Of a stretch of DNA of 54,734 bases, positions 1 to 54,734 are shown piece after piece (position 1 is the first letter of the stretch; every line of letters begins with the position of its first letter). Under the pieces are notes generated by a model that was not told the origin of the DNA, made no database searches, and was given only the letters and a program-made list of their open reading frames with translations. The translations under genes were made by a program, and so were the position numbers. Source of the stretch: Clostridium sp. (lineage in GTDB: Bacteria; Bacillota; Clostridia; Clostridiales; Clostridiaceae); the NCBI GenBank assembly GCA_031292145.1, contig JARLHR010000201.1, positions 1 through 54,734 of the forward strand, read 5' to 3'.

Positions 1-2
1 CT

Positions 3-83
3 GAAAAAATCACTTTCATTTATGAAAAAACTCAAGCAGGAGAGCCTCTTGATGCCATTTTAGAGATTTTCAATGCTGCATAA
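3..83 (+). CDS. C-terminal end of an unidentified protein (cut by window edge)
   Basis: An open frame enters from the left edge and stops at TAA 81-83, giving 26 residues ending EIFNAA. It is acidic and probably helical. There is too little sequence to assign a family. The same-strand MFS gene starts 165 nt further on, so the two are probably separate units. Confidence 0.4.
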   Translation, partial: EKITFIYEKTQAGEPLDAILEIFNAA

Positions 84-248
84 ATATCCCTTTGGTTATT
101 TGACTGGAAATATTTGTTTGCAATTTCGCTCGTTTATAGTTAAAGTATAGCACTAAAATTGTAATTTACATAGAAATTATTCAATAGGAATGTTTTGAAT
201 TTAATGGATTTTACAGGTAGAATATATTAAGAAAAGGGGGCATAACAA

Positions 249-1499
249 ATGAAAGATTTTATTAATAATTATAAGGGATTACCAAAGGAAATGTATGTGA
301 TATGTTTTGCTACACTTATTAACAGACTTGGGGATTTTGTAGTACCATTTCTTGCATTATATCTTACTCAAAAAATTGGAATGACAGCTGGAGAAACTGG
401 AGTTATAGTTACATTATCATCCGTTGTAGGCATACCTGCATCTATTTTAGGTGGAAAAATATCAGATATGTTCGGGAGGAAAAAAATTTATACATATGCT
501 CAAAGTATAGCAGCAGTAACATTAATACCTTGTGCTTTTACTCAAAATGTTTTAATTACTATAATATGTTTACTAACAAGTACATTTTTTAATGGTTTTG
601 TACGTCCAGCATTTCAATCAATGATTCAAGATATACTTTCTACGAAACAAAGGCAAGCTGGATTTTCTCTTAATTACCTAGCTATAAATGCAGGCGTTGC
701 AATTGGACCTATAATAGCAGGTTTTTTATTTAATAATTTTTTATCGATGTTGTTTTTGGGGGATGCGCTAACTTCTTTAATAGCAGTATTTTTAGTGTGG
801 AAAGACATCAAAGAGACTTATATGGTAAATAATGAGGTAAAGGTTGAAAACAAAGCTGAAATAGCAGAAAAGGGAAATACCTTTCAAATGCTTCGGAAAA
901 GGCCAGCATTAAGTTTGTTTCTAGTTTTATATATGGTATATACTTTTATTTATACTCAGCATAAGTTTTCACTGCCTATGACTTTAAATGCTCAATTTAA
1001 TAATGAAGGCGCTAAACTTTTGGGCTACATTATGAGCATAAATGCTGTAACAGTTTTAGTTCTGACAATTTTTATAGGCTTTATGACTAAAAGAAATCAT
1101 CAGTTAACTAACATGGTATTTACGGGAGTATTATATGCTATAGGATTTGGAATGATAGGCCTTATTGATAACTTTACCTTTTTTATTATTTCCACAATAA
1201 TATGGACCATAGGAGAAATTTTAAGTTCAATAAGTTCAGGTGTTTACGTGGCAAATAATAGTCCAAGCAATTATAGAGCTAGAATAAATGCAATAATGAA
1301 TCTTGGAAGATTTTTAGGTACAGCGCTTAGTACTTTATTTTCTGGAGCATACATTCAAATTTATGGCTGCAGGACATTATGGTTTTCAGTATTTTTTATT
1401 TCAATAATTGCAGCAATATTAATGTTTGTTTTAAAAATATTTTCTACAAAATTTAAGAATAATAATAGAAGAGAAAATGAAATTAATAGTGCTGTTTAA
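249..1499 (+). CDS. MFS family efflux transporter
   Basis: A 416-residue integral membrane protein of the major facilitator superfamily, with about 12 hydrophobic segments in two halves joined by a charged loop near residues 185-215. The loop between helices 2 and 3 carries the MFS motif A as GKISDMFGRKK, roughly residues 74-84, which points to a proton-driven drug/metabolite antiporter; the substrate cannot be read from sequence. The ATG follows an AAGGGGG ribosome site at good spacing. Length is normal and no damage is seen. It stands alone, convergent with the TRIC gene, with a long hairpin between them. Confidence 0.85.
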   Translation: MKDFINNYKGLPKEMYVICFATLINRLGDFVVPFLALYLTQKIGMTAGETGVIVTLSSVVGIPASILGGKISDMFGRKKIYTYAQSIAAVTLIPCAFTQNVLITIICLLTSTFFNGFVRPAFQSMIQDILSTKQRQAGFSLNYLAINAGVAIGPIIAGFLFNNFLSMLFLGDALTSLIAVFLVWKDIKETYMVNNEVKVENKAEIAEKGNTFQMLRKRPALSLFLVLYMVYTFIYTQHKFSLPMTLNAQFNNEGAKLLGYIMSINAVTVLVLTIFIGFMTKRNHQLTNMVFTGVLYAIGFGMIGLIDNFTFFIISTIIWTIGEILSSISSGVYVANNSPSNYRARINAIMNLGRFLGTALSTLFSGAYIQIYGCRTLWFSVFFISIIAAILMFVLKIFSTKFKNNNRRENEINSAV

Positions 1500-1604
1500 G
1501 AATAGATAAGTGAATAGATACATTAACAGTAAAATAGATGGGAGATATAAAAATTTCGCTTGAAGAGTAGACTTAAAAGCATTTATAATATGTTACTATA
1601 AAGC

Positions 1605-1648
1605 ATGTCCTGAAATAAATTGAGTAAAATCAATTTATCTTAGGACAT
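1605..1648. terminator. long hairpin between convergent genes
   Basis: Arms 1605-1623 and 1630-1648 pair almost perfectly (ATGTCCT with AGGACAT, then AATAAATTGA with TCAATTTAT) around a 6-nt loop. It lies between the 3' ends of the MFS gene and the TRIC gene. No clear T run follows on either strand, so it may be a weak bidirectional terminator or a small palindromic repeat. Confidence 0.45.
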
Positions 1649-1658
1649 TAAGAAAAAA

Positions 1659-2261
1659 TTATTTTAAATTGATAACGGGAAGATTAATTTTTTTCATATA
1701 GCATATCATTCTAATTGAAAAGATAGTGATTAAAGATAAATGTTGTGAAATATGAGTTCCAGCAACAGGATATAAAAACCATAATAAAAGTGAGCCTAAA
1801 ATGCCTGCAACACAATAAATATCAGTTTTAAAAATTTCAGGTTTTCTATTGGTAATTATATCTCTTAGCATTCCGCCACCAACGCCAGTTATACTCGCAG
1901 CAAATAAAAATAACATCAAATTATATCCACTTTCAATGGCTTTAAGGCCAGAGGATACAAAAAAGGCAGAGAGGCCAATAGCATCTATTATTACAAATAA
2001 AGTATTATACTTTATCTTGCCACGAAGAATAACTGGAATTGTTGTCCCTAAAATAATAAAGGGAATAGTATTATAGTTAGAGAAGAATAGAGGGATTCCA
2101 ACGTTTGTAACAATGTCTCGAAGAACACCTCCACCCATAGCTGTAACTGTAGCTAAAATATAAATACCAAACAAATCAAACTTTTCTTCAATTGCAACAA
2201 TAGCACCAGAAGCTGCAAATGCAAAGATGCCTAGATACTCCAGTAGGGCGATATCATTCAT
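1659..2261 (-). CDS. TRIC/UPF0126 (YadS-type) membrane protein, probable glycine transporter
   Basis: A 200-residue membrane protein made of two repeats of three helices each, with the paired glycine-rich motifs TAMGGGVLRDI (about residues 39-49) and TGVGGGMLRDI (about 125-135). These are the hallmark of the trimeric intracellular cation channel/UPF0126 family. Members are often linked to glycine because their genes sit behind glycine riboswitches, and this one does: a tandem glycine riboswitch with its own terminator lies directly upstream. Glycine uptake or efflux is therefore the best inference, though substrate specificity cannot be seen in the protein. The C-terminus is short after the last helix and the gene looks intact. 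Confidence 0.85.
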   Translation of the reverse strand: MNDIALLEYLGIFAFAASGAIVAIEEKFDLFGIYILATVTAMGGGVLRDIVTNVGIPLFFSNYNTIPFIILGTTIPVILRGKIKYNTLFVIIDAIGLSAFFVSSGLKAIESGYNLMLFLFAASITGVGGGMLRDIITNRKPEIFKTDIYCVAGILGSLLLWFLYPVAGTHISQHLSLITIFSIRMICYMKKINLPVINLK

Positions 2262-2348
2262 AATAAAATACTCCTTTCAATTTAGGCATATTCAGGAAAA
2301 TAACAGATTCAAACTTGTTATTTTTTTGAATGTGCATTGGATTAGGCA

Positions 2349-2384
2349 CAAAAAAAGAGACGAATTGCGTAAACAATTCGCCTC
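2349..2384 (-). terminator. intrinsic terminator of the glycine riboswitch
   Basis: On the minus strand GAGGCGAATTG pairs with CAATTCGTCTC (2384-2374 with 2367-2357) and is followed by a seven-T run. The 5' arm overlaps the last strand of the second aptamer (ACAGAG), so ligand binding can compete with terminator formation. Confidence 0.85.
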
Positions 2385-2662
2385 TGTTATGGTACCTGAA
2401 AGATTCTCTTTCTAAGGCATGTTTAAGAATAACCAGTTAGTATGCTTGTCTGTTTCATAACAGAAATTACAGCATTGATTAATTATTTCATATGCCTAAT
2501 CAAAAGATTGCTTCTTGGGTGTCATAAGACTTTCCAGAGTTTCGTCAGAATTCGGTCCTTTTGCCTGAGAGTTTGTTGCGGCTTCACCTTCGGCGCTGCT
2601 GTTAGGCATATTCTTCGTTCATATGTTTTATTTGCAGTCTCTCCCAAATTCGTCATACGATC
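2380..2662 (-). promoter_or_regulatory. tandem glycine riboswitch
   Basis: Read on the minus strand, aptamer I (about 2662-2555) shows the family core: GGGAGAGACUGC, GCCGAAGGUGAAGCCGCAA, then ACUCUCAGGCAAAAGGACCG. Aptamer II (about 2548-2380) runs from CUCUGGAAAG through UAUGACACC to CUUUCAGGUACCAUAACAGAG, where CUCUG pairs with CAGAG. Aptamer II looks degenerate: CACCCAAGAAGCAA stands where CACCGAAGGNGCAA is usual. Its P3 loop carries an 89-nt palindromic insert (2412-2500). A terminator follows, then the TRIC/UPF0126 gene. Glycine binding is expected to switch expression on, as in most tandem glycine switches, but the weakened second aptamer could alter this. Confidence 0.85.
2412..2500 (-). 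repeat. palindromic element in the P3 loop of glycine aptamer II
   Basis: The ends, read on the minus strand, are TTAGGCATATGAAATAATTA and GGTTATTCTTAAACATGCCTTAG, which pair with each other. The middle contains a second hairpin (TTTCTGTTATGAAACAGA). The flanks UCUUU and AAAGA close the aptamer P3 stem, so the insert extends an existing hairpin. The termini resemble the TTAGGCACATGAAAG ends of the larger repeats at 16226, 19922 and 30069, and it shares CAGACAAG with two of those. It is either a divergent relative or an independent insert. Confidence 0.5.
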
Positions 2663-2681
2663 ACTATAAATTTCTAGATTG

Positions 2682-2710
2682 ATTATAAATTAGTTTTGAT
2701 GACATGTCAA
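2682..2710 (-). promoter_or_regulatory. sigma-A promoter for the riboswitch-TRIC unit
   Basis: On the minus strand there is a perfect -35 TTGACA (2710-2705), a 17-nt spacer and a perfect -10 TATAAT (2687-2682). Transcription would start about 15 nt before aptamer I. Confidence 0.85.
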
Positions 2711-2731
2711 CAAGATACTTGGTAAATTATT

Positions 2732-3385
2732 CTACCCAAATTCATGTCCTGATATACTATTATTAACATAAGTCTTGCCTTCTAATGGTTTGAATCCAGA
2801 TATCTCCATGTCTGTTACAGTAGGATATGCACCATGATAATTTGGAAAAGTAAAGTTGAGAGTATAATCATTTCCATAAAAAGTAGCCTTTGTTCCATCT
2901 CCTATAAATACTGCTGTATTTTTAAGGAAAATAACTTTTCTGTTTTTTGTATATCTATCTACTTCATAAATAGTAAAATCAAAAGAAGTGTTAATCACAT
3001 TAGAAATTACAACTTCACAATATTTTTTCAATTTTAAGTCATCATCTCCGAAAAGGCCATCATCAAAATAAGTGCCTTCATACAATTTAACTTTACTATT
3101 TATTTTAGTTATTTTTTGAGAGACATTATTTTTATCTTGTACTACTTGCTCATTTGAACTTATTTTAGTAGACTGTGTAGAATTTAAATCTGTTTCTTTT
3201 TTTTCATCAATACTATTTTGTTTATTAGTAGCTTATATTGAATGAGTAATATCTTTTGAACTATCTTCTAAAGTTTGGTCTTCATTAGTAGATTGCATAG
3301 ACTTATTTGCTTTTTTATCACTATTACTACTAGCCAAAATGCAAACGAAACTTAAACATAATATCAAAGCTAAAATCTTTTTCAC
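2732..3385 (-). pseudogene. secreted/lipoprotein-like gene with one in-frame stop
   Basis: Reading from GTG 3385, preceded by AAAGGGG, the frame runs 218 codons to the stop ending at 2732 and is interrupted only by TAA at 3235-3233 (codon 51). The N-terminus MKKILALILCLSFVCILASS is a signal peptide; the cysteine context is not a good lipobox. A low-complexity Ser/Asn/Lys linker follows, then a compact C-terminal domain from YEGTYFDDG to the end. The residue before the stop is Ile and the next codons read ATNKQNS, so CAA to TAA is a plausible origin. I do not recognise the C-terminal domain. The downstream part (3085-2732) could be expressed only from an internal start. Confidence 0.7.
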
Positions 3386-3461
3386 AATTTAAACCCCTTT
3401 AATTTTAAAATTAACAATTATAACAATAACATATCACAGTTATCATTATATTACTGAAAAG

Positions 3462-3823
3462 AAGTCATGGTACCATAAGGTAGGAATTTATTTGTCAGAT
3501 AAAACATCAATTGGAGAATGATCTTTTAAAAGTATTAATCATGAAAAGAGCCAACGCGAAATTGGAATTGTTCTTATTAATGACAATTATAGGGGAGTGG
3601 ATATGGAACAGAAGCAGTTGAATTGGCAATAGAATGTATATTTAATACCCTTAATCTTAAATACATATATGCTGATACTATGGGATCGAATTTTAAAATG
3701 CAAAGAATATTTAAAAGATTTGGGTTTTAATTTACAAATAGAGAAGAACATTACTATGATATGCATGACAGATGGGAAGATAAATTGAACTACATACTAA
3801 TGAATTCAAATATCATCAGTTGA
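3462..3823 (+). pseudogene. decayed GNAT N-acetyltransferase
   Basis: Fragments in two frames assemble into a RimJ/RimL-like GNAT domain. KVGIYLSDKTSIGE is followed by TGA (3519-3521), then SFKSINHEKSQREIGIVLI and NDNYRG. The frame shifts near 3597 and continues as GYGTEAVELAIECIF (the acetyl-CoA pyrophosphate loop region), RIFKRFGF, a TAA near 3728, and FTNREEHYYDMHDRW. Two stops and one frameshift show that it is dead. No start codon can be assigned with confidence. Confidence 0.7.
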
Positions 3824-4005
3824 GGAATGCTTTGTATTTTTTATAGGTACATATTTTGGAGAATATAGATGGTAATATGTTTAGAATAAATATTCTGAAC
3901 ATATTACCATAAGGATTAAATAGAATTATTCTATTATGCAAATAAAATATAAGTTAGCACAAGTAACTACACTACAAAAACTATATCACATCAAAATAGA
4001 AATAA

Positions 4006-4968
4006 CTACATAGTGTCTAATTCGTTTAATTTTAAATCAGTTTCATTTTCAATATTTTTTTCTTTTTCAAAAATCTTTGATGAAGAATTGGATGTTTGAA
4101 CTAGAAAAACTCCACCTAAAATTATTAATATAGATATTATTGTTTTTGCAGTTATAGGTTCATTTAAGACTAAAGCTCCGAGTAATACTGCAACCATTGG
4201 GTTAATATAAGCATATGTGCCTGCTTTCTCAGCCGGCCATTTTTTTAGTATATAAATGTAACAGCTATAGCCTATTAAAGAACCAAATATAATTAAATAT
4301 ATAGTTGATGCAATACCTTTAAAACCAATATGTATTTTTGAAAATTCACCAATTGCTAAAGATGTAAAAAGTAATAAAAATGATGCTGATAACATTTGGA
4401 TACCAATAGCTGTTATGGTATTTGCTGAAGTCTTAACGCTCTGAGAATAAATAGAACCTACTGACCACATGAACGTTGCAAATAATACAAGCATTATATA
4501 TGCTAAATTAGATTTCTCCATATTTGAAGGGGATACGATCAATACAATAACACCAACAAAACCTAATAAAAGACCAACAAGCCCTTTTATTTTTATTTTT
4601 TTACCCCAAAGTATAAATTCTATAAGTGCCATAAATAATGGTACTATTGCAGCCAAAATTGAAGCTATACTTGACGATACTTCTTGTTCAGCCCATACCA
4701 TAGAACCATTGCATAAAAATAATAATAATATTCCTACAGTAGATATTTTTCTTACTTCAATAAAGGTTTTTGGAAATTGCAAACCTTTTATCCATGCAAA
4801 AATCAACACCAAACTTCCAGCAAAAAAGAACCTTATTCCCGCAAAGAACATAGGTGGTAACTCACCAACTCCAATACGTATGGCAAGATAGGTGGATCCC
4901 CAAAAAATACATACAGCTATATATGCTAAAATTTCTTTTACTCTTTCGATTTTTACTGTTGAATCCAA
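4006..4968 (-). CDS. EamA/DMT-superfamily exporter
   Basis: A membrane protein of about 320 residues with ten hydrophobic helices arranged as two EamA domains. Recognisable DMT features are FWGSTYLAIRIGVGELPP after helix 1 and WPAEKAGTYAYINPMVAVLL in the second repeat. The family exports amino acids or other metabolites; the substrate is not readable here. I prefer the TTG start at 4968: the AAGGAG site directly abuts the upstream in-frame ATG at 4977, leaving no spacer, but sits 9 nt from the TTG. The C-terminal tail is hydrophilic (KEKNIENETDLKLNELD). It is a single gene facing away from the CD3324 region. Confidence 0.85.
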   Translation of the reverse strand: MDSTVKIERVKEILAYIAVCIFWGSTYLAIRIGVGELPPMFFAGIRFFFAGSLVLIFAWIKGLQFPKTFIEVRKISTVGILLLFLCNGSMVWAEQEVSSSIASILAAIVPLFMALIEFILWGKKIKIKGLVGLLLGFVGVIVLIVSPSNMEKSNLAYIMLVLFATFMWSVGSIYSQSVKTSANTITAIGIQMLSASFLLLFTSLAIGEFSKIHIGFKGIASTIYLIIFGSLIGYSCYIYILKKWPAEKAGTYAYINPMVAVLLGALVLNEPITAKTIISILIILGGVFLVQTSNSSSKIFEKEKNIENETDLKLNELDTM

Positions 4969-5147
4969 TAAAATCATCTCCTTATTCTGTTGTTATTTCA
5001 AGTCTTAATTATCTATATATCTATTTAGAATACAGGTAAATTTTATATAATACACCTAAAAAAGAGGCTTGTACAGAGGGAGGGAGTAATTGATTGTTAA
5101 ATTGAGCATTTTTTCTGAGTTTTAAGTTAAGCAAATTTGAAAAACAG

Positions 5148-5176
5148 TTGAGCATTTATGCTATTTTTGCTATAAT
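5148..5176 (+). promoter_or_regulatory. probable promoter for the 5212 small ORF and CD3324 gene
   Basis: TTGAGC (5148-5153), a 17-nt spacer and a perfect TATAAT (5171-5176). The TGAGCATTT around the -35 is repeated about 50 nt upstream at 5103. Confidence 0.55.
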
Positions 5177-5211
5177 TTATAAAGTAATAACTTATTGGAA
5201 GGTGTGATATC

Positions 5212-5310
5212 ATGATAGCTGAACTTTTAGAGCGTGATAAGATTAAAATACTTTGTGCAACGTCTGTAACTATGACATGCAATAGAAAATTGCACAGAGG
5301 TGATAAATAG
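5212..5310 (+). CDS. small ORF of 32 codons, unknown
   Basis: ATG follows GGAAGGTGTGATATC, a strong ribosome site. The product starts MIAELLERDKIKIL and ends HRGDK. A good promoter lies 36 nt upstream. No family is recognised. It may be a leader peptide for the downstream CD3324-family gene or the N-terminal remnant of a longer gene. The following 100 nt to the next start hold no other clear signal. Confidence 0.35.
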   Translation: MIAELLERDKIKILCATSVTMTCNRKLHRGDK

Positions 5311-5410
5311 AGCTGTCTTTAACAATAAGACACTGTTTCATATATTTAGAAGGTCATAATACAGGCTTTATATCTTAAATTTCAAATATAAATTTAAGGA
5401 GCTGAGCATT

Positions 5411-5677
5411 GTGAAATATGTGAAAATTGAAACAGTTTTACCAGAAAATTTAATTATGGAAAATCAAAAGTATATTCAAGGCAAATATATATATGTTCCA
5501 TCACAAGTAGAAAAAAGGAAAAAGTGGGGAGAAATTTCAGGAAGCAGAACTTATATAAAAAATAGAAATGAAACTATACGTAGTAAGTATGCAAATGGAC
5601 ATAAAATTAATAATTTAGCTGAAGAGTTTTTCCTTTCTGTAGAAAGCATAAAGAAAATTGTATATGCAAAAAAATAA
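5411..5677 (+). CDS. CD3324 family protein
   Basis: An 88-residue basic protein starting at GTG after AAGGAG (5397-5402). The pattern VLPENLI, then QKYIQGKYIYVPSQVEKRKKWGE, then a C-terminal helix-turn-helix-like segment NNLAEEFFLSVESIKKIVY matches the short CD3324 family of clostridia and bacilli. The C-terminal segment is similar to a resolvase/Mor-type HTH, so DNA binding is a reasonable inference, but no role is established. A terminator follows directly. Confidence 0.75.
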   Translation: MKYVKIETVLPENLIMENQKYIQGKYIYVPSQVEKRKKWGEISGSRTYIKNRNETIRSKYANGHKINNLAEEFFLSVESIKKIVYAKK

Positions 5678-5701
5678 TCTCTGCGTAAGCAGGTTTAAAG
5701 G

Positions 5702-5739
5702 CTGTCACTATTGTAATAAGGATTAGTGGCAGTTTTTTT
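5702..5739 (+). terminator. terminator of the CD3324-family gene
   Basis: CTGTCACTA (5702-5710) pairs with TAGTGGCAG (5724-5732), followed by seven T. Confidence 0.85.
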
Positions 5740-5919
5740 GTGTAAAGAATGATAGGGAAATGTTTATTACCTTTAAGTTTGTCCTAACAATAATTATAAT
5801 TGATTTTGTAGCAATGGCTAAGGCATAATCCAATAAAAGATTAGTAGTTTTGTTTATTTAAATTAATAAATATTGTATTTAATCTTAGAAAATATAGAGA
5901 ATATAAGGAGAAAAACAAG

Positions 5920-7146
5920 ATGAATAAAGAAATATTACAAAAGTATGCAGACCTTGTGGTTAGAACGGGGGTTAATTTACAGAAAAAACAACAATTGTTA
6001 ATAACATCACCAATAGAATGTGCGGAGTTTGCTAGAATGGTAGCTGAAAAGGCTTATGAAGCAGGTGCTATAAATGTAATAGTGGAGTATACTGATGAAA
6101 AACTTAGCTTAATAAGATATAATAAAGCTTCAAGAGAAAGCTTTAAAAAAGAACCTAAATACATGGCATTAGCAAGAGAACAGCTTGTAAAAGAAAAAAC
6201 AGCATTTATAATTATATCTGCTTCAGATCCTGATCTTTTAAGTGAAGTAGATTCTGATAAAATAGCTGCTTTAAGCACAACAATTAACAAGACTTTAAAA
6301 GAGTATTATTCTGGTTTAATGAATAATGAATTTCAATGGTGTGTTGTATGAATTCCTACAAAAAAATGGGCGGAAAAAGTATTTCCTAATGTATCAGAGG
6401 AAGAATCAGTAGAAAAACTATGGAATTCAATAGCTAGAATAGTAAGATTAGATAAGAAATCTCCAGTTTCAGCATGGAAAGAACATTTAGATAACTTAAA
6501 TAACAGAGCAAAATATTTAAATGAAAAGAATTTTAAGTGTCTTTACTATAAATCGGAAGGAACTGATTTAGTGATAGAACTTCCAGAAGATCATAAATGG
6601 ATATCTGGAAAAGAAAAGTCTAAAGATGGGGTGACTTTTGTAGCAAATATGCCGACAGAAGAAGTGTTTACAGTTCCAAGGAGAGATGGCGTAAATGGTT
6701 ATGTTACTAGTAAAAAGCCATTAAATTATAGTGGTAAGTTAATAGATAACTTTAAGTTAATTATCAAAGATGGAAGAATAGTTGAGTATGCAGCAGAAAA
6801 TGGTGCAGAAGTATTAAAGGGGATTTTAGATACTGATGAAGGTGCAAGATATTTAGGTGAAGTTGCACTAGTAGGTAATAACTCTCCAGTATCAAATACA
6901 GGTTTGGCATTTTTTAATACATTATTTGATGAAAATGCATCCTGTCATTTTGCTTTTGGAGATGCATATCCGAGCTGCATAAAGGGAAGTGAAAACATGT
7001 CAAAAGATGAACTTACTGAAAAAGGTGTTAATTCTTCATTAACTCATGTGGATTTCATGATAGGCTCAGCAGAACTTGAAATAATAGGACAAACTCATGA
7101 AGGTGAAAAAATTCAAATATTTAAAGATGGAAATTGGGCTATATAA
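5920..7146 (+). pseudogene. M29 (AmpS/AmpT-type) aminopeptidase interrupted by one TGA
   Basis: One continuous frame of 408 codons matches the usual length of family M29 metalloaminopeptidases and is broken only by TGA 6349-6351 (codon 144), between QWCVV and IPTKKWAE. All expected metal and catalytic residues lie downstream and are intact: the Glu of TEEVFTVP, the Glu of LGEVALVG, the His of ENASCHFAFGDAY with its Tyr, and the His-x-Asp of LTHVDFMIG. The enzyme would release N-terminal residues from cytosolic peptides. The N-terminal 143 residues alone cannot be active. Because nothing else is damaged, the mutation is recent, or it is a sequencing error. Confidence 0.85.
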
Positions 7147-7161
7147 AAGAATTAATAATAA

Positions 7162-7220
7162 TAAAAGAGAAAGTTCTATAACTAAATGCAATTATTGTGT
7201 TAATAGAGCTTTCTCTTTTA
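7162..7220 (+). terminator. terminator after the aminopeptidase locus
   Basis: TAAAAGAGAAAG (7162-7173) pairs with CTTTCTCTTTTA (7209-7220), with an inner TCTAT/ATAGA pairing; the 3' arm itself is T-rich. Confidence 0.65.
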
Positions 7221-7374
7221 TGTTAAATATAAATGTTTACCAATTTAAAAAGAACAAAAATTAGCAATGCAACAATATGGGAAATATGCAAGTGGCAAAC
7301 TCTTATGGTAAAATAATATAGACGCTTATTTATAAAATAAATACTGCTAGAATTAAAAATGAAAAGGTGAGTAA

Positions 7375-7833
7375 GTGGAAAAGTTATCAAATATATTTAA
7401 ACCAATAACAGCTAATGCATTAAATCAATCAGATATCTATACAGAAATTGAACCGTGTAGTGCTTTAAATCCATATATAAGATGTTTTTGGGGAAGCGCA
7501 GTACCTCATAGAAGTAATGAATCACCTTGGAGTAATAATGGAAAAACTCTAGTTATTCCAGATTGCTGCATGGATATAATATTTGACATAGATTATAGTA
7601 ATAATAATGTAGAAAATTTATTTTGCAGTATAAACGATGCTCCTTTTTATGCTGAAGAAGCTAAACAATCAGCAATAGTTTCGACTTTTGGCATTAGATT
7701 TAATTTTTGGTCTGTACATTTATTTGTTGATAGTGCTTTGCCTAAGACTTGTAATGAATTTGGAGCTATAGATGAATACTTTGGAAACTTAAAAAAATTA
7801 ATAAGTTTACATATTAAAATTAAAGATAAATAA
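7375..7833 (+). CDS. truncated AraC-type regulator: N-terminal sensing domain only
   Basis: A 152-residue product from GTG 7375 after AAAGGTGAG. It matches the N-terminal part (DUF6597-like) of AraC-family regulators: IEPCSALNPYIRCFWGSA, VIPDCCMDIIFDID, then FGIRFNFWSVHLFVDSAL. The usual C-terminal AraC double helix-turn-helix is absent, and the remaining 70 nt before the next gene cannot encode it. It is therefore a truncated gene or a stand-alone ligand-sensing fragment. It could have once regulated the neighbouring toroid or VOC genes; that is inference from proximity only. Confidence 0.6.
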   Translation: MEKLSNIFKPITANALNQSDIYTEIEPCSALNPYIRCFWGSAVPHRSNESPWSNNGKTLVIPDCCMDIIFDIDYSNNNVENLFCSINDAPFYAEEAKQSAIVSTFGIRFNFWSVHLFVDSALPKTCNEFGAIDEYFGNLKKLISLHIKIKDK

Positions 7834-7905
7834 GTTATTTATTACATTCAAGATTATTTTAGCAATATAGCGTAAATGTTTAATATTAAAATTGTGAGGT
7901 GTGTT

Positions 7906-8814
7906 ATGGAAGAGTTAAAAGAATTTCAAATCAAAAATATAGAAAATTATATATTTAATAATGCTAGAGATATTGAAAAAGCAAAGTGGAACTACCTTTT
8001 TAACAATGGTAATAAAAAAGATATAGTTTCAGAGCTAGTTAAGTATCAAAATGATGATGGAGGTTTTGGAAATGGACTGGAAGCTGATAATTTGCTGCCA
8101 GCATCAACAAGTATAGCATCTACTGAAGCTATTTTAATAGCATATGATTACGATCTTCATTGTGATGAGGGGTGGTTTGAAAAGTTGCTGATGTATTTTG
8201 AGAAAACTATTCGAAATACACCATCATTTTGGGAAAAGGTTCCGAAAGAAGTTGAAAATTTCCCTCATGCACCTTGGTGGAATTATGCTGCAGATACTAA
8301 ATTTACACCAAATCCTTGTGCTGTTGTTGCTTCAGCATTTATTAAATATGGCAATGATGCACAAAGGACTCTTGGTAATAAAATTGCAGCTCGTTGTATA
8401 GAATTTTTGAAAAGTGAGGAGGAATGTTCTGATCATGATTGCTATTGCCTGCAAAGATTGTTTAGGGTTTTAAAAGAATTAAATTCTACATTAATTGATG
8501 ATGCATCTATAAAATCAATGGAAAGAAGAATATTAGAATGTTTATGTACTGATGAAGATAAATGGATGGAGTATGTGTCACAGCCTTTAGATTTAGTTAC
8601 TTCACCAAAATCAGATTGGTATAAATTAGTTAAGCCTTTCATAGAAAAGAATTTTTTATATTGGATTAATACATTAAAAGAAGATGGTTATTGGAATCCT
8701 AATTTTTCATGGGGAGTAGATAGTGAAATAGCTAGAAATGTTACAGAAATTTGGAAAGGTTATATAACTGTTAAGATAGCAAGGGTTTTCAAGGCCTTTA
8801 AATATATAAGCTGA
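7906..8814 (+). CDS. toroid-like helical protein with QNDDGGFG motif, function unknown
   Basis: A 302-residue soluble protein. I take ATG 7906, preceded by GAGGTGTG, rather than the in-frame ATG 30 nt upstream, which lacks a ribosome site. The repeats NARDIEKAKWNYLFNNG, LVKYQNDDGGFGNGLEAD and APWWNYA recall alpha/alpha-toroid folds of prenyltransferase/squalene-cyclase type, where QxxDGGFG-like turns recur. The catalytic DXDD motif of class II terpene cyclases is not evident, so terpene cyclisation should not be assumed. A paralogue follows 28 nt downstream on the same strand (start 8843) and aligns along its length, indicating a tandem duplication. Confidence 0.6.
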   Translation: MEELKEFQIKNIENYIFNNARDIEKAKWNYLFNNGNKKDIVSELVKYQNDDGGFGNGLEADNLLPASTSIASTEAILIAYDYDLHCDEGWFEKLLMYFEKTIRNTPSFWEKVPKEVENFPHAPWWNYAADTKFTPNPCAVVASAFIKYGNDAQRTLGNKIAARCIEFLKSEEECSDHDCYCLQRLFRVLKELNSTLIDDASIKSMERRILECLCTDEDKWMEYVSQPLDLVTSPKSDWYKLVKPFIEKNFLYWINTLKEDGYWNPNFSWGVDSEIARNVTEIWKGYITVKIARVFKAFKYIS

Positions 8815-8842
8815 TGACAAATTTTATAGGAAGGTGATATTT

Positions 8843-9826
8843 TTGAGGAAATTAACATTAGAAGAGTATCAAAAAATTAAGTTATGGATGTATCGTAATG
8901 CCAGACAGATAGAATTATCAATATGGAGGTATCATTTTGAGAATGGTAGCACGGAAGAGGTTCTTTCTTCTTTGTCACTTTACCAAAATGATGATGGTGG
9001 TTTCGAACATGGTCTTGAACCAGATAGCTGGAATCCAAATTCATCACCATATACAACTTTAACAGCAATGAATATTTTAAGTAGTATAAATTTTAATGAT
9101 AAACAGCATCCAATAATATAGGGAATATTTAAATTTCTAGAAAGTAACGTCGATTGTTTTGAAAATGGATGGGATTTCAATATACCATCTAATAATGACT
9201 ATGCGCATGCACCGTGGTGGACATACAATGCAGAGGCGAATAAAGTAGAAGGGATAGGCGTTACAGCGGGGATAGCTAGTTTTATATTAAGAAATGCCGA
9301 TGAAAATTCTGAAATATATATAAAGGTTCTAACCTTATGTGACTCAATAATTAAAAAGCTCAGCATAGGGCAGAGCTATGGAGACATGGGTATTGGCGGA
9401 TATTGTATATTACTTGACAGTATAAAACAAGCTAATTTGACATGGCGTTTTGACTGTGACTTTCTTGCAGAAAAGTTGTCAGAACTTGTGTATGACTTCA
9501 TAGTAAGAGATACATCAAAATGGGGTCATTATTCGGTAAGACCTTCTAATTATATTAACTCTCCTGAATGCATATTTTATAAGGAAAATGAAGAAATAGT
9601 ATCAAGAGAACTCGATTATATCATTGAAACAAGACCAAAGAATGGTGTTTGGGATATAACCTGGAGTTGGTTTGAAAACAATGATAAATATGCAAAGGAA
9701 TTTGCTATAAGTGAAAATTGGTGGAAAGCAAGTAAGGCTATTGAAAAAATTAATTATTTAAAGAATTTTAACAGAGTAGATAAAAGAGTGGTTGATTGTT
9801 GGCTAAGTTCTCGGAATTTAAAATAG
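8843..9826 (+). pseudogene. second QNDDGGF toroid-like paralogue, interrupted by TAG
   Basis: From TTG 8843, with AGGAAGG at 8829-8835, one frame of 328 codons runs to 9826, broken only by TAG 9119-9121 (codon 93) between HPII and GIFKFLES. A CAG (Gln) to TAG change would explain it. It parallels the upstream gene: MYRNARQIELSIWRYHFENG, LYQNDDGGFEHGLEPD, AHAPWWTYNAEA, then a C-terminal NGVWDITWSWFENND matching DGYWNPNFSWG. Everything after the stop is intact. A weak internal start at 9386 could yield a C-terminal fragment. Confidence 0.7.
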
Positions 9827-9859
9827 AAGATAATTTATATATGGCGAAGGAGGTACTTT

Positions 9860-10234
9860 ATGAAAAGGACAATGATGCAGATGTATGTAAAGGGGAGCGG
9901 GGAGGCTGTAGAACTGTATTTAAAAGCTTTTAATGCTACATTGGGCTTTAACGTAAAAAGCTCTGATGACACATTTTATCATTCAGAACTTGATATTTGT
10001 GGTCATACCTTAGCAGTAGCTGAGGCGAATGATAGTATGGATAAAAGGATTACAGGTAACACAATGCAGTTTTGCTTACATTATGGTGAAGGAAATGAGG
10101 ATAAGGTTAAAAAGGCTTATGAGATACTTAAGGAGGGTAGCGAAATCCTATTTCCGTTAGGTCCTTGTGATTTTAGTCCATTGTGTGCAGATTTTATTGA
10201 TAAGTTTGGTGTTAGATGGTGTCTTTTTGTATAA
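9860..10234 (+). CDS. PhnB-like VOC (glyoxalase-fold) protein
   Basis: A 124-residue single-domain protein with an excellent GAAGGAGG ribosome site. QMYVKGSGEAVELYLKAFNA, SELDICGHTLAVAEA, NTMQFCLHYG and DKFGVRWCLF are the four strand/helix landmarks of the PhnB-type VOC family. These proteins bind small ligands or metals; most have no assigned reaction. The usual second half of the fold is slightly shortened. It follows the broken toroid paralogue by 33 nt and may be co-transcribed with it. Confidence 0.75.
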   Translation: MKRTMMQMYVKGSGEAVELYLKAFNATLGFNVKSSDDTFYHSELDICGHTLAVAEANDSMDKRITGNTMQFCLHYGEGNEDKVKKAYEILKEGSEILFPLGPCDFSPLCADFIDKFGVRWCLFV

Positions 10235-10325
10235 TTGATTCTAAAGATTATGAGCATAGCACAAAGGAGTTATAGCTATTTATCAACATTGATTTAAAGC
10301 AGAGCCTTTTTTATTATATAAGCTA

Positions 10326-10356
10326 TTGACTCTTACGCTACGTAATAGTGTAAATT
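10326..10356 (+). promoter_or_regulatory. MerR-type promoter with 19-nt spacer and operator dyad
   Basis: -35 TTGACT (10326-10331), a 19-nt spacer and -10 TAAATT (10351-10356). The spacer contains TTACG-CTA-CGTAA (10333-10345), a perfect dyad. An over-long spacer carrying a dyad is the signature of promoters untwisted by MerR-family activators. The second gene of this operon encodes a MerR protein, so autoregulation is likely. Confidence 0.75.
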
Positions 10357-10378
10357 TTTATTTCAAGGAGATGATTTT

Positions 10379-11299
10379 ATGAATATTACGCTAATACGTT
10401 CTGATGAAATTTACAGAAAAATAATGAATTCACCAAAAGAAAAGCGAGATGATATTTATCGTTATGAATTAATGAAACCTTTTGAATTTAAATGGTCTTG
10501 CATTAATGTTCCAATTAAGGCTGCACAAAAAGGTGGTTATGATGTAGTTATGGCGAGCAGTATGCTTGGAGTTTTGCCGCCATCTGAGATAGATGAGACA
10601 CAAAAGGAAGCAATAGATTTAATTTCTGATGATAACTTATGGGAAGTATGTGAGAAAACTATTAATAATTCTTTAGAGAGATTTACAAAATTACGCCATG
10701 AATTACCAGTAAAGGATTATAAATTTTCTATTCTCCTTGCTAATCCACAGAGCCCATATGTGTCAAGCAGTGATGGATATTTTGGAGATGGAGGTATTCC
10801 GGGGTATATTTTTATAGAACTTGTCCCAAATGAATATACTATTAGAAAAGTTCCAGCTGCGTTAGCTCATGAATGTAACCATAATGTGCGTTGGCAATTT
10901 GAAAAGTGGAGTATGAATATTACATTAGCAGATATGATGGTGAGCGAAGGGCTTGCTGAATATTTTGCTGTGTCAATGTTTGGAGAGGACATGATTGGCC
11001 CATGGGTAAGTAAAACTGATTTAGATACTCTTAATAATTACATCAAGCCTATAATCAAAGAAGGCTTAGATGCAAAAGGATTTGAGAATATTACAGCATA
11101 TCTTTATGGCGATGAATTTGCAAAACTTCGAGGATATTTTCCAGTAGGACTTCCTTATTGTGCGGGGTATGCTTGCGGCTATTATATGATAAAGCATTAT
11201 TTAACAAAGACAGGAAAGTCAATAGAAGAAGCAACTTTAACTCCTACAAGTGAAATTATGAAGGAAATAGAGGATTTTTGGAATGAAGAATCAGTTTAA
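10379..11299 (+). CDS. DUF2268-type putative zinc protease
   Basis: A 306-residue protein of the DUF2268 (YjaZ-like) family. The zinc-binding motif HECNH (HExxH) is in AALAHECNHNVRWQFE near residue 163, and a downstream Glu in VSEGLAEYFAVSMFG is the probable third ligand. No signal peptide is present, so it is predicted cytosolic. It is the first gene behind a MerR-type promoter and overlaps the MerR/TipAS gene by 17 nt, implying translational coupling. The pair looks like a ligand-induced response unit; the substrate is unknown. Confidence 0.8.
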   Translation: MNITLIRSDEIYRKIMNSPKEKRDDIYRYELMKPFEFKWSCINVPIKAAQKGGYDVVMASSMLGVLPPSEIDETQKEAIDLISDDNLWEVCEKTINNSLERFTKLRHELPVKDYKFSILLANPQSPYVSSSDGYFGDGGIPGYIFIELVPNEYTIRKVPAALAHECNHNVRWQFEKWSMNITLADMMVSEGLAEYFAVSMFGEDMIGPWVSKTDLDTLNNYIKPIIKEGLDAKGFENITAYLYGDEFAKLRGYFPVGLPYCAGYACGYYMIKHYLTKTGKSIEEATLTPTSEIMKEIEDFWNEESV

Positions 11300-12038
11300 A
11301 ACTGTAAATGAAATTGCAAAGCTCACAGGTATCACTGTTAGAACTCTTCATTATTATGATGAAATAGATTTGTTAAAACCATCAAATACTTCTGATGCAG
11401 GGTACAGGCTTTATAGTAATAGTGATATTGCAACTTTGCAGCAAATATTATTGTTTAAAGAAATGGGATTAGAATTAAAGTTAATAAAACAGATAATTAG
11501 TAATCCTAATTTTGATCAAATGGAAGCATTGAAGAAACATAAAGAAATGCTTATGTTAAAGAAAAAACGTCTTGAGAATTTAATAAAACTTGTGGATGAT
11601 AACTTACAGGGCAATTCTAATTTTAGTTTTAATGAATTCCAAGATTCAGATATTATTGCTAAACAAAATGAATATAAAAAAGAGGTTTTAGAGCGATTTG
11701 GACATACTGAAGCGTATAAGGAATTTGAGTTAAAACAAGCTAATTCAAACAGCCAATATATAAATCTAGAAGAAAAAGCAAAAGAAATATTTGGAACTAT
11801 TGCACAGTGCAAAGATTATCCACCAAGCTGTGAAAAAGTGCAGGATCTAATTTCACAGTGGCAGGAGTATATAACGGAAACACTATATACTTGTACTAAT
11901 GAAATACTTAGATGCCTGGGACTTATGTATGTAGAGGATGAAAGATTTGCTAGTTATATCAATAGTTTTGGTGATAATTTAGCACAATATATTAATGAGG
12001 CTATAGAGTTTTATTGTCAGAAAAGTCATAGTGGCTAA
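11283..12038 (+). CDS. MerR-family regulator with TipAS-like ligand domain
   Basis: A 251-residue regulator. The N-terminal MerR winged helix (FKTVNEIAKLTGITVRTLHY to YRLYSNSDIATLQQILLFKE) is followed by a dimerisation coiled coil (residues about 80-115) and an all-helical C-terminal TipAS-type domain (QNEYKKEVLERFGHTEAYKE). TipA-type proteins bind thiopeptides and other antibiotics. It likely acts on the 19-nt-spacer promoter upstream of the DUF2268 gene. Its ATG lies inside the 3' end of that gene. Confidence 0.85.
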   Translation: MKNQFKTVNEIAKLTGITVRTLHYYDEIDLLKPSNTSDAGYRLYSNSDIATLQQILLFKEMGLELKLIKQIISNPNFDQMEALKKHKEMLMLKKKRLENLIKLVDDNLQGNSNFSFNEFQDSDIIAKQNEYKKEVLERFGHTEAYKEFELKQANSNSQYINLEEKAKEIFGTIAQCKDYPPSCEKVQDLISQWQEYITETLYTCTNEILRCLGLMYVEDERFASYINSFGDNLAQYINEAIEFYCQKSHSG

Positions 12039-12212
12039 TTTTAATAATGTTAGATAAAGTGAAAATTAATGATAGAATGTATATTTTTAGTTAAAAAGTA
12101 TACTATGCTTTATAGAGATTATTTATAGAGGACAAGCAGACTAAGTATGATTGAAAATATACATTATCGTTAATTTTATTAATGTGCCTAATGTGAAAGG
12201 AAGACAATAAAT

Positions 12213-13427
12213 ATGAAAATTGGTAAATTTGTTGAACATAATAATTTAACTATAGATACAGTACGACATTATATGGATATGAACTTGATAATACCAGAAA
12301 AACAAGGTGGACAATATGATTTTGATGATAGATGTCAAAAGGATTTAGAAGATGTTATATCTCTTAAAGGAATGGGGTTTTTGTTAAGTGAAATTAAATC
12401 GATTTTTATGTTTAAGAGATTAGCTGAGCTTACTGAATATCAAGAAAACGAATGTTTTAGGTCACTTTTTATAAATAAAAATAATCAATTAGAACATCAA
12501 CTAAAAGAGCTCGGTGAAATGAAGCAAAGACTGGAATCTAAACTAAAATGGCTTTCAGAAATTAAAGTTAAAAATAAAGCTGTTATAGGTGTAGGCATTA
12601 AAGCATTGGATCTTTTAAAATGCTTAAAATGTGGGAATGATTTAGAACTGGCAGAAGGAAGTATAACAAAAAATCAAGTTATTAATGGGAAAGTGGTATG
12701 TAGCTGCGGTGAGGAATATCTAATTGAAGATGGAATATTAAAAGTATCCAATGAGAAAATAAAAAATGTTAATTTTGATTGTAACTATATTACAGATTAT
12801 ATAAGTGATACTAATATGGATTATTTGGATAATGTTTATAGAGGAATAGATTGGATGTACAAAAAAATAGATTTTAAGGATTTCAAAAATAAGGTGATGC
12901 TTGAATTAGGCTCAGGAATGGGATTCTTTTTAAGGAATATTTATAATGATTTACCTGATGATTCAATATATATTGCTGTAGATCATGATATAAACAGGCA
13001 TATATTCCTAAAGAACATATTAGAAACTGTAAACTGCAAAAAAAACATGCTGTTTATTTGTTCGGATTTTCAGCAGATTCCTATAAAGGATAAATCTGTG
13101 GATATACTTTTAGATATTTCAGGAACCAGTAATTATAGTTTTGATAATGAAGAATTTCTACTTAAATTAGTTGATAAGCATGTAAAAGATAATGCAAATA
13201 TAGCTGGCACATATATTTTATTTGAAAAGTTTGCTTCAAACAGCTTAATAGAAAATAAATATAGAAAAAATTTTATGATTAATAATGTTAAAGAACAAAT
13301 TTCAAAACTTAAGTATAATGTATTTGAAGATAATATATCAAACTCCATGGAAAAGGGCGGAAAGTACGAAAGCTATTTTAGAGATGGTGAAAAAGTATAT
13401 TCATATTTAATTTTAGGAAAAAGATAG
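12213..13427 (+). CDS. MerR HTH - zinc ribbon - SAM methyltransferase fusion
   Basis: A 404-residue protein with three parts. Residues 1-75 are a MerR DNA-binding domain ([20 protein letters not shown], then [20 protein letters not shown]), followed by a coiled coil to about 120. Residues 138-185 are a Trm112-like zinc ribbon with CLKCGN and [16 protein letters not shown]. Residues 225-400 form a Rossmann methyltransferase with motif [14 protein letters not shown], an acidic motif II (YIAVDHD) and [12 protein letters not shown] as motif IV. Zinc ribbon plus methyltransferase recalls rRNA methylases such as RlmA, but the target is unknown. ATG 12213 follows GAAAGGAAG. The following gene is an MFS pump. 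Confidence 0.8.
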
Positions 13428-13479
13428 GGTTAGCTCTATCTTTAATGTATTTATCAGTAAATATTTTTTATTTATAGTA

Positions 13480-13510
13480 TTGATGTTGTCATAAGCCCGT
13501 GATTTACACT
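13480..13510 (+). promoter_or_regulatory. possible MerR-type promoter for the MFS pump
   Basis: TTGATG (13480-13485), a 19-nt spacer and TACACT (13505-13510). The spacing suits MerR activation, but the hexamers are imperfect and the spacer dyad (TCAT...GTGA) is weak. Confidence 0.35.
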
Positions 13511-13564
13511 GAATTTAGGGAATCTTAAAAAAATAAAAATCCCTAAAAGGAAAGTGAGGCTAAA

Positions 13565-14851
13565 ATGTTATTATCAATATTATCATTAAGAAATTATTTG
13601 AGAAATAAAGAGTTGTTAAATACAATTCTATTTTCAGCAGCAAGCTGTATATCTTTATTTGGAACAGCTATCTACAATTTTGCAATTGGATTATATGTAT
13701 TGAAGCTTACTGGTTCAGGTTTAAGTTTTGCTGGAACCTTGGCCATAAGTATCATATCAATAATACTTGTAAATCCATTTGCAGGTGTGCTGGCTGATAG
13801 ACTTGATAAGAAACTTCTAGCAATAATAACAGATATGCTAAATGGACTTTTACTCATAGGTCTATATATGTTGGCGAGAGAGTATCCTTTAAATGTATCA
13901 ATGATATATGTAAGTACATTTCTATTAAATGTATTTACTACTGTTTATGGAATAAGCATTGAAGCAGCAAAGTCAAATTTAGTATTAGAGAAAAAGCTCA
14001 TTTCTATGAATTCTATAAATAAAGTCATTGAATCTTCATCTTCAATACTAGGTCCGGTAATAGGAGGGGGAGTATTTACTTTCCTAGATATAAAAGTTTT
14101 TATTGTAATCAATAGTTTTTCTTTTATAATATCAGCATTACTTCAGCTATTGATGGATTTTAAGTTTAATTGCAGTGATTATGGAAAAAAGAAAGAAGAT
14201 ATTAATTTTGTTACAGATATAATTGAAGGAATTACGTATCTAAGAACTAAGCGAGAAATTTTAAATATAGCCAAAGTCTATGTTGCATTAAACTTTTGTA
14301 TTGGTCTTTCAATAAATGCTCCAATGCCATATATTATAAATAATGTTTTAAAACTTGATACTAGATTATTTGGAATAATAGAGGCAGCTTTACCTATAGG
14401 AATGATTTTAGGTGCTATTATGATTAAAGGAATTATGAGTAAATACCTGTATGGAAAAATTGTGAAGTCAGCTAATATTTTATTATCAGTTTCTATGGCA
14501 GCAATAGGTTTTTCAGTCATATTGCACTATGAAGTGGACAATAAAATATTTTATCTAATATATTTTATATTAATCATGATATCAATAGGAGCAGCCATAT
14601 CTTCAATAGATATACCTATTTTTTATGTTCTACAACAAGATATTCCAGAAGAATTTAGAGGAAGGATAATAAGCATAGTGGTAAGTATGGCAAAGATAAT
14701 ACTTCTAGCCGCACTAATTATATCCGGAGCTTTGATAAATATAATACCAACATATATTTTGCCAATAGCAGGTGGTGCAGGGCTTTGTATTTTTAGTTTT
14801 GAAAAATACTCGAATTTGTTAGATTGTGATTTAAATAGTACAATAAGATAG
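13565..14851 (+). CDS. MFS efflux pump (Mef/EntS-like)
   Basis: A 428-residue transporter with about 12 transmembrane helices. The cytoplasmic loop motif A is AGVLADRLDKK (about residues 77-87), and IPEEFRGRIISIVVSM near residue 360 is typical of the Mef/EntS/NreB group that exports macrolides and other small molecules. The ribosome site AAAGGAAAGTGAGG precedes ATG 13565. It lies 137 nt after the MerR-methyltransferase fusion on the same strand, with a possible 19-nt-spacer promoter between. A self-protection or drug-response pair is the natural inference. Confidence 0.85.
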   Translation: MLLSILSLRNYLRNKELLNTILFSAASCISLFGTAIYNFAIGLYVLKLTGSGLSFAGTLAISIISIILVNPFAGVLADRLDKKLLAIITDMLNGLLLIGLYMLAREYPLNVSMIYVSTFLLNVFTTVYGISIEAAKSNLVLEKKLISMNSINKVIESSSSILGPVIGGGVFTFLDIKVFIVINSFSFIISALLQLLMDFKFNCSDYGKKKEDINFVTDIIEGITYLRTKREILNIAKVYVALNFCIGLSINAPMPYIINNVLKLDTRLFGIIEAALPIGMILGAIMIKGIMSKYLYGKIVKSANILLSVSMAAIGFSVILHYEVDNKIFYLIYFILIMISIGAAISSIDIPIFYVLQQDIPEEFRGRIISIVVSMAKIILLAALIISGALINIIPTYILPIAGGAGLCIFSFEKYSNLLDCDLNSTIR

Positions 14852-14903
14852 GATAGGTAATAATAAAGCTTTTTTATACTAATAAGTATGGAATAGGGAA
14901 TTA

Positions 14904-14927
14904 ACTGACCACAAGTTCGTGGTCAGT
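14904..14927. terminator. 9-bp hairpin between convergent genes
   Basis: ACTGACCAC (14904-14912) and GTGGTCAGT (14919-14927) pair perfectly around AAGTTC. It sits between the 3' ends of the MFS gene and the aminotransferase. No clean T run is present, so termination is probable but not certain. Confidence 0.55.
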
Positions 14928-14938
14928 CAAAATGAGTT

Positions 14939-16123
14939 TTATGCAAATTCATTTAAAACTTCAGAAATACATTTTATTCCTTCAACAATTCGATCATTAG
15001 GCATGTTTGAAAAGTTAATTCTAAAAGTATTTTCATGGCCTCCATTTGGAAAGAAGGAGCCACCTGGAACAAAGGCAACATTTTTTTCAAGGCACTTTTC
15101 AAGTACATCTCTTGCATTTATTTTTTCAGGAAGTTCAACCCACATGAAGAGGCCGCCTTGAGGTCTTGTATACTTAATTCCCTTAGGAAATTCTTTGTCC
15201 ATAGTTTCTAGGGCTAAATTACGTCTTTCTCTATAAACTTCACGAATTTTTTCTATATGTTCATCAATATTATATAATTCAAGATACTGTGCGATTTCTC
15301 TTTGTGCAATTGTATTACATTGAAGGTCAGTACCTTGTTTTACTAATACATATTTTTGTATTATTTCTTTTTGTCCTGCGATCCATCCAATTCTATAACC
15401 AGGACAGAATATCTTTGAAAATGTACCGCAGCAAAGCACATGTCCGCTTTCGTCAAAAGATTTTATTGATGGTAGAGTTTCGCCTTCAAATCTAAGTTCA
15501 CCATAAGGATTATCTTCAATAACAATTACATTATACTTTGAAGCCAATTCAGCAAGAGCTTTTCTTCTTTTAACACTCCAAGTTCTTCCTGTTGGGTTTT
15601 GAAATTCAGGAATAGCATAAATTACTTTGATATTTTCTGTAGTTTTTAATATAATTTCAAGTTCACTTGGAATCATTCCATTATCATCTGTTGGCACTTC
15701 AATAAAATTGCATTCATATGCTTTAAAAGCACTAATAGCTGCAAGATATGTGGGACATTCGCATAAAATAACGTCTCCTTTATTTAAAAATACCTTACCA
15801 GTTAAATCAAGAGCTTGTTGTGAGCCATGTGTAAGTAATATGTTCTCGTAGTCAAAGTTTGTTCCTAATCTTTCATTCATTCTTTGTGCGCACCATTTTC
15901 TTAAAGGATCATATCCTTCAGTTGTGGTATATTGAAGAGCACCTTGACCATCTTCTTCAAGAACAATTCTATTTACTTCTTTTATTGCCTCAATAGGGAA
16001 TAGTTCAGGCGCAGGTAGATCTCCAGCAAAAGATATAATTTCTGGTCTTTGAGTAACTTTTAATATTTCTCTGATTTCTGATGCCTTTAAATTAGACATC
16101 CTTTCTGCATAATTAAAATTCAT
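14939..16123 (-). CDS. PLP-dependent class I/II aminotransferase (MocR-core/LysN-like), probably valine-linked
   Basis: A 394-residue fold-type I aminotransferase. Landmarks include PAPELFPIEAIKEVNRIV, LLTHGSQQALDL, IYAIPEFQNPTGR, VIEDNPYGELRFEG and the Schiff-base lysine in CGTFSKIFCPGYRIGW (about residue 233). It resembles the stand-alone LysN/2-aminoadipate and aromatic or branched-chain transaminases without a GntR domain. Its long T-box leader carries GUA as specifier in my folding, so expression should rise when tRNA-Val is uncharged, pointing to valine synthesis or valine/2-oxoisovalerate exchange. It is divergent from a ValRS gene that also has a Val T-box. The ATG is preceded by the AGGGGGC ribosome site. 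Confidence 0.85.
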   Translation of the reverse strand: MNFNYAERMSNLKASEIREILKVTQRPEIISFAGDLPAPELFPIEAIKEVNRIVLEEDGQGALQYTTTEGYDPLRKWCAQRMNERLGTNFDYENILLTHGSQQALDLTGKVFLNKGDVILCECPTYLAAISAFKAYECNFIEVPTDDNGMIPSELEIILKTTENIKVIYAIPEFQNPTGRTWSVKRRKALAELASKYNVIVIEDNPYGELRFEGETLPSIKSFDESGHVLCCGTFSKIFCPGYRIGWIAGQKEIIQKYVLVKQGTDLQCNTIAQREIAQYLELYNIDEHIEKIREVYRERRNLALETMDKEFPKGIKYTRPQGGLFMWVELPEKINARDVLEKCLEKNVAFVPGGSFFPNGGHENTFRINFSNMPNDRIVEGIKCISEVLNEFA

Positions 16124-16165
16124 AATTTTTGCCCCCTATAATTTTAGTTAGATAAATTTATAAAC

Positions 16166-16203
16166 AAAAAATCCTGTCCTCTGCTATATAGAAAGGACAG
16201 GAC
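16166..16203 (-). terminator. T-box terminator of the aminotransferase
   Basis: CCTGTCCT and AGGACAGG pair (16201-16194 with 16180-16173 on the minus strand), followed by a run of T (16171-16166). It competes with the antiterminator that contains GGTGGTACCGC. Confidence 0.85.
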
Positions 16204-16225
16204 TTTATATTCCTGCGGTACCACC

Positions 16226-16391
16226 TTAGGCACAATCAAAGAAATAATAAATCCATCTGCCAGCCTATTTTCCATCATCCTGCGTCAGCAAAATGCAATA
16301 ATAGGCTGGCTATGATAGCATTTTGCTTCCTTGCCTGATGAAAAATAGTCATGTCAGCTTTGGACTTGTTATTTCTTTTCATGTGCCTTAA
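16226..16391 (-). repeat. full-length TTAGGCACA repeat, copy A, inside the T-box leader
   Basis: Minus strand. The ends TTAAGGCACATGAAAAG and CTTTGATTGTGCCTAA pair. The middle stem is UAUUUUUCAUCA with UGAUGGAAAAUA; the inner stem is AGCAAAAUGC with GCAUUUUGCU. Conserved loops are GGCAAGGAAG, GACGCAGGAUGA and the apical CAUAGCCAGCCUAUUA. It occupies the interval between the upstream leader helices and the antiterminator. Confidence 0.8.
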
Positions 16392-16658
16392 TTGGCTAAA
16401 AACGCCCACTCATTAAAAATGCAAACACATTCTGGATTTGTAACGTAATCCAAACGTTATGAATTACTGAGAATCTATAGCATCCTATTCTATAACATTA
16501 AAAACTTAAGTAATAGATATTCTATAAATTCCGTTTACCCATACTCTCAAAGGCTACTTTTACTATAATGCGTTCTGCCAATATTACAGCACAATTGACT
16601 CTCTGTAAGTGCACTTATAGTTTTATTTCCTCATCAACAATTTAATTTATTGTTTTAT

Positions 16659-16687
16659 AATTTACCATCATATGATTTATTTGTCAA
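16659..16687 (-). promoter_or_regulatory. promoter of the aminotransferase T-box leader
   Basis: Minus strand: perfect TTGACA (16687-16682), 17-nt spacer, TAAATT (16664-16659). Confidence 0.7.
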
Positions 16688-16730
16688 ATAATTTTTGAAT
16701 TAATACTATGTTTTTATACAATCATTTTAG

Positions 16731-16871
16731 CAAATTAATAAGGATGACACAAAATCACTAACTTTTTTACCATTTAACTATGCAGATGGACCTATAGGTA
16801 AACCAACATATTATGAAATGAGCAATCTTCCTATAGAGATATCACATTACTATAGAATTAAAATAACTTAA
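16731..16871 (+). pseudogene. short open frame, possible 3' relic of an unknown gene
   Basis: 46 codons between two stops, without a start, reading for example LTFLPFNYADGPIGKPTYY and ending YYRIKIT. The composition looks protein-like, but no family is recognised. It sits between two divergent T-box promoters and may be a gene fossil or chance. Confidence 0.25.
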
Positions 16872-16879
16872 ATTACCTA

Positions 16880-16907
16880 TTGACAAAAGAATTTAACGGT
16901 GTAAAAT
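16880..16907 (+). promoter_or_regulatory. promoter of the ValRS T-box leader
   Basis: TTGACA (16880-16885), 16-nt spacer, TAAAAT (16902-16907). Confidence 0.75.
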
Positions 16908-16909
16908 GT

Positions 16910-17197
16910 GTATTAAAGAAAGATAAAAGCAATGAAAAGGAAGAGTAGGCACTATATGGAAATTAAGAGAGGGAATGCTGGTGGAAATTTCCCGTGAAGT
17001 TAGTGTCGAAGGTAGCCTTTGAGCTTTAAACCGAAAGCTTTGGCAAGTAGGCTTTAACGGAGTCCCACCGTTACAGGGGAGGTAGTATCGGCAAAAATTG
17101 CCCGCACTATACAGAGAGTGTACATTTTTGTACAAACTTAGGTGGTACCACGGAGTTTAACCTTCGTCCTATATTTTAGGACGGAGGTTTATTTTTT
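16910..17197 (+). promoter_or_regulatory. T-box leader (specifier GUA, Val) of the valyl-tRNA synthetase
   Basis: Stem I: lower helix AAAGG/CCUUU, upper helix GGCACU/AGUGUC, apical hairpin AGGGAA/UUUCCC with the loop UGCUGGUGGAAA. The 3' internal loop GAAGGUAG puts GUA (17012-17014) in the specifier position, followed by G. The T-box GGUGGUACCACGG is at 17142-17154, then the terminator CCTTCGTCCT/AGGACGGAGG with a T run to 17197. Uncharged tRNA-Val should stabilise the antiterminator and raise synthetase expression. Confidence 0.9.
17159..17197 (+). terminator. T-box terminator of valS
   Basis: CCTTCGTCCT (17161-17170) pairs with AGGACGGAGG (17178-17187), followed by TTTA and a T-rich run. 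Confidence 0.9.
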
Positions 17198-17285
17198 TCT
17201 AAGTGCGCAATTAGAAAAAATGATTATAAAGAAAAATTTAAATGAGATAATTAATCATGCACAAAATATTTAGGAGGTACTTTTT

Positions 17286-19685
17286 ATGTTAAGTAAAAAA
17301 TATATTTTCAAAGAAACGGAAAGTAAGTATACAGAATTTTGGAAGGAAAATAATATATACGCTTACGACTTCAATAGTAAAAAGGAGGACTTTTCAATAG
17401 ATACACCACCACCAACTATTAGTGGGAGTCTTCATATAGGTCATATTTTCTCATATACTCAAGCAGAAATTATAGCAAGATTTCAAAGAATGCAGGGCAA
17501 AAATGTATTTTATCCTTTTGGCTTTGATGACAATGGTCTTCCAACAGAAAGATTAGTTGAAAAGGAAGAAAATATAAGAGCAGCAGATCTTCCTAGATCA
17601 GAATTTATAAACAATTGTTTAACTACGACTAAAAAGTATGAAGATGAGTTTAAGAATCTTTGGCAATCTATGGGCTTTAGTATTGATTGGAATCTTCAAT
17701 ATGAAACCATTAATCCAAAAGTACAAAAAATTTCTCAAAAGTCCTTTTTAGATATGGCAAAGGCAGGAAAAGCTTATACTAAGGATTCACCAGTTTTATG
17801 GTGCACAACCTGCCAGACTTCAATTGCACAAGCAGAACTTGAAAGTACTGAGAAGGAAACTACTTTTAATTACATTCCATTTATTGTAGATGGAGAACAG
17901 CTTATGGTAGCAACTACAAGGCCTGAATTATTATTTGGTTGTGTTTGTCTATTTATAAATCCCGAAGATAGTAGATTTATAAAATATATAGGCAAGAAGG
18001 CAATTGTTCCGTTGTATAATTTTAAGATTCCAATTTTAGCAGATGAAAAAGTAAGCATGGAAAAGGGAACAGGAATTGTTATGTGTGCGACCTTTGGAGA
18101 TACTACAGATCTTGAATGGTATGAAAAATACGATTTTCCTTATAAACGTATAATTGAAAGTAATGGAAGAATTGCTGAAGAAGTTCCTTATATTAATGGC
18201 TTGAAGATAACAGCTGCTAGGGAAAAAATAATTGAATTATTAAAAGAAAATAATCTTTTAATTAAAAGTGAAGCAATAAATCACACCGTATCAATTCATG
18301 AGAGATGTGGAAAGCCGATAGAGATAATTCCTTCTAAACAGTGGTATATTGATATTTTAAGTGAAAAAGAAAGATATATTAAAGCGGCAGATGAAATAAA
18401 TTGGTATCCAGCTAGTATGAAGACTAGATACATTACATGGGTAGAAAATTTAAAATGGGACTGGTGTATTTCAAGGCAGAGATATTTTGGAATTCCATTT
18501 CCATTATGGTATTGCAATAAATGTGGAAAGCCAAAATTTGCAAAGGAAGAAGAACTTCCGATAAATCCAATGGAAACAAATCCAGAAGAGCCATGTAGCT
18601 GTGGCAGTCATGAGTTTATGCCAGAAACTGCAGTATTTGATACTTGGGGAACATCATCTTTATCTCCTTTAATTAATAGTAAATGGAATACTGATAATGA
18701 TTTGACAGATAAGCTTATGCCAATGGGAATGAGAACTCAAGCTCATGAGATAATAAGAACCTGGGCATTTTACACCATAGTAAAAAACTTGTTCCATACA
18801 GGAAAAATTCCATGGAAAGATATTATGATATGTGGTTTCGTTATGGCTAAGAAAGGTGAGAAAATAAGTAAATCTAAGAACAATGCATCTTCTTCACCCA
18901 AAGATCTGATAGAAAGAAATTCGGCAGATGCCTTAAGGTACTGGGCAGCTAATTCAAAGCTTGGAACAGATACCATGTTCTCTGAGCAGGACCTCAAAAT
19001 TTCTAAAAGATTTTTAACTAAGCTTTGGAATGCAGCTAATTTTTGTATTATGCAGCTTGAAGATTTTGATGGAGCGGAGCCTGATGAGCTTATGCCTATA
19101 GATGAGTGGATTACAAAGAAAATTGAGATTTTAGAAAATTCAGCAAAAGATAACTTAAATAAATATGAAATAGGTCTTGCAAAACATGATATAGATGAAT
19201 TTTTTTGGAATGATTTTTGTGATAACTATCTTGAGATAGTAAAGGATAGACTATACAAACCAGAAATTCATGGTATGGAGGAAAGAAAGTCAGCACAATG
19301 TACTTTGTATAAAATACTTCTTGAAATTTTAAAACTATATGCAATTTATGTTCCATATATAACTGAGGAAATTTATCAATGTTATTTTAGGAAATTTGAG
19401 AAGAATATATCAATTCATACTCTTCAATGGGATGTAACGGAGTCAGAAATAACTGAAGAAATAATAGATTTTGGTAAAAATGTTAAAGCTGTAATAAGCG
19501 AAGTAAGAAAATATAAATCACAAAGAAATCTATCTATGAAAGAACCTTTAAGCAGCATTAAAATAACATTATATGAGAGCCAAATAGAAAACATGGAAAA
19601 GACAATAAAAGATCTAAAAGCCTGTAGCTGGGCAATGGATTTACAATTAATCTCAGGGGATGAATTAAGTGTTGAAATAAGTTAA
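17286..19685 (+). CDS. valS: valyl-tRNA synthetase, archaeal/short type
   Basis: A 799-residue class I synthetase charging tRNA-Val. The HIGH motif is at residues 50-53 within SGSLHIGHIF and the KMSKS equivalent is KISKSK near residue 524. The editing (CP1) domain contains VATTRPELLFGCV. Zinc-type cysteine pairs occur (CTTCQTS, CNKCGKPKF, CSCG), as does the WNAANF anticodon-domain start. At 799 residues it is shorter than the usual 880-residue bacterial ValRS and lacks its long C-terminal coiled coil; sequence and size fit the archaeal-like ValRS found as a sole or second copy in some clostridia. AGGAGG precedes the ATG. The T-box leader reads a Val codon, which independently supports the assignment. 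Confidence 0.9.
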   Translation: MLSKKYIFKETESKYTEFWKENNIYAYDFNSKKEDFSIDTPPPTISGSLHIGHIFSYTQAEIIARFQRMQGKNVFYPFGFDDNGLPTERLVEKEENIRAADLPRSEFINNCLTTTKKYEDEFKNLWQSMGFSIDWNLQYETINPKVQKISQKSFLDMAKAGKAYTKDSPVLWCTTCQTSIAQAELESTEKETTFNYIPFIVDGEQLMVATTRPELLFGCVCLFINPEDSRFIKYIGKKAIVPLYNFKIPILADEKVSMEKGTGIVMCATFGDTTDLEWYEKYDFPYKRIIESNGRIAEEVPYINGLKITAAREKIIELLKENNLLIKSEAINHTVSIHERCGKPIEIIPSKQWYIDILSEKERYIKAADEINWYPASMKTRYITWVENLKWDWCISRQRYFGIPFPLWYCNKCGKPKFAKEEELPINPMETNPEEPCSCGSHEFMPETAVFDTWGTSSLSPLINSKWNTDNDLTDKLMPMGMRTQAHEIIRTWAFYTIVKNLFHTGKIPWKDIMICGFVMAKKGEKISKSKNNASSSPKDLIERNSADALRYWAANSKLGTDTMFSEQDLKISKRFLTKLWNAANFCIMQLEDFDGAEPDELMPIDEWITKKIEILENSAKDNLNKYEIGLAKHDIDEFFWNDFCDNYLEIVKDRLYKPEIHGMEERKSAQCTLYKILLEILKLYAIYVPYITEEIYQCYFRKFEKNISIHTLQWDVTESEITEEIIDFGKNVKAVISEVRKYKSQRNLSMKEPLSSIKITLYESQIENMEKTIKDLKACSWAMDLQLISGDELSVEIS

Positions 19686-19921
19686 GTATATAGGAAGGAA
19701 ATAATAATTTAATAATTCTATGAATACTTGTACAATCGATTGGTAAGTGTTACTACGTGGTAGAATCTACATTAATTAGTATGGCCATATAATAGACATG
19801 CACATACAATTAACAGCTGAAATATTATCACTATTATTATGAATAAAGGTTAACAAAATAGTTTAATAAATATAATGTTTGGTATAGTTCGTTTCCATTG
19901 ATTATACCTTTATATTTTCAC

Positions 19922-20086
19922 TAAGGCACATGAAAGAAAATAACAAGCCCAAAATGCCATGATTATTTTTCATCAGACAAGAAAGCAGATTGGTCTCATA
20001 GCCAGCCTATTAGGGCAATCTGCTGACGCAGTATGATGGGAAATAGGCTTGGCAGATGGACTTGTTATTTTTTTGATTGTGACTAG
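19922..20086 (+). repeat. full-length TTAGGCACA repeat, copy B
   Basis: Ends TAAGGCACATGAAAGAAAA and TTTTTTTGATTGTGACTAG; the right tip has mutated from TGCC. Middle stem UAUUUUUCAUCA/UGAUGGGAAAUA, inner stem AGCAGAUUG/CAAUCUGCU, loops GACAAGAAAG, GACGCAGUAUGA and CUCAUAGCCAGCCUAUUAG. It lies in the 475-nt gap between valS and the convergent YhhN gene. The rest of that gap (19686-19921) shows no gene or clear signal. Confidence 0.85.
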
Positions 20087-20105
20087 TCCGCTGAATAAAA
20101 TTATG

Positions 20106-20147
20106 AATCACTTGCGTTGTAATAACAAAATAGCAAGTGATTTTTAT
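20106..20147 (+). terminator. hairpin terminator downstream of copy B
   Basis: AATCACTTGC (20106-20115) pairs with GCAAGTGATT (20133-20142), followed by a T-rich stretch. It may serve both converging units. Confidence 0.6.
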
Positions 20148-20160
20148 TATTATATTAATA

Positions 20161-20817
20161 CTATAATTTATATTTTGGAGGAATTATTATTAGAGCATCT
20201 TCATTAATAATTACGGCTAAAAGAGTCCATCCAGGAATATATGCAGCCCATATTATATTTTGAAGCCAAGGTATGAATTGTTTGGAATAAGTTGGATGAA
20301 AGAAAGAAAATGCAACGCCTATATCGCAGATAAACATTAGAATGCTTGAAACGGCAATTAATTTAGATATTTTCCAAGTGAAATAGTTTCTGAAAAGTGT
20401 GCAGATTCCAGTCCAAGTCATATAACATAATACCATAAAAAATATTAGAGAACCTATAAACATAAATCCATATACATATGGCTTCAAAGAGAAAAATACA
20501 TATAAAAAAATAATTGCCATGGGAATTCCAGCAATTATTTCCCCTTTGCCAATTTTGAAATTCTTTTGATAAGCAATAATCAAACAAATATATGCAAAAA
20601 GAAAACCAGCAATTACAAGAAAAATGAAAGAGAGAGCCATAATTTTTTGATCATGAAATTTTTTCTTTATAATCATTGAAGATAAAAAAAGTGTGATCAT
20701 AGTAGTGTATTTAAGGTATAGCACCACATTTTCATTAGGATATATATGGTCAAAAATAAGTATTACAAATGTTAGAGGCAGATAAATAACCAATAAGCTC
20801 TTCTGCGTATTGTTCAT
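20161..20817 (-). CDS. YhhN/TMEM86 family membrane protein
   Basis: A 218-residue protein with about eight hydrophobic helices. The C-terminal signature region FTWKISKLIAVSSILMFICD followed by AAYIPGWTLLAVII matches the YhhN family, whose eukaryotic member TMEM86 is a lysoplasmalogenase. Clostridia make plasmalogens, so a lipid role is plausible but unproven here. The start ATG has AAAGGAG upstream (about 20829). A 9-bp-arm dyad lies 26-45 nt before the start and may be an operator. Confidence 0.8.
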   Translation of the reverse strand: MNNTQKSLLVIYLPLTFVILIFDHIYPNENVVLYLKYTTMITLFLSSMIIKKKFHDQKIMALSFIFLVIAGFLFAYICLIIAYQKNFKIGKGEIIAGIPMAIIFLYVFFSLKPYVYGFMFIGSLIFFMVLCYMTWTGICTLFRNYFTWKISKLIAVSSILMFICDIGVAFSFFHPTYSKQFIPWLQNIIWAAYIPGWTLLAVIINEDALIIIPPKYKL

Positions 20818-20842
20818 TTTAAAAACTCCTTTAAAATTAGAT

Positions 20843-20862
20843 TTAATGTATACATATACATT
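20843..20862. promoter_or_regulatory. operator-like dyad upstream of yhhN
   Basis: TAATGTATA-CA-TATACATTA: nine-base perfect arms with a two-base centre. AGATTTAATGTATA recurs at about 21048-21061 before the next gene pair, so both divergent units might share a regulator. The interval 20863-21126 otherwise shows no gene. Confidence 0.35.
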
Positions 20863-21126
20863 AATATGAATTGTAATAAACTTTATTATGCTATAGTATT
20901 ATTTCCTTATTTTACAAAAATATGTTGTAAAAGAATAAGGAACATTTACTAAAAATTTAAAAGTGTTAAATTAGTTAAGGAAATTAGTTATTATTTAAAA
21001 AAAGAAAAAGCCCAAATACTTAAAATGATATTGGAAATGGTGTATGGAGATTTAATGTATATTGTAAACCAGAATCCTTTGTAGTATAATTATTCCAGTT
21101 TTATCATATGAGGAGGATATGAATAG

Positions 21127-21351
21127 ATGGGAAAAGTAAGCGTTGGTTGTCCTAAATGTGGAAGCTTAAATGTACAAGTAGTAAGTGATGTTAAAGAATC
21201 AATTAAAGGTTTTGGAGCAGGTAAAGGATGCTTAGGATATATTTGTTTTGGCCCTATAGGTCTTCTGTGTGGATTAATTGGAATGGGAAAAGGAAAGGCT
21301 AAAACCAATACATATAGAGTTTGTGCAAATTGTGGTGCAAGGTTTAAGTAA
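21127..21351 (+). CDS. small zinc-ribbon membrane-associated protein
   Basis: 74 residues. Cysteine pairs CPKCG (residues 8-12) and CANCG (near 68-72) frame a glycine-rich hydrophobic hairpin (GCLGYICFGPIGLLCGLIGM). The two CxxC knuckles can form one zinc ribbon, with the middle inserted in a membrane or packed as a hairpin. A GAGGAGG site precedes the ATG. Four nt downstream starts a DUF2085 gene, so the two form an operon. Function unknown. Confidence 0.75.
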   Translation: MGKVSVGCPKCGSLNVQVVSDVKESIKGFGAGKGCLGYICFGPIGLLCGLIGMGKGKAKTNTYRVCANCGARFK

Positions 21352-21355
21352 TGGA

Positions 21356-21700
21356 ATGGATAAAAAAACAAAAATATGGATTTCTTTAATGAAAATTGGA
21401 GCAGTTAGCTGTCATCAAATTTACGAGAGAAGTTTTAATTTTAGGGGATATCAGTTTCCGGTATGTGCAAGATGTACAGGCATCCTTTTGGGGAATATAA
21501 TTGGAATATTTTTATGGGTTTTGCAATTTAAAATTAGTTTGAAAATAAGTGTATCATTGATTTTTATAATGGTAGTGGATGGATTGTTACAGTTAATTCA
21601 CATAAAGAATTCTAATAATATTAGACGAGTAATAACTGGATTTTTAGCTGGTATAGGGTATATTTTTACATTAGTAAATATAATAGTATATTTAAAATAA
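21356..21700 (+). CDS. DUF2085 membrane protein
   Basis: 115 residues from ATG 21356, 4 nt after the stop of the zinc-ribbon gene; the longer frame beginning at 21278 lies inside that gene and is not the likely start. GAVSCHQIYERSFNFRGYQF followed by PVCARCTGILLGNIIG is the DUF2085 signature: a conserved CHQ and a CxRCxG pair that may bind metal at the membrane surface. Three hydrophobic helices follow. Tight coupling to a zinc-ribbon protein suggests a joint metal or membrane role. Confidence 0.8.
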   Translation: MDKKTKIWISLMKIGAVSCHQIYERSFNFRGYQFPVCARCTGILLGNIIGIFLWVLQFKISLKISVSLIFIMVVDGLLQLIHIKNSNNIRRVITGFLAGIGYIFTLVNIIVYLK

Positions 21701-21709
21701 ACATCTACA

Positions 21710-21737
21710 ATTTAGATGTTTGTTTTTGAGATATAGA
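21710..21737 (+). terminator. terminator after DUF2085 gene
   Basis: AACATCTA (21710-21717) pairs with TAGATGTT (21723-21730), followed by TGTTTTT. Confidence 0.65.
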
Positions 21738-21791
21738 TTTTGGATGTTTAACAATAAGAAAGATTGATTATCAAAGGAAGGCAGGATACGT

Positions 21792-21821
21792 ATGATAACG
21801 TACTTATATTATGAGAGCTGA
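21792..21821 (+). CDS. nine-codon leader ORF overlapping the WYL regulator start
   Basis: AAGGAAGGCAGG precedes ATG 21792, encoding MITYLYYES, and the TGA (21819-21821) lies 8 nt beyond the regulator ATG (21811). The regulator has no ribosome site of its own, so ribosomes terminating here could reinitiate on it. Confidence 0.35.
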   Translation: MITYLYYES

Positions 21822-22734
21822 TAGATTTTTATCAATTTTAATAATAATATCTCAAAAGGGTTTGGTAACAGCAAAGGAATTGGCTGATCATTTTGAAGTA
21901 TCTTTAAGAACTATATATCGAGATATAGAAAAAATATGTGAAGCGGGAGTTCCTATAGGTGCCATTGGAGGTAAGGGCGGTGGTTATTATATTATGGAAA
22001 AATATAATATAAATAATCTGTTTTTTAATAAAAAAGAGATTGAACCTCTGCTTTCTTTAATCGATAGTTTAAAGTGTATATTTGGGAATAGTAAGCAGTT
22101 CAATGACATAGTGCTTAAGTTTGAAACCTTATATAAAAGGGAGCATAACGAGTATGACAAGCTTAATATAGATATGTCTCACTTCAGCATGAAACAGGAA
22201 CTTAGGGAATATTTGCTTCTAGTAGATAGAGAAATTGAAAATAATAGAATATTGGAATTTGAATACATCAATAGAAAAATGGAATATTCTCAAAGAATAG
22301 TCGAGCCAATTCAGATAGAATTTACGGATGGACAGTGGTATATTATAGGCTTTTGCAGAATAAGAAAAGATTACAGAAGATTTAAATTTGTAAGAATAAG
22401 AAATATTGAGCTAGGTGAAAGTTTTGTAAAGAGGAATATTTCACAAGATGAAATAGAAAAAATATTTAAGGAAAGTTATAAAAAGAACAGTATATCAGCT
22501 ACATTAAAATTTTCTAGTGAAATAGGTAAGCAACTAAGTGAGTATTTTTCAAAGGATAAAATTAAACATTTAGACAATGGAACATATATGGTTGAAGGTA
22601 TTTTCCCCGATGATGAAGGCTTAAAAAAATTTATTTTAGGTTTTGGTGTACATTGTGAAGTCATAGCTCCAACTAAATTAAGAAAAGAAATGCTGGAATA
22701 CATAAAAAATCTATATTGTAAATACAATGACTGA
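21811..22734 (+). CDS. YafY/DeoR-type HTH-WYL transcriptional regulator
   Basis: 307 residues. The N-terminal winged helix (ADRFLSILIIISQKGLVTAK, then ELADHFEVSLRTIYRDIEKI) is followed by a linker and a WYL domain from about residue 135 (ILEFEYINRKMEYSQRIVEP, then WYIIGFCRIRKDYRRFKFVR) and a C-terminal WCX extension. WYL proteins sense nucleotides or other ligands and often regulate stress or metabolic genes. An in-frame stop upstream fixes ATG 21811 as the first possible start. It is followed by a terminator and a DUF2785 gene that could be its target. Confidence 0.85.
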   Translation: MRADRFLSILIIISQKGLVTAKELADHFEVSLRTIYRDIEKICEAGVPIGAIGGKGGGYYIMEKYNINNLFFNKKEIEPLLSLIDSLKCIFGNSKQFNDIVLKFETLYKREHNEYDKLNIDMSHFSMKQELREYLLLVDREIENNRILEFEYINRKMEYSQRIVEPIQIEFTDGQWYIIGFCRIRKDYRRFKFVRIRNIELGESFVKRNISQDEIEKIFKESYKKNSISATLKFSSEIGKQLSEYFSKDKIKHLDNGTYMVEGIFPDDEGLKKFILGFGVHCEVIAPTKLRKEMLEYIKNLYCKYND

Positions 22735-22760
22735 CATATAGGTGTCAGTCATTGTGTTTT
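22725..22760 (+). terminator. strong terminator overlapping the WYL gene stop
   Basis: CAATGACTGACA (22725-22736) pairs perfectly with TGTCAGTCATTG (22743-22754), then TGTTTT. The 5' arm includes the stop codon of the WYL gene. Confidence 0.85.
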
Positions 22761-22800
22761 ATAATGGACAAAAAGAACTTATAAGAAAGTGAGAAAAAAT

Positions 22801-23628
22801 ATGAAATCTCAGGAGAATATATTAAAAGATAAATTAATTATGATTAAGAACAACAATTATTTATTAGAAAAAGGAGAAAATTATTTTACTTTTGCGTTAG
22901 AGATGATGAAGAATATAGGCTCACTTGATCCAATATTTAGAGATGAATTAATATATGCAATTTTATGTAAATGGTGTTCAAATAGTATATTTACTATTGA
23001 ACAGCTTAAAAATTTATTAAACATTAGCTTAGACGATGATCATCTTTTTTATAAACTATATGAGGCAGATCAAGATGCTGTTTTTAAAAGAACATTCTCG
23101 GCATTAGTTATAGCTGTTATTATATACGAACATAGAAAAGAAAGCTTTCTATCAGAAAAAGAATTATATGAAATAAAAGGCAAGCTTATAGAGTATATGC
23201 GTAAAGAACAAGATGTTAGAGGATATATTGAAGTAAAAGGCTGGGCTCACTCGGCAGCACACACAGCAGATGCTTTAGATGAATTAGTACAATGCGGTTG
23301 CTTGAATAAAATTGATTTGATTGATATATTGAATTCCATAAGAGAAAAGGCATGCATAGGATATTATGTTTATGTTGATGAAGAAAGTGAAAGAATGGTT
23401 ACAGTAGTTGAAAATTCATTTAATAGAAGGATACTTAGTGATTCGGAAATAATAGAATGGATGCAAGGCTTTAAGCTTAAAAATTCAAAATGGAGCTATA
23501 TTGATAATTTTCATTTAAAGGTTAATATAAAAGGATTTTTAAGAAGCTTATATTTTAGATTATTAGATCAAGAGAATTCAAAGGTTATTATTGAAGAAAT
23601 TAAAAAAATACTTAAGGATCTAAAATAG
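22801..23628 (+). CDS. DUF2785 domain protein
   Basis: 275 residues from ATG 22801; a GTG 12 nt upstream is the alternative start. Predicted mostly helical, HEAT-like. The segment GYIEVKGWAHSAAHTADALD (around residue 150) is the recognisable DUF2785 motif with conserved His/Asp residues. No enzymatic role is established for the family. It follows the WYL regulator by 66 nt with a terminator between, so it is probably driven by its own promoter. Confidence 0.75.
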   Translation: MKSQENILKDKLIMIKNNNYLLEKGENYFTFALEMMKNIGSLDPIFRDELIYAILCKWCSNSIFTIEQLKNLLNISLDDDHLFYKLYEADQDAVFKRTFSALVIAVIIYEHRKESFLSEKELYEIKGKLIEYMRKEQDVRGYIEVKGWAHSAAHTADALDELVQCGCLNKIDLIDILNSIREKACIGYYVYVDEESERMVTVVENSFNRRILSDSEIIEWMQGFKLKNSKWSYIDNFHLKVNIKGFLRSLYFRLLDQENSKVIIEEIKKILKDLK

Positions 23629-23651
23629 ATTAAAGAAAGAAGGTCATATAT

Positions 23652-23768
23652 TTTCTAGGGTTCCGCAGATTATACTGGCGGGTCCGAGAGAAAGCGCACA
23701 ATTTATTGTGTACACCGAAGGATAAAAGCCTGGGAGATATTATTATAATATTTCCATAGGCTTTTTTA
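23652..23768 (+). promoter_or_regulatory. guanidine-I (ykkC) riboswitch with terminator, no intact downstream gene
   Basis: Core elements in order: CTAGGGTTCCGC, CTGGCGGGTCCGAGAG, GTACACCGAAGGATAAAAGCC, TGGGAGA. These match the guanidine-I class. The terminator AGCCTGGGAGATATT...ATATTTCCATAGGCT with six T follows (23727-23767). Such switches normally control Gdx/SugE guanidine exporters or guanidine carboxylase genes. Here the next DNA is an IS-like relic (23794-24079), then a broken ACT-domain gene, so the switch appears orphaned. Confidence 0.85.
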
Positions 23769-23793
23769 TTATGTGCTTTAGCGTTAAAAGAAA

Positions 23794-24079
23794 ACCCCCT
23801 GCTATGCGGGGGGTGAGCAAGTGGTTATACCGTTAAAAAACTGTGAGTATTCTCTAAAAAATATTTTTACCACAAATATTGTGTTACCACTATGCTAATA
23901 TTGGTAAGTGGAAATTGTAAGTTACTATAAAATTTAGACTTTACGACTACATTTAAAATATGGAATAGCCTCACAATTAAAAAATATATAACAAGTCTAA
24001 CAGCGAGAAAAGACTGTATTATATATTTTTTAGCCTTACAGGCGCAGAGCAAGCCACCAGTTTTACTGGTGGTCCTGAC
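23794..24079 (+). mobile_element. non-autonomous IS200/IS605-like element (relic)
   Basis: The left end is a GC-rich hairpin, CCCCCTGCTATGCGGGGGG, and the right end a hairpin, CCACCAGTTTTACTGGTGG followed by TCCTGAC. The 286 nt contain no TnpA or TnpB frame and no terminal inverted repeats. Subterminal imperfect palindromes without inverted ends are the signature of IS200/IS605 elements and their internally deleted derivatives. Exact ends need comparison with full copies. Confidence 0.5.
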
Positions 24080-24136
24080 TTTTTTGTTAAATCTTTGAAA
24101 GAGTTATTAGTTATAAAAGAAAGGATGAAAGAAAAT

Positions 24137-24532
24137 ATGTCAGAAAAAATATTAACAATGAAATTACTAAAAGAAAAATTTGGAGTCTGTAGATTATCCC
24201 AAAATGAATCAATACCTGAATGGATAAAAAATGATGAGTTTTTTTCTATAACAAAAACATTAGATGAATTATCAGTGGTATGTTCTGAAAATAGTATTCC
24301 CAAGGAGATAAAATGTGAAAAAGAATGGAGGATGTTAAAGATTCTAGGGCCACTGGATTTTTAGCTAATAGGTATTCTTTCTTCAATCAGTACTATATTA
24401 GCACAAAAGTCAATAAGCATATTTACTATTTCTACATATGATACTGACTATATTCTTGTTAAACAAATGGATAGATATGCTGCGATAGAAGCACTTGGTA
24501 ATGGAAATTTTGAAATTATAAGTGACATATAG
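24137..24532 (+). pseudogene. ACT/CASTOR-like domain protein with in-frame TAG
   Basis: 131 residues in one frame, interrupted by TAG 24362-24364 (codon 76) between KILGPLDF and LIGILSSISTILAQKSISIF. The pattern matches small CASTOR/ACT3-type proteins of two ACT halves, which bind amino acids; LIGILSSI...SIFTISTYDTDYILVK is the second ACT. The upstream half (KEKFGVCRLSQNESIPEW) is intact. It begins 57 nt after an IS-like relic. It is unclear whether the upstream guanidine riboswitch ever controlled it. Confidence 0.65.
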
Positions 24533-24729
24533 AAATTATAGGAAATCATTCGGTGCAGCATAAATCCATGCCCACATTTACATCAGAATCTGCATTCAAT
24601 GCTGAACTTGTGGGCGTAGAAGATGCTGTAAATGGCATTTTAGGATGTAAAATGTCAAAGTATTTTAGGCCGCCAGAAGGTACTTTTAGTGAATTAATAC
24701 ATAGAATAACGACTTTTTATATATTGTAA
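24532..24729 (+). pseudogene. fragment of a polysaccharide (CE4/PdaA-like) deacetylase
   Basis: 65 codons without a start, running directly on from the ACT pseudogene. EIIGNHSVQHKSMPTFTSES holds the zinc-binding HSxxH motif and KYFRPPEGTFSELIHR the RPP motif of NodB/CE4 deacetylases, spaced as in PdaA-type peptidoglycan deacetylases. The catalytic TFDD N-terminal part and the C-terminal third are missing. Confidence 0.7.
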
Positions 24730-24736
24730 GTTAGTA

Positions 24737-25054
24737 TTATGATATTTCCGCTTCTCCATCTCCTATCAATACAAGTTTATATCCAGGTTGTAGAGGGACT
24801 AAATTATATTTTTGAGATTGTGGCTTTAAACGTATACCTTGTAGGGGTGTCGCTTTAGAGTCAAAAATAAGTATATAAATACGTTCATTAAATGAATTGT
24901 TTTTTATAGTATAAGTAGTGTTTGGCAATAGATTAATATCACCTGCTTTATAAAAGCCTTTTCTGAGAATTTGAGCACTTGCAAAAGATGGCGGTATAAT
25001 CATATTAAAAGATAAGATCAAAAAACATAAGAATATCATAATTTTTCTTCCCAA
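24737..25054 (-). CDS. small secreted protein, paralogue 1
   Basis: 105 residues from TTG 25054, preceded by GGGAGG at a 6-nt spacing; an ATG 39 nt upstream lacks a ribosome site. The signal peptide is MIFLCFLILSFNMIIPPSFA followed by SAQ (likely cleavage A-S-A/Q). The mature part, about 70 residues, reads KGFYKAGDINLLPNTTYTIK and LVPLQPGYKLVLIGDGEAEI: a small beta-rich domain. It shares the layout GxY-AxDxNLxxNxTxTIxNNS and LxPGYxLxxxxxGExxI with the next gene. Unknown function; an exported or wall-associated product. Confidence 0.65.
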   Translation of the reverse strand: MGRKIMIFLCFLILSFNMIIPPSFASAQILRKGFYKAGDINLLPNTTYTIKNNSFNERIYILIFDSKATPLQGIRLKPQSQKYNLVPLQPGYKLVLIGDGEAEIS

Positions 25055-25114
25055 AATATTGCCTCCCTTCTGCTCAGTGTTTTTAAATAACATAATTAAA
25101 AATTATTTAAAGTT

Positions 25115-25432
25115 TTAATTTATGGTTACCTCTCCATTTGTAACAATCAACAATTGGTATCCGGGTTCAAGTGGTGATAAAATATATTTTTCTGATTCAG
25201 GGTTTAATTGCATAAGTTGTTGAGCAATTTGATTAGAATCAAAAATCATCATAAATGCATATTCAGTAGTAGAATTATTCTGAATTGTATGCGTACTATT
25301 GAGGGATAGATTTAAGTCATTTGCGCTATATAATCCCTCCCTTAAGCTTTTGGGCTGAGCTATGGTTGGAATTGCAAGCATATCTAATAACATATATATG
25401 AAAAATAAGAAGATAAAAAATAATCTTTTCAT
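25115..25432 (-). CDS. small secreted protein, paralogue 2
   Basis: 105 residues with AAAGGCGG before ATG 25432. The signal peptide is LFFIFLFFIYMLLDMLAIPT, then IAQ. The mature domain is REGLYSANDLNLSLNSTHTI and LSPLEPGYQLLIVTNGEVTI, clearly homologous to the downstream copy 60 nt away. The pair arose by tandem duplication and is likely one transcription unit, with this gene first. No family name is recognised. Confidence 0.7.
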   Translation of the reverse strand: MKRLFFIFLFFIYMLLDMLAIPTIAQPKSLREGLYSANDLNLSLNSTHTIQNNSTTEYAFMMIFDSNQIAQQLMQLNPESEKYILSPLEPGYQLLIVTNGEVTIN

Positions 25433-25684
25433 TAAAATAACCGCCTTTCAGATTTAGGTTATGCAAAAAATAAGATGTTATACTCAATTGGTTTTAAAGT
25501 AGATATTATACATTTCTATATTGATATTTAGTCACGAAATTAAAGTGTTTACATACAGTACCTATAATAAGCCTTCATTAAAAATGTTACTTTTTAGAAC
25601 TATATTAACAAAAGATTAATATCTTTGACAAACAACTGACAAAAATCAGTATTAATATAGTTAATAGAAAGGGTGTTTGATATC

Positions 25685-25945
25685 ATGGTAAAAGAAAATG
25701 AAAAATTAGAAATTAGAAATACAATAACTAAAGAAGATAAAAGGATATTAACTAAAGCGTTAAATGGAATAAAAGGATGGAATTTTAACCCTATAGCTGT
25801 AATTACTAATGATATGGAAGACTATTATTTTATATGCAAAGTAAAGACAATCATAGAAAATTTTCAAATGACGATGGCAAGGATATATATTAAAGTTCAA
25901 GAAGGAAATAAACCAAGGTTATTAGCTATAGAAGAAATTGTATAG
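25685..25945 (+). CDS. small hypothetical protein
   Basis: 86 residues from ATG 25685 with GAAAGGGTG upstream; an in-frame GTG at 25673 abuts that site and is less likely. It reads KRILTKALNGIKGWNFNPIA, then YYFICKVKTIIENFQMTMAR and IYIKVQEG: an alpha/beta domain without a signal peptide. Not recognised. It is followed by a strong terminator at 26111. The gap 25946-26110 shows no gene; the 25433-25672 gap holds divergent promoters that I cannot pin down. Confidence 0.55.
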   Translation: MVKENEKLEIRNTITKEDKRILTKALNGIKGWNFNPIAVITNDMEDYYFICKVKTIIENFQMTMARIYIKVQEGNKPRLLAIEEIV

Positions 25946-26110
25946 TAACATACTTATATATAATAATTATACTGTAAATACAATAATATGTTAAAATATA
26001 TTGAAAAATAAAATATAACAAATTATAATATTAACAAGATTAGTTGAGAGTAATTGATGTTTTGTTTTTGCAAGGCATAGATTAGATAATTTTATTAAAT
26101 GAAGGCTATG

Positions 26111-26158
26111 GAGTCTAATTTTTATACTTTAAAAAGTATATGAATTAGACTCTTTTTT
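26111..26158 (+). terminator. strong terminator upstream of the AnfO-like gene
   Basis: GAGTCTAATT (26111-26120) pairs with AATTAGACTC (26143-26152), with inner TATACTT/AAGTATA, then six T. Confidence 0.9.
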
Positions 26159-26245
26159 AATCAGCAAAATGAAATAATTCTAAATAGGAGCATGGCAAAA
26201 CACTTTTGTTTTAGAAAAACTCATTGATAAATTAAGGAGGTATAT

Positions 26246-26890
26246 ATGCTTAAGGAAATTGCAGTATATGTAAATAGTTTGGGGAAAGTTGCAGATTTAA
26301 ATGAAGCTGGAACCATAAAAATTTTTTCAAAAGATAAGGATAAGTGGATGCTTATAAGAGAGTTATTATTTAAATTTCATAGCATAGAAAGAAAAAATGA
26401 TATAAGATTAGACACCATTAATATAGCAGAGTCTTTGGGGAGTTGTAAAATTTTTGTCGCACAAGGGTTGCCAGATTTAGTATTTACAATGCTTGATAGT
26501 ATGGGTGTTAGTATATGGAAAATGGATGGAGATTTAAGTGAAATTATTGAATATGTTTTAGAAAAAGAAGAAGAGGAAGCAGAAGAAGTTAAACTTATTA
26601 ATGATTCAATGTCCAATAAGAAAAGACAAATCACAGAGCCAGTTGAGATTGGCAATAATGGCTATTATATTTTAAATCTAAAGGAATTACAAAAACATAA
26701 TACCGGTATTACATCTAAGCAAGCATTGAAACCATTCTTGAAAAATGTAAATTTCCATGAATTAATAGTAACATGTAGTCATATTCCACGCTGGTTAGAG
26801 GATGAATTAGAAAATTTAAATTTAAATTTTCGATTTTTAAAAACTTGGCAAGAAGATTATATAATAATAATTAAGAACAAACTAATATAA
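26246..26890 (+). CDS. AnfO-family (Fe-only nitrogenase accessory-like) protein
   Basis: 214 residues after AAGGAGG. KEIAVYVNSLGKVADLNEAG, then SLGSCKIFVAQGLPDLVFTM and LDSMGVSIWKMDGDLSEIIE match the N-terminal half of AnfO proteins (NifX/NafY-like fold). The C-terminal part SKQALKPFLKNVNFHELIVT, CSHIPRWLEDELENL is the second conserved AnfO block. AnfO accompanies alternative nitrogenase in some bacteria, but no nitrogenase genes are in this window, so here it may serve another Fe-S or cofactor role. No cysteine cluster for a cofactor is present apart from single Cys residues. Confidence 0.65.
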   Translation: MLKEIAVYVNSLGKVADLNEAGTIKIFSKDKDKWMLIRELLFKFHSIERKNDIRLDTINIAESLGSCKIFVAQGLPDLVFTMLDSMGVSIWKMDGDLSEIIEYVLEKEEEEAEEVKLINDSMSNKKRQITEPVEIGNNGYYILNLKELQKHNTGITSKQALKPFLKNVNFHELIVTCSHIPRWLEDELENLNLNFRFLKTWQEDYIIIIKNKLI

Positions 26891-26988
26891 ATTAAAAAGA
26901 AATATAATGTTTATGAAGAAAATAATTTTAATGAAGAACTAAAGTCAACTCTTGATGTATTGAAAAAAAGAGTAAGGGAGGATCGGGT

Positions 26989-28539
26989 ATGGAATTTATA
27001 CAGGATAATTATAATGATAAGATGACTGTTGAATCTTTTTCGAAAATGATTTCTGAAAAGTGGAACGTTGCTGGTGATATAATAAGAAATTATATATTTT
27101 CAAGCATAAGTCTTAGCTTGACTAGAAGTGATGAAATGAAAAAAGATATTGATAAAATATATGATAGTGATAAGTCAAGATATTATAATGCGGTTATAAA
27201 TTCTACTTGTAATGATCATATTATCATAATGCAGGGCACTCTAGAACAAGAAATATATGCAAGAAGAGTACTGGGGATGCTTTTAGAAGCTGAGCTTGAT
27301 AATAGTATAAGAAGTAAAATTATTAAGTTGCTTAGAAAATATTATCCTATTATATATAATTCAGTAAAAAAACATGATAAGGAAAAACTTAAAAACAAAT
27401 ATATAAAAATGGATATAGCTGATAGAAATGTAGAAGCAAAATTTGATGCAGCTATATATCTATATTTCACTGTATACTCTTCATCAGAAAAAGTGGATCA
27501 AGGTTTTATTATTTCTATTTTAAATGATATTGAAGACTTTGAATTTGGAAATTTAATAAATCAAAACGCTGAAAGTGAAGTGCAACAGTATAAGAATGAA
27601 ATAAAGGAAATAAAAACATTAATAAAAAGAAATTTTGGGAGAGTTCTTAATTACAAAGATATCTTAAAACATAATAATAAATATATTAGAAAATGGGGTG
27701 AATATTTAGAAGACTTGTTTGTAAGTAATAAACTTAATATAAATCATATTTTTCATGACTCTGAATTTATTAATATTGATAAAATAATTTTATCCTATGT
27801 TAGAACTGAAAAAAATAATAACAATTTAGAATTAATAATATCAAATGTGATTAATGGAGTATTTATACAATCGCTTATAAATGAATATAAAAATACGAGA
27901 TCAATATATTTTGAGAATAGTGGAGAAGTATTACATTGCGAATTAAATTCTTTAGAAGAAAAATATAACTATATTGAAAATGAAAATAAAAACTTAAAAG
28001 CTAAGGTTGAAAATTTAAATAAAGAGAAATTAATGTATGATAGGAATTTGCTCAATGAATTAAGTAATCAAAATAGGGTTCATCAACAAGAAATGAAAGC
28101 TATGGAAGATAAAATTAGAGATCTTGAAGGTAAACTAAAGGATGAAACAAATCTAAGACTCGAAATAGAATCTTTAAGAGAATATGAACTTAATTTAAAA
28201 AATAATTACCAGAGTGAATGTTTGGATGTTAACTTACAAAAATATATTACAAATAGAAAAATTATAATAATTGGTGGCGATAAAGAATGGAGAAGAAAAT
28301 TTAGAATAAAGTATCCGCAAATCAGAACATTAAATGGTTTTACCGATAATTTTGATATAAGTATTTTAATTAATTGTGATTACATTTTTTTTTATACAAA
28401 ATATATGAATCATTCCACGTTTCATAAAACTATGAATTTTATTAAATTAAATAAATGTAAATTCGGATATATTGGGAAAACTAATATAGAACTTGTTGAA
28501 GAAGAAATTGTAGACCAAATTAGTAAATATGAAGGATAA
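26989..28539 (+). CDS. large coiled-coil protein with DUF2325-like C-terminus
   Basis: 516 residues, AAGGGAGG upstream of ATG 26989. The N-terminal 300 residues are mostly helical without a recognised domain. A heptad-rich coiled coil spans about 320-405 (EEKYNYIENENKNLKAKVEN onward). The C-terminal 95 residues begin KIIIIGGDKEWRRKFRIKYP and end FGYIGKTNIELVEEE: a Rossmann-like DUF2325-type module that in other proteins follows coiled coils. Predicted cytosolic; function unknown. The 98 nt before it read on in the frame of the upstream AnfO-like gene, but no gene can be supported there. Confidence 0.6.
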   Translation: MEFIQDNYNDKMTVESFSKMISEKWNVAGDIIRNYIFSSISLSLTRSDEMKKDIDKIYDSDKSRYYNAVINSTCNDHIIIMQGTLEQEIYARRVLGMLLEAELDNSIRSKIIKLLRKYYPIIYNSVKKHDKEKLKNKYIKMDIADRNVEAKFDAAIYLYFTVYSSSEKVDQGFIISILNDIEDFEFGNLINQNAESEVQQYKNEIKEIKTLIKRNFGRVLNYKDILKHNNKYIRKWGEYLEDLFVSNKLNINHIFHDSEFINIDKIILSYVRTEKNNNNLELIISNVINGVFIQSLINEYKNTRSIYFENSGEVLHCELNSLEEKYNYIENENKNLKAKVENLNKEKLMYDRNLLNELSNQNRVHQQEMKAMEDKIRDLEGKLKDETNLRLEIESLREYELNLKNNYQSECLDVNLQKYITNRKIIIIGGDKEWRRKFRIKYPQIRTLNGFTDNFDISILINCDYIFFYTKYMNHSTFHKTMNFIKLNKCKFGYIGKTNIELVEEEIVDQISKYEG

Positions 28540-28602
28540 AATTATTGAAAGTAGAAATGTGAAAAAGTCTCTAATAAAAAATTTCTTGGTTAAAATTTAA
28601 GT

Positions 28603-29030
28603 TTGAGGTACAATATTACAAGGTTAAATAATACAGTTATTATGATTTATGGAGAACATTGTGGTGTTCATAAATTCTATGAAAAAGATATAGAAAACGC
28701 TCCTTTAGAAGGAGATTGGTGGAAAGATAATCATAAAAAGATACCATATATTATTTACTCTAAGTACTTAGAACCAGAAGTAATATCAAAAGTAGGTGGT
28801 CAATCAGATTTCTTGCCAACAATTTCATATTTACTTGGAATTGACAGAAGCGAATTTGAAAATAGTTCTATGGGAAGAGTGTTAGTAAATACAGAAAGGG
28901 AGCTGCTATTTTAAATGATGGTGAAATTATGGGGACTCCAAAGGATACTAAAGAACTTAATCATTTAAAAGATACATTTGAAATTGCTAATTCTATAATT
29001 TCAAAAAATTATTTTGAGAATAAAAAGTAA
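28603..29030 (+). pseudogene. C-terminal remnant of an LTA synthase-like sulfatase-fold enzyme
   Basis: The first frame gives NNTVIMIYGEHCGVHKFYEK, DWWKDNHKKIPYIIYSKYLE and GGQSDFLPTISYLLGIDRSE, the C-terminal third of lipoteichoic acid synthases (the GDHNG/GGQxDxxPT region). The frame is lost near 28900 and continues in another frame as KGAAILNDGEIMGTPKDTKE to NYFENKK. The membrane helices and catalytic threonine domain are absent. It is dead: truncated and frameshifted. Confidence 0.75.
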
Positions 29031-29054
29031 AGATCACAATAAATGTTTTAAAGG

Positions 29055-29102
29055 GAAGGTATTTAAGAATGTAAAAAAACATATTAAATACCTTCTTTTT
29101 TT
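29055..29102 (+). terminator. terminator after the LTA synthase relic
   Basis: GAAGGTATTTAA (29055-29066) pairs perfectly with TTAAATACCTTC (29084-29095), followed by seven T. It may be the original gene's terminator. Confidence 0.9.
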
Positions 29103-29275
29103 GTTAAATTAAGTTTAAAATATGATATAATACTATTTGAAATTTAATGGAAATAATTTATAGTAAAATAAATAAATTATAATTAGTTATTGAAGTTATA
29201 TAAAATGGAAAAGATAAATATTATAATTTGCACTACTATAATAATACCAATAATGGAGTAAAGTGAGGATGAAAA

Positions 29276-30016
29276 ATGGAGACTAATCAAAATTTACAAG
29301 AGAAAATCAATAATTTTCTAAAAGAAAATAAAATAAATGTAACTGGTGGGATAATAACTAATGAAAAACAATTATCATCAGTTTTAAATGATCTTGCTAT
29401 GACTGATTTTAAAAAGGGTAAAGTAGAGAAAGCTTTATATTTTACAGAAAAAGCAATAGAATTTAATGAAGAAAATTATTATTCATATTTTATAAAAGGT
29501 TTAGCATATAGGCAATTAAATAAAACAAAGGAATCAATTGAAGCCTTTGAAGTATATTGTAATAAAACCGATGATGCGTTAACACATATATACATAGGTC
29601 TTTCATATGCAGAATTAAATGATGTAGAAAATGCTTTAAGTCATCTTAGAAAAGGTGAGAAGAATATTGAAAATGTGGAAAAAGAAGAACATAAATATTT
29701 ACTTTGTGTAGCATATGAATGTATAGGAAATATCTACTTAAATAAAGAAAATATAGTAGAATTTACTGAAGGAGATAAGTATAGTATCAATTACAAAAGT
29801 GCAGTAAAATATTATAAGATGTCACTTAAAATTAATAGAAAGAACTGTGATTTAATCAATAAATTGGCGGCATGTTATTATCATCTAGAAGATATTAATA
29901 AGGCATTATATTGTTATCAACAAGCAGCTAAAATTTCACCCGATAATACTATGTATTTAGAAGCAATAAAGGAGATGAAGGAAGCGGGGGCTAAATCAGA
30001 ACCAGCAGGATTTTAG
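29276..30016 (+). CDS. tetratricopeptide-repeat protein
   Basis: 246 residues; GTGAGGATGAAAA precedes ATG 29276. TPR units are visible at about 50-83 (DFKKGKVEKALYFTEKAIEF), 84-115 (GLAYRQLNKTKESIEAFEVY), 117-150 (GLSYAELNDVENALSHLRKG) and 200-235 (LAACYYHLEDINKALYCYQQ, then AAKISPDN). No signal peptide or extra catalytic domain, so a cytosolic scaffold or partner-binding protein is expected. It is monocistronic, with repeat copy C downstream. Confidence 0.8.
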   Translation: METNQNLQEKINNFLKENKINVTGGIITNEKQLSSVLNDLAMTDFKKGKVEKALYFTEKAIEFNEENYYSYFIKGLAYRQLNKTKESIEAFEVYCNKTDDALTHIYIGLSYAELNDVENALSHLRKGEKNIENVEKEEHKYLLCVAYECIGNIYLNKENIVEFTEGDKYSINYKSAVKYYKMSLKINRKNCDLINKLAACYYHLEDINKALYCYQQAAKISPDNTMYLEAIKEMKEAGAKSEPAGF

Positions 30017-30068
30017 TTTCTAAATTATATTACGAAAAAGTATTAAATTAATTCATCAAAAATTTAAA

Positions 30069-30233
30069 TTAGGCACATGAAAGAAAATAATAGACCAAAG
30101 ATGCGACGTATATTTCGTGTCAGACAAGGAAGTAAATTCTGCTCATAGTGGGCCTATTAGTAGAATTTACCAACGCAGTATGACGCGAAATAGACGAGCA
30201 TACTGGTCTATTATTTTCTTGATTGTGCCTTAG
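30069..30233 (+). repeat. full-length TTAGGCACA repeat, copy C
   Basis: Ends TTAGGCACATGAAAGAAAA and TTTTCTTGATTGTGCCTTAG. Outer-stem tip AAUAGACC/GGUCUAUU, middle stem UAUAUUUCGUGUCA/UGACGCGAAAUA and inner stem AGUAAAUUCU/AGAAUUUAC all differ from copies A and B yet still pair. Loops GACAAGGAAG, AACGCAGUAUGA and CUCAUAGUGGGCCUAUUAG are conserved. The remaining 30234-30404 is A/T-rich without clear features. Confidence 0.85.
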
Positions 30234-30404
30234 TAACTTTATTCTTTGAATAATAACAAAAATTTTAAATTAGCATATTATATGATTAGGGATATTTAGC
30301 ATTAATAAATTTTTATTTATTAGATTTATAATAATAGTTTATTATTATAAATTCTAAATCAATCCAACATTTATGATTTTTGTAAAAACAAAGGAGAGAA
30401 AAAG

Positions 30405-30770
30405 ATGGATAACGAATTTGATGCAAAAGGATTCAAGTGCTTTATGGATGAAGATGATGATTTTATGGGAGAGATGGACTTTTCCTTTGAAGAAATGAAT
30501 TGTAGTGACGAAGAGGAAAATAGTAATTACGATGAAAAAAATTGTAATTACGATGAAAAAAATTATGATTACAATGAAAAGAAAATTTGTCTTAAGAAGG
30601 TACTTGAAGAGGTTTATAATGAAGGGTTTGAAAAAGGAAAAGCCCAGGGAATAGAAAAAGGGTTGAAAATTGGCTCTAAAATGGCAATAAAACAATTCTT
30701 AAGACATTTGAAAAAAAATAGATGCTTCATTAAATGTTGCAAAAAACGTTGTAAACGCAGTTGTAAATAA
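30405..30770 (+). CDS. acidic-repeat protein with basic Cys-rich tail
   Basis: 121 residues, AAAGGAGAG upstream of the ATG. The N-terminal 65 residues are highly acidic and contain tandem NYDEKN-type repeats (SNYDEKNCNYDEKNYDYNEK). A helical middle has a Gly/Lys heptad (GFEKGKAQGIEKGLKIGSKM). The last 20 residues are Lys/Arg/Cys-rich (CFIKCCKKRCKRSC). The layout of an opposite-charge tail plus Cys clusters recalls spore-coat or cross-linked proteins, but I recognise no family. Its own strong terminator follows. Confidence 0.6.
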   Translation: MDNEFDAKGFKCFMDEDDDFMGEMDFSFEEMNCSDEEENSNYDEKNCNYDEKNYDYNEKKICLKKVLEEVYNEGFEKGKAQGIEKGLKIGSKMAIKQFLRHLKKNRCFIKCCKKRCKRSCK

Positions 30771-30809
30771 CTAACTGTAAGAATAAAAAATAATATCTTA
30801 TTTTCAGAA

Positions 30810-30857
30810 GGGGCTACCGCAGAATTTTTTGGAAATCATTCTGTGGTAGCCCCTTTT
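30810..30857 (+). terminator. terminator of the acidic-repeat gene
   Basis: GGGGCTACC (30810-30818) pairs with GGTAGCCCC (30845-30853), with inner CAGAAT/ATTCTG, then TTTT. Confidence 0.9.
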
Positions 30858-30970
30858 ACAATTTTTTAAATAAATCTACAGCGTACTAATTTGTAACATC
30901 TTTAGTACTATATTATTAAATAATTAAGGGGGATTTTGACATTGACAGAAATACAAATGTCTTCCCCAGG

Positions 30971-30999
30971 TTGACAGATTAGATTATATAGGATAATAT
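30971..30999 (+). promoter_or_regulatory. promoter of the liv operon
   Basis: Perfect TTGACA (30971-30976), 17-nt spacer, TAATAT (30994-30999). The leader would be about 210 nt, A/T-rich, with no riboswitch fold that I recognise. AATTGTCTAAAATTA (31132-31146) is a degenerate CodY-box-like sequence. Confidence 0.65.
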
Positions 31000-31215
31000 A
31001 TAGTTTGTTGATAATTGTCATTTTTATTGATAATTTATTAATTTAATAAGTAAAGTATTAGTTGATATTAAAGAATTTATAGTAAAATAATTAAAATTTT
31101 TATTAAATTTTTTGATCCAAATTTTTGTAATAATTGTCTAAAATTATAGTATCAATTCAATATTTTTTTATCTTACAGTTCGTATACATTTAAACTAATA
31201 TAGGGGGCATATTTT

Positions 31216-32385
31216 ATGAAAAGAAAAATTTCTTTGCTTTTGGTGCTGGCTTTAACAACTTCATTTACGCTAGCAGGTTGTAATTCTAAATCAAATACAA
31301 AAGCAAATGTGGACAGCGACGTAATAAAAATCGGAGTGTTCGAACCAATGACAGGAGCTAATGCAGCAGGTGGAGAGCTTGAAGTGGAAGGCGCAAAACT
31401 TGCAAATAAACTTTATCCAACGGTTCTTGGAAAAAAGGTAGAATTAGTTTTTGCTGATAACAAATCAGATAAAGTTGAAGCAGCTAGTGCAGCTGCAAAC
31501 CTTGTGGAACAGGAACATGTTAATGCAATTATAGGAAGCTGGGGAAGTGGAAATTCTATGGCAGCAGGAGATGTTGTTCAAGAAGCTAAGGTTCCGGCTG
31601 TAGGAGCATCATGTACGAATCCTTTAGTAACTGCAGGAAATGATTATTATTTTAGAGTCTGCTTTATAGATCCATTTCAAGGAACTGTTATGGCAAAATA
31701 TGCAGCTAATAAATTAAATGCTAAAAAGGTAGCACTTCTTCAAGAAGTTTCTAGTGACTACTCAGTTGGTATATGTAAATTCTTTTCTGATGAGTTTAAA
31801 AAGCTTACAGGGGATAATGATGCTATAGTAGCAAAAGCTAGCTATAATACAGGCGATCAAGATTTTACAGCTCAGCTTACAAATATTAAGAGTACTAATC
31901 CAGATGTAATATTTGCTCCAGGTAATTTTACTGAAGGTGCTATGATTATTAAACAAGCCAGACAACTTGGTATTACAACTCCAATCATAGGTGGAGATAC
32001 TTGGGAGACACCAGAATTTTTAGACATAGGTAAAGAAGATGTAGAGGGGACTGTATTTTCTACTTTCTTTGCGAGTGAAACACCTATAACATCAGAGTCT
32101 AAAACTTTCCTTGATGCATACAGAGAAGAGTATAATAAGGAGCCAGCAGCAGTTACTGCTTTATCTTATGATGCATACTTAGTAATTTTAGATGCAATTA
32201 AAAGAGCAAACTCTACAAATCCAGTGGATATTAGAAATGCAATTGCAAAAACTAAGGATTTTCCTGGTGCAGCGGGGGTGATTACTATAGATGAAAATAA
32301 TAATGCAGTAAAAGATGCGGTTTTAAAGGTAGTTAAAGATGGTAAGTTTACATATCTTGATACCATAAAACCTGAACAAAATTAA
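31216..32385 (+). CDS. livJ: branched-chain amino-acid ABC transporter, substrate-binding lipoprotein
   Basis: 389 residues. The signal peptide ends in the lipobox LAGC (Cys 22), so the protein is a membrane-anchored lipoprotein. The Leu/Ile/Val-binding periplasmic fold is evident: KIGVFEPMTGANAAGGELEV, AIIGSWGSGNSMAAGDVVQE, DYYFRVCFIDPFQGTVMAKY and IIGGDTWETPEFLDI. It presents ligand to the LivHM permease encoded directly downstream. A GGGGGC-type site precedes ATG 31216. First gene of a complete five-gene operon. Confidence 0.9.
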   Translation: MKRKISLLLVLALTTSFTLAGCNSKSNTKANVDSDVIKIGVFEPMTGANAAGGELEVEGAKLANKLYPTVLGKKVELVFADNKSDKVEAASAAANLVEQEHVNAIIGSWGSGNSMAAGDVVQEAKVPAVGASCTNPLVTAGNDYYFRVCFIDPFQGTVMAKYAANKLNAKKVALLQEVSSDYSVGICKFFSDEFKKLTGDNDAIVAKASYNTGDQDFTAQLTNIKSTNPDVIFAPGNFTEGAMIIKQARQLGITTPIIGGDTWETPEFLDIGKEDVEGTVFSTFFASETPITSESKTFLDAYREEYNKEPAAVTALSYDAYLVILDAIKRANSTNPVDIRNAIAKTKDFPGAAGVITIDENNNAVKDAVLKVVKDGKFTYLDTIKPEQN

Positions 32386-32400
32386 ATTAGGGGTGAAAAC

Positions 32401-33294
32401 ATGACTTTAAGTACATTTATGCAAAATTTAGCAAATGGAATTTCACTGGGTAGTTTATATGCTCTTATTGCCATAGGATATACTATGGTATATGGAATAT
32501 TAAAACTTATAAACTTTGCTCATGGAGACATATTTATGATGGGTGCTTACTTCGCATTTTTCGGAGTAGCTACATTTGGTCTTCCGTGGTACGTTGCTTT
32601 TATAATAGCTATAGTTTTAACAGCATTACTTGGAATGGGTATTGAATTTACAGCGTATAGACCACTTAGAAATGCGCCAAAAATTTCAGTTTTAATTTCT
32701 GCTATTGGCGTATCCTTCTTACTTGAAAATTTAGCTGTTGTTTTATTCGGGGGAAGACCAAAAGCATTTCCAGATATCAAATTATTTACAAACGTAGTAG
32801 TTATAGGAGGGGTGTCTATTCAAAATCTTACATTTATAATCCCAGTTGTTACTATAATAATATTATTTGTCCTATTACATCTAGTTAATAATACAAATGT
32901 TGGTATGGCAATGAGAGCAGCATCTAAGGATGTTGAAACAGCAAGACTTATGGGGATAAATGTAAATAGAATAATATCTTTTACTTTTGCTATCGGTTCA
33001 GGACTTGCAGCTGTAGGTTCTATGATGTGGTGTGTAAAATATCCACAAATTGTTGCTCTTATGGGAATGATGCCAGGATTAAAATGCTTTATTGCTGCTG
33101 TTATAGGTGGTATAGGGGATATTAAAGGAGCAGTTATTGGAGGATTTATCCTAGGACTCACAGAAATTATGTTAGTAGGTTTCTTCCCAGGTTTAACTGG
33201 ATATAGAGATGCTTTAGCTTTCATACTTCTAATAGTAATTTTACTATTTAAGCCTACAGGAATTATGGGCAAAAATTTAACAGAGAAGGTGTAA
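32401..33294 (+). CDS. livH: branched-chain amino-acid ABC transporter permease LivH
   Basis: 297 residues with about eight membrane helices. LANGISLGSLYALIAIGYTM, YGILKLINFAHGDIFMMGAY, and the cytoplasmic coupling region MAMRAASKDVETARLMGINV are standard LivH landmarks. It pairs with LivM to form the membrane channel. It starts 15 nt after livJ behind AGGGGTG and ends 2 nt before livM. Confidence 0.92.
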   Translation: MTLSTFMQNLANGISLGSLYALIAIGYTMVYGILKLINFAHGDIFMMGAYFAFFGVATFGLPWYVAFIIAIVLTALLGMGIEFTAYRPLRNAPKISVLISAIGVSFLLENLAVVLFGGRPKAFPDIKLFTNVVVIGGVSIQNLTFIIPVVTIIILFVLLHLVNNTNVGMAMRAASKDVETARLMGINVNRIISFTFAIGSGLAAVGSMMWCVKYPQIVALMGMMPGLKCFIAAVIGGIGDIKGAVIGGFILGLTEIMLVGFFPGLTGYRDALAFILLIVILLFKPTGIMGKNLTEKV

Positions 33295-33296
33295 AA

Positions 33297-34355
33297 ATGA
33301 ACAATAAAAATAAATACTTAAATATAGCTCTTATTGCAATTGTATTTTTACTCTTGTTTGTTGCAAATAGAGACTTAGACTCATATAAAATTAGAATTTT
33401 AAATTTATGTGCAATATATACAGTTCTTGGATTAAGTTTAAACTTAATAAATGGATTTACTGGGTTATTTTCATTAGGACATGCAGGATTTATAGCAATA
33501 GGTGCTTATACAACTGCATTGCTTACAATGACTGAAAAAGTTAAGAATCAAAATTTCTTTATGGAACCATTAATAGCACCATTTAATCACTTATCAGTAC
33601 CTTTTATTGTAGCATTAATTATAGCTGGACTTTTATCAGCAGTTATAGCAGTTTTAATAGGTGCACCAGCGTTACGGCTTAAGGGGGATTACTTAGCTAT
33701 TGTTACTTTAGGTTTTGCAGAAATTATAAGAATAGTTATTACTAATATTCAAAGTTTAACTAATGGAGCTTTAGGACTTCGTGGTATTCCTCATACGACA
33801 AATTTATATTGGAGCTTTGGAATAACAATAGCAACTATAATAATTTTAATGTCACTTATAAATAGTTCTTATGGAAGAGCTTTAAAAGCTATTAGAGAAG
33901 ATGAAATTGCAGCAGAAAGTATGGGAATAAGTTTATTTAAGCATAAGGTTATAGGATTTGCTATAGGTGCTTTCTTCGCTGGTGTTGGCGGAGGATTACT
34001 TGGGAACTTAATGGGAACAATTGATCCTAATATGTTTAAATTCAGTCTTACATTTAATATACTTCTTATAATTGTTATTGGAGGAATGGGAAGTATTACA
34101 GGAACAGTTATTTCAGCTTTCATTGTAACGATACTTGGTGAAGTTTTAAGATTCTTAGATATGGAAAAGCAATTTGACTTAGGAATCTTTAGCTTTACAG
34201 GAATACCAGGACTTAGAATGGTTATTTTCTCAATATTACTTATGATAATAGTATTGTTCTTTAGACATGGAATAATGGGAACAAAAGAATTCTCATGGAA
34301 ATCACTATTTAAATATACTAATAAAAAACCTCTAGAAGAAGGAGGAGACAAGTAA
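33297..34355 (+). CDS. livM: branched-chain amino-acid ABC transporter permease LivM
   Basis: 352 residues with about ten membrane helices. LCAIYTVLGLSLNLINGFTG, LFSLGHAGFIAIGAYTTALL and GRALKAIREDEIAAESMGIS (the EAA-like coupling loop) identify LivM. The stop overlaps the livG start by one base (34355), so translation is coupled. Confidence 0.92.
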   Translation: MNNKNKYLNIALIAIVFLLLFVANRDLDSYKIRILNLCAIYTVLGLSLNLINGFTGLFSLGHAGFIAIGAYTTALLTMTEKVKNQNFFMEPLIAPFNHLSVPFIVALIIAGLLSAVIAVLIGAPALRLKGDYLAIVTLGFAEIIRIVITNIQSLTNGALGLRGIPHTTNLYWSFGITIATIIILMSLINSSYGRALKAIREDEIAAESMGISLFKHKVIGFAIGAFFAGVGGGLLGNLMGTIDPNMFKFSLTFNILLIIVIGGMGSITGTVISAFIVTILGEVLRFLDMEKQFDLGIFSFTGIPGLRMVIFSILLMIIVLFFRHGIMGTKEFSWKSLFKYTNKKPLEEGGDK

Positions 34356-35125
34356 TGGCATTACTAAATGTACAAAATGCAACTATGCAATTTGGAGGAC
34401 TTACGGCAGTAAAAGATTTTAATCTTCAAATTAATGAAGGTGAAATAATATCATTAATTGGACCAAATGGTGCTGGTAAAACTACAGCTTTTAACATGAT
34501 TACAAATGTTTATACACCTACTAAGGGTAAAATTATTTTTAATGATACAAACATTACTGGAATGAGACAAGATAAAATAACTCAAACTGGTATAGCAAGA
34601 ACATTTCAAAATATAAGACTTTTTAAAGATTTAAGTGTACTTGATAATGTGTTAATTGCTAATCATGTTCATATAAAATCTAATTGTTTTGAAGCTATGT
34701 TAAAACTTCCTAGATATAGAAAAGAAGAAAAAGAAATGATTAAAAAATCACTTGATCTTTTGGCAGAATTAGGTCTTGAAGATTTAAAAGATGAAAAGGC
34801 AAGTTCACTTCCTTATGGTAAGCAAAGAAAGCTTGAAATAGCAAGAGCTCTTGCAACAAATCCTAAACTTCTTCTTCTCGATGAACCAGCAGCTGGAATG
34901 AATCCTACAGAAACAGATGAGCTTACAGCTTTTGTTAGAGAAATTAAAGATAAGTTTAATTTATCAATATTTATGATTGAACACCATATGAATATGGTAA
35001 TGAGTTTGTCGAATAGAATACAAGTTTTTGAATATGGAATTACCATAGCTGAAGGTACACCTTCTGAAATACAAAATGACAAGAAGGTTATAGATGCATA
35101 TTTGGGGGTATCTGAAGATGATTAA
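34355..35125 (+). CDS. livG: branched-chain amino-acid ABC transporter ATPase LivG
   Basis: 256 residues. Walker A GPNGAGKTT (about 36-44), Q-loop in FQNIRLFKDLSVLDN, the LivG-type signature LPYGKQRKLEIARALA, Walker B KLLLLDEPAAGMNP and H-loop in MIEHHMNMVM are all intact. A GAAGGAGG ribosome site lies within the livM end. The 3' end overlaps livF by 8 nt. Confidence 0.93.
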   Translation: MALLNVQNATMQFGGLTAVKDFNLQINEGEIISLIGPNGAGKTTAFNMITNVYTPTKGKIIFNDTNITGMRQDKITQTGIARTFQNIRLFKDLSVLDNVLIANHVHIKSNCFEAMLKLPRYRKEEKEMIKKSLDLLAELGLEDLKDEKASSLPYGKQRKLEIARALATNPKLLLLDEPAAGMNPTETDELTAFVREIKDKFNLSIFMIEHHMNMVMSLSNRIQVFEYGITIAEGTPSEIQNDKKVIDAYLGVSEDD

Positions 35126-35828
35126 AATTGATAATTTAGTAGTAGCCTATGGCGGAATAGAAGCATTAAAAGGCATAAGCTTAGAAGTACCAAATGGCAA
35201 GATAGTAACTTTAGTTGGTGCTAATGGGGCAGGGAAAAGTACTACATTAAAATCTATAGTAGGTCTTGTTAAACCAAAAAGCGGAAGCATAAATTATGAA
35301 GGTGCAGATTTAACAAAGCTTAATACTGAATTAATGGTTAAAAAGGGAATTGCTTTAGTTCCAGAAGGAAGAAGAGTTTTTGCGGATTTAACAGTATTAG
35401 AAAATTTAAAAATAGGTGCATATACAAGAAAAGATACTAAAGGTATTGCTGAAGATTTAGAAAAAGTTTATTCACTTTTTCCAAGGTTAAAAGAAAGAAC
35501 TTGGCAATTAGCAGGTACACTTTCTGGTGGAGAACAACAAATGCTTGCTATTGGAAGAGCTCTTATGTCTAGACCAAAATTAATAATGATGGATGAACCT
35601 TCTTTAGGTCTTGCTCCTATAATCGTTAAAGAATTATTTGGAATAATTAAAAGGATAAATGAAGAAGGAATGACAGTTCTTTTAATAGAACAAAATGCCA
35701 ATGCAGCTTTAAAAATCGCTGATGTTGGTTATATTATGGAAACAGGAAAAATCACATTAAGTGGTTCAGGTAAAGAATTGCTAGCTAATGATGAAATTAA
35801 AAAAGCTTACCTTGGTGAGGCTCTATAA
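35118..35828 (+). CDS. livF: branched-chain amino-acid ABC transporter ATPase LivF
   Basis: 236 residues from ATG 35118, which overlaps the livG stop; an upstream in-frame ATG (35094) inside livG is unlikely. Walker A GANGAGKST, signature LSGGEQQMLAIGRAL, Walker B LIMMDEPSLGLAP and switch LLIEQNANAALKIAD are intact. LivG and LivF form the ATPase heterodimer. A terminator follows. Confidence 0.93.
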   Translation: MIKIDNLVVAYGGIEALKGISLEVPNGKIVTLVGANGAGKSTTLKSIVGLVKPKSGSINYEGADLTKLNTELMVKKGIALVPEGRRVFADLTVLENLKIGAYTRKDTKGIAEDLEKVYSLFPRLKERTWQLAGTLSGGEQQMLAIGRALMSRPKLIMMDEPSLGLAPIIVKELFGIIKRINEEGMTVLLIEQNANAALKIADVGYIMETGKITLSGSGKELLANDEIKKAYLGEAL

Positions 35829-35869
35829 ATAGAGGTATAAATCCAATTTCAATGCAATGATGAAATGAA

Positions 35870-35910
35870 AACAAGTCAAGTATTAAAAGATACTGGCTTG
35901 TTTTTTGTTT
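35870..35910 (+). terminator. terminator of the liv operon
   Basis: AACAAG-TCAAGTAT pairs with ATACTGGCTTGTT (35870-35883 with about 35890-35902), followed by TTTTTGTTTT. Confidence 0.85.
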
Positions 35911-36036
35911 TAGTTTGTCATAAAATTTAATAGAAATTAAAATATTGGTGCACAAAGATTTAATAGAATAAAATATTTATATTTCGGAAAGTTACACATA
36001 AATTTAAAATTAATAAATATAGAAGGAAAGGTAAGT

Positions 36037-36426
36037 ATGTTTTTCATAGGTATATTTGGTATAGAAAATAAAGAGAAAGAAATAAAAGTTTTATATAATA
36101 TAAGTTGCAAGAAATGTAATTCCGTAGTTAAAGGAAAAATAATAAAAAGCTTTGACTTTTTCCATTTCTTTTTTATCCCTATATTTAAGTGGAATGAAAA
36201 ATATTATGTAATATGCAATAAATGTAGCACATTATATAGTATTTCAAAAGATAAAGGAAAAGCTATTGAACATGGAGAAAATATAGATATAACTTATTGG
36301 GATTTACAGCAGGTAAATGAAAATTATAATGGTAATTACTTTCAAGTAGATATATGTAAAAATTGTGGGAAGAGATTGGAGAATAGATTTAACTATTGCC
36401 ATCATTGCGGAACAAAAATCTATTAA
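36037..36426 (+). CDS. double zinc-ribbon protein
   Basis: 129 residues, GAAGGAAAGG upstream. The first ribbon is CKKC (near residue 25) paired with CNKC (near 68); the second is CKNCGKR paired with CHHCGTK at the C-terminus. Between them is a hydrophobic FDFFHFFFIPIFKW segment typical of zinc-ribbon_15-type proteins in which it packs on the ribbon. Protein- or nucleic-acid-binding adaptor by inference; no specific role. A strong terminator lies downstream. Confidence 0.75.
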   Translation: MFFIGIFGIENKEKEIKVLYNISCKKCNSVVKGKIIKSFDFFHFFFIPIFKWNEKYYVICNKCSTLYSISKDKGKAIEHGENIDITYWDLQQVNENYNGNYFQVDICKNCGKRLENRFNYCHHCGTKIY

Positions 36427-36498
36427 ATTTTAAATAACATTTTAAGCATATTAATGATAGTGACGGGTGCAATTTCATATTAAATAAATAATAGAAAG

Positions 36499-36539
36499 CA
36501 GTATGCATAATTTTACTATTATGCATACTGTCTTTTTTT
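36499..36539 (+). terminator. terminator after the zinc-ribbon gene
   Basis: CAGTATGCATAAT (36499-36511) pairs perfectly with ATTATGCATACTG (36518-36530), then TCTTTTTTT. Confidence 0.92.
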
Positions 36540-36700
36540 ACAGGAATGTATTATAATTATATATACAATAAATGTAAAAAAGATGGTTTTTAGAATTCAT
36601 AATTTAAAATAACTATTACTAATGAGTATTAATATAAAAAATACACAAAATAAAATCTGTAATAAAAACTAAAATTTTTGATGTGAGGAGATACATTAAT

Positions 36701-37177
36701 TTGAATTATACGCTTTTTGATTTAATACAAAAACTAATAGATATTGAAAAAGATTTTTATAATATATATGTCAAAATTGAAGACCAATCTAAGAATAAAA
36801 CACCAGCTATATATGCAGTTACGAAAGCTATTGAAAAACAAGTGAAAAAACAAATTGAATATTTTGAAGAAATAAAAAATGATTCAAGTGAAAAATCAAA
36901 TGAATTTATTGATATATACATATATGATAAGATTGCAAAATTATTATTTGAATTTAGAACTCATATTATGTTTCCGGAAATTAATACAGTTCAGGATTTA
37001 ATCAAATATGCAGTAGACTTCAAAAAAAATACTATAGGACTTCTTTTAGATATGCAAGGACGGTTGCTAGAAAAAATGGAAGACGTTAATAATAATATAT
37101 ATAAGATTTTATCAATAATTATAAAGGAAGAAGAAAAAAATGAGAAGATGTTTAAAAATTTGTTAATGCCTAAATAA
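36701..37177 (+). CDS. all-helical hypothetical protein
   Basis: 158 residues from TTG 36701; GAGGAG (36685-36690) is 10 nt upstream, while the in-frame GTG at 36683 precedes it. Four long helices are predicted (TLFDLIQKLIDIEKDFYNIY, AVTKAIEKQVKKQIEYFEEI and a C-terminal NIYKILSIIIKEEEKNEKMF). The layout suggests a ferritin-like or four-helix bundle, but no di-iron ExxH motif is clear. It precedes a siroheme reductase-like gene by about 140 nt with no terminator seen, so they could be linked. Confidence 0.55.
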   Translation: MNYTLFDLIQKLIDIEKDFYNIYVKIEDQSKNKTPAIYAVTKAIEKQVKKQIEYFEEIKNDSSEKSNEFIDIYIYDKIAKLLFEFRTHIMFPEINTVQDLIKYAVDFKKNTIGLLLDMQGRLLEKMEDVNNNIYKILSIIIKEEEKNEKMFKNLLMPK

Positions 37178-37316
37178 AATTGCATTTTAAAAGAATATAA
37201 AATAAGCATAAATAATATAGTTTTACAATGTAACATGTGTTACAGATTGAAAGCTGATATTCTAATATAATATAAGTGTGATTAGTAAGTATATTTATAG
37301 TGTAGGATGGTGTAGT

Positions 37317-37976
37317 ATGAGTTTTGGTAATCTTCAAAAAGTTAGAGAAGGAAAGAGAACTTTTGGAATAACGCCACATATTCCAGGTGGTTTTATTACT
37401 GTAGATATTATGAAAAAAATTTTGGATGTAGCAAAAAAATATGATGGAGTATTAAAGATTACATCTGGGCAACGTATTCTAATAACTAATCTTAATCAAG
37501 AAGATTTGACGAGTATATGGGATGAGCTCGGAATGGAACCAGCTGTAAGAACACAAAATTCTGTTAAGAATGTGGAAATGTGTCCAGCTGGATATTGTAA
37601 AAGATCAAAGTTTAATACTATTGGTACTGGTATGAAACTTTCTAAAAAATATCAATGGATGGAAATGCCATGCAGAACTAAAATAGGTGTTGCAGGATGT
37701 AGAAATGCATGTGGCAGCGTGTATAGTAAAGATGTTGGTGTAATTGCCGATAAGTCTGGCTTTATTGTAACAGCTGGGGGTTCGGGAGGATATAATCCTA
37801 GAATGGCAGATATTATTGCACAAGATATAACAGAAAAACAAGCACTAACTTTAATAGATAATATTTTTGAATACTATAAGGAGTATGCAGAGGCTGGAGA
37901 AAAATTAGGATTTTTCATTGATAGAGTCGGATTTGATAAATTTAAAGAGGAAGTTATTAAATATGTAGACGTGTAA
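37317..37976 (+). CDS. nitrite/sulfite reductase-like siroheme-[4Fe-4S] protein
   Basis: 219 residues from ATG 37317, with AGGATGGTG upstream. The N-terminal half is the ferredoxin-like reductase half-domain (GITPHIPGGFITVDIMKKIL, LKITSGQRILITN). The C-terminal part has the paired cysteines CPAGYCKR and CRTKIGVAGCRNACGS that ligate a [4Fe-4S] cluster next to siroheme. Only one of the two duplicated halves of classical sulfite reductases is present, as in small NirB-like or dissimilatory-related proteins of anaerobes. Likely cytosolic; electron donor and substrate unknown. Confidence 0.8.
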   Translation: MSFGNLQKVREGKRTFGITPHIPGGFITVDIMKKILDVAKKYDGVLKITSGQRILITNLNQEDLTSIWDELGMEPAVRTQNSVKNVEMCPAGYCKRSKFNTIGTGMKLSKKYQWMEMPCRTKIGVAGCRNACGSVYSKDVGVIADKSGFIVTAGGSGGYNPRMADIIAQDITEKQALTLIDNIFEYYKEYAEAGEKLGFFIDRVGFDKFKEEVIKYVDV

Positions 37977-38004
37977 TAGGATAATTTAAAAGTAGTGTTA
38001 TATG

Positions 38005-38049
38005 AAAAGTTAGAAGGATTTTGTAAATATCATATATTCTAACTTTTTT
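38005..38049 (+). terminator. terminator after the reductase gene
   Basis: AAAAGTTAGAA (38005-38015) pairs with TTCTAACTTTT (38038-38048), ending in T. The remainder of 38050-38299 has a -10-like TATAAT near 38171 and a dyad ATTTTGA/TCAAAAT near 38195-38215 that might be an operator for the hydrogenase. Confidence 0.75.
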
Positions 38050-38299
38050 GTGTGCGGCTATTATAATATATCATAATATATATATTTGTCTTTCATGTGG
38101 AATTTACCTATTGTTCCCATTCTATATTTATGCGATATAGTAGTTAGAGATTTTTTTATGAAATTATGATATAATTTAAAAGAAATAAGGGGAAATTTTG
38201 ATTTTGTCAAAATGAAACCCTTAGATAGTAGTGTATTACTAAATATACTTTATAAAATTTTAATATTAAAATAACCCGTGAAAAATAAGGAGTGGAATT

Positions 38300-40240
38300 A
38301 TGGGAAATAAGAATACATCATTTATACAAAGTTCGTTAGGCTCAGTATTTTCTGTCTTTAGTGAACAAGAATTAAAAGAATTAAAAGATGGCAGGAAGAT
38401 AGCTATTTGTGGGAAGGTTAATAAACCTGGAATAATAGAAGTTCCAGAAGGAGCTACCCTTAAAGATATAATAGAATTATGTGGAGGACTCATAAATAAT
38501 AGCAACTTCAAAGCAGCTCAAATAGGGCTTCCATTTGGAGGATTTTTAACCGAAGACAGTTTGGAAAAAGAGTTTGACTTTGGATTATTTTATGGAAATA
38601 TCGAAAGAACTATTATTATATTATCACAAGAAGATTGCATAATTCAGTTTGAAAAATTTTATATTGAATATTTACTTGCTAAAATTAAAGATGGATCATA
38701 TAAGAATTATGAAATTGTTAAAGCAGACATAACTGAAATGTTTAACATTTTGGATAGAATAAGTAAAGGCGTATCAAATATGCGTGAGATTTACATATTA
38801 AGAAATCTTGCAGGAACTGTAAAAAGCAAAATGAACCAAAAACATAATATCATGGAAGAAGTAATTGGAAAGTTCTATCATGAAATTGAGGAACATATAG
38901 AAGAAAAAAAGTGTTACACATCGCAATGTAACCATCTTATAAAGTTAACAATTACAAAAAAATGCATTGGATGTGGAGCTTGTAAAAGAGCATGCCCAGT
39001 TGATTGTATAAATGGAGAATTAAAAAAGCAGCACAAAATAGACTATAATAGATGTACTCATTGTGGAGCTTGCGTATCTGCATGTCCAGTTGATGCTATA
39101 ACTGCAGGCGATAATACTCTTTTATTCCTAAGAGATTTAGCTACACCAAATAAAATTGTAATTACTCAAATGGCACCAGCAATTAGGGTTGCTATAGGAG
39201 AAGCATTTGGTTTTGAACCAGGTGATAATGTTGAAAAGAAATTAGCGGCAGGTCTTAGAAAATTGGGTGTAGATTATGTATTTGATACTACTTGGGGGGC
39301 TGATTTAACTATAATGGAGGAAGCAGCAGAACTTCAAGAAAGACTTGAAAAATACATAAAAGGGGATAAGGATGTGAAGTTACCAATACTTACTTCATGT
39401 TGTCCTTCATGGATTAAATTTATAGAACAAAACTATGCTGATATGCTAGAAGTTCCTTCTTCAGCAAAATCGCCAATGGAGATGTTTGCTATTGTTGCTA
39501 AAGAAATATGGGCAAAGGAAAAAGGTCTTTCAAGAGAAGAAGTTACTTCTGTTGCAATTATGCCATGTATAGCAAAGAAATACGAAGCATCAAGACCAGA
39601 ATTTTCTGTAGAGATGAATTATGATGTTGATTATGTAATTACAACAAGAGAGCTTATTAAAATATTTGAAAATTCAGGAATAGATTTAAAGAATCTTGAA
39701 GACGAAGAAATAGATTCAGTAATGGGAGAATACACCGGGGCTGGAATTATTTTTGGTAGAACTGGTGGAGTTATAGAAGCAGCTGTAAGAACAGCAGTTG
39801 AAAATATAACCGAAAAAAGAGTTGATAATATAGAATTTGAACAGCTAAGAGGCTGGGATGGATTTAGAATCTGTGAGCTTGAAGTTGAAGACATAAAGCT
39901 TAGAATAGGTGTTGCTCATGGACTTAGGGAAGCAGCTAAGATGTTAGATAAAATAAGATCTGGTGAAGAATTCTTCCATGCAATTGAGATCATGGCTTGT
40001 ATAGGGGGCTGCATTGGCGGTGGTGGTCAACCTAAAATAAGAAAGAATAAACAAGAAGTTTTAGAAAAAAGGGCAGAAGGATTAAATGATATAGATAGAT
40101 CTAAAATACTTAGAAGATCTAATGAAAATCCAGAAGTACTTGCTATTTATGAAAAATATTTAGATCATCCATTAAGTGATAAGGCTCACGAGTTACTTCA
40201 CACTAGATATTTCCCTAGAATTAAAAAGAGTAACGAATAA
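38300..40240 (+). CDS. [FeFe]-hydrogenase with NuoF-derived N-terminus
   Basis: 646 residues; AAGGAG precedes the ATG. Residues 30-90 are an SLBB-type domain (GKVNKPGIIEVPEGATLKDI) and 100-180 resemble the NuoF Fe-S domain (ILDRISKGVSNMREIYILRN) but without its cysteines. Residues 215-270 hold two [4Fe-4S] motifs (CIGCGACKRAC and CTHCGACVSAC). The H-cluster domain has L1 TSCCPSW (366-371), L2 MPCIAKKYE (421-429) and L3 EIMACIGGCIGGGGQP (563-578), with all cluster cysteines and the proton-relay Cys 367 present. It should produce or oxidise H2 in the cytosol. Single gene; the NuoF part suggests a former NADH-bifurcating origin. Confidence 0.9.
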   Translation: MGNKNTSFIQSSLGSVFSVFSEQELKELKDGRKIAICGKVNKPGIIEVPEGATLKDIIELCGGLINNSNFKAAQIGLPFGGFLTEDSLEKEFDFGLFYGNIERTIIILSQEDCIIQFEKFYIEYLLAKIKDGSYKNYEIVKADITEMFNILDRISKGVSNMREIYILRNLAGTVKSKMNQKHNIMEEVIGKFYHEIEEHIEEKKCYTSQCNHLIKLTITKKCIGCGACKRACPVDCINGELKKQHKIDYNRCTHCGACVSACPVDAITAGDNTLLFLRDLATPNKIVITQMAPAIRVAIGEAFGFEPGDNVEKKLAAGLRKLGVDYVFDTTWGADLTIMEEAAELQERLEKYIKGDKDVKLPILTSCCPSWIKFIEQNYADMLEVPSSAKSPMEMFAIVAKEIWAKEKGLSREEVTSVAIMPCIAKKYEASRPEFSVEMNYDVDYVITTRELIKIFENSGIDLKNLEDEEIDSVMGEYTGAGIIFGRTGGVIEAAVRTAVENITEKRVDNIEFEQLRGWDGFRICELEVEDIKLRIGVAHGLREAAKMLDKIRSGEEFFHAIEIMACIGGCIGGGGQPKIRKNKQEVLEKRAEGLNDIDRSKILRRSNENPEVLAIYEKYLDHPLSDKAHELLHTRYFPRIKKSNE

Positions 40241-40260
40241 TTATATATAAACTTGAAAAA

Positions 40261-40317
40261 GTTGCATTAAATAATATGATAGTATGATTTCTATACTATC
40301 ATATTATTTGAGCAACA
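40261..40317 (+). terminator. long terminator of the hydrogenase gene
   Basis: GTTGC and GCAAC bracket a perfect inner stem in which AATAATATGATAGTAT pairs with ATACTATCATATTATT, followed by ATTTTATTTTT. Confidence 0.85.
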
Positions 40318-40449
40318 TTTTATTTTTATATAAATATATTATTTTTTAAATTTATCTGGAACAATAATACAAGTTAACACGATTATGTTATTTAGGATAC
40401 AAAAATTTCTATTAAACCAAATAAATGAAACTATAAAAGAGAATTTATA

Positions 40450-40509
40450 TTAAATTTGGGTTAAGTTTTATTAAAAATAGTTTAAATTTTTATTAAAATA
40501 GAATATACT
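40450..40509 (+). promoter_or_regulatory. 11-bp-phased TTAA repeats and -10 box (Pho-box-like)
   Basis: TTAA occurs at 40450, 40461, 40471, 40482 and 40493, i.e. every 10-11 bp on one helix face, followed by TATACT at 40504-40509. Tandem 11-bp direct repeats are the layout of PhoP/PhoB boxes, and the downstream genes are a DUF47-Pit phosphate pair. Confidence 0.5.
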
Positions 40510-40571
40510 AGAACAGGATTATGACATTTGGCAATATATTAAATTTTATACTTATAGGGAGATGTGATAAT

Positions 40572-41195
40572 ATGTTCAATTTAAATCCAAAAGAAGACAA
40601 GTTTTATAAAATGCTCAATGAAGCGGCTGAAATTGTTGTTGAAGCTGCAAAAATTTTAAGAAAGAGTTTAGATTCATTATCAAATATTGATCTTGATGTT
40701 AGTAGAATTGAGGAATTGGAACATCAAGGAGATAGAATAGTAAATACTGTTGTTAAAGAGCTAAATGATTCGTTTATAACTCCTTTTGATAGAGAAGACA
40801 TATATTTATTAATTAAGAGAATAGATGACGTATTAGATTTAATAAACTCAACAGTACATAGATTTGTAATGTTTAATATGAAAGAAAGTACAGAGGCATC
40901 TAAATTATTAGCAGATATGATAATAAAATGTACTAATCATGTAATGGAGTTAATGGGCGAGCTTCATCTAATAAGTAGCAAAAATCATATTAATGAAAAA
41001 ATTATTACTATAAATCAAATTGAAAGTGCTGCGGACCGCATATTTAGACAAACAGTAGGAGATTTATTTAGAAATGAAAAAGATCCAGTAGAAATAATTA
41101 AGTGGAAAGAAATATACCAAATATTAGAAAATACTATAGATAAATGTGAAAAGATTGCAAATATTGTAGAGGGAGTTGTTATTAAGAATGCTTAG
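40572..41195 (+). CDS. DUF47/PhoU-like Pit accessory protein
   Basis: 207 residues from ATG 40572 (GGGAGATGTGATA upstream); the longer frame start at 40521 lacks a ribosome site. All-helical PhoU-like fold: PKEDKFYKMLNEAAEIVVEA, RIEELEHQGDRIVNTVVKEL, FITPFDREDIYLLIKRIDDV, and IESAADRIFRQTVGDLF are DUF47 landmarks with metal-binding E/D clusters. These proteins pair with Pit transporters and modulate phosphate uptake. The stop overlaps the pit start by 8 nt. Confidence 0.88.
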   Translation: MFNLNPKEDKFYKMLNEAAEIVVEAAKILRKSLDSLSNIDLDVSRIEELEHQGDRIVNTVVKELNDSFITPFDREDIYLLIKRIDDVLDLINSTVHRFVMFNMKESTEASKLLADMIIKCTNHVMELMGELHLISSKNHINEKIITINQIESAADRIFRQTVGDLFRNEKDPVEIIKWKEIYQILENTIDKCEKIANIVEGVVIKNA

Positions 41196-42186
41196 TACTA
41201 TGGCTATAACGGTATTAATAGTAGTAACAGTATTAATATTTGACTTTATAAATGGATTTCATGATACAGCTACAGCTGTTGCCACTTCAATTACAACAAG
41301 AGCACTTACACCAAGAGCCGCTATAATAATATGTGCAATATTCAATTTTTTAGGTGAATTTAGTGGAACGGCTGTTGCAAAAACTGTAGGTGAAAATATC
41401 GTAAGTCATAGCTCTATAGAGCAATGGGTTATATTTGGTGTTTTAATTTCAGCAATAATATGGAATATAATTACATGGTATTTTGGTATTCCAAGTAGCT
41501 CTTCACATGCATTAATAGGGGCACTAATAGGTGGAGGAATAGCATATAATAATAGTTTTAATGTAGTTAATTGGTCTAATCTTTTTCATGATGTAGTAAT
41601 ATGGATATTTATTGCACCAATTATAGGTTTTGTAGTTGGATACTTTTTGATGATAGCTTTGAATTGGATTTTAAGGCCATATAAACCTAGTCTGATAAAT
41701 AAAATATTTTTGAAATTGCAAGTAGTTGCTGGTGCACTTATGGCTTTAAATCATGGTAGTAATGATGCACAAAAATCAATGGGACTAATAACTATGGCTT
41801 TATTAAGTGGAAAGTTTATTCAAGATTTCAATGTTCCAACATGGGTTATTGCATGTTGTGCTTTAGCAATGGCTCTTGGAACTGCATCAGGAGGAAAAAA
41901 AATTATCAAAACAATGGGTAGTGGGATGGCAAAATTAACACCAGTTAATGGTTTTGCTGCTCAATCAGGAGGTGCAGCAGTAATATTTTTGGCGACATTT
42001 TTCCATGCTCCGGTTAGTACAACCCATATTATTTCTACAACTGTAATGGGAGTTGGAGCTTCAAAAAGAATTAAATCAGTAAAATGGGGTGTAGCTCAAA
42101 ACATTGCTTGGGCTTGGGTTTTAACTATACCAATTACTGCATGTCTTTCAGCTGTAATTATATATATTATGAAATTATTTATATAA
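41188..42186 (+). CDS. pit: inorganic phosphate (Pit-type) transporter
   Basis: 332 residues from ATG 41188, overlapping the DUF47 stop; GAGGGAG lies 13 nt upstream. It has two inverted copies of the Pit signature, GFHDTATAVATSITTRAL near residue 20 and NHGSNDAQKSMGLITMALLS near residue 190, and about ten membrane helices. It carries out low-affinity metal-phosphate/H+ symport. The Pho-box-like array upstream of the operon suggests control by phosphate supply. Confidence 0.9.
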   Translation: MLSTMAITVLIVVTVLIFDFINGFHDTATAVATSITTRALTPRAAIIICAIFNFLGEFSGTAVAKTVGENIVSHSSIEQWVIFGVLISAIIWNIITWYFGIPSSSSHALIGALIGGGIAYNNSFNVVNWSNLFHDVVIWIFIAPIIGFVVGYFLMIALNWILRPYKPSLINKIFLKLQVVAGALMALNHGSNDAQKSMGLITMALLSGKFIQDFNVPTWVIACCALAMALGTASGGKKIIKTMGSGMAKLTPVNGFAAQSGGAAVIFLATFFHAPVSTTHIISTTVMGVGASKRIKSVKWGVAQNIAWAWVLTIPITACLSAVIIYIMKLFI

Positions 42187-42221
42187 CATAAGTAATTTTA
42201 TTGAAAGTTATTTATAAATTG

Positions 42222-42264
42222 ATAGACCAGTAGGTTTTCATTTAATGAAAGTCTACTGGCTATT
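42222..42264 (+). terminator. terminator of the DUF47-pit operon
   Basis: TAGACCAGTAG..TTTCATT pairs with AATGAAAGTCTACTGGCTA; a short T-containing tail follows. Confidence 0.7.
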
Positions 42265-42268
42265 TCAA

Positions 42269-42312
42269 TTAAGGCAAATTAAGGCAAATTCAATTCTTTC
42301 ATGTGCCTTAAT
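42269..42312 (-). repeat. TTAGGCACA repeat, internally deleted copy E
   Basis: Minus strand: TTAAGGCACATGAAAGAA joins directly to TTGAATTTGCCTTAA, and TTTGCCTTAA is repeated once more. Only the two ends remain; all internal stems are lost. Confidence 0.65.
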
Positions 42313-42388
42313 CTAATTTATGGTTACAATTTATTTTACGTGCATTATTATTATATTAAACATATATATTATAAAAATTAAAATAATA

Positions 42389-42421
42389 AAATCTCCATGA
42401 TTTTTTTAATCATGGAGATTT
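42389..42421. terminator. bidirectional terminator between pit and the CDF gene
   Basis: AAATCTCCATGAT (42389-42401) pairs perfectly with ATCATGGAGATTT (42409-42421), with a T-rich loop and A/T flanks usable on both strands. Confidence 0.8.
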
Positions 42422-42435
42422 GTCTTTACATATGT

Positions 42436-43332
42436 TTATATACAATGACTTTTGCATTCGGAACAATTGCATGCTCTTTCGGAGGATTCTAAATGGATCA
42501 TGACTTCAGTGTATTTTAGGTCTTGTCCAATATCATGTTCAATTTTATCGCATATATCATGAGCCTCTTTAATCGTCTTGTCTTCAGGAAATACTAAATG
42601 CAATTCCACATATCGTATTCTCCCAGATTTCCTTGTTTTAAGATCATGATAATTACAATATACAGAAGAATATTTGTTAATATTATTTTTAATGATTTCA
42701 ATTTCTTCATCAGATAATTTAATATCCAATAAAGGATTAAACGCTGATATTAATAATTCAAAAGCTTCTTTTAGTATGAAGATAGCAACCAAAATTGCAA
42801 CAATAGGATCTAAGTAATTTAAGTTAGTGATCCATATAAGGAATAATCCGATACCTACCCCTAATGATGTATACACATCAGCTTTCAAATGCAGGGCATC
42901 AGCTTCCAGTGCTATAGAATCTTCTTGTTTAGCTACTTTATATAATTTCTTAGATACAATTAAATTTACTGCAGAAGAAATAAACATAACTATAAAACCA
43001 AGTCCAACTGATTCTATTTCTCCAGGATTTAGTATTTTTTTAACAGCTTCAATTATTATCCAAATGGAGGCTGCTAAAATAAGCAAAGCTTCTATTACAC
43101 CAGAAATATTCTCAACTTTTCCATGTCCATAAGGATGGACTTCATCAGCTGGTTTATCTGATATCTTTACAGAGAAAAAAGCTATTATAGCAGCAAGTAA
43201 ATCCATAGTCGAATGTATTGCTTCTGATAGTATACTTACTGAACCTGTGAGAAGGCCAACAATTAATTTTAAAGATATTAGTAAAGAATTTGAAAATAGC
43301 GACAATCTAGCTATTTTAACTTTTTCATTCAT
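42436..43332 (-). CDS. cation diffusion facilitator (CDF) metal exporter with Cys-rich tail
   Basis: 298 residues from ATG 43332, with GGAGG at ideal spacing; an in-frame ATG 24 nt upstream is less likely. Six membrane helices, with metal-site residues in SEAIHSTMDLLAAIIAF (TM2) and EADALHLKADVYTSLGVGIG (TM5), then the C-terminal cytoplasmic domain with YCNYHDLKTRKSGRIRYVEL and HDICDKIEHDI. It exports Zn, Mn or Fe by H+ antiport. The extreme C-terminus CNCSECKSHC has four cysteines in ten residues, unusual for the family and possibly a metal sensor. Confidence 0.88.
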   Translation of the reverse strand: MNEKVKIARLSLFSNSLLISLKLIVGLLTGSVSILSEAIHSTMDLLAAIIAFFSVKISDKPADEVHPYGHGKVENISGVIEALLILAASIWIIIEAVKKILNPGEIESVGLGFIVMFISSAVNLIVSKKLYKVAKQEDSIALEADALHLKADVYTSLGVGIGLFLIWITNLNYLDPIVAILVAIFILKEAFELLISAFNPLLDIKLSDEEIEIIKNNINKYSSVYCNYHDLKTRKSGRIRYVELHLVFPEDKTIKEAHDICDKIEHDIGQDLKYTEVMIHLESSERACNCSECKSHCI

Positions 43333-43356
43333 ATAGAAACCTCCAATTATTATCAC

Positions 43357-43665
43357 TTGAAAAAGATATTAATATAATAATATCTCAATATGCACTTAAA
43401 AGTCAAGGAATATGCTAAATAGTACAGTATATCAATTGAGAATGAATTGTAATATTATTATGGAATTAATATGAAATAAAGTAAATTAATATTAATAAAT
43501 TTAACAATTAAATAATAATCATAAAAATTATGTTATAATCTGAATCTCATGGAAAGAAAAAATTAAACTATTAAAGAAACGAACTAAAAATTATAGGACT
43601 TTTTGATATGTTATTGAATAAAGTAATGATAACGAGATTATTAATTTTAAATAGATGGAGGAATA
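43357..43665. other. intergenic region between divergent CDF and DUF2974 genes
   Basis: A/T-rich, no gene seen. GATATTAATATAATAATATC (43365-43384) is an imperfect dyad just upstream of the CDF gene and might be a metal-regulator operator. TTATAATC near 43535 is a -10-like box for the DUF2974 gene. GATGGAGGA precedes its ATG. Confidence 0.4.
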
Positions 43666-44871
43666 ATGTGTAAGCTAACTTATGAAGAATTAATTCTTTT
43701 AGATAATTTAATATATTTACAATGGAATGCCAAAGAAAATGATAAAATTAAAGATATAGTAGATGATATACTTAATCATAAAAACTTTAACAAGCTTATG
43801 GAAGCAGTAGGCAATTGCATAATAAAAATGCCTAAATCACAATGGTTAAATATATTAAGTCAAATTACAAATAATAAAAATTTAGGAAATTTAAGAATTC
43901 GAAATACTAACGATTATAAAAATGGAATGAAATTTGCTTGTTTTGTGCAAGAAAACAATGAAGCAATAGTGGTGTTTAGAGGAACAAGTACAACAAGTGA
44001 GTGGGAAGATAATGGAGAAGGTGCCTATAAGAATGAAACTGAGGAACAAAAGGAAGCTTTAAATTTTATTAATAGTCTAAGCTATCAGGATATAACAGTA
44101 ACTGGTCATTCTAAAGGTGGTAACAAAGCTCAATATGTAACAATTTTATCACCTAAAATAAAAAAGTGTGTATCGGTTAATGGACAAGGATTTTCTAATG
44201 ATTTTATAGAAAAATATAAAGGCGAGGTTAATAACAACAAGTCGAAAATAGTATCTATAAATGCGCAGTATGATTATGTAAGCTGCTTATTTAATTCAAT
44301 TTCAAGTCAAACTCATTATATAAAAACGGAATTTCAAATAAATCCATTTGATTATCATAAAGCTTTTATACTTTTAGATGAAAAAGGAGCTTTGAGAAAT
44401 GAAACAAACGAATCAACATTAGCAAATATATTAAATGATTTTTCTCTATATATAGTATCTAGCTTGCCTAAGGATATGCAAAAAGTAATCATAGATAGAG
44501 TAATGGATATTATCGAATTAGTTTTATGCAAAGAAGAAAATAAGACTAATATTTTAAAATTAGCAGGTGAATTTTTGATAATGTTTTTTTATGAGAATTT
44601 TTTTGAATATGAGGATATATTTCTTTTAAACTATTCAATTGTAGAAATTTTAATTTTGCCTCTGATGTTTTGGAATGATTTTATATATATAGAAGAAACT
44701 AAATCAAAGCAGCGCCTTGATGAGGTAATAGAAAATATTAACCGATTAGGTAATGAAATAATAAGAAAATTAAAAATTATAGACGAAGATCAAAAAAATA
44801 TAATCAACAATATAACTATGGCTCTTAATAATTTAACTAATAGACTTAAAAATGAAATTTTACAAAATTAA
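43666..44871 (+). CDS. DUF2974 (Mbeg1-like) alpha/beta-hydrolase
   Basis: 401 residues. An N-terminal helical region (residues 1-75) leads into a lipase-like core: KFACFVQENNEAIVVFRGTS (oxyanion strand with FRGT), then VTGHSKGGNKAQYV (GHSxGG nucleophile elbow, Ser near 145) and ISINAQYDYVS around the catalytic Asp. The C-terminal 180 residues are helical, with one hydrophobic stretch (FEYEDIFLLNYSIVEILILP) and a coiled coil. Probable esterase or lipase, cytosolic or membrane-associated; substrate unknown. Single gene. Confidence 0.75.
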   Translation: MCKLTYEELILLDNLIYLQWNAKENDKIKDIVDDILNHKNFNKLMEAVGNCIIKMPKSQWLNILSQITNNKNLGNLRIRNTNDYKNGMKFACFVQENNEAIVVFRGTSTTSEWEDNGEGAYKNETEEQKEALNFINSLSYQDITVTGHSKGGNKAQYVTILSPKIKKCVSVNGQGFSNDFIEKYKGEVNNNKSKIVSINAQYDYVSCLFNSISSQTHYIKTEFQINPFDYHKAFILLDEKGALRNETNESTLANILNDFSLYIVSSLPKDMQKVIIDRVMDIIELVLCKEENKTNILKLAGEFLIMFFYENFFEYEDIFLLNYSIVEILILPLMFWNDFIYIEETKSKQRLDEVIENINRLGNEIIRKLKIIDEDQKNIINNITMALNNLTNRLKNEILQN

Positions 44872-44899
44872 ATAACTAGATTAATAGCGTTAAAGCTTT

Positions 44900-44927
44900 A
44901 CTTAGGATAACTATGATTATCCTAAGT
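44900..44927 (+). terminator. hairpin after DUF2974 gene
   Basis: ACTTAGGATAA (44900-44910) pairs with TTATCCTAAGT (44917-44927). The following T run is poor, so it is a weak terminator at best. Confidence 0.5.
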
Positions 44928-45080
44928 ATCTTAGTTTATATATAATTTAGGTTTTTGAAGGATATTCTCAGCATTTTTTATATAGTAATGAAATACAATT
45001 TATATAAGAAAAATTTAATGTTATACTATATTCATAAGTTCTTTAATATTGTTGATAAATAAATGAAATGGAGAAAGCTA

Positions 45081-45923
45081 ATGACTAAAAATATAGCGTT
45101 ATTATCAAGTTTATCACTTATTGCAGCAGCAACATATCTAGATAACAAATTACTTAAGGTTTCAAAATATAATGTTAAAAGCACTAAAATTCCGAAAGAA
45201 TTTGATAAATTTAAAATAATTCAATTATCTGACTTTCATAACTATAAGTTTCTTGGGAAAGACAATAATATCGTAGTTAATAAAATTAATGAAGAAAATC
45301 CAGATATTATAGTTATGACTGGAGATATGGTTAATAAGTATGATAGGAACTTTAAAAATTTTTTCGCATTAACAGAAGTTTTAAGTAAAAAATATGAACT
45401 ATATTATATAGTTGGAAATCATGAAAAAAGATTAAAAAAAGATTATTTTAATTTTTTTATTGAAAGACTTGAAAAACTAGGTATAAAAATTTTAACCGAT
45501 AAAAAAATAACTATAATTAGAAAGAAAGATTATATTAATATTTATGGTATGGATATTCCACTTTCATATTATAAAACAAATAATAAACCTTCTAATATAA
45601 ATGATATAGTGGATACTGCATTAAATAAATGCAATGAAAAGGAATATAATATTTTATTAGCACATAATCCATTGTATTTTGATATATATGCAAAGCACAA
45701 TGTTGATTTGACTTTGTCTGGTCATGTTCATGGAGGTATGATAAGGTTACCTTTTATTGGAGGTGTTCTTTCGCCAGAAAGAAAATTCTTTCCAAAATAC
45801 AATAGTGGAATTTATAGCATAAATAATAAAAAGCTTATTGTAAGCAGAGGAATGGGACATAGCAAGCCGGGAATAAGAATATTTAATATGCCAGAAATAG
45901 TAAGCATAACGTTATTCAATTAG
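45081..45923 (+). CDS. calcineurin-like metallophosphoesterase (YkuE/YaeI type)
   Basis: 280 residues. ATG 45081 has GGAGAAAG at good spacing; an in-frame ATG at 45063 does not. An N-terminal hydrophobic anchor is followed by the metallophosphoesterase motifs: IIQLSDFHNYKF (DxH), PDIIVMTGDMVNK (GDxx), YIVGNHEKR (GNHE), ILLAHNP and LTLSGHVHGGMIRLPFIGG (GHxH). All metal ligands are present. The family includes UDP-diacylglucosamine and phosphodiester hydrolases at the membrane face; the exact substrate is not readable. Confidence 0.88.
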   Translation: MTKNIALLSSLSLIAAATYLDNKLLKVSKYNVKSTKIPKEFDKFKIIQLSDFHNYKFLGKDNNIVVNKINEENPDIIVMTGDMVNKYDRNFKNFFALTEVLSKKYELYYIVGNHEKRLKKDYFNFFIERLEKLGIKILTDKKITIIRKKDYINIYGMDIPLSYYKTNNKPSNINDIVDTALNKCNEKEYNILLAHNPLYFDIYAKHNVDLTLSGHVHGGMIRLPFIGGVLSPERKFFPKYNSGIYSINNKKLIVSRGMGHSKPGIRIFNMPEIVSITLFN

Positions 45924-46098
45924 CATAAAATTATAAAATAATTTGAATATAGGTGCATTATGAAAAAAATGTAGCCAACAATTGAATAAAGTTAATTTTT
46001 TGAGAACTATTGCATAATAAATACATAATATATTTTCTTTTTGTGGGCACAATATAATTACACCCATAAAAAAATTTTTTTTAAGGAGGTAATTATTT

Positions 46099-46476
46099 AT
46101 GGTACATGATAAAGAACATTCAACAAAAGGAGATATTGGTGGCAAAAGTATTGGTGGTTGGATATGGAGATTAGTCCTAACTGCTGTGGTTTTAGCAATA
46201 GCATCATTTTTCACACCAGGTTTTACTATTACAGGCATGTGGTCATATTTAATAGCAGCTTTAGTAATAAGTATATTGGATTATTTGGTTGAAGCTTTTA
46301 TGGGTGTAGATGCATCACCATTTGGAAGAGGCATAAAGGGATTCTTTATCGCCGCTATAATATTATATATTGCACAATATTTTGTGCCTAATATGACTGT
46401 ATCTATAATAGGTGCATTATTAGCAGCTTTAGCTATTGGAATATTAGATGCAATAATACCAGGCAGGGCAATGTAA
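46099..46476 (+). CDS. phage-holin-4/YvlD-like membrane protein
   Basis: 125 residues, AAGGAGG upstream. A hydrophilic N-terminus (about 22 residues) precedes four hydrophobic helices with GGWIWRLVLTAVVLAIASFF, ALVISILDYLVEAF and LAIGILDAIIPGRAM; the two ILD motifs reflect an internal repeat as in YvlD/DUF360 proteins. Such proteins respond to envelope stress in bacilli. No phage genes surround it, so a holin function is unlikely. A terminator follows. Confidence 0.75.
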   Translation: MVHDKEHSTKGDIGGKSIGGWIWRLVLTAVVLAIASFFTPGFTITGMWSYLIAALVISILDYLVEAFMGVDASPFGRGIKGFFIAAIILYIAQYFVPNMTVSIIGALLAALAIGILDAIIPGRAM

Positions 46477-46503
46477 GTGTTATTTTAATATTTAAGTAAA
46501 AGT

Positions 46504-46534
46504 AGGGATGATTATATTTTGTATAATCATCCCT
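46504..46534. terminator. bidirectional terminator between convergent genes
   Basis: AGGGATGATTATA (46504-46516) pairs with TATAATCATCCCT (46522-46534) around a short T-rich loop. Confidence 0.75.
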
Positions 46535-46554
46535 ATGAATTTTAAGTTATTATT

Positions 46555-46935
46555 TTATTCATGTAATTCTAAAGGTAAGCCATCTGGATCACTGAAAAAA
46601 GTAAATTTTTTATTGGAATATTCGTCTATTCTAATTGGTTCAGTGACAATACCTTTTTGATTTAATTCTTTTATTATTTCTTCAATATTATTAACCTTAA
46701 AAGCAAGATGTCTTAATCCGCATGCTTCTGGATAAGAAGGTCTGTCGGGAGCACTTGGCATAGAAAAAAGTTCTATTTCACTATTACCTATTTTTAAATC
46801 TAATTTATAAGAATCTCTTTCTTTTCTATAATTTTCACGCAAAATTTCAAAGCCTAATTTATTTACATAAAAGTCTTTTGATACTTCGTAATTAGAAACA
46901 ATAATAGCTATGTGGTGTATTGGATTTAAGTTCAT
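46555..46935 (-). CDS. VOC-family (glyoxalase I-like, GloA2/SMU1112c type) protein
   Basis: 126 residues, GGAGATC upstream of ATG 46935. NPIHHIAIIVSNYEVSKDFY, GNSEIELFSMPSAPDRPSYP, GLRHLAFKVNNIEEI and FFSDPDGLPLELHE carry the four metal positions His, Glu, His, Glu of the VOC fold. The family is close to lactoylglutathione-lyase-like proteins of unknown substrate; clostridia lack glutathione, so methylglyoxal detoxification with another thiol is only a guess. Confidence 0.85.
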   Translation of the reverse strand: MNLNPIHHIAIIVSNYEVSKDFYVNKLGFEILRENYRKERDSYKLDLKIGNSEIELFSMPSAPDRPSYPEACGLRHLAFKVNNIEEIIKELNQKGIVTEPIRIDEYSNKKFTFFSDPDGLPLELHE

Positions 46936-47011
46936 AATAGATCTCCTTTATAATGTTACTATAATATAATTAAGTATACATTAATTTAGATATATTATGT
47001 AGATTTAATTG

Positions 47012-47066
47012 TAGGCAAATGAAAGAAAATAAAAGACAAGTCTATTATTTTCTTGATTGTGCCTTA
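47012..47066 (+). repeat. TTAGGCACA repeat, 55-nt short copy D
   Basis: TAGGCAAATGAAAGAAAATA joins through AAAGACAAGTCTA to TTATTTTCTTGATTGTGCCTTA. The outer stem alone is kept (AAAGAAAATAA and TTATTTTCTT, GAC/GTC at the tip); about 110 internal nt are gone. It ends 8 nt before the -35 of the AspRS leader promoter. Confidence 0.75.
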
Positions 47067-47074
47067 TATAAGTA

Positions 47075-47103
47075 TTGACAATAGAAGTTATAAAGAGTAA
47101 TAT
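47075..47103 (+). promoter_or_regulatory. promoter of the AspRS T-box leader
   Basis: Perfect TTGACA (47075-47080), 17-nt spacer, TAATAT (47098-47103). Confidence 0.85.
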
Positions 47104-47378
47104 TAAGAAAAGTTAAAAATTTGAAATTCATTGAAGGGAATAGTAGATATTATATGAGTATCTTAAGCGAGTAGAGGATGGTGAAAGCTCTATGAGAAAG
47201 CTGATATTGAAGACATCCCGGAGAAGCTTATTTGAAAAATATTATTTGATACAGTATTTTAAAATATTGTTTTTATAAATGTATTAGTAGGATAAGTCGG
47301 ACTCCTCCGTTAAAAGGTTAAAGATGACTTGATTTATTTAATTATGTCAAAGTAGAATGGCACCGTGAAGATATATAG

Positions 47379-47415
47379 CTTTCACTTCTATAATAAGGAA
47401 GTGAAAGCTTTTTTA
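47379..47415 (+). terminator. T-box terminator 1 of the AspRS leader
   Basis: AGCTTTCACTTC pairs with GGAAGTGAAAGCT, followed by TTTTTTAT. Confidence 0.85.
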
Positions 47416-47548
47416 TATTTAATAAGGTTTTTATAAATTACTTTATTAAGGACATATCTGCATAGTTTGACAAGTTATTTATTAGCACAGATAAAATAGG
47501 ACCTACATGTGCTTAAGTTAAAAAGGGTGGTACCGCGAAAAGACTTTG

Positions 47549-47585
47549 CCCCTTGAGTTTAGCATGCTCAAGGGGCCTTTTTTAA
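47549..47585 (+). terminator. T-box terminator 2 of the AspRS leader
   Basis: GCCCCTTGAG pairs perfectly with CTCAAGGGGC, followed by CTTTTTT. Confidence 0.92.
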
Positions 47586-47753
47586 TTAACAGTTAGTAGT
47601 TTAATGTTAACAGTTAGGGATGAAGTCCTTTTCGGACTTTTTAAAATTAATTATTAGTAAGTAGAAATTTAGATTCAGTATATGTTTAAAAGATAATTTA
47701 ACTAGAAAATAAATTGATTGTTTAGATATTATTATTAAAGGAGAAAGATTATT

Positions 47754-49043
47754 ATGAAAAGAAAATTAGTAAATCAATTAAATAGCTATATAAATGAAAA
47801 AATTCAAATTCAGGGATGGGTTTATCGTATAAGAAAATTAAAATCAATTACTTTTATTATTTTAAGAGACAGAACAGGTTTAGTTCAATGCGTTGCTAAT
47901 AACTATGATATAAATATTAATGAAATCAAACTAGAATCTGTTGTATATATTTTAGGGACGGTTATGGAGAGTAAAAATAAATTAAAACCTTTTGAGGTTC
48001 AAGTTGAAGAACTTACTATTATTAATAGTTGTATAGAAGAGTTACCTATTGAAATAAATAAGGAAAATATAGATGTGAATCTAGATACGATGTTAAATAA
48101 CAGAATGCTAAGCTTAAGGCATGAAAAGGTAAATTCAATATTTAAAATTCAAAATATAATAGTTGATGCATTTAGGGAATTTTTAAATAAAGAGGGATTT
48201 ACAGAAATATCAACGCCTAAACTAGTAGAAGAGGGTGCAGAAGGAGGTACAGAAGTATTTAAGGTTCAATACTTTGAGAAGCAGGCATATTTGGCGCAAA
48301 GTCCCCAATTTTATAAGCAAATGATGGTAGGGGCAGGTTTTGAGAGAGTTTATGAGATTGGTCATGTGTATAGGGCAGAGGAGCATAATACTAACAGACA
48401 CTTAAATGAATATATCAGCATGGATTTAGAAATGGGATTTATTGAGGATGAAGAAGATGTAATGAATTTAGAAGAGAATTTATTGAAGTTTATATTAAGT
48501 AAAGTTTATAAAGATGGTAAAAATTATTTGGAAATCTTAAATGCAGAGCCTGTAATTATGGGAGGAAAAATTCCTAGAATAAAATTTAATGAAGCTTTAG
48601 AGATATTAAAAAAAGAATATAATAAAACAGGCTTAGAGGAGGATATAGACCCAGAAGGCGAAAAATTAATTTGTAAATATGCAAAAGAGAAATTTGGTTG
48701 TGAGTTTATATTTTTAACTCATTACCCTAGAAAAAAGAGGCCGATGTATACAATGCCTTGTGGGATATTAGAAACTAATAGTTTTGATTTGTTATTTAGG
48801 GGAATTGAAATTACAACTGGAGGTCAAAGAATCCATGATTACAATATGCTAATAGAAAATATAAAATATAAAGGATTAAACCCTAAAAATTATGAATGTT
48901 ATACCTCTAATTTTAAATATGGAATGCCTCCGCATGGTGGCTTGGCAATAGGACTTGAGAGAATAACAGCTAAGATTTTAGGTTTTCAAAATGTAAGAGA
49001 GGCAAGTTTATTACCAAGAGATAGAACAAGGTTAATACCGTAA
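47754..49043 (+). CDS. aspS: archaeal-type aspartyl-tRNA synthetase (possibly non-discriminating)
   Basis: 429 residues, well below the usual 590 of bacterial AspRS and without its GAD insertion. The N-terminal OB anticodon domain (IQIQGWVYRIRKLKSITFII, LRDRTGLVQCV) is followed by the class II catalytic core: motif 2 FERVYEIGHVYRAEEHNTNR and motif 3 HGGLAIGLERITAKILG. This matches archaeal/eukaryal-type AspRS, found as a second copy in clostridia where it can charge tRNA-Asn with Asp for the transamidation route; no gatCAB is in the window. The leader specifier GAC supports aspartate. GGAGAAAG precedes the ATG and a terminator follows. Confidence 0.85.
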   Translation: MKRKLVNQLNSYINEKIQIQGWVYRIRKLKSITFIILRDRTGLVQCVANNYDININEIKLESVVYILGTVMESKNKLKPFEVQVEELTIINSCIEELPIEINKENIDVNLDTMLNNRMLSLRHEKVNSIFKIQNIIVDAFREFLNKEGFTEISTPKLVEEGAEGGTEVFKVQYFEKQAYLAQSPQFYKQMMVGAGFERVYEIGHVYRAEEHNTNRHLNEYISMDLEMGFIEDEEDVMNLEENLLKFILSKVYKDGKNYLEILNAEPVIMGGKIPRIKFNEALEILKKEYNKTGLEEDIDPEGEKLICKYAKEKFGCEFIFLTHYPRKKRPMYTMPCGILETNSFDLLFRGIEITTGGQRIHDYNMLIENIKYKGLNPKNYECYTSNFKYGMPPHGGLAIGLERITAKILGFQNVREASLLPRDRTRLIP

Positions 49044-49087
49044 TATAAAAAATAAATATAAGTGATATAGTATATTGGGTTATTCTA

Positions 49088-49131
49088 AAAAAAGTATAGC
49101 ATATATACTCTTAATGTGCTATACTTTTTAA
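49088..49131 (+). terminator. terminator of the AspRS gene
   Basis: AAAAAGTATAGCA pairs perfectly with TGCTATACTTTTT, which ends in a T run. Confidence 0.9.
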
Positions 49132-49161
49132 AAGAAACGCTAAATAAATGGGGGGATGACA

Positions 49162-50094
49162 TTGAAATATATTTTAATTATGGGAGGAAGTACATTTGTA
49201 AGTAGCTCTCTTGCAAAGTATCTTATTAAAAAAGGCTATGAAATTGATATTCTTACAAGAGGTAAAAACTCAATAAATTACCATGGCTATAGAGAACATA
49301 TAATTTGTGATAGAAAATCTACTGAAGCTATGAAAAAAGCTCTAAATAATAGAGAATATGAATTTGTTTTTGATATATCAGCATATACAAGAAATGATGT
49401 AGATATTCTTTTAAAATCAATTAGTAGGCAGAAGCTTAGAAAATACATTTTTTGCTCATCAGGAGCAGTATATAAGCCAAGTAGTGTGGCAGTTAGTGAA
49501 AGTTTTGAAAAAGGAGAAAATCCTAACTGGGGCAAATATGGAACAGATAAGAAAGAAGCAGAGGATTTCATTATAAATAGTGATGTACCTTATGTTATCT
49601 TTAGGCCAACATATATTTATGGAGAAAATAATAATTTGTATAGGGAAATTTATTTTTTTGATAGAATTAAAAATAACAAAACAATTCCAATAACATATGG
49701 AAAGAATACTAAAACTCAGTTTATTTATATCAACGATTTAGTCAAAATCTTTGAAAGCTCTATGTGCAATTCAAATGTCTGTAAGATATATAATGTAACT
49801 AATCCAGAAATTTTTTCATGGCAAGAGTTTGTAGGAACCTGCGGGATTGTTATGGGAAAAGAACCAATCATAAAGAAAATAGATATAAATGAAACAAAAT
49901 TAGAAGTAAGATCGTATTTTCCATTTAGGGATGTAACATATATTTTAAAAATAGATGAGTTAATAAAAGATGGTCTTCATGTACCTAATATTTCATTAAA
50001 AGAAGGTTTAGAGAAAGCATATAAATGGTATAGTGATGAAACACCTAATCTATGTGATTTAAAAATGAATAAAATCGATGAGTTAATTGGCTAG
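49162..50094 (+). CDS. NAD-dependent epimerase/dehydratase family protein
   Basis: 310 residues. I take TTG 49162, 6 nt after GGGGGG; the in-frame ATG at 49156 directly abuts that site. Extended SDR fold: nucleotide loop LIMGGSTFVSSSLAKYLIKK (a G-G-xxF-V-S variant of GxxGxxG), then FVFDISAYTRNDV, IFCSSGAVYKP, the YxxxK pair in GKYGTDKKEAEDFI, and VIFRPTYIYGENN. It resembles the chloroplast CSP41-like/isoflavone reductase-like bacterial SDRs. The catalytic Tyr is present; the substrate is probably a nucleotide sugar, but this is not certain. Confidence 0.8.
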   Translation: MKYILIMGGSTFVSSSLAKYLIKKGYEIDILTRGKNSINYHGYREHIICDRKSTEAMKKALNNREYEFVFDISAYTRNDVDILLKSISRQKLRKYIFCSSGAVYKPSSVAVSESFEKGENPNWGKYGTDKKEAEDFIINSDVPYVIFRPTYIYGENNNLYREIYFFDRIKNNKTIPITYGKNTKTQFIYINDLVKIFESSMCNSNVCKIYNVTNPEIFSWQEFVGTCGIVMGKEPIIKKIDINETKLEVRSYFPFRDVTYILKIDELIKDGLHVPNISLKEGLEKAYKWYSDETPNLCDLKMNKIDELIG

Positions 50095-50111
50095 ACTTTA
50101 AGTGTATATCT

Positions 50112-50216
50112 AAACTAGAAATCAAATACATTTTTGTGGAACAAGCTTCCATTTAGTGCTTTCAGCAGCGAAATTTTCATAGTCCTGTGAAACAAAAATG
50201 CATTTGATTTCGGTTA
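50112..50216. repeat. 105-nt palindromic element with ~25-nt inverted ends
   Basis: GAAATCAAATACATTTTTGT (50117-50136) pairs with ACAAAAATGCATTTGATTTC (50191-50210); one mismatch. The interior holds a GGAACAAGCTTCC hairpin and a TGCTTTCAGCAGCG hairpin. It lies between convergent genes. The architecture (long end stem plus structured inside) is like the TTAGGCACA family, but the sequence is unrelated. It may act as a terminator or be a MITE-like repeat. Confidence 0.5.
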
Positions 50217-50247
50217 GCTATTGCATAAGTCTAAATTTTGGTTGATG

Positions 50248-51528
50248 TTATTTAGATAGTTGAATTTCATCTCCTATTTGATATTTATCTATTTGCTTTA
50301 TTAAATTATCACAAGTCAATTCCACTGTTTTATCTTTGTCCACACCAGTAAATTCTACAATGTATCCAATAGAATCCTTTGGATCCTTGGAAAAAGTGAT
50401 ACGTGTATTACCAGAATAATAACTATTATAAATTTTACTTTCGTCAGATTTATAATGTATGTTTGTATTGCTTGCCATTAGAAAACTTTCTTTTTCAGTA
50501 GAACCTTTGCAATATACTTTTATAACATCGTCATTTCTTTCAACATTATATATTTGTCCCGTACTTCCATCAGAAAAGTCAATACTTTTAGTGTAATATA
50601 CATTGTTTAACAGTTCCTTATTGTTATTATTATCTTGAGAATTGTTGTAGTTTTTATAGGTTTCCTTATAGTGATTAACTAACTCATCGCTGGTCATATT
50701 ACATATAATTGGTATCACACTTATATTGTTTTGATCTTTTACCTTTTCATAATTTGCTGATTCAGATTCATAACCTCCAAGCATTACTTTATCATCTTTT
50801 TCATTTCCAGATGAATAAGCACCAGCTGGTCTTAATCGATACATTTTATCTCCAACTTTTAGTATAAGGTTAGGATGATCTGATAAGCTGTATTTTATAT
50901 CTGAAAAATCTTTTTCTGGTTTACTATAACTGATTTGCGTGCCTAGAATATTTGATTCAAATTTATTTAATGTAAAATTACAATCTGGAAGATTGATTAA
51001 TAAGTCTTTTTCTATAGAATTATTAAATGAATCTGAAAAATCCATATCCTCATCTATTCCCAAGTTAATTTTATATTGGGGAATAACTACATCTATTCTT
51101 AAAGGACCTTTTTCGGGCAATTCTTCTTTAGTAACAGTTCTTGTAACTGTTATTACTAATGTTTTATCATCTTTATAGTCATATGACATGCTTTGGCCGC
51201 TTAACTTATTGTCACCATATGATAATAGGACTTGTGCATTAGGTCTTTTAGTATTATCAAAGGATTTTTCATTTTGAACTATGATGGTGGCTTTTAATTT
51301 GTGTTTTGATGCTATGATTTTATTTGCTGAAATTTTTAATCCATTTTGTTCAATACTTTTATCTTTATTTTCAATATTAGTTTTATCTTCAGTTAAATTA
51401 GCATTTGAACTATAGGAAGAGGTAACTTGTACATTATCATCAGCAAAAGCTGGCACTTGAATAATTCCAGTGGTTAAAGCAACTCCTAATATAGAACTTA
51501 GCAATCTATTTGTTTTTTTATTTATCAT
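50248..51528 (-). CDS. secreted DUF4179/DUF5643-like protein, copy 2
   Basis: 426 residues with a signal peptide (LLSSILGVALTTGIIQVPAF, cleavage near A-D-D). It resembles the extracytoplasmic part of DUF4179/DUF5643 proteins: NGLKISANKIIASKHKLKAT, then VLLSYGDNKLSGQS and LPEKGPLRIDVVIPQYKINL. These proteins are commonly anti-sigma or wall-stress sensors, but here no transmembrane anchor or zinc-type cytoplasmic domain is present. It is a paralogue of the next upstream gene (51607-52881), with which it is probably co-transcribed; 78 nt separate them. AGGAG precedes the ATG. Confidence 0.65.
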   Translation of the reverse strand: MINKKTNRLLSSILGVALTTGIIQVPAFADDNVQVTSSYSSNANLTEDKTNIENKDKSIEQNGLKISANKIIASKHKLKATIIVQNEKSFDNTKRPNAQVLLSYGDNKLSGQSMSYDYKDDKTLVITVTRTVTKEELPEKGPLRIDVVIPQYKINLGIDEDMDFSDSFNNSIEKDLLINLPDCNFTLNKFESNILGTQISYSKPEKDFSDIKYSLSDHPNLILKVGDKMYRLRPAGAYSSGNEKDDKVMLGGYESESANYEKVKDQNNISVIPIICNMTSDELVNHYKETYKNYNNSQDNNNNKELLNNVYYTKSIDFSDGSTGQIYNVERNDDVIKVYCKGSTEKESFLMASNTNIHYKSDESKIYNSYYSGNTRITFSKDPKDSIGYIVEFTGVDKDKTVELTCDNLIKQIDKYQIGDEIQLSK

Positions 51529-51606
51529 AAAATCTCCTCGCTTTAATAATCTTGTATTTTGGTATAAGCCTTAAATAACTACTCGCTTTTTTGAGTATAA
51601 ATTATA

Positions 51607-52881
51607 TTAATTTAATAGTTTTATTTCATCACCTAATTTATACATATTAACTTGCTTGATTATAGGGTCAATGTATAATTCAGTTGCTTTATCTTTTTGT
51701 ACATTATTAAATTCCACAATGTAACCATAAGAGTCTTTTGGATCTTTATAGATACATGTAGCATTATCGTCATAAAAAATGTTGTCTTTTTGTCCCTTAA
51801 CATATTCGTAATTCATATTAAGATTGCTTGCAATTAATAAACTTTCTATTTCAGATTGACCTTTGCAATATACCTTTATACTGTTGTCTGTTCTTTCAAT
51901 ATTATATATTTCTCCTTTTGAGTTGTCTGAAAAACTAAAGTCTTTTTCATAACTTATGTTGTTAACAAGATCTTTAGGGATATTATCTTGGGGGTTATTA
52001 TTAGGAATATTAAGTTTGTCAAGGTCGCCTATTTTCATATCACAAAAGATAGGAATTATACTTATATTTTTTTCATCTTTAATAGTATCATATGTTGGTA
52101 ATGCAGATTCTAAATTGCCAATAGTGGTTTTATCGTCATCCATATAGCTTCCTCGAGAATCTATTTTATACATTTTGCCTCCAACTTTTAATAGGATTTT
52201 TGAATTCCATAAAGAATCATTATTGTCTATATTATATTCGTCCTGTTTAGGCTCAATGTAAGATATTCTTGTACCCATAACATCAGCGTCTAAGCTTTTC
52301 AGAGTATAATCAAATTGTGGTATTTTCTCAGAAACATCTTTTTGAAAGATATTTTTAAAAGAGTTTGAAAAATCTACAGGTATGTCCATTCCTATGTTAA
52401 CTTTGTAATTTGAAAGGACTACATCAACTCTCATATCTCCTTTTTCAGGATACTCTCCCGTATAATTTTCTTTTTCCAAGGTTAAGAGCATAGTTTTATC
52501 ATCTATATGCTGAGTAGAGGAGTTGTTTCCGAAGTCATAATCATTATCACCGTAAGTTACTTCAAAAAGTGAGTTACCGTGTTTGAATTCTTCAAATGCT
52601 TTGTCATTTTCTATTTTAAGAATCACTTTCAATTTATGTTTAGTAGCAATTGCCTTATCAACTGTTACCTTAATTCCATTTTCACTTACGCTTTTGTCTA
52701 TTGTTATTGAATAATCCTTAGGCTGTACAGAAGCTGCGCTATCTGTATAAGTAACACTGGCTTGTGTAGTAGTAGCAATATCAGCAGCAAAAACTGGCGA
52801 GTCCATTACTCCAATAGCAAACATAAACCCCATAACACCTAAGATTGGGCCTAAAATTTTACTTATTTTTCTATTTATCAT
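51607..52881 (-). CDS. secreted DUF4179/DUF5643-like protein, copy 1
   Basis: 424 residues; signal peptide ILGPILGVMGFMFAIGVMDS ending near PVFAAD. The mature protein follows the same plan as the adjacent copy: NGIKVTVDKAIATKHKLKVI, EVTYGDNDYDF, YPEKGDMRVDVVLSNYKVNI, then a C-terminal module with YEKDFSFSDNSKGEIYNIER and a final NMYKLGDEIKLL. About one third of residues appear shared with copy 2, showing an old tandem duplication. GGGGG lies upstream of ATG. The exported partner or ligand is unknown. Confidence 0.65.
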   Translation of the reverse strand: MINRKISKILGPILGVMGFMFAIGVMDSPVFAADIATTTQASVTYTDSAASVQPKDYSITIDKSVSENGIKVTVDKAIATKHKLKVILKIENDKAFEEFKHGNSLFEVTYGDNDYDFGNNSSTQHIDDKTMLLTLEKENYTGEYPEKGDMRVDVVLSNYKVNIGMDIPVDFSNSFKNIFQKDVSEKIPQFDYTLKSLDADVMGTRISYIEPKQDEYNIDNNDSLWNSKILLKVGGKMYKIDSRGSYMDDDKTTIGNLESALPTYDTIKDEKNISIIPIFCDMKIGDLDKLNIPNNNPQDNIPKDLVNNISYEKDFSFSDNSKGEIYNIERTDNSIKVYCKGQSEIESLLIASNLNMNYEYVKGQKDNIFYDDNATCIYKDPKDSYGYIVEFNNVQKDKATELYIDPIIKQVNMYKLGDEIKLLN

Positions 52882-53083
52882 TAATATATCCCCCTTTGCT
52901 TCATCTTGTATTAATTTACTTATAATTAGATTTAAGCCTTATAATGGTATTTTATATTAGTTTTCATATTATTACATCTTAAATTTACCATAATTTTAGA
53001 AATGAAAAGAATGTAACTTTACAGAGATTCGAGTTAGCAATAAAATAAATATATACAGTTTTAATAGATTAGGAGGAATATCA

Positions 53084-54274
53084 ATGAAATATGATTTTGA
53101 AACCTTAGTATTGAGAAAAAATGTTGGAGCAAGTAAGTGGAATTTAATGAAAAAGATTAACAGTAATGTTAATGATGATATAATACCTTTTTCAGTTGCT
53201 GATATGGAGTTTAAAAATCCGCCTGAAATTATTGAAGGACTTAAAAACTATATAGATTCCAGTATCTTTGGGTATACAGAAGCTACAGATGATTATTATA
53301 AAGCTGTTTGTAATTGGATGGAAAGAAAGCATAATTGGAAGATTGAAAAGGAATGGATTACAGAATTTTCAGGTGTTGTCCCTGCTTTGTATACAATTGT
53401 TAGATCATTAACAAAAGAAGAAGATGGTATACTTATTATGACACCAGTATATTATCCTTTTTATAAAGCAATTGCAGCAAATAAAAGAAAAATTGTAAAA
53501 ACTGAATTAAATCTCTATAAAGATCATTATGAAGTTGATTTCAGAGATTTGGAAGAAAAAGCAAAATTAGAAAGCACAAAATTATTAATTTTATGTAATC
53601 CACATAATCCAGTTGGCCGCGTCTGGAGCCAAGAAGAGTTAATCAAAATAGGTAGGATATGTATAGATAATAATGTGATTATAGTATCTGATGAAATTCA
53701 TTTTGATTTGATACTGCCTCAATTTAAGCATACAGTATTTGCAAATGTTTCTGATGAGTTTGCTGATAATTCGGTCATTTGTACGGCACCAAGTAAAACT
53801 TTTAATTTAGCAGGGCTTCAAACCTCTAATATAATTATTCCTAATAAAAAAATTAGAGATAAAGTTATGAATGAGCGTAGAACAGCTATTGGAAATTCAG
53901 GTTTAAATATTTTTGGATATAAGGCATGTGAAATTGCCTATAATGAATGTGAAGATTGGCTTAATGAACTTATAGAAGTATTAGATGAAAATAAAAAGCT
54001 TGTAGAGAATTTTATAAAAATAAATATTCCTGAAGTTAAGGTTATAGAGTTACAAGGTACATATCTTCAATGGTTAGATTTTAGAGCCTTAGAAAAAGAT
54101 CATTTAGCACTAGAAAAATTTATGCAGTCAGATGCGCAGCTTTTTCTAGATGAAGGATATATATTTGGAGATGAAGGAAAAGGCTTTGAAAGAATTAATC
54201 TAGCATGTCCTACAAAGGTTTTAGAAGAAGCATTAGATAGACTGCTAAAGGCTGTAAAAAAATGGTATAGATAA
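53084..54274 (+). CDS. MalY/PatB-type PLP C-S lyase (cystathionine beta-lyase-like aminotransferase fold)
   Basis: 396 residues, AGGAGG upstream of the ATG. FSVADMEFKNPPEIIEGLKN, GVVPALYTIVRSLTKEEDGI, LILCNPHNPVGRVWSQEEL, IIVSDEIHFDL and the PLP lysine in APSKTFNLAGLQTSN (about 235) are typical of the MalY/PatB group, which cleave cystathionine or cysteine conjugates. HNPVGR instead of HNPTGR is usual for this group. Single gene, complete; no regulatory leader seen. Confidence 0.88.
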   Translation: MKYDFETLVLRKNVGASKWNLMKKINSNVNDDIIPFSVADMEFKNPPEIIEGLKNYIDSSIFGYTEATDDYYKAVCNWMERKHNWKIEKEWITEFSGVVPALYTIVRSLTKEEDGILIMTPVYYPFYKAIAANKRKIVKTELNLYKDHYEVDFRDLEEKAKLESTKLLILCNPHNPVGRVWSQEELIKIGRICIDNNVIIVSDEIHFDLILPQFKHTVFANVSDEFADNSVICTAPSKTFNLAGLQTSNIIIPNKKIRDKVMNERRTAIGNSGLNIFGYKACEIAYNECEDWLNELIEVLDENKKLVENFIKINIPEVKVIELQGTYLQWLDFRALEKDHLALEKFMQSDAQLFLDEGYIFGDEGKGFERINLACPTKVLEEALDRLLKAVKKWYR

Positions 54275-54401
54275 ATCTTGCTAATAGTAGAGTAGGGGTT
54301 ATTTCTTTTGAATATAACCTGTATTTAACAATATATATATATAGATTTATCATGCATTTGATATGATTTAATTGTAAATCTTATCGAGGATGGTGAATTC
54401 T

Positions 54402-54551
54402 ATGACTCCAAAAGAACTAACAGAAAAAACTATAAAAGATATAATAAAAAGAAGAAAAAATTTAGATAATCAATTTTATGGATATCAAAAAGAGCGGAAT
54501 GTTAGGAAATTAAGAAACTGGAGTATAAAAGTTGGAGGCTGTCGATGGTAG
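54402..54551 (+). CDS. 49-codon small ORF, unknown
   Basis: GAGGATGG precedes ATG 54402. The product is strongly basic (TIKDIIKRRKNLDNQFYGYQ, KERNVRKLRNW) and ends GGCRW. No family recognised; it could be a truncated gene 5' end. The remaining 54275-54401 shows only A/T-rich DNA with no clear signal. Confidence 0.35.
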   Translation: MTPKELTEKTIKDIIKRRKNLDNQFYGYQKERNVRKLRNWSIKVGGCRW

Positions 54552-54595
54552 TAGAAACATATTAGAATAAAAATATAGTTATAATCTTATAAGAA

Positions 54596-54645
54596 GGGGC
54601 TGTTGCAAAACTAACATAGTTTAGTTTTGTAGCGGCTCATTTTTT
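54596..54645 (+). terminator. hairpin, possibly the outer end of an insertion sequence
   Basis: GGGGCTGTTGCAAAACTA pairs with TAGTTTTGTAGCGGCTC and is followed by ATTTTTT, giving a good terminator. GGGGCTGTTGCAAAA also looks like the terminal inverted repeat of IS1182-type elements; any such element would continue beyond the right edge. Confidence 0.5.
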
Positions 54646-54734
54646 GTGGAAATAAAAAATGTGAATTCCGAAGAACTCACATTCATTGTATAATTAACTT
54701 ATGCAACTAAATAAATCATACATTAAAAATTATA

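Follow-up and report, generated by a model that had tools for sequence, protein, structure and literature searches.

Three copies of a short repeat in the window (the whole 54,734-nt stretch of Clostridium sp. DNA that was analysed) are mobile DNA and belong to a MITE, as established by their terminal inverted repeats, their abundance, a 3-bp target duplication, and one site that is exactly empty in relatives. The family to which they belong is large and ordinary in kind, and its inner hairpin appears to be selected as a folded strand; no published account of this Clostridium element was found in a partial search of the open-access literature. Taken as a whole, the observations are best explained by a non-autonomous, hairpin-forming MITE family of the genus Clostridium, a reading to which a probability of roughly 0.8 is given.

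The typical unit runs from GGCACA to TGTGCC over ~160 nt, has terminal inverted repeats of ~26 bp, and lies between equal TTA or TAA triplets. The positions that the initial annotation assigned to copies A, B, and C are borne out by the sequence and by covariance-model matches (Table 1), and the shared ends that it described hold in their typical form, with slight differences from copy to copy (e.g., copy B terminates in TGTGAC before TAG). The elements are short and without a transposase gene, none of the three copies containing an ORF of 70 aa or more. Copy B has a leucyl-tRNA synthetase-like gene on one side and a convergent ORF on the other.

Table 1. Copies and remnants of the element in the window, with the features that surround copy A.
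Feature	Position	Strand	Details
Copy A	16229..16387	-	159 nt, GGCACA...TGTGCC; within T-box leader, directly 5' of GGTGGTACCGC antiterminator; model match 16228-16388
TAA, 5'-side target duplication of copy A	16388..16390	.	Empty sites in two relatives
TAA, 3'-side target duplication of copy A	16226..16228	.	Same empty-site comparison
T-box leader of aminotransferase gene, split by copy A	16160..16631 (approximate)	-	Alignment with an uninterrupted relative (L256; Rfam T-box, 97.7 bits); this leader itself not matched by Rfam in the window
Aminotransferase class I/II gene, downstream of copy A	14939..16123	-	PF00155, 5e-42
Copy B	19925..20083	+	159 nt; flanks TAA (19922-19924) and TAG (20084-20086); model match 19924-20084
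Copy C	30072..30229	+	158 nt; flanks TTA (30069-30071) and TTA (30230-30232); model match 30071-30230
Short derivative, only terminal repeats left, interior gone	47013..47064	+	Model match, 40.9 bits
Short derivative, only terminal repeats	2284..2337	+	Model match, 30.9 bits
Terminal-repeat remnant (TAAGGCACATGAAAGAA...)	42280..42311 (approximate)	-	Inverted repeat; missed by the covariance model

Flanking triplets are equal in 78 of 87 distinct copies from the source genome (40 TTA/TTA, 37 TAA/TAA, and 1 CTA/CTA; 9 unequal) and in 51 of 59 copies from relatives, counts that omit copies lying at the edge of a locus, having poor ends, or falling outside 145-175 nt. Comparison of empty and filled alleles at site A demonstrates insertion with a 3-bp duplication: two relatives are empty (CAAT-TAG-GGTGG in G051 and CAAT-TAA-GGTGG in G060), whereas the source genome, G027, and G065 read CAAT-TAA-element-TAA-GGTGG. 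When judged by eye, the leader of the source genome is closer to that of G051 and the leaders of G027 and G065 are closer to that of G060, resemblances which imply that the site was hit twice or that the element was lost twice. Comparison of 84 filled sites with relatives' loci (as opposed to whole genomes) revealed an empty site at A only, in G051 and G060.

The leader interrupted by copy A matches the Rfam T-box in its uninterrupted form in G051 (97.7 bits), and no such match is obtained at site A in G060, G027, G065, or the source genome. Since G060, G027, and G065 also go without an Rfam match, its absence in the source genome cannot be attributed to the insertion alone. The T-box core can be aligned and is largely conserved in all five genomes, and copy A, placed with the aptamer part on one side and the antiterminator on the other, is probably tolerated there by folding independently.

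As the initial annotation had proposed, a covariance model was built and related Clostridium genomes were searched. The model (R1, built on alignment A1 of 34 full-length copies from the source genome) has at least 150 matches in that genome, and 19 of 59 Clostridium genomes, the source genome included, are carriers with 6 to at least 49 matches each; the other 40 are without a match at the filter used. Searching the source genome with copy B by blastn returned 81 rows, including partial and opposite-strand rows, and 40 candidates were scored, while a terminal-repeat pattern (at most 2 mismatches) gave 773 matches versus 4 for the reversed control. When named genomes were scanned with a pattern, R1 confirmed 18 of 80 loci among the matches listed, the hosts being Clostridium uliginosum, Clostridium sp. 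LS, C. chromiireducens, C. neonatale, C. beijerinckii, and one Bacillota MAG (BP5.bin74); R1 found nothing at E 0.01 in the remaining 62 loci, which probably matched the pattern by chance. Copy B had no blastn match (E 1e-5) among 72,556 records of plasmids and 50,697 of phages, and two IMG/VR contigs, the same in local sequence, carry a copy.

None of the 45 full-length copies placed in the source genome (places of at least 66.9 bits, one strand each, with one 69-nt place of 68.5 bits excluded) lies inside an ORF of 80 aa or more, although such ORFs cover 81% of the sequence. Among 123 stretches bounded by terminal repeats in 1.23 Mb of the same genome, seven lie inside ORFs, none of these being 150-170 nt long. 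Short forms of less than 100 nt account for 47 of the 123, a few of them chance-like; their interpretation as independent elements was rejected, as they are heterogeneous and have equal flanks in 17 of 47 cases.

The initial annotation had proposed nested stems that change in sequence while retaining their pairing, and this pattern is confirmed well beyond the three copies on which it was based. Copies A, B, and C each fold better than 200 of 200 dinucleotide shuffles (z -8.0, -8.3, and -12.7, respectively). In A1, 96.9% of cells are paired (96.2% and 97.2% in the outer helices, of 7 and 17 pairs), covariation is present in all four helices, and double-sided changes occur at 25 of 59 pairs compared with 9.5 expected by shuffling, with none of 500 shuffles reaching the real value on any of five measures. 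Related sequences can exceed such shuffles, and the slid-partner controls, in which relatedness is retained, gave 3 to 9 compensated pairs. Applied to the alignment of 146 copies, RNAalifold returned a weak fold for the forward strand (40 pairs, with an unfavourable covariation term of +5.64) and none for the reverse strand; A1 was therefore relied on for structure. In 140 of 146 copies the forward strand folds more stably than its complement (mean -69.6 versus -58.1 kcal/mol), a bias that amounts to about one observation rather than 146 because the copies share ancestry.

The companion claim, that the unpaired parts are nearly fixed, is correct for most positions of the motifs it named but not for the inner region as a whole, where conservation over 146 copies averages 0.72 in unpaired columns versus 0.80 in paired columns. 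Tandem mismatches are kept in the inner loop at columns 62.116 (G.A, 121 of 144 copies) and 63.115 (A.G, 133 of 144), and further mismatches are kept at columns 55.123 (G.A, 134 of 144) and 77.101 (C.U, 136 of 144). The structure does not correspond to a named RNA class, in agreement with the initial annotation: at gathering score no Rfam match overlaps copies A, B, or C, and copy B searched down to E = 10 comes near no gathering score, so a known RNA class was rejected. Two structural motifs were also discarded, namely a pseudoknot pairing the tip (GCCUAUU) with the 3' arm (AAUAGGC), which was noted by eye in copies A and B and is broken in the second copy of L024, and a K-turn, for which reasoning on the alignment columns places the G.A pairs without a 3-nt bulge on the right strand.

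The outer and inner stems differ in how their pairs have changed on the tree of copies. Changes were counted on 144 full-length copies after the removal of L239 and L241, which looked reversed (L241 with mixed features), and this removal moved the numbers little (G.U to A.C on internal branches of the inner stems, from 25:3 to 27:3; Fisher value for common versus once-seen variants, from 0.003 to 0.006). On internal branches, the outer stem underwent 13 double changes, 3 changes to G.U, and 2 to A.C. This stem is nothing other than the inverted repeat, and on internal branches it lacks a wobble bias, so its covariation can be explained by terminal-repeat symmetry, and RNA is not required. The inner stems underwent 38 double changes to another Watson-Crick pair on internal branches, along with 27 changes to G.U and 3 to A.C (p 8e-6), or 29 versus 4 when the mismatch positions are added.

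The excess of G.U over A.C is subject to two qualifications. Unpaired columns lean mildly the same way for the same directions of change (22 versus 13 on internal and 40 versus 28 on terminal branches; 146 copies), and mutation may therefore account for some of the bias. Terminal branches keep G.U above A.C in the inner stems (79 versus 34), so that neutral decay of copies is not clean; the outer stem also leans to G.U on these branches (44 versus 25, p 0.03). Variant types found in at least five copies comprise 15 G.U versus 1 A.C, compared with 13 versus 12 for those seen once (Fisher 0.006); the corresponding ratios for the inner stems only are 12:1 and 6:5 (Fisher 0.06). The G.U excess, together with tandem G.A mismatches that stay fixed between covarying helices, suggests that in the inner stems a folded strand of one polarity is selected, as RNA or single-stranded DNA and mainly in multiplying lineages, although the separation from individual decay is incomplete. 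The initial annotation had argued for selection on an RNA or single-stranded DNA fold as opposed to mere mobile-element ends; the inner G.U bias and the kept mismatches favor the fold, while the contrast with mobile ends is not supported.

Under the MITE reading, the element would move as double-stranded DNA with the help of a DDE transposase acting in trans, which would recognise the terminal repeats and the target T(A/T)A, and pairing in the outer stem would be kept as one and the same transposase has to read the two ends. Less certainly, the inner hairpin, in which the G.A and C.U mismatches are fixed, would indicate that one strand (a transcript or single-stranded DNA) must fold, such folding being needed for the element to spread or be tolerated, after which most individual copies would decay. 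A more specific version, in which spread depends on a transcript or displaced single strand that carries the tandem G.A loop and to which a protein or the transposition machinery binds, with the inner pairing kept RNA-like by selection for mobility and not for each insertion, is an unlikely but conceivable extension.

It is possible, though doubtful, that the element is purely an imperfect DNA palindrome with no role for RNA or single-stranded DNA, whose outer symmetry serves transposase binding, whose inner covariation arises from arm-to-arm correction (hairpin-templated copying), and whose mismatches remain as perfect long palindromes are unstable. Arm correction does occur, given that the internal loop of one arm in L038 has been replaced by the mirror of the other arm; of the 2 copies among 146 that a motif test for such mirroring picked out, L239 is just a copy read in reverse, which leaves L038. 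The short forms without an interior (47 of 123 below 100 nt, a few of them chance-like) fit hairpin instability, and the outer stem lacks a wobble bias on internal branches (3 G.U versus 2 A.C). Correction, however, should erase the G.A and C.U mismatches, which are kept in 121-136 of 144 copies beside covarying pairs, and the inner preference for G.U over A.C on internal branches (27 to 3) is not predicted by double-stranded DNA.

The same mismatches, and covariation beyond chance, could be taken to indicate a structured non-coding RNA family in which every copy has a host function and spread by transposition is incidental, as could the greater stability of one strand (140 of 146 copies, not independent); in the outer stem, however, terminal-repeat symmetry explains the covariation as well. 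Such a family is improbable, and orientation relative to neighbouring genes is inconsistent: of 45 copies in the source genome, 17 lie in the same sense as both neighbours, 13 lie antisense to both, and 15 are mixed, while in G030 16 of 26 are antisense to both and 3 sense to both. A role for the sense strand in mRNA was rejected on this mixed orientation. Once-seen variants show no wobble preference, and copy number ranges from 6 to at least 49 per carrier with 40 of 59 genomes lacking a match at the filter used. Still less probable is a single-strand element (HUH/RAYT or IS200/IS605-like) which would move in folded single-stranded form at replication forks, in the manner proposed for REPINs. 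REPIN/RAYT and IS200/IS605 elements are not known to make a target duplication, and a 3-bp duplication with an empty site is unexpected for them. Among the 92 G030 copies that score at least 100 bits (those listed out of 143 matches), 70 are opposite to the leading strand (p 9e-7), as such movement might produce, but no strand bias is seen in the source genome (16 versus 14 among 30 copies), and the same holds for G051 (37 copies) and G043 (121 copies) provided that their origins are at the record start; strand-biased insertion as a general rule was dropped, being confined to G030. REPINs are described as hairpin units of selection in which compensatory changes are common (PMC3116915).

The MITE reading calls for a mobiliser, and no transposase bounded by these terminal repeats was found in a search that covered three Pfam families (PF01609, PF13586, and PF13612), long end pairs in 1.23 of 6.34 Mb of the source genome, and some relatives' loci. 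The initial annotation had named an IS-derived MITE as the finding that would speak against its interpretation; the MITE was found (terminal repeats, 3-bp duplication, copy number, and empty site), and a parent IS was not found in this search. Profile matches in the source genome number six for PF01609, one for PF13586 (coinciding with one of the six), and none for PF13612. None of the six PF01609 loci, two of which (L218 and L219) are near contig edges, has a convincing pair of element ends. At L217, near matches to the ends (3 and 4 mismatches) surround the ORF; an inverted repeat of 18 bp accompanied by a direct repeat of 8 bp is also present, and these look like its true ends. An autonomous element was sought among seven long end pairs (0.6-6 kb, 1.23 Mb) and rejected, the ten ORFs in or overlapping them belonging to ordinary Pfam families with no transposase. 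Two ORFs tested from long end pairs in 30 loci of four relatives are both ordinary.

Several known systems resemble the Clostridium element in part. Tourist/PIF-Harbinger MITEs and parts of the IS5 family have a TTA/TAA target and ends starting with GG, as does this element, and the T(A/T)A rule recalls their transposases by analogy only; no related transposase was tied to the Clostridium ends in the three families searched. Correia (NEMIS) elements of Neisseria are likewise MITEs, but they make a 2-bp TA duplication and occupy another host. A 3-bp target duplication is described for Tourist/PIF-Harbinger MITEs (PMC2213677), and Correia transcripts are described as folding and as being open to cutting by RNase III (PMC10969869, PMC2649163). 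The bcr1 element of the Bacillus cereus group is described as MITE-like, 147-167 nt long, and intergenic, with up to 130 copies per genome and a conserved fold (PMC2267715, PMC3446304, PMC6542083). It is thus similar in length, siting, copy number, and fold, but its mobility is tied to a TTTAT motif in place of TTA/TAA flanks and it belongs to another genus; because of this different motif at insertion the Clostridium element is not bcr1, a distinction drawn from description and not from sequence. REPINs have REP ends and are mobilised by RAYT, whereas the Clostridium element has long terminal inverted repeats and a target duplication, and on account of the latter is not a REPIN. RUP and BOX of Streptococcus pneumoniae are short repeats whose terminal repeats pair in the fold and which make target duplications, as here, but RUP ends resemble IS630-Spn1 while no matching IS was found for the Clostridium element in the three transposase families searched, and BOX is modular. 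Composites of BOX with T-boxes have already been reported, and since REPINs and BOX already show them, neither compensatory change nor a T-box composite is new on its own.

The family now has a defined unit, a target rule, an empty site, and one insertion in a T-box leader, and it accounts for hundreds of terminal-repeat hairpins in Clostridium that might be mistaken for regulators or genes of RNAs. In small mobile elements, comparing the outer stem with the inner ones provides a way to tell the symmetry due to terminal repeats apart from selection for a folded strand.

At the locus L038, positions 201-361 on the minus strand, an element copy has lost its internal loop, which is replaced by a mirrored version of the arm it faces; palindrome correction can thus be seen directly in this copy. 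Much shorter derivatives also occur, as hairpins of less than 100 nt consisting of the terminal repeats only account for 47 of the 123 bounded stretches in 1.23 Mb of contigs from the same genome, and a few of these resemble chance occurrences. Their junctions vary between cases, which is what deletions spanning the hairpin would be expected to produce.

Several copies contain a further, nested hairpin of ~40-80 nt (ACATTAGAAAAGAGCAGC...CTTTTCT), which lies at a single point of the element 3' arm in the loci L022-L028, L039, and L040 (only partly visible in L025 and L026, which are at contig ends). In L035, the nested hairpin is located in the 5' arm, within the mirror region of the 3'-arm site, and is roughly reverse-complemented.

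The element is also present in phage-like contigs from IMG/VR (L328, positions 309-467, with the identical sequence in L329), where it is flanked by TAA on each side and its start falls within a short open frame. The IS-like unit found at the transposase locus L217 of the own genome has ends unlike those of the element family. The two adjacent ORFs of the window share a 153-nt stretch with 71% identity.

Features of the window and of the locus L217
Feature	Location	Strand	Remarks
Glycine riboswitch	window 2543-2656	-	
T-box leader	window 16923-17174	+	5' of leucyl-tRNA synthetase-like gene
Guanidine-I riboswitch	window 23644-23738	+	
ORF pair	window 50248-51528, 51607-52881	-	adjacent, similar size
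IS-like unit	L217:1022-2656		PF01609 ORF; 18-bp terminal inverted repeat; 8-bp direct repeat TCTATATG

No strand bias of the element was found in the own genome (16:14, n=30 copies) or, provided that their replication origins lie at the record start, in the relatives G051 and G043. In the complete genome of the relative G030, the strand matched by the covariance model is opposite to the leading strand in 70 of 92 copies (p 9e-7; listed matches of at least 100 bits), with replication strand examined from GC skew and gene strand in 20 regions. A possible reason for this bias is that the more stable hairpin is avoided on the template of the lagging strand.
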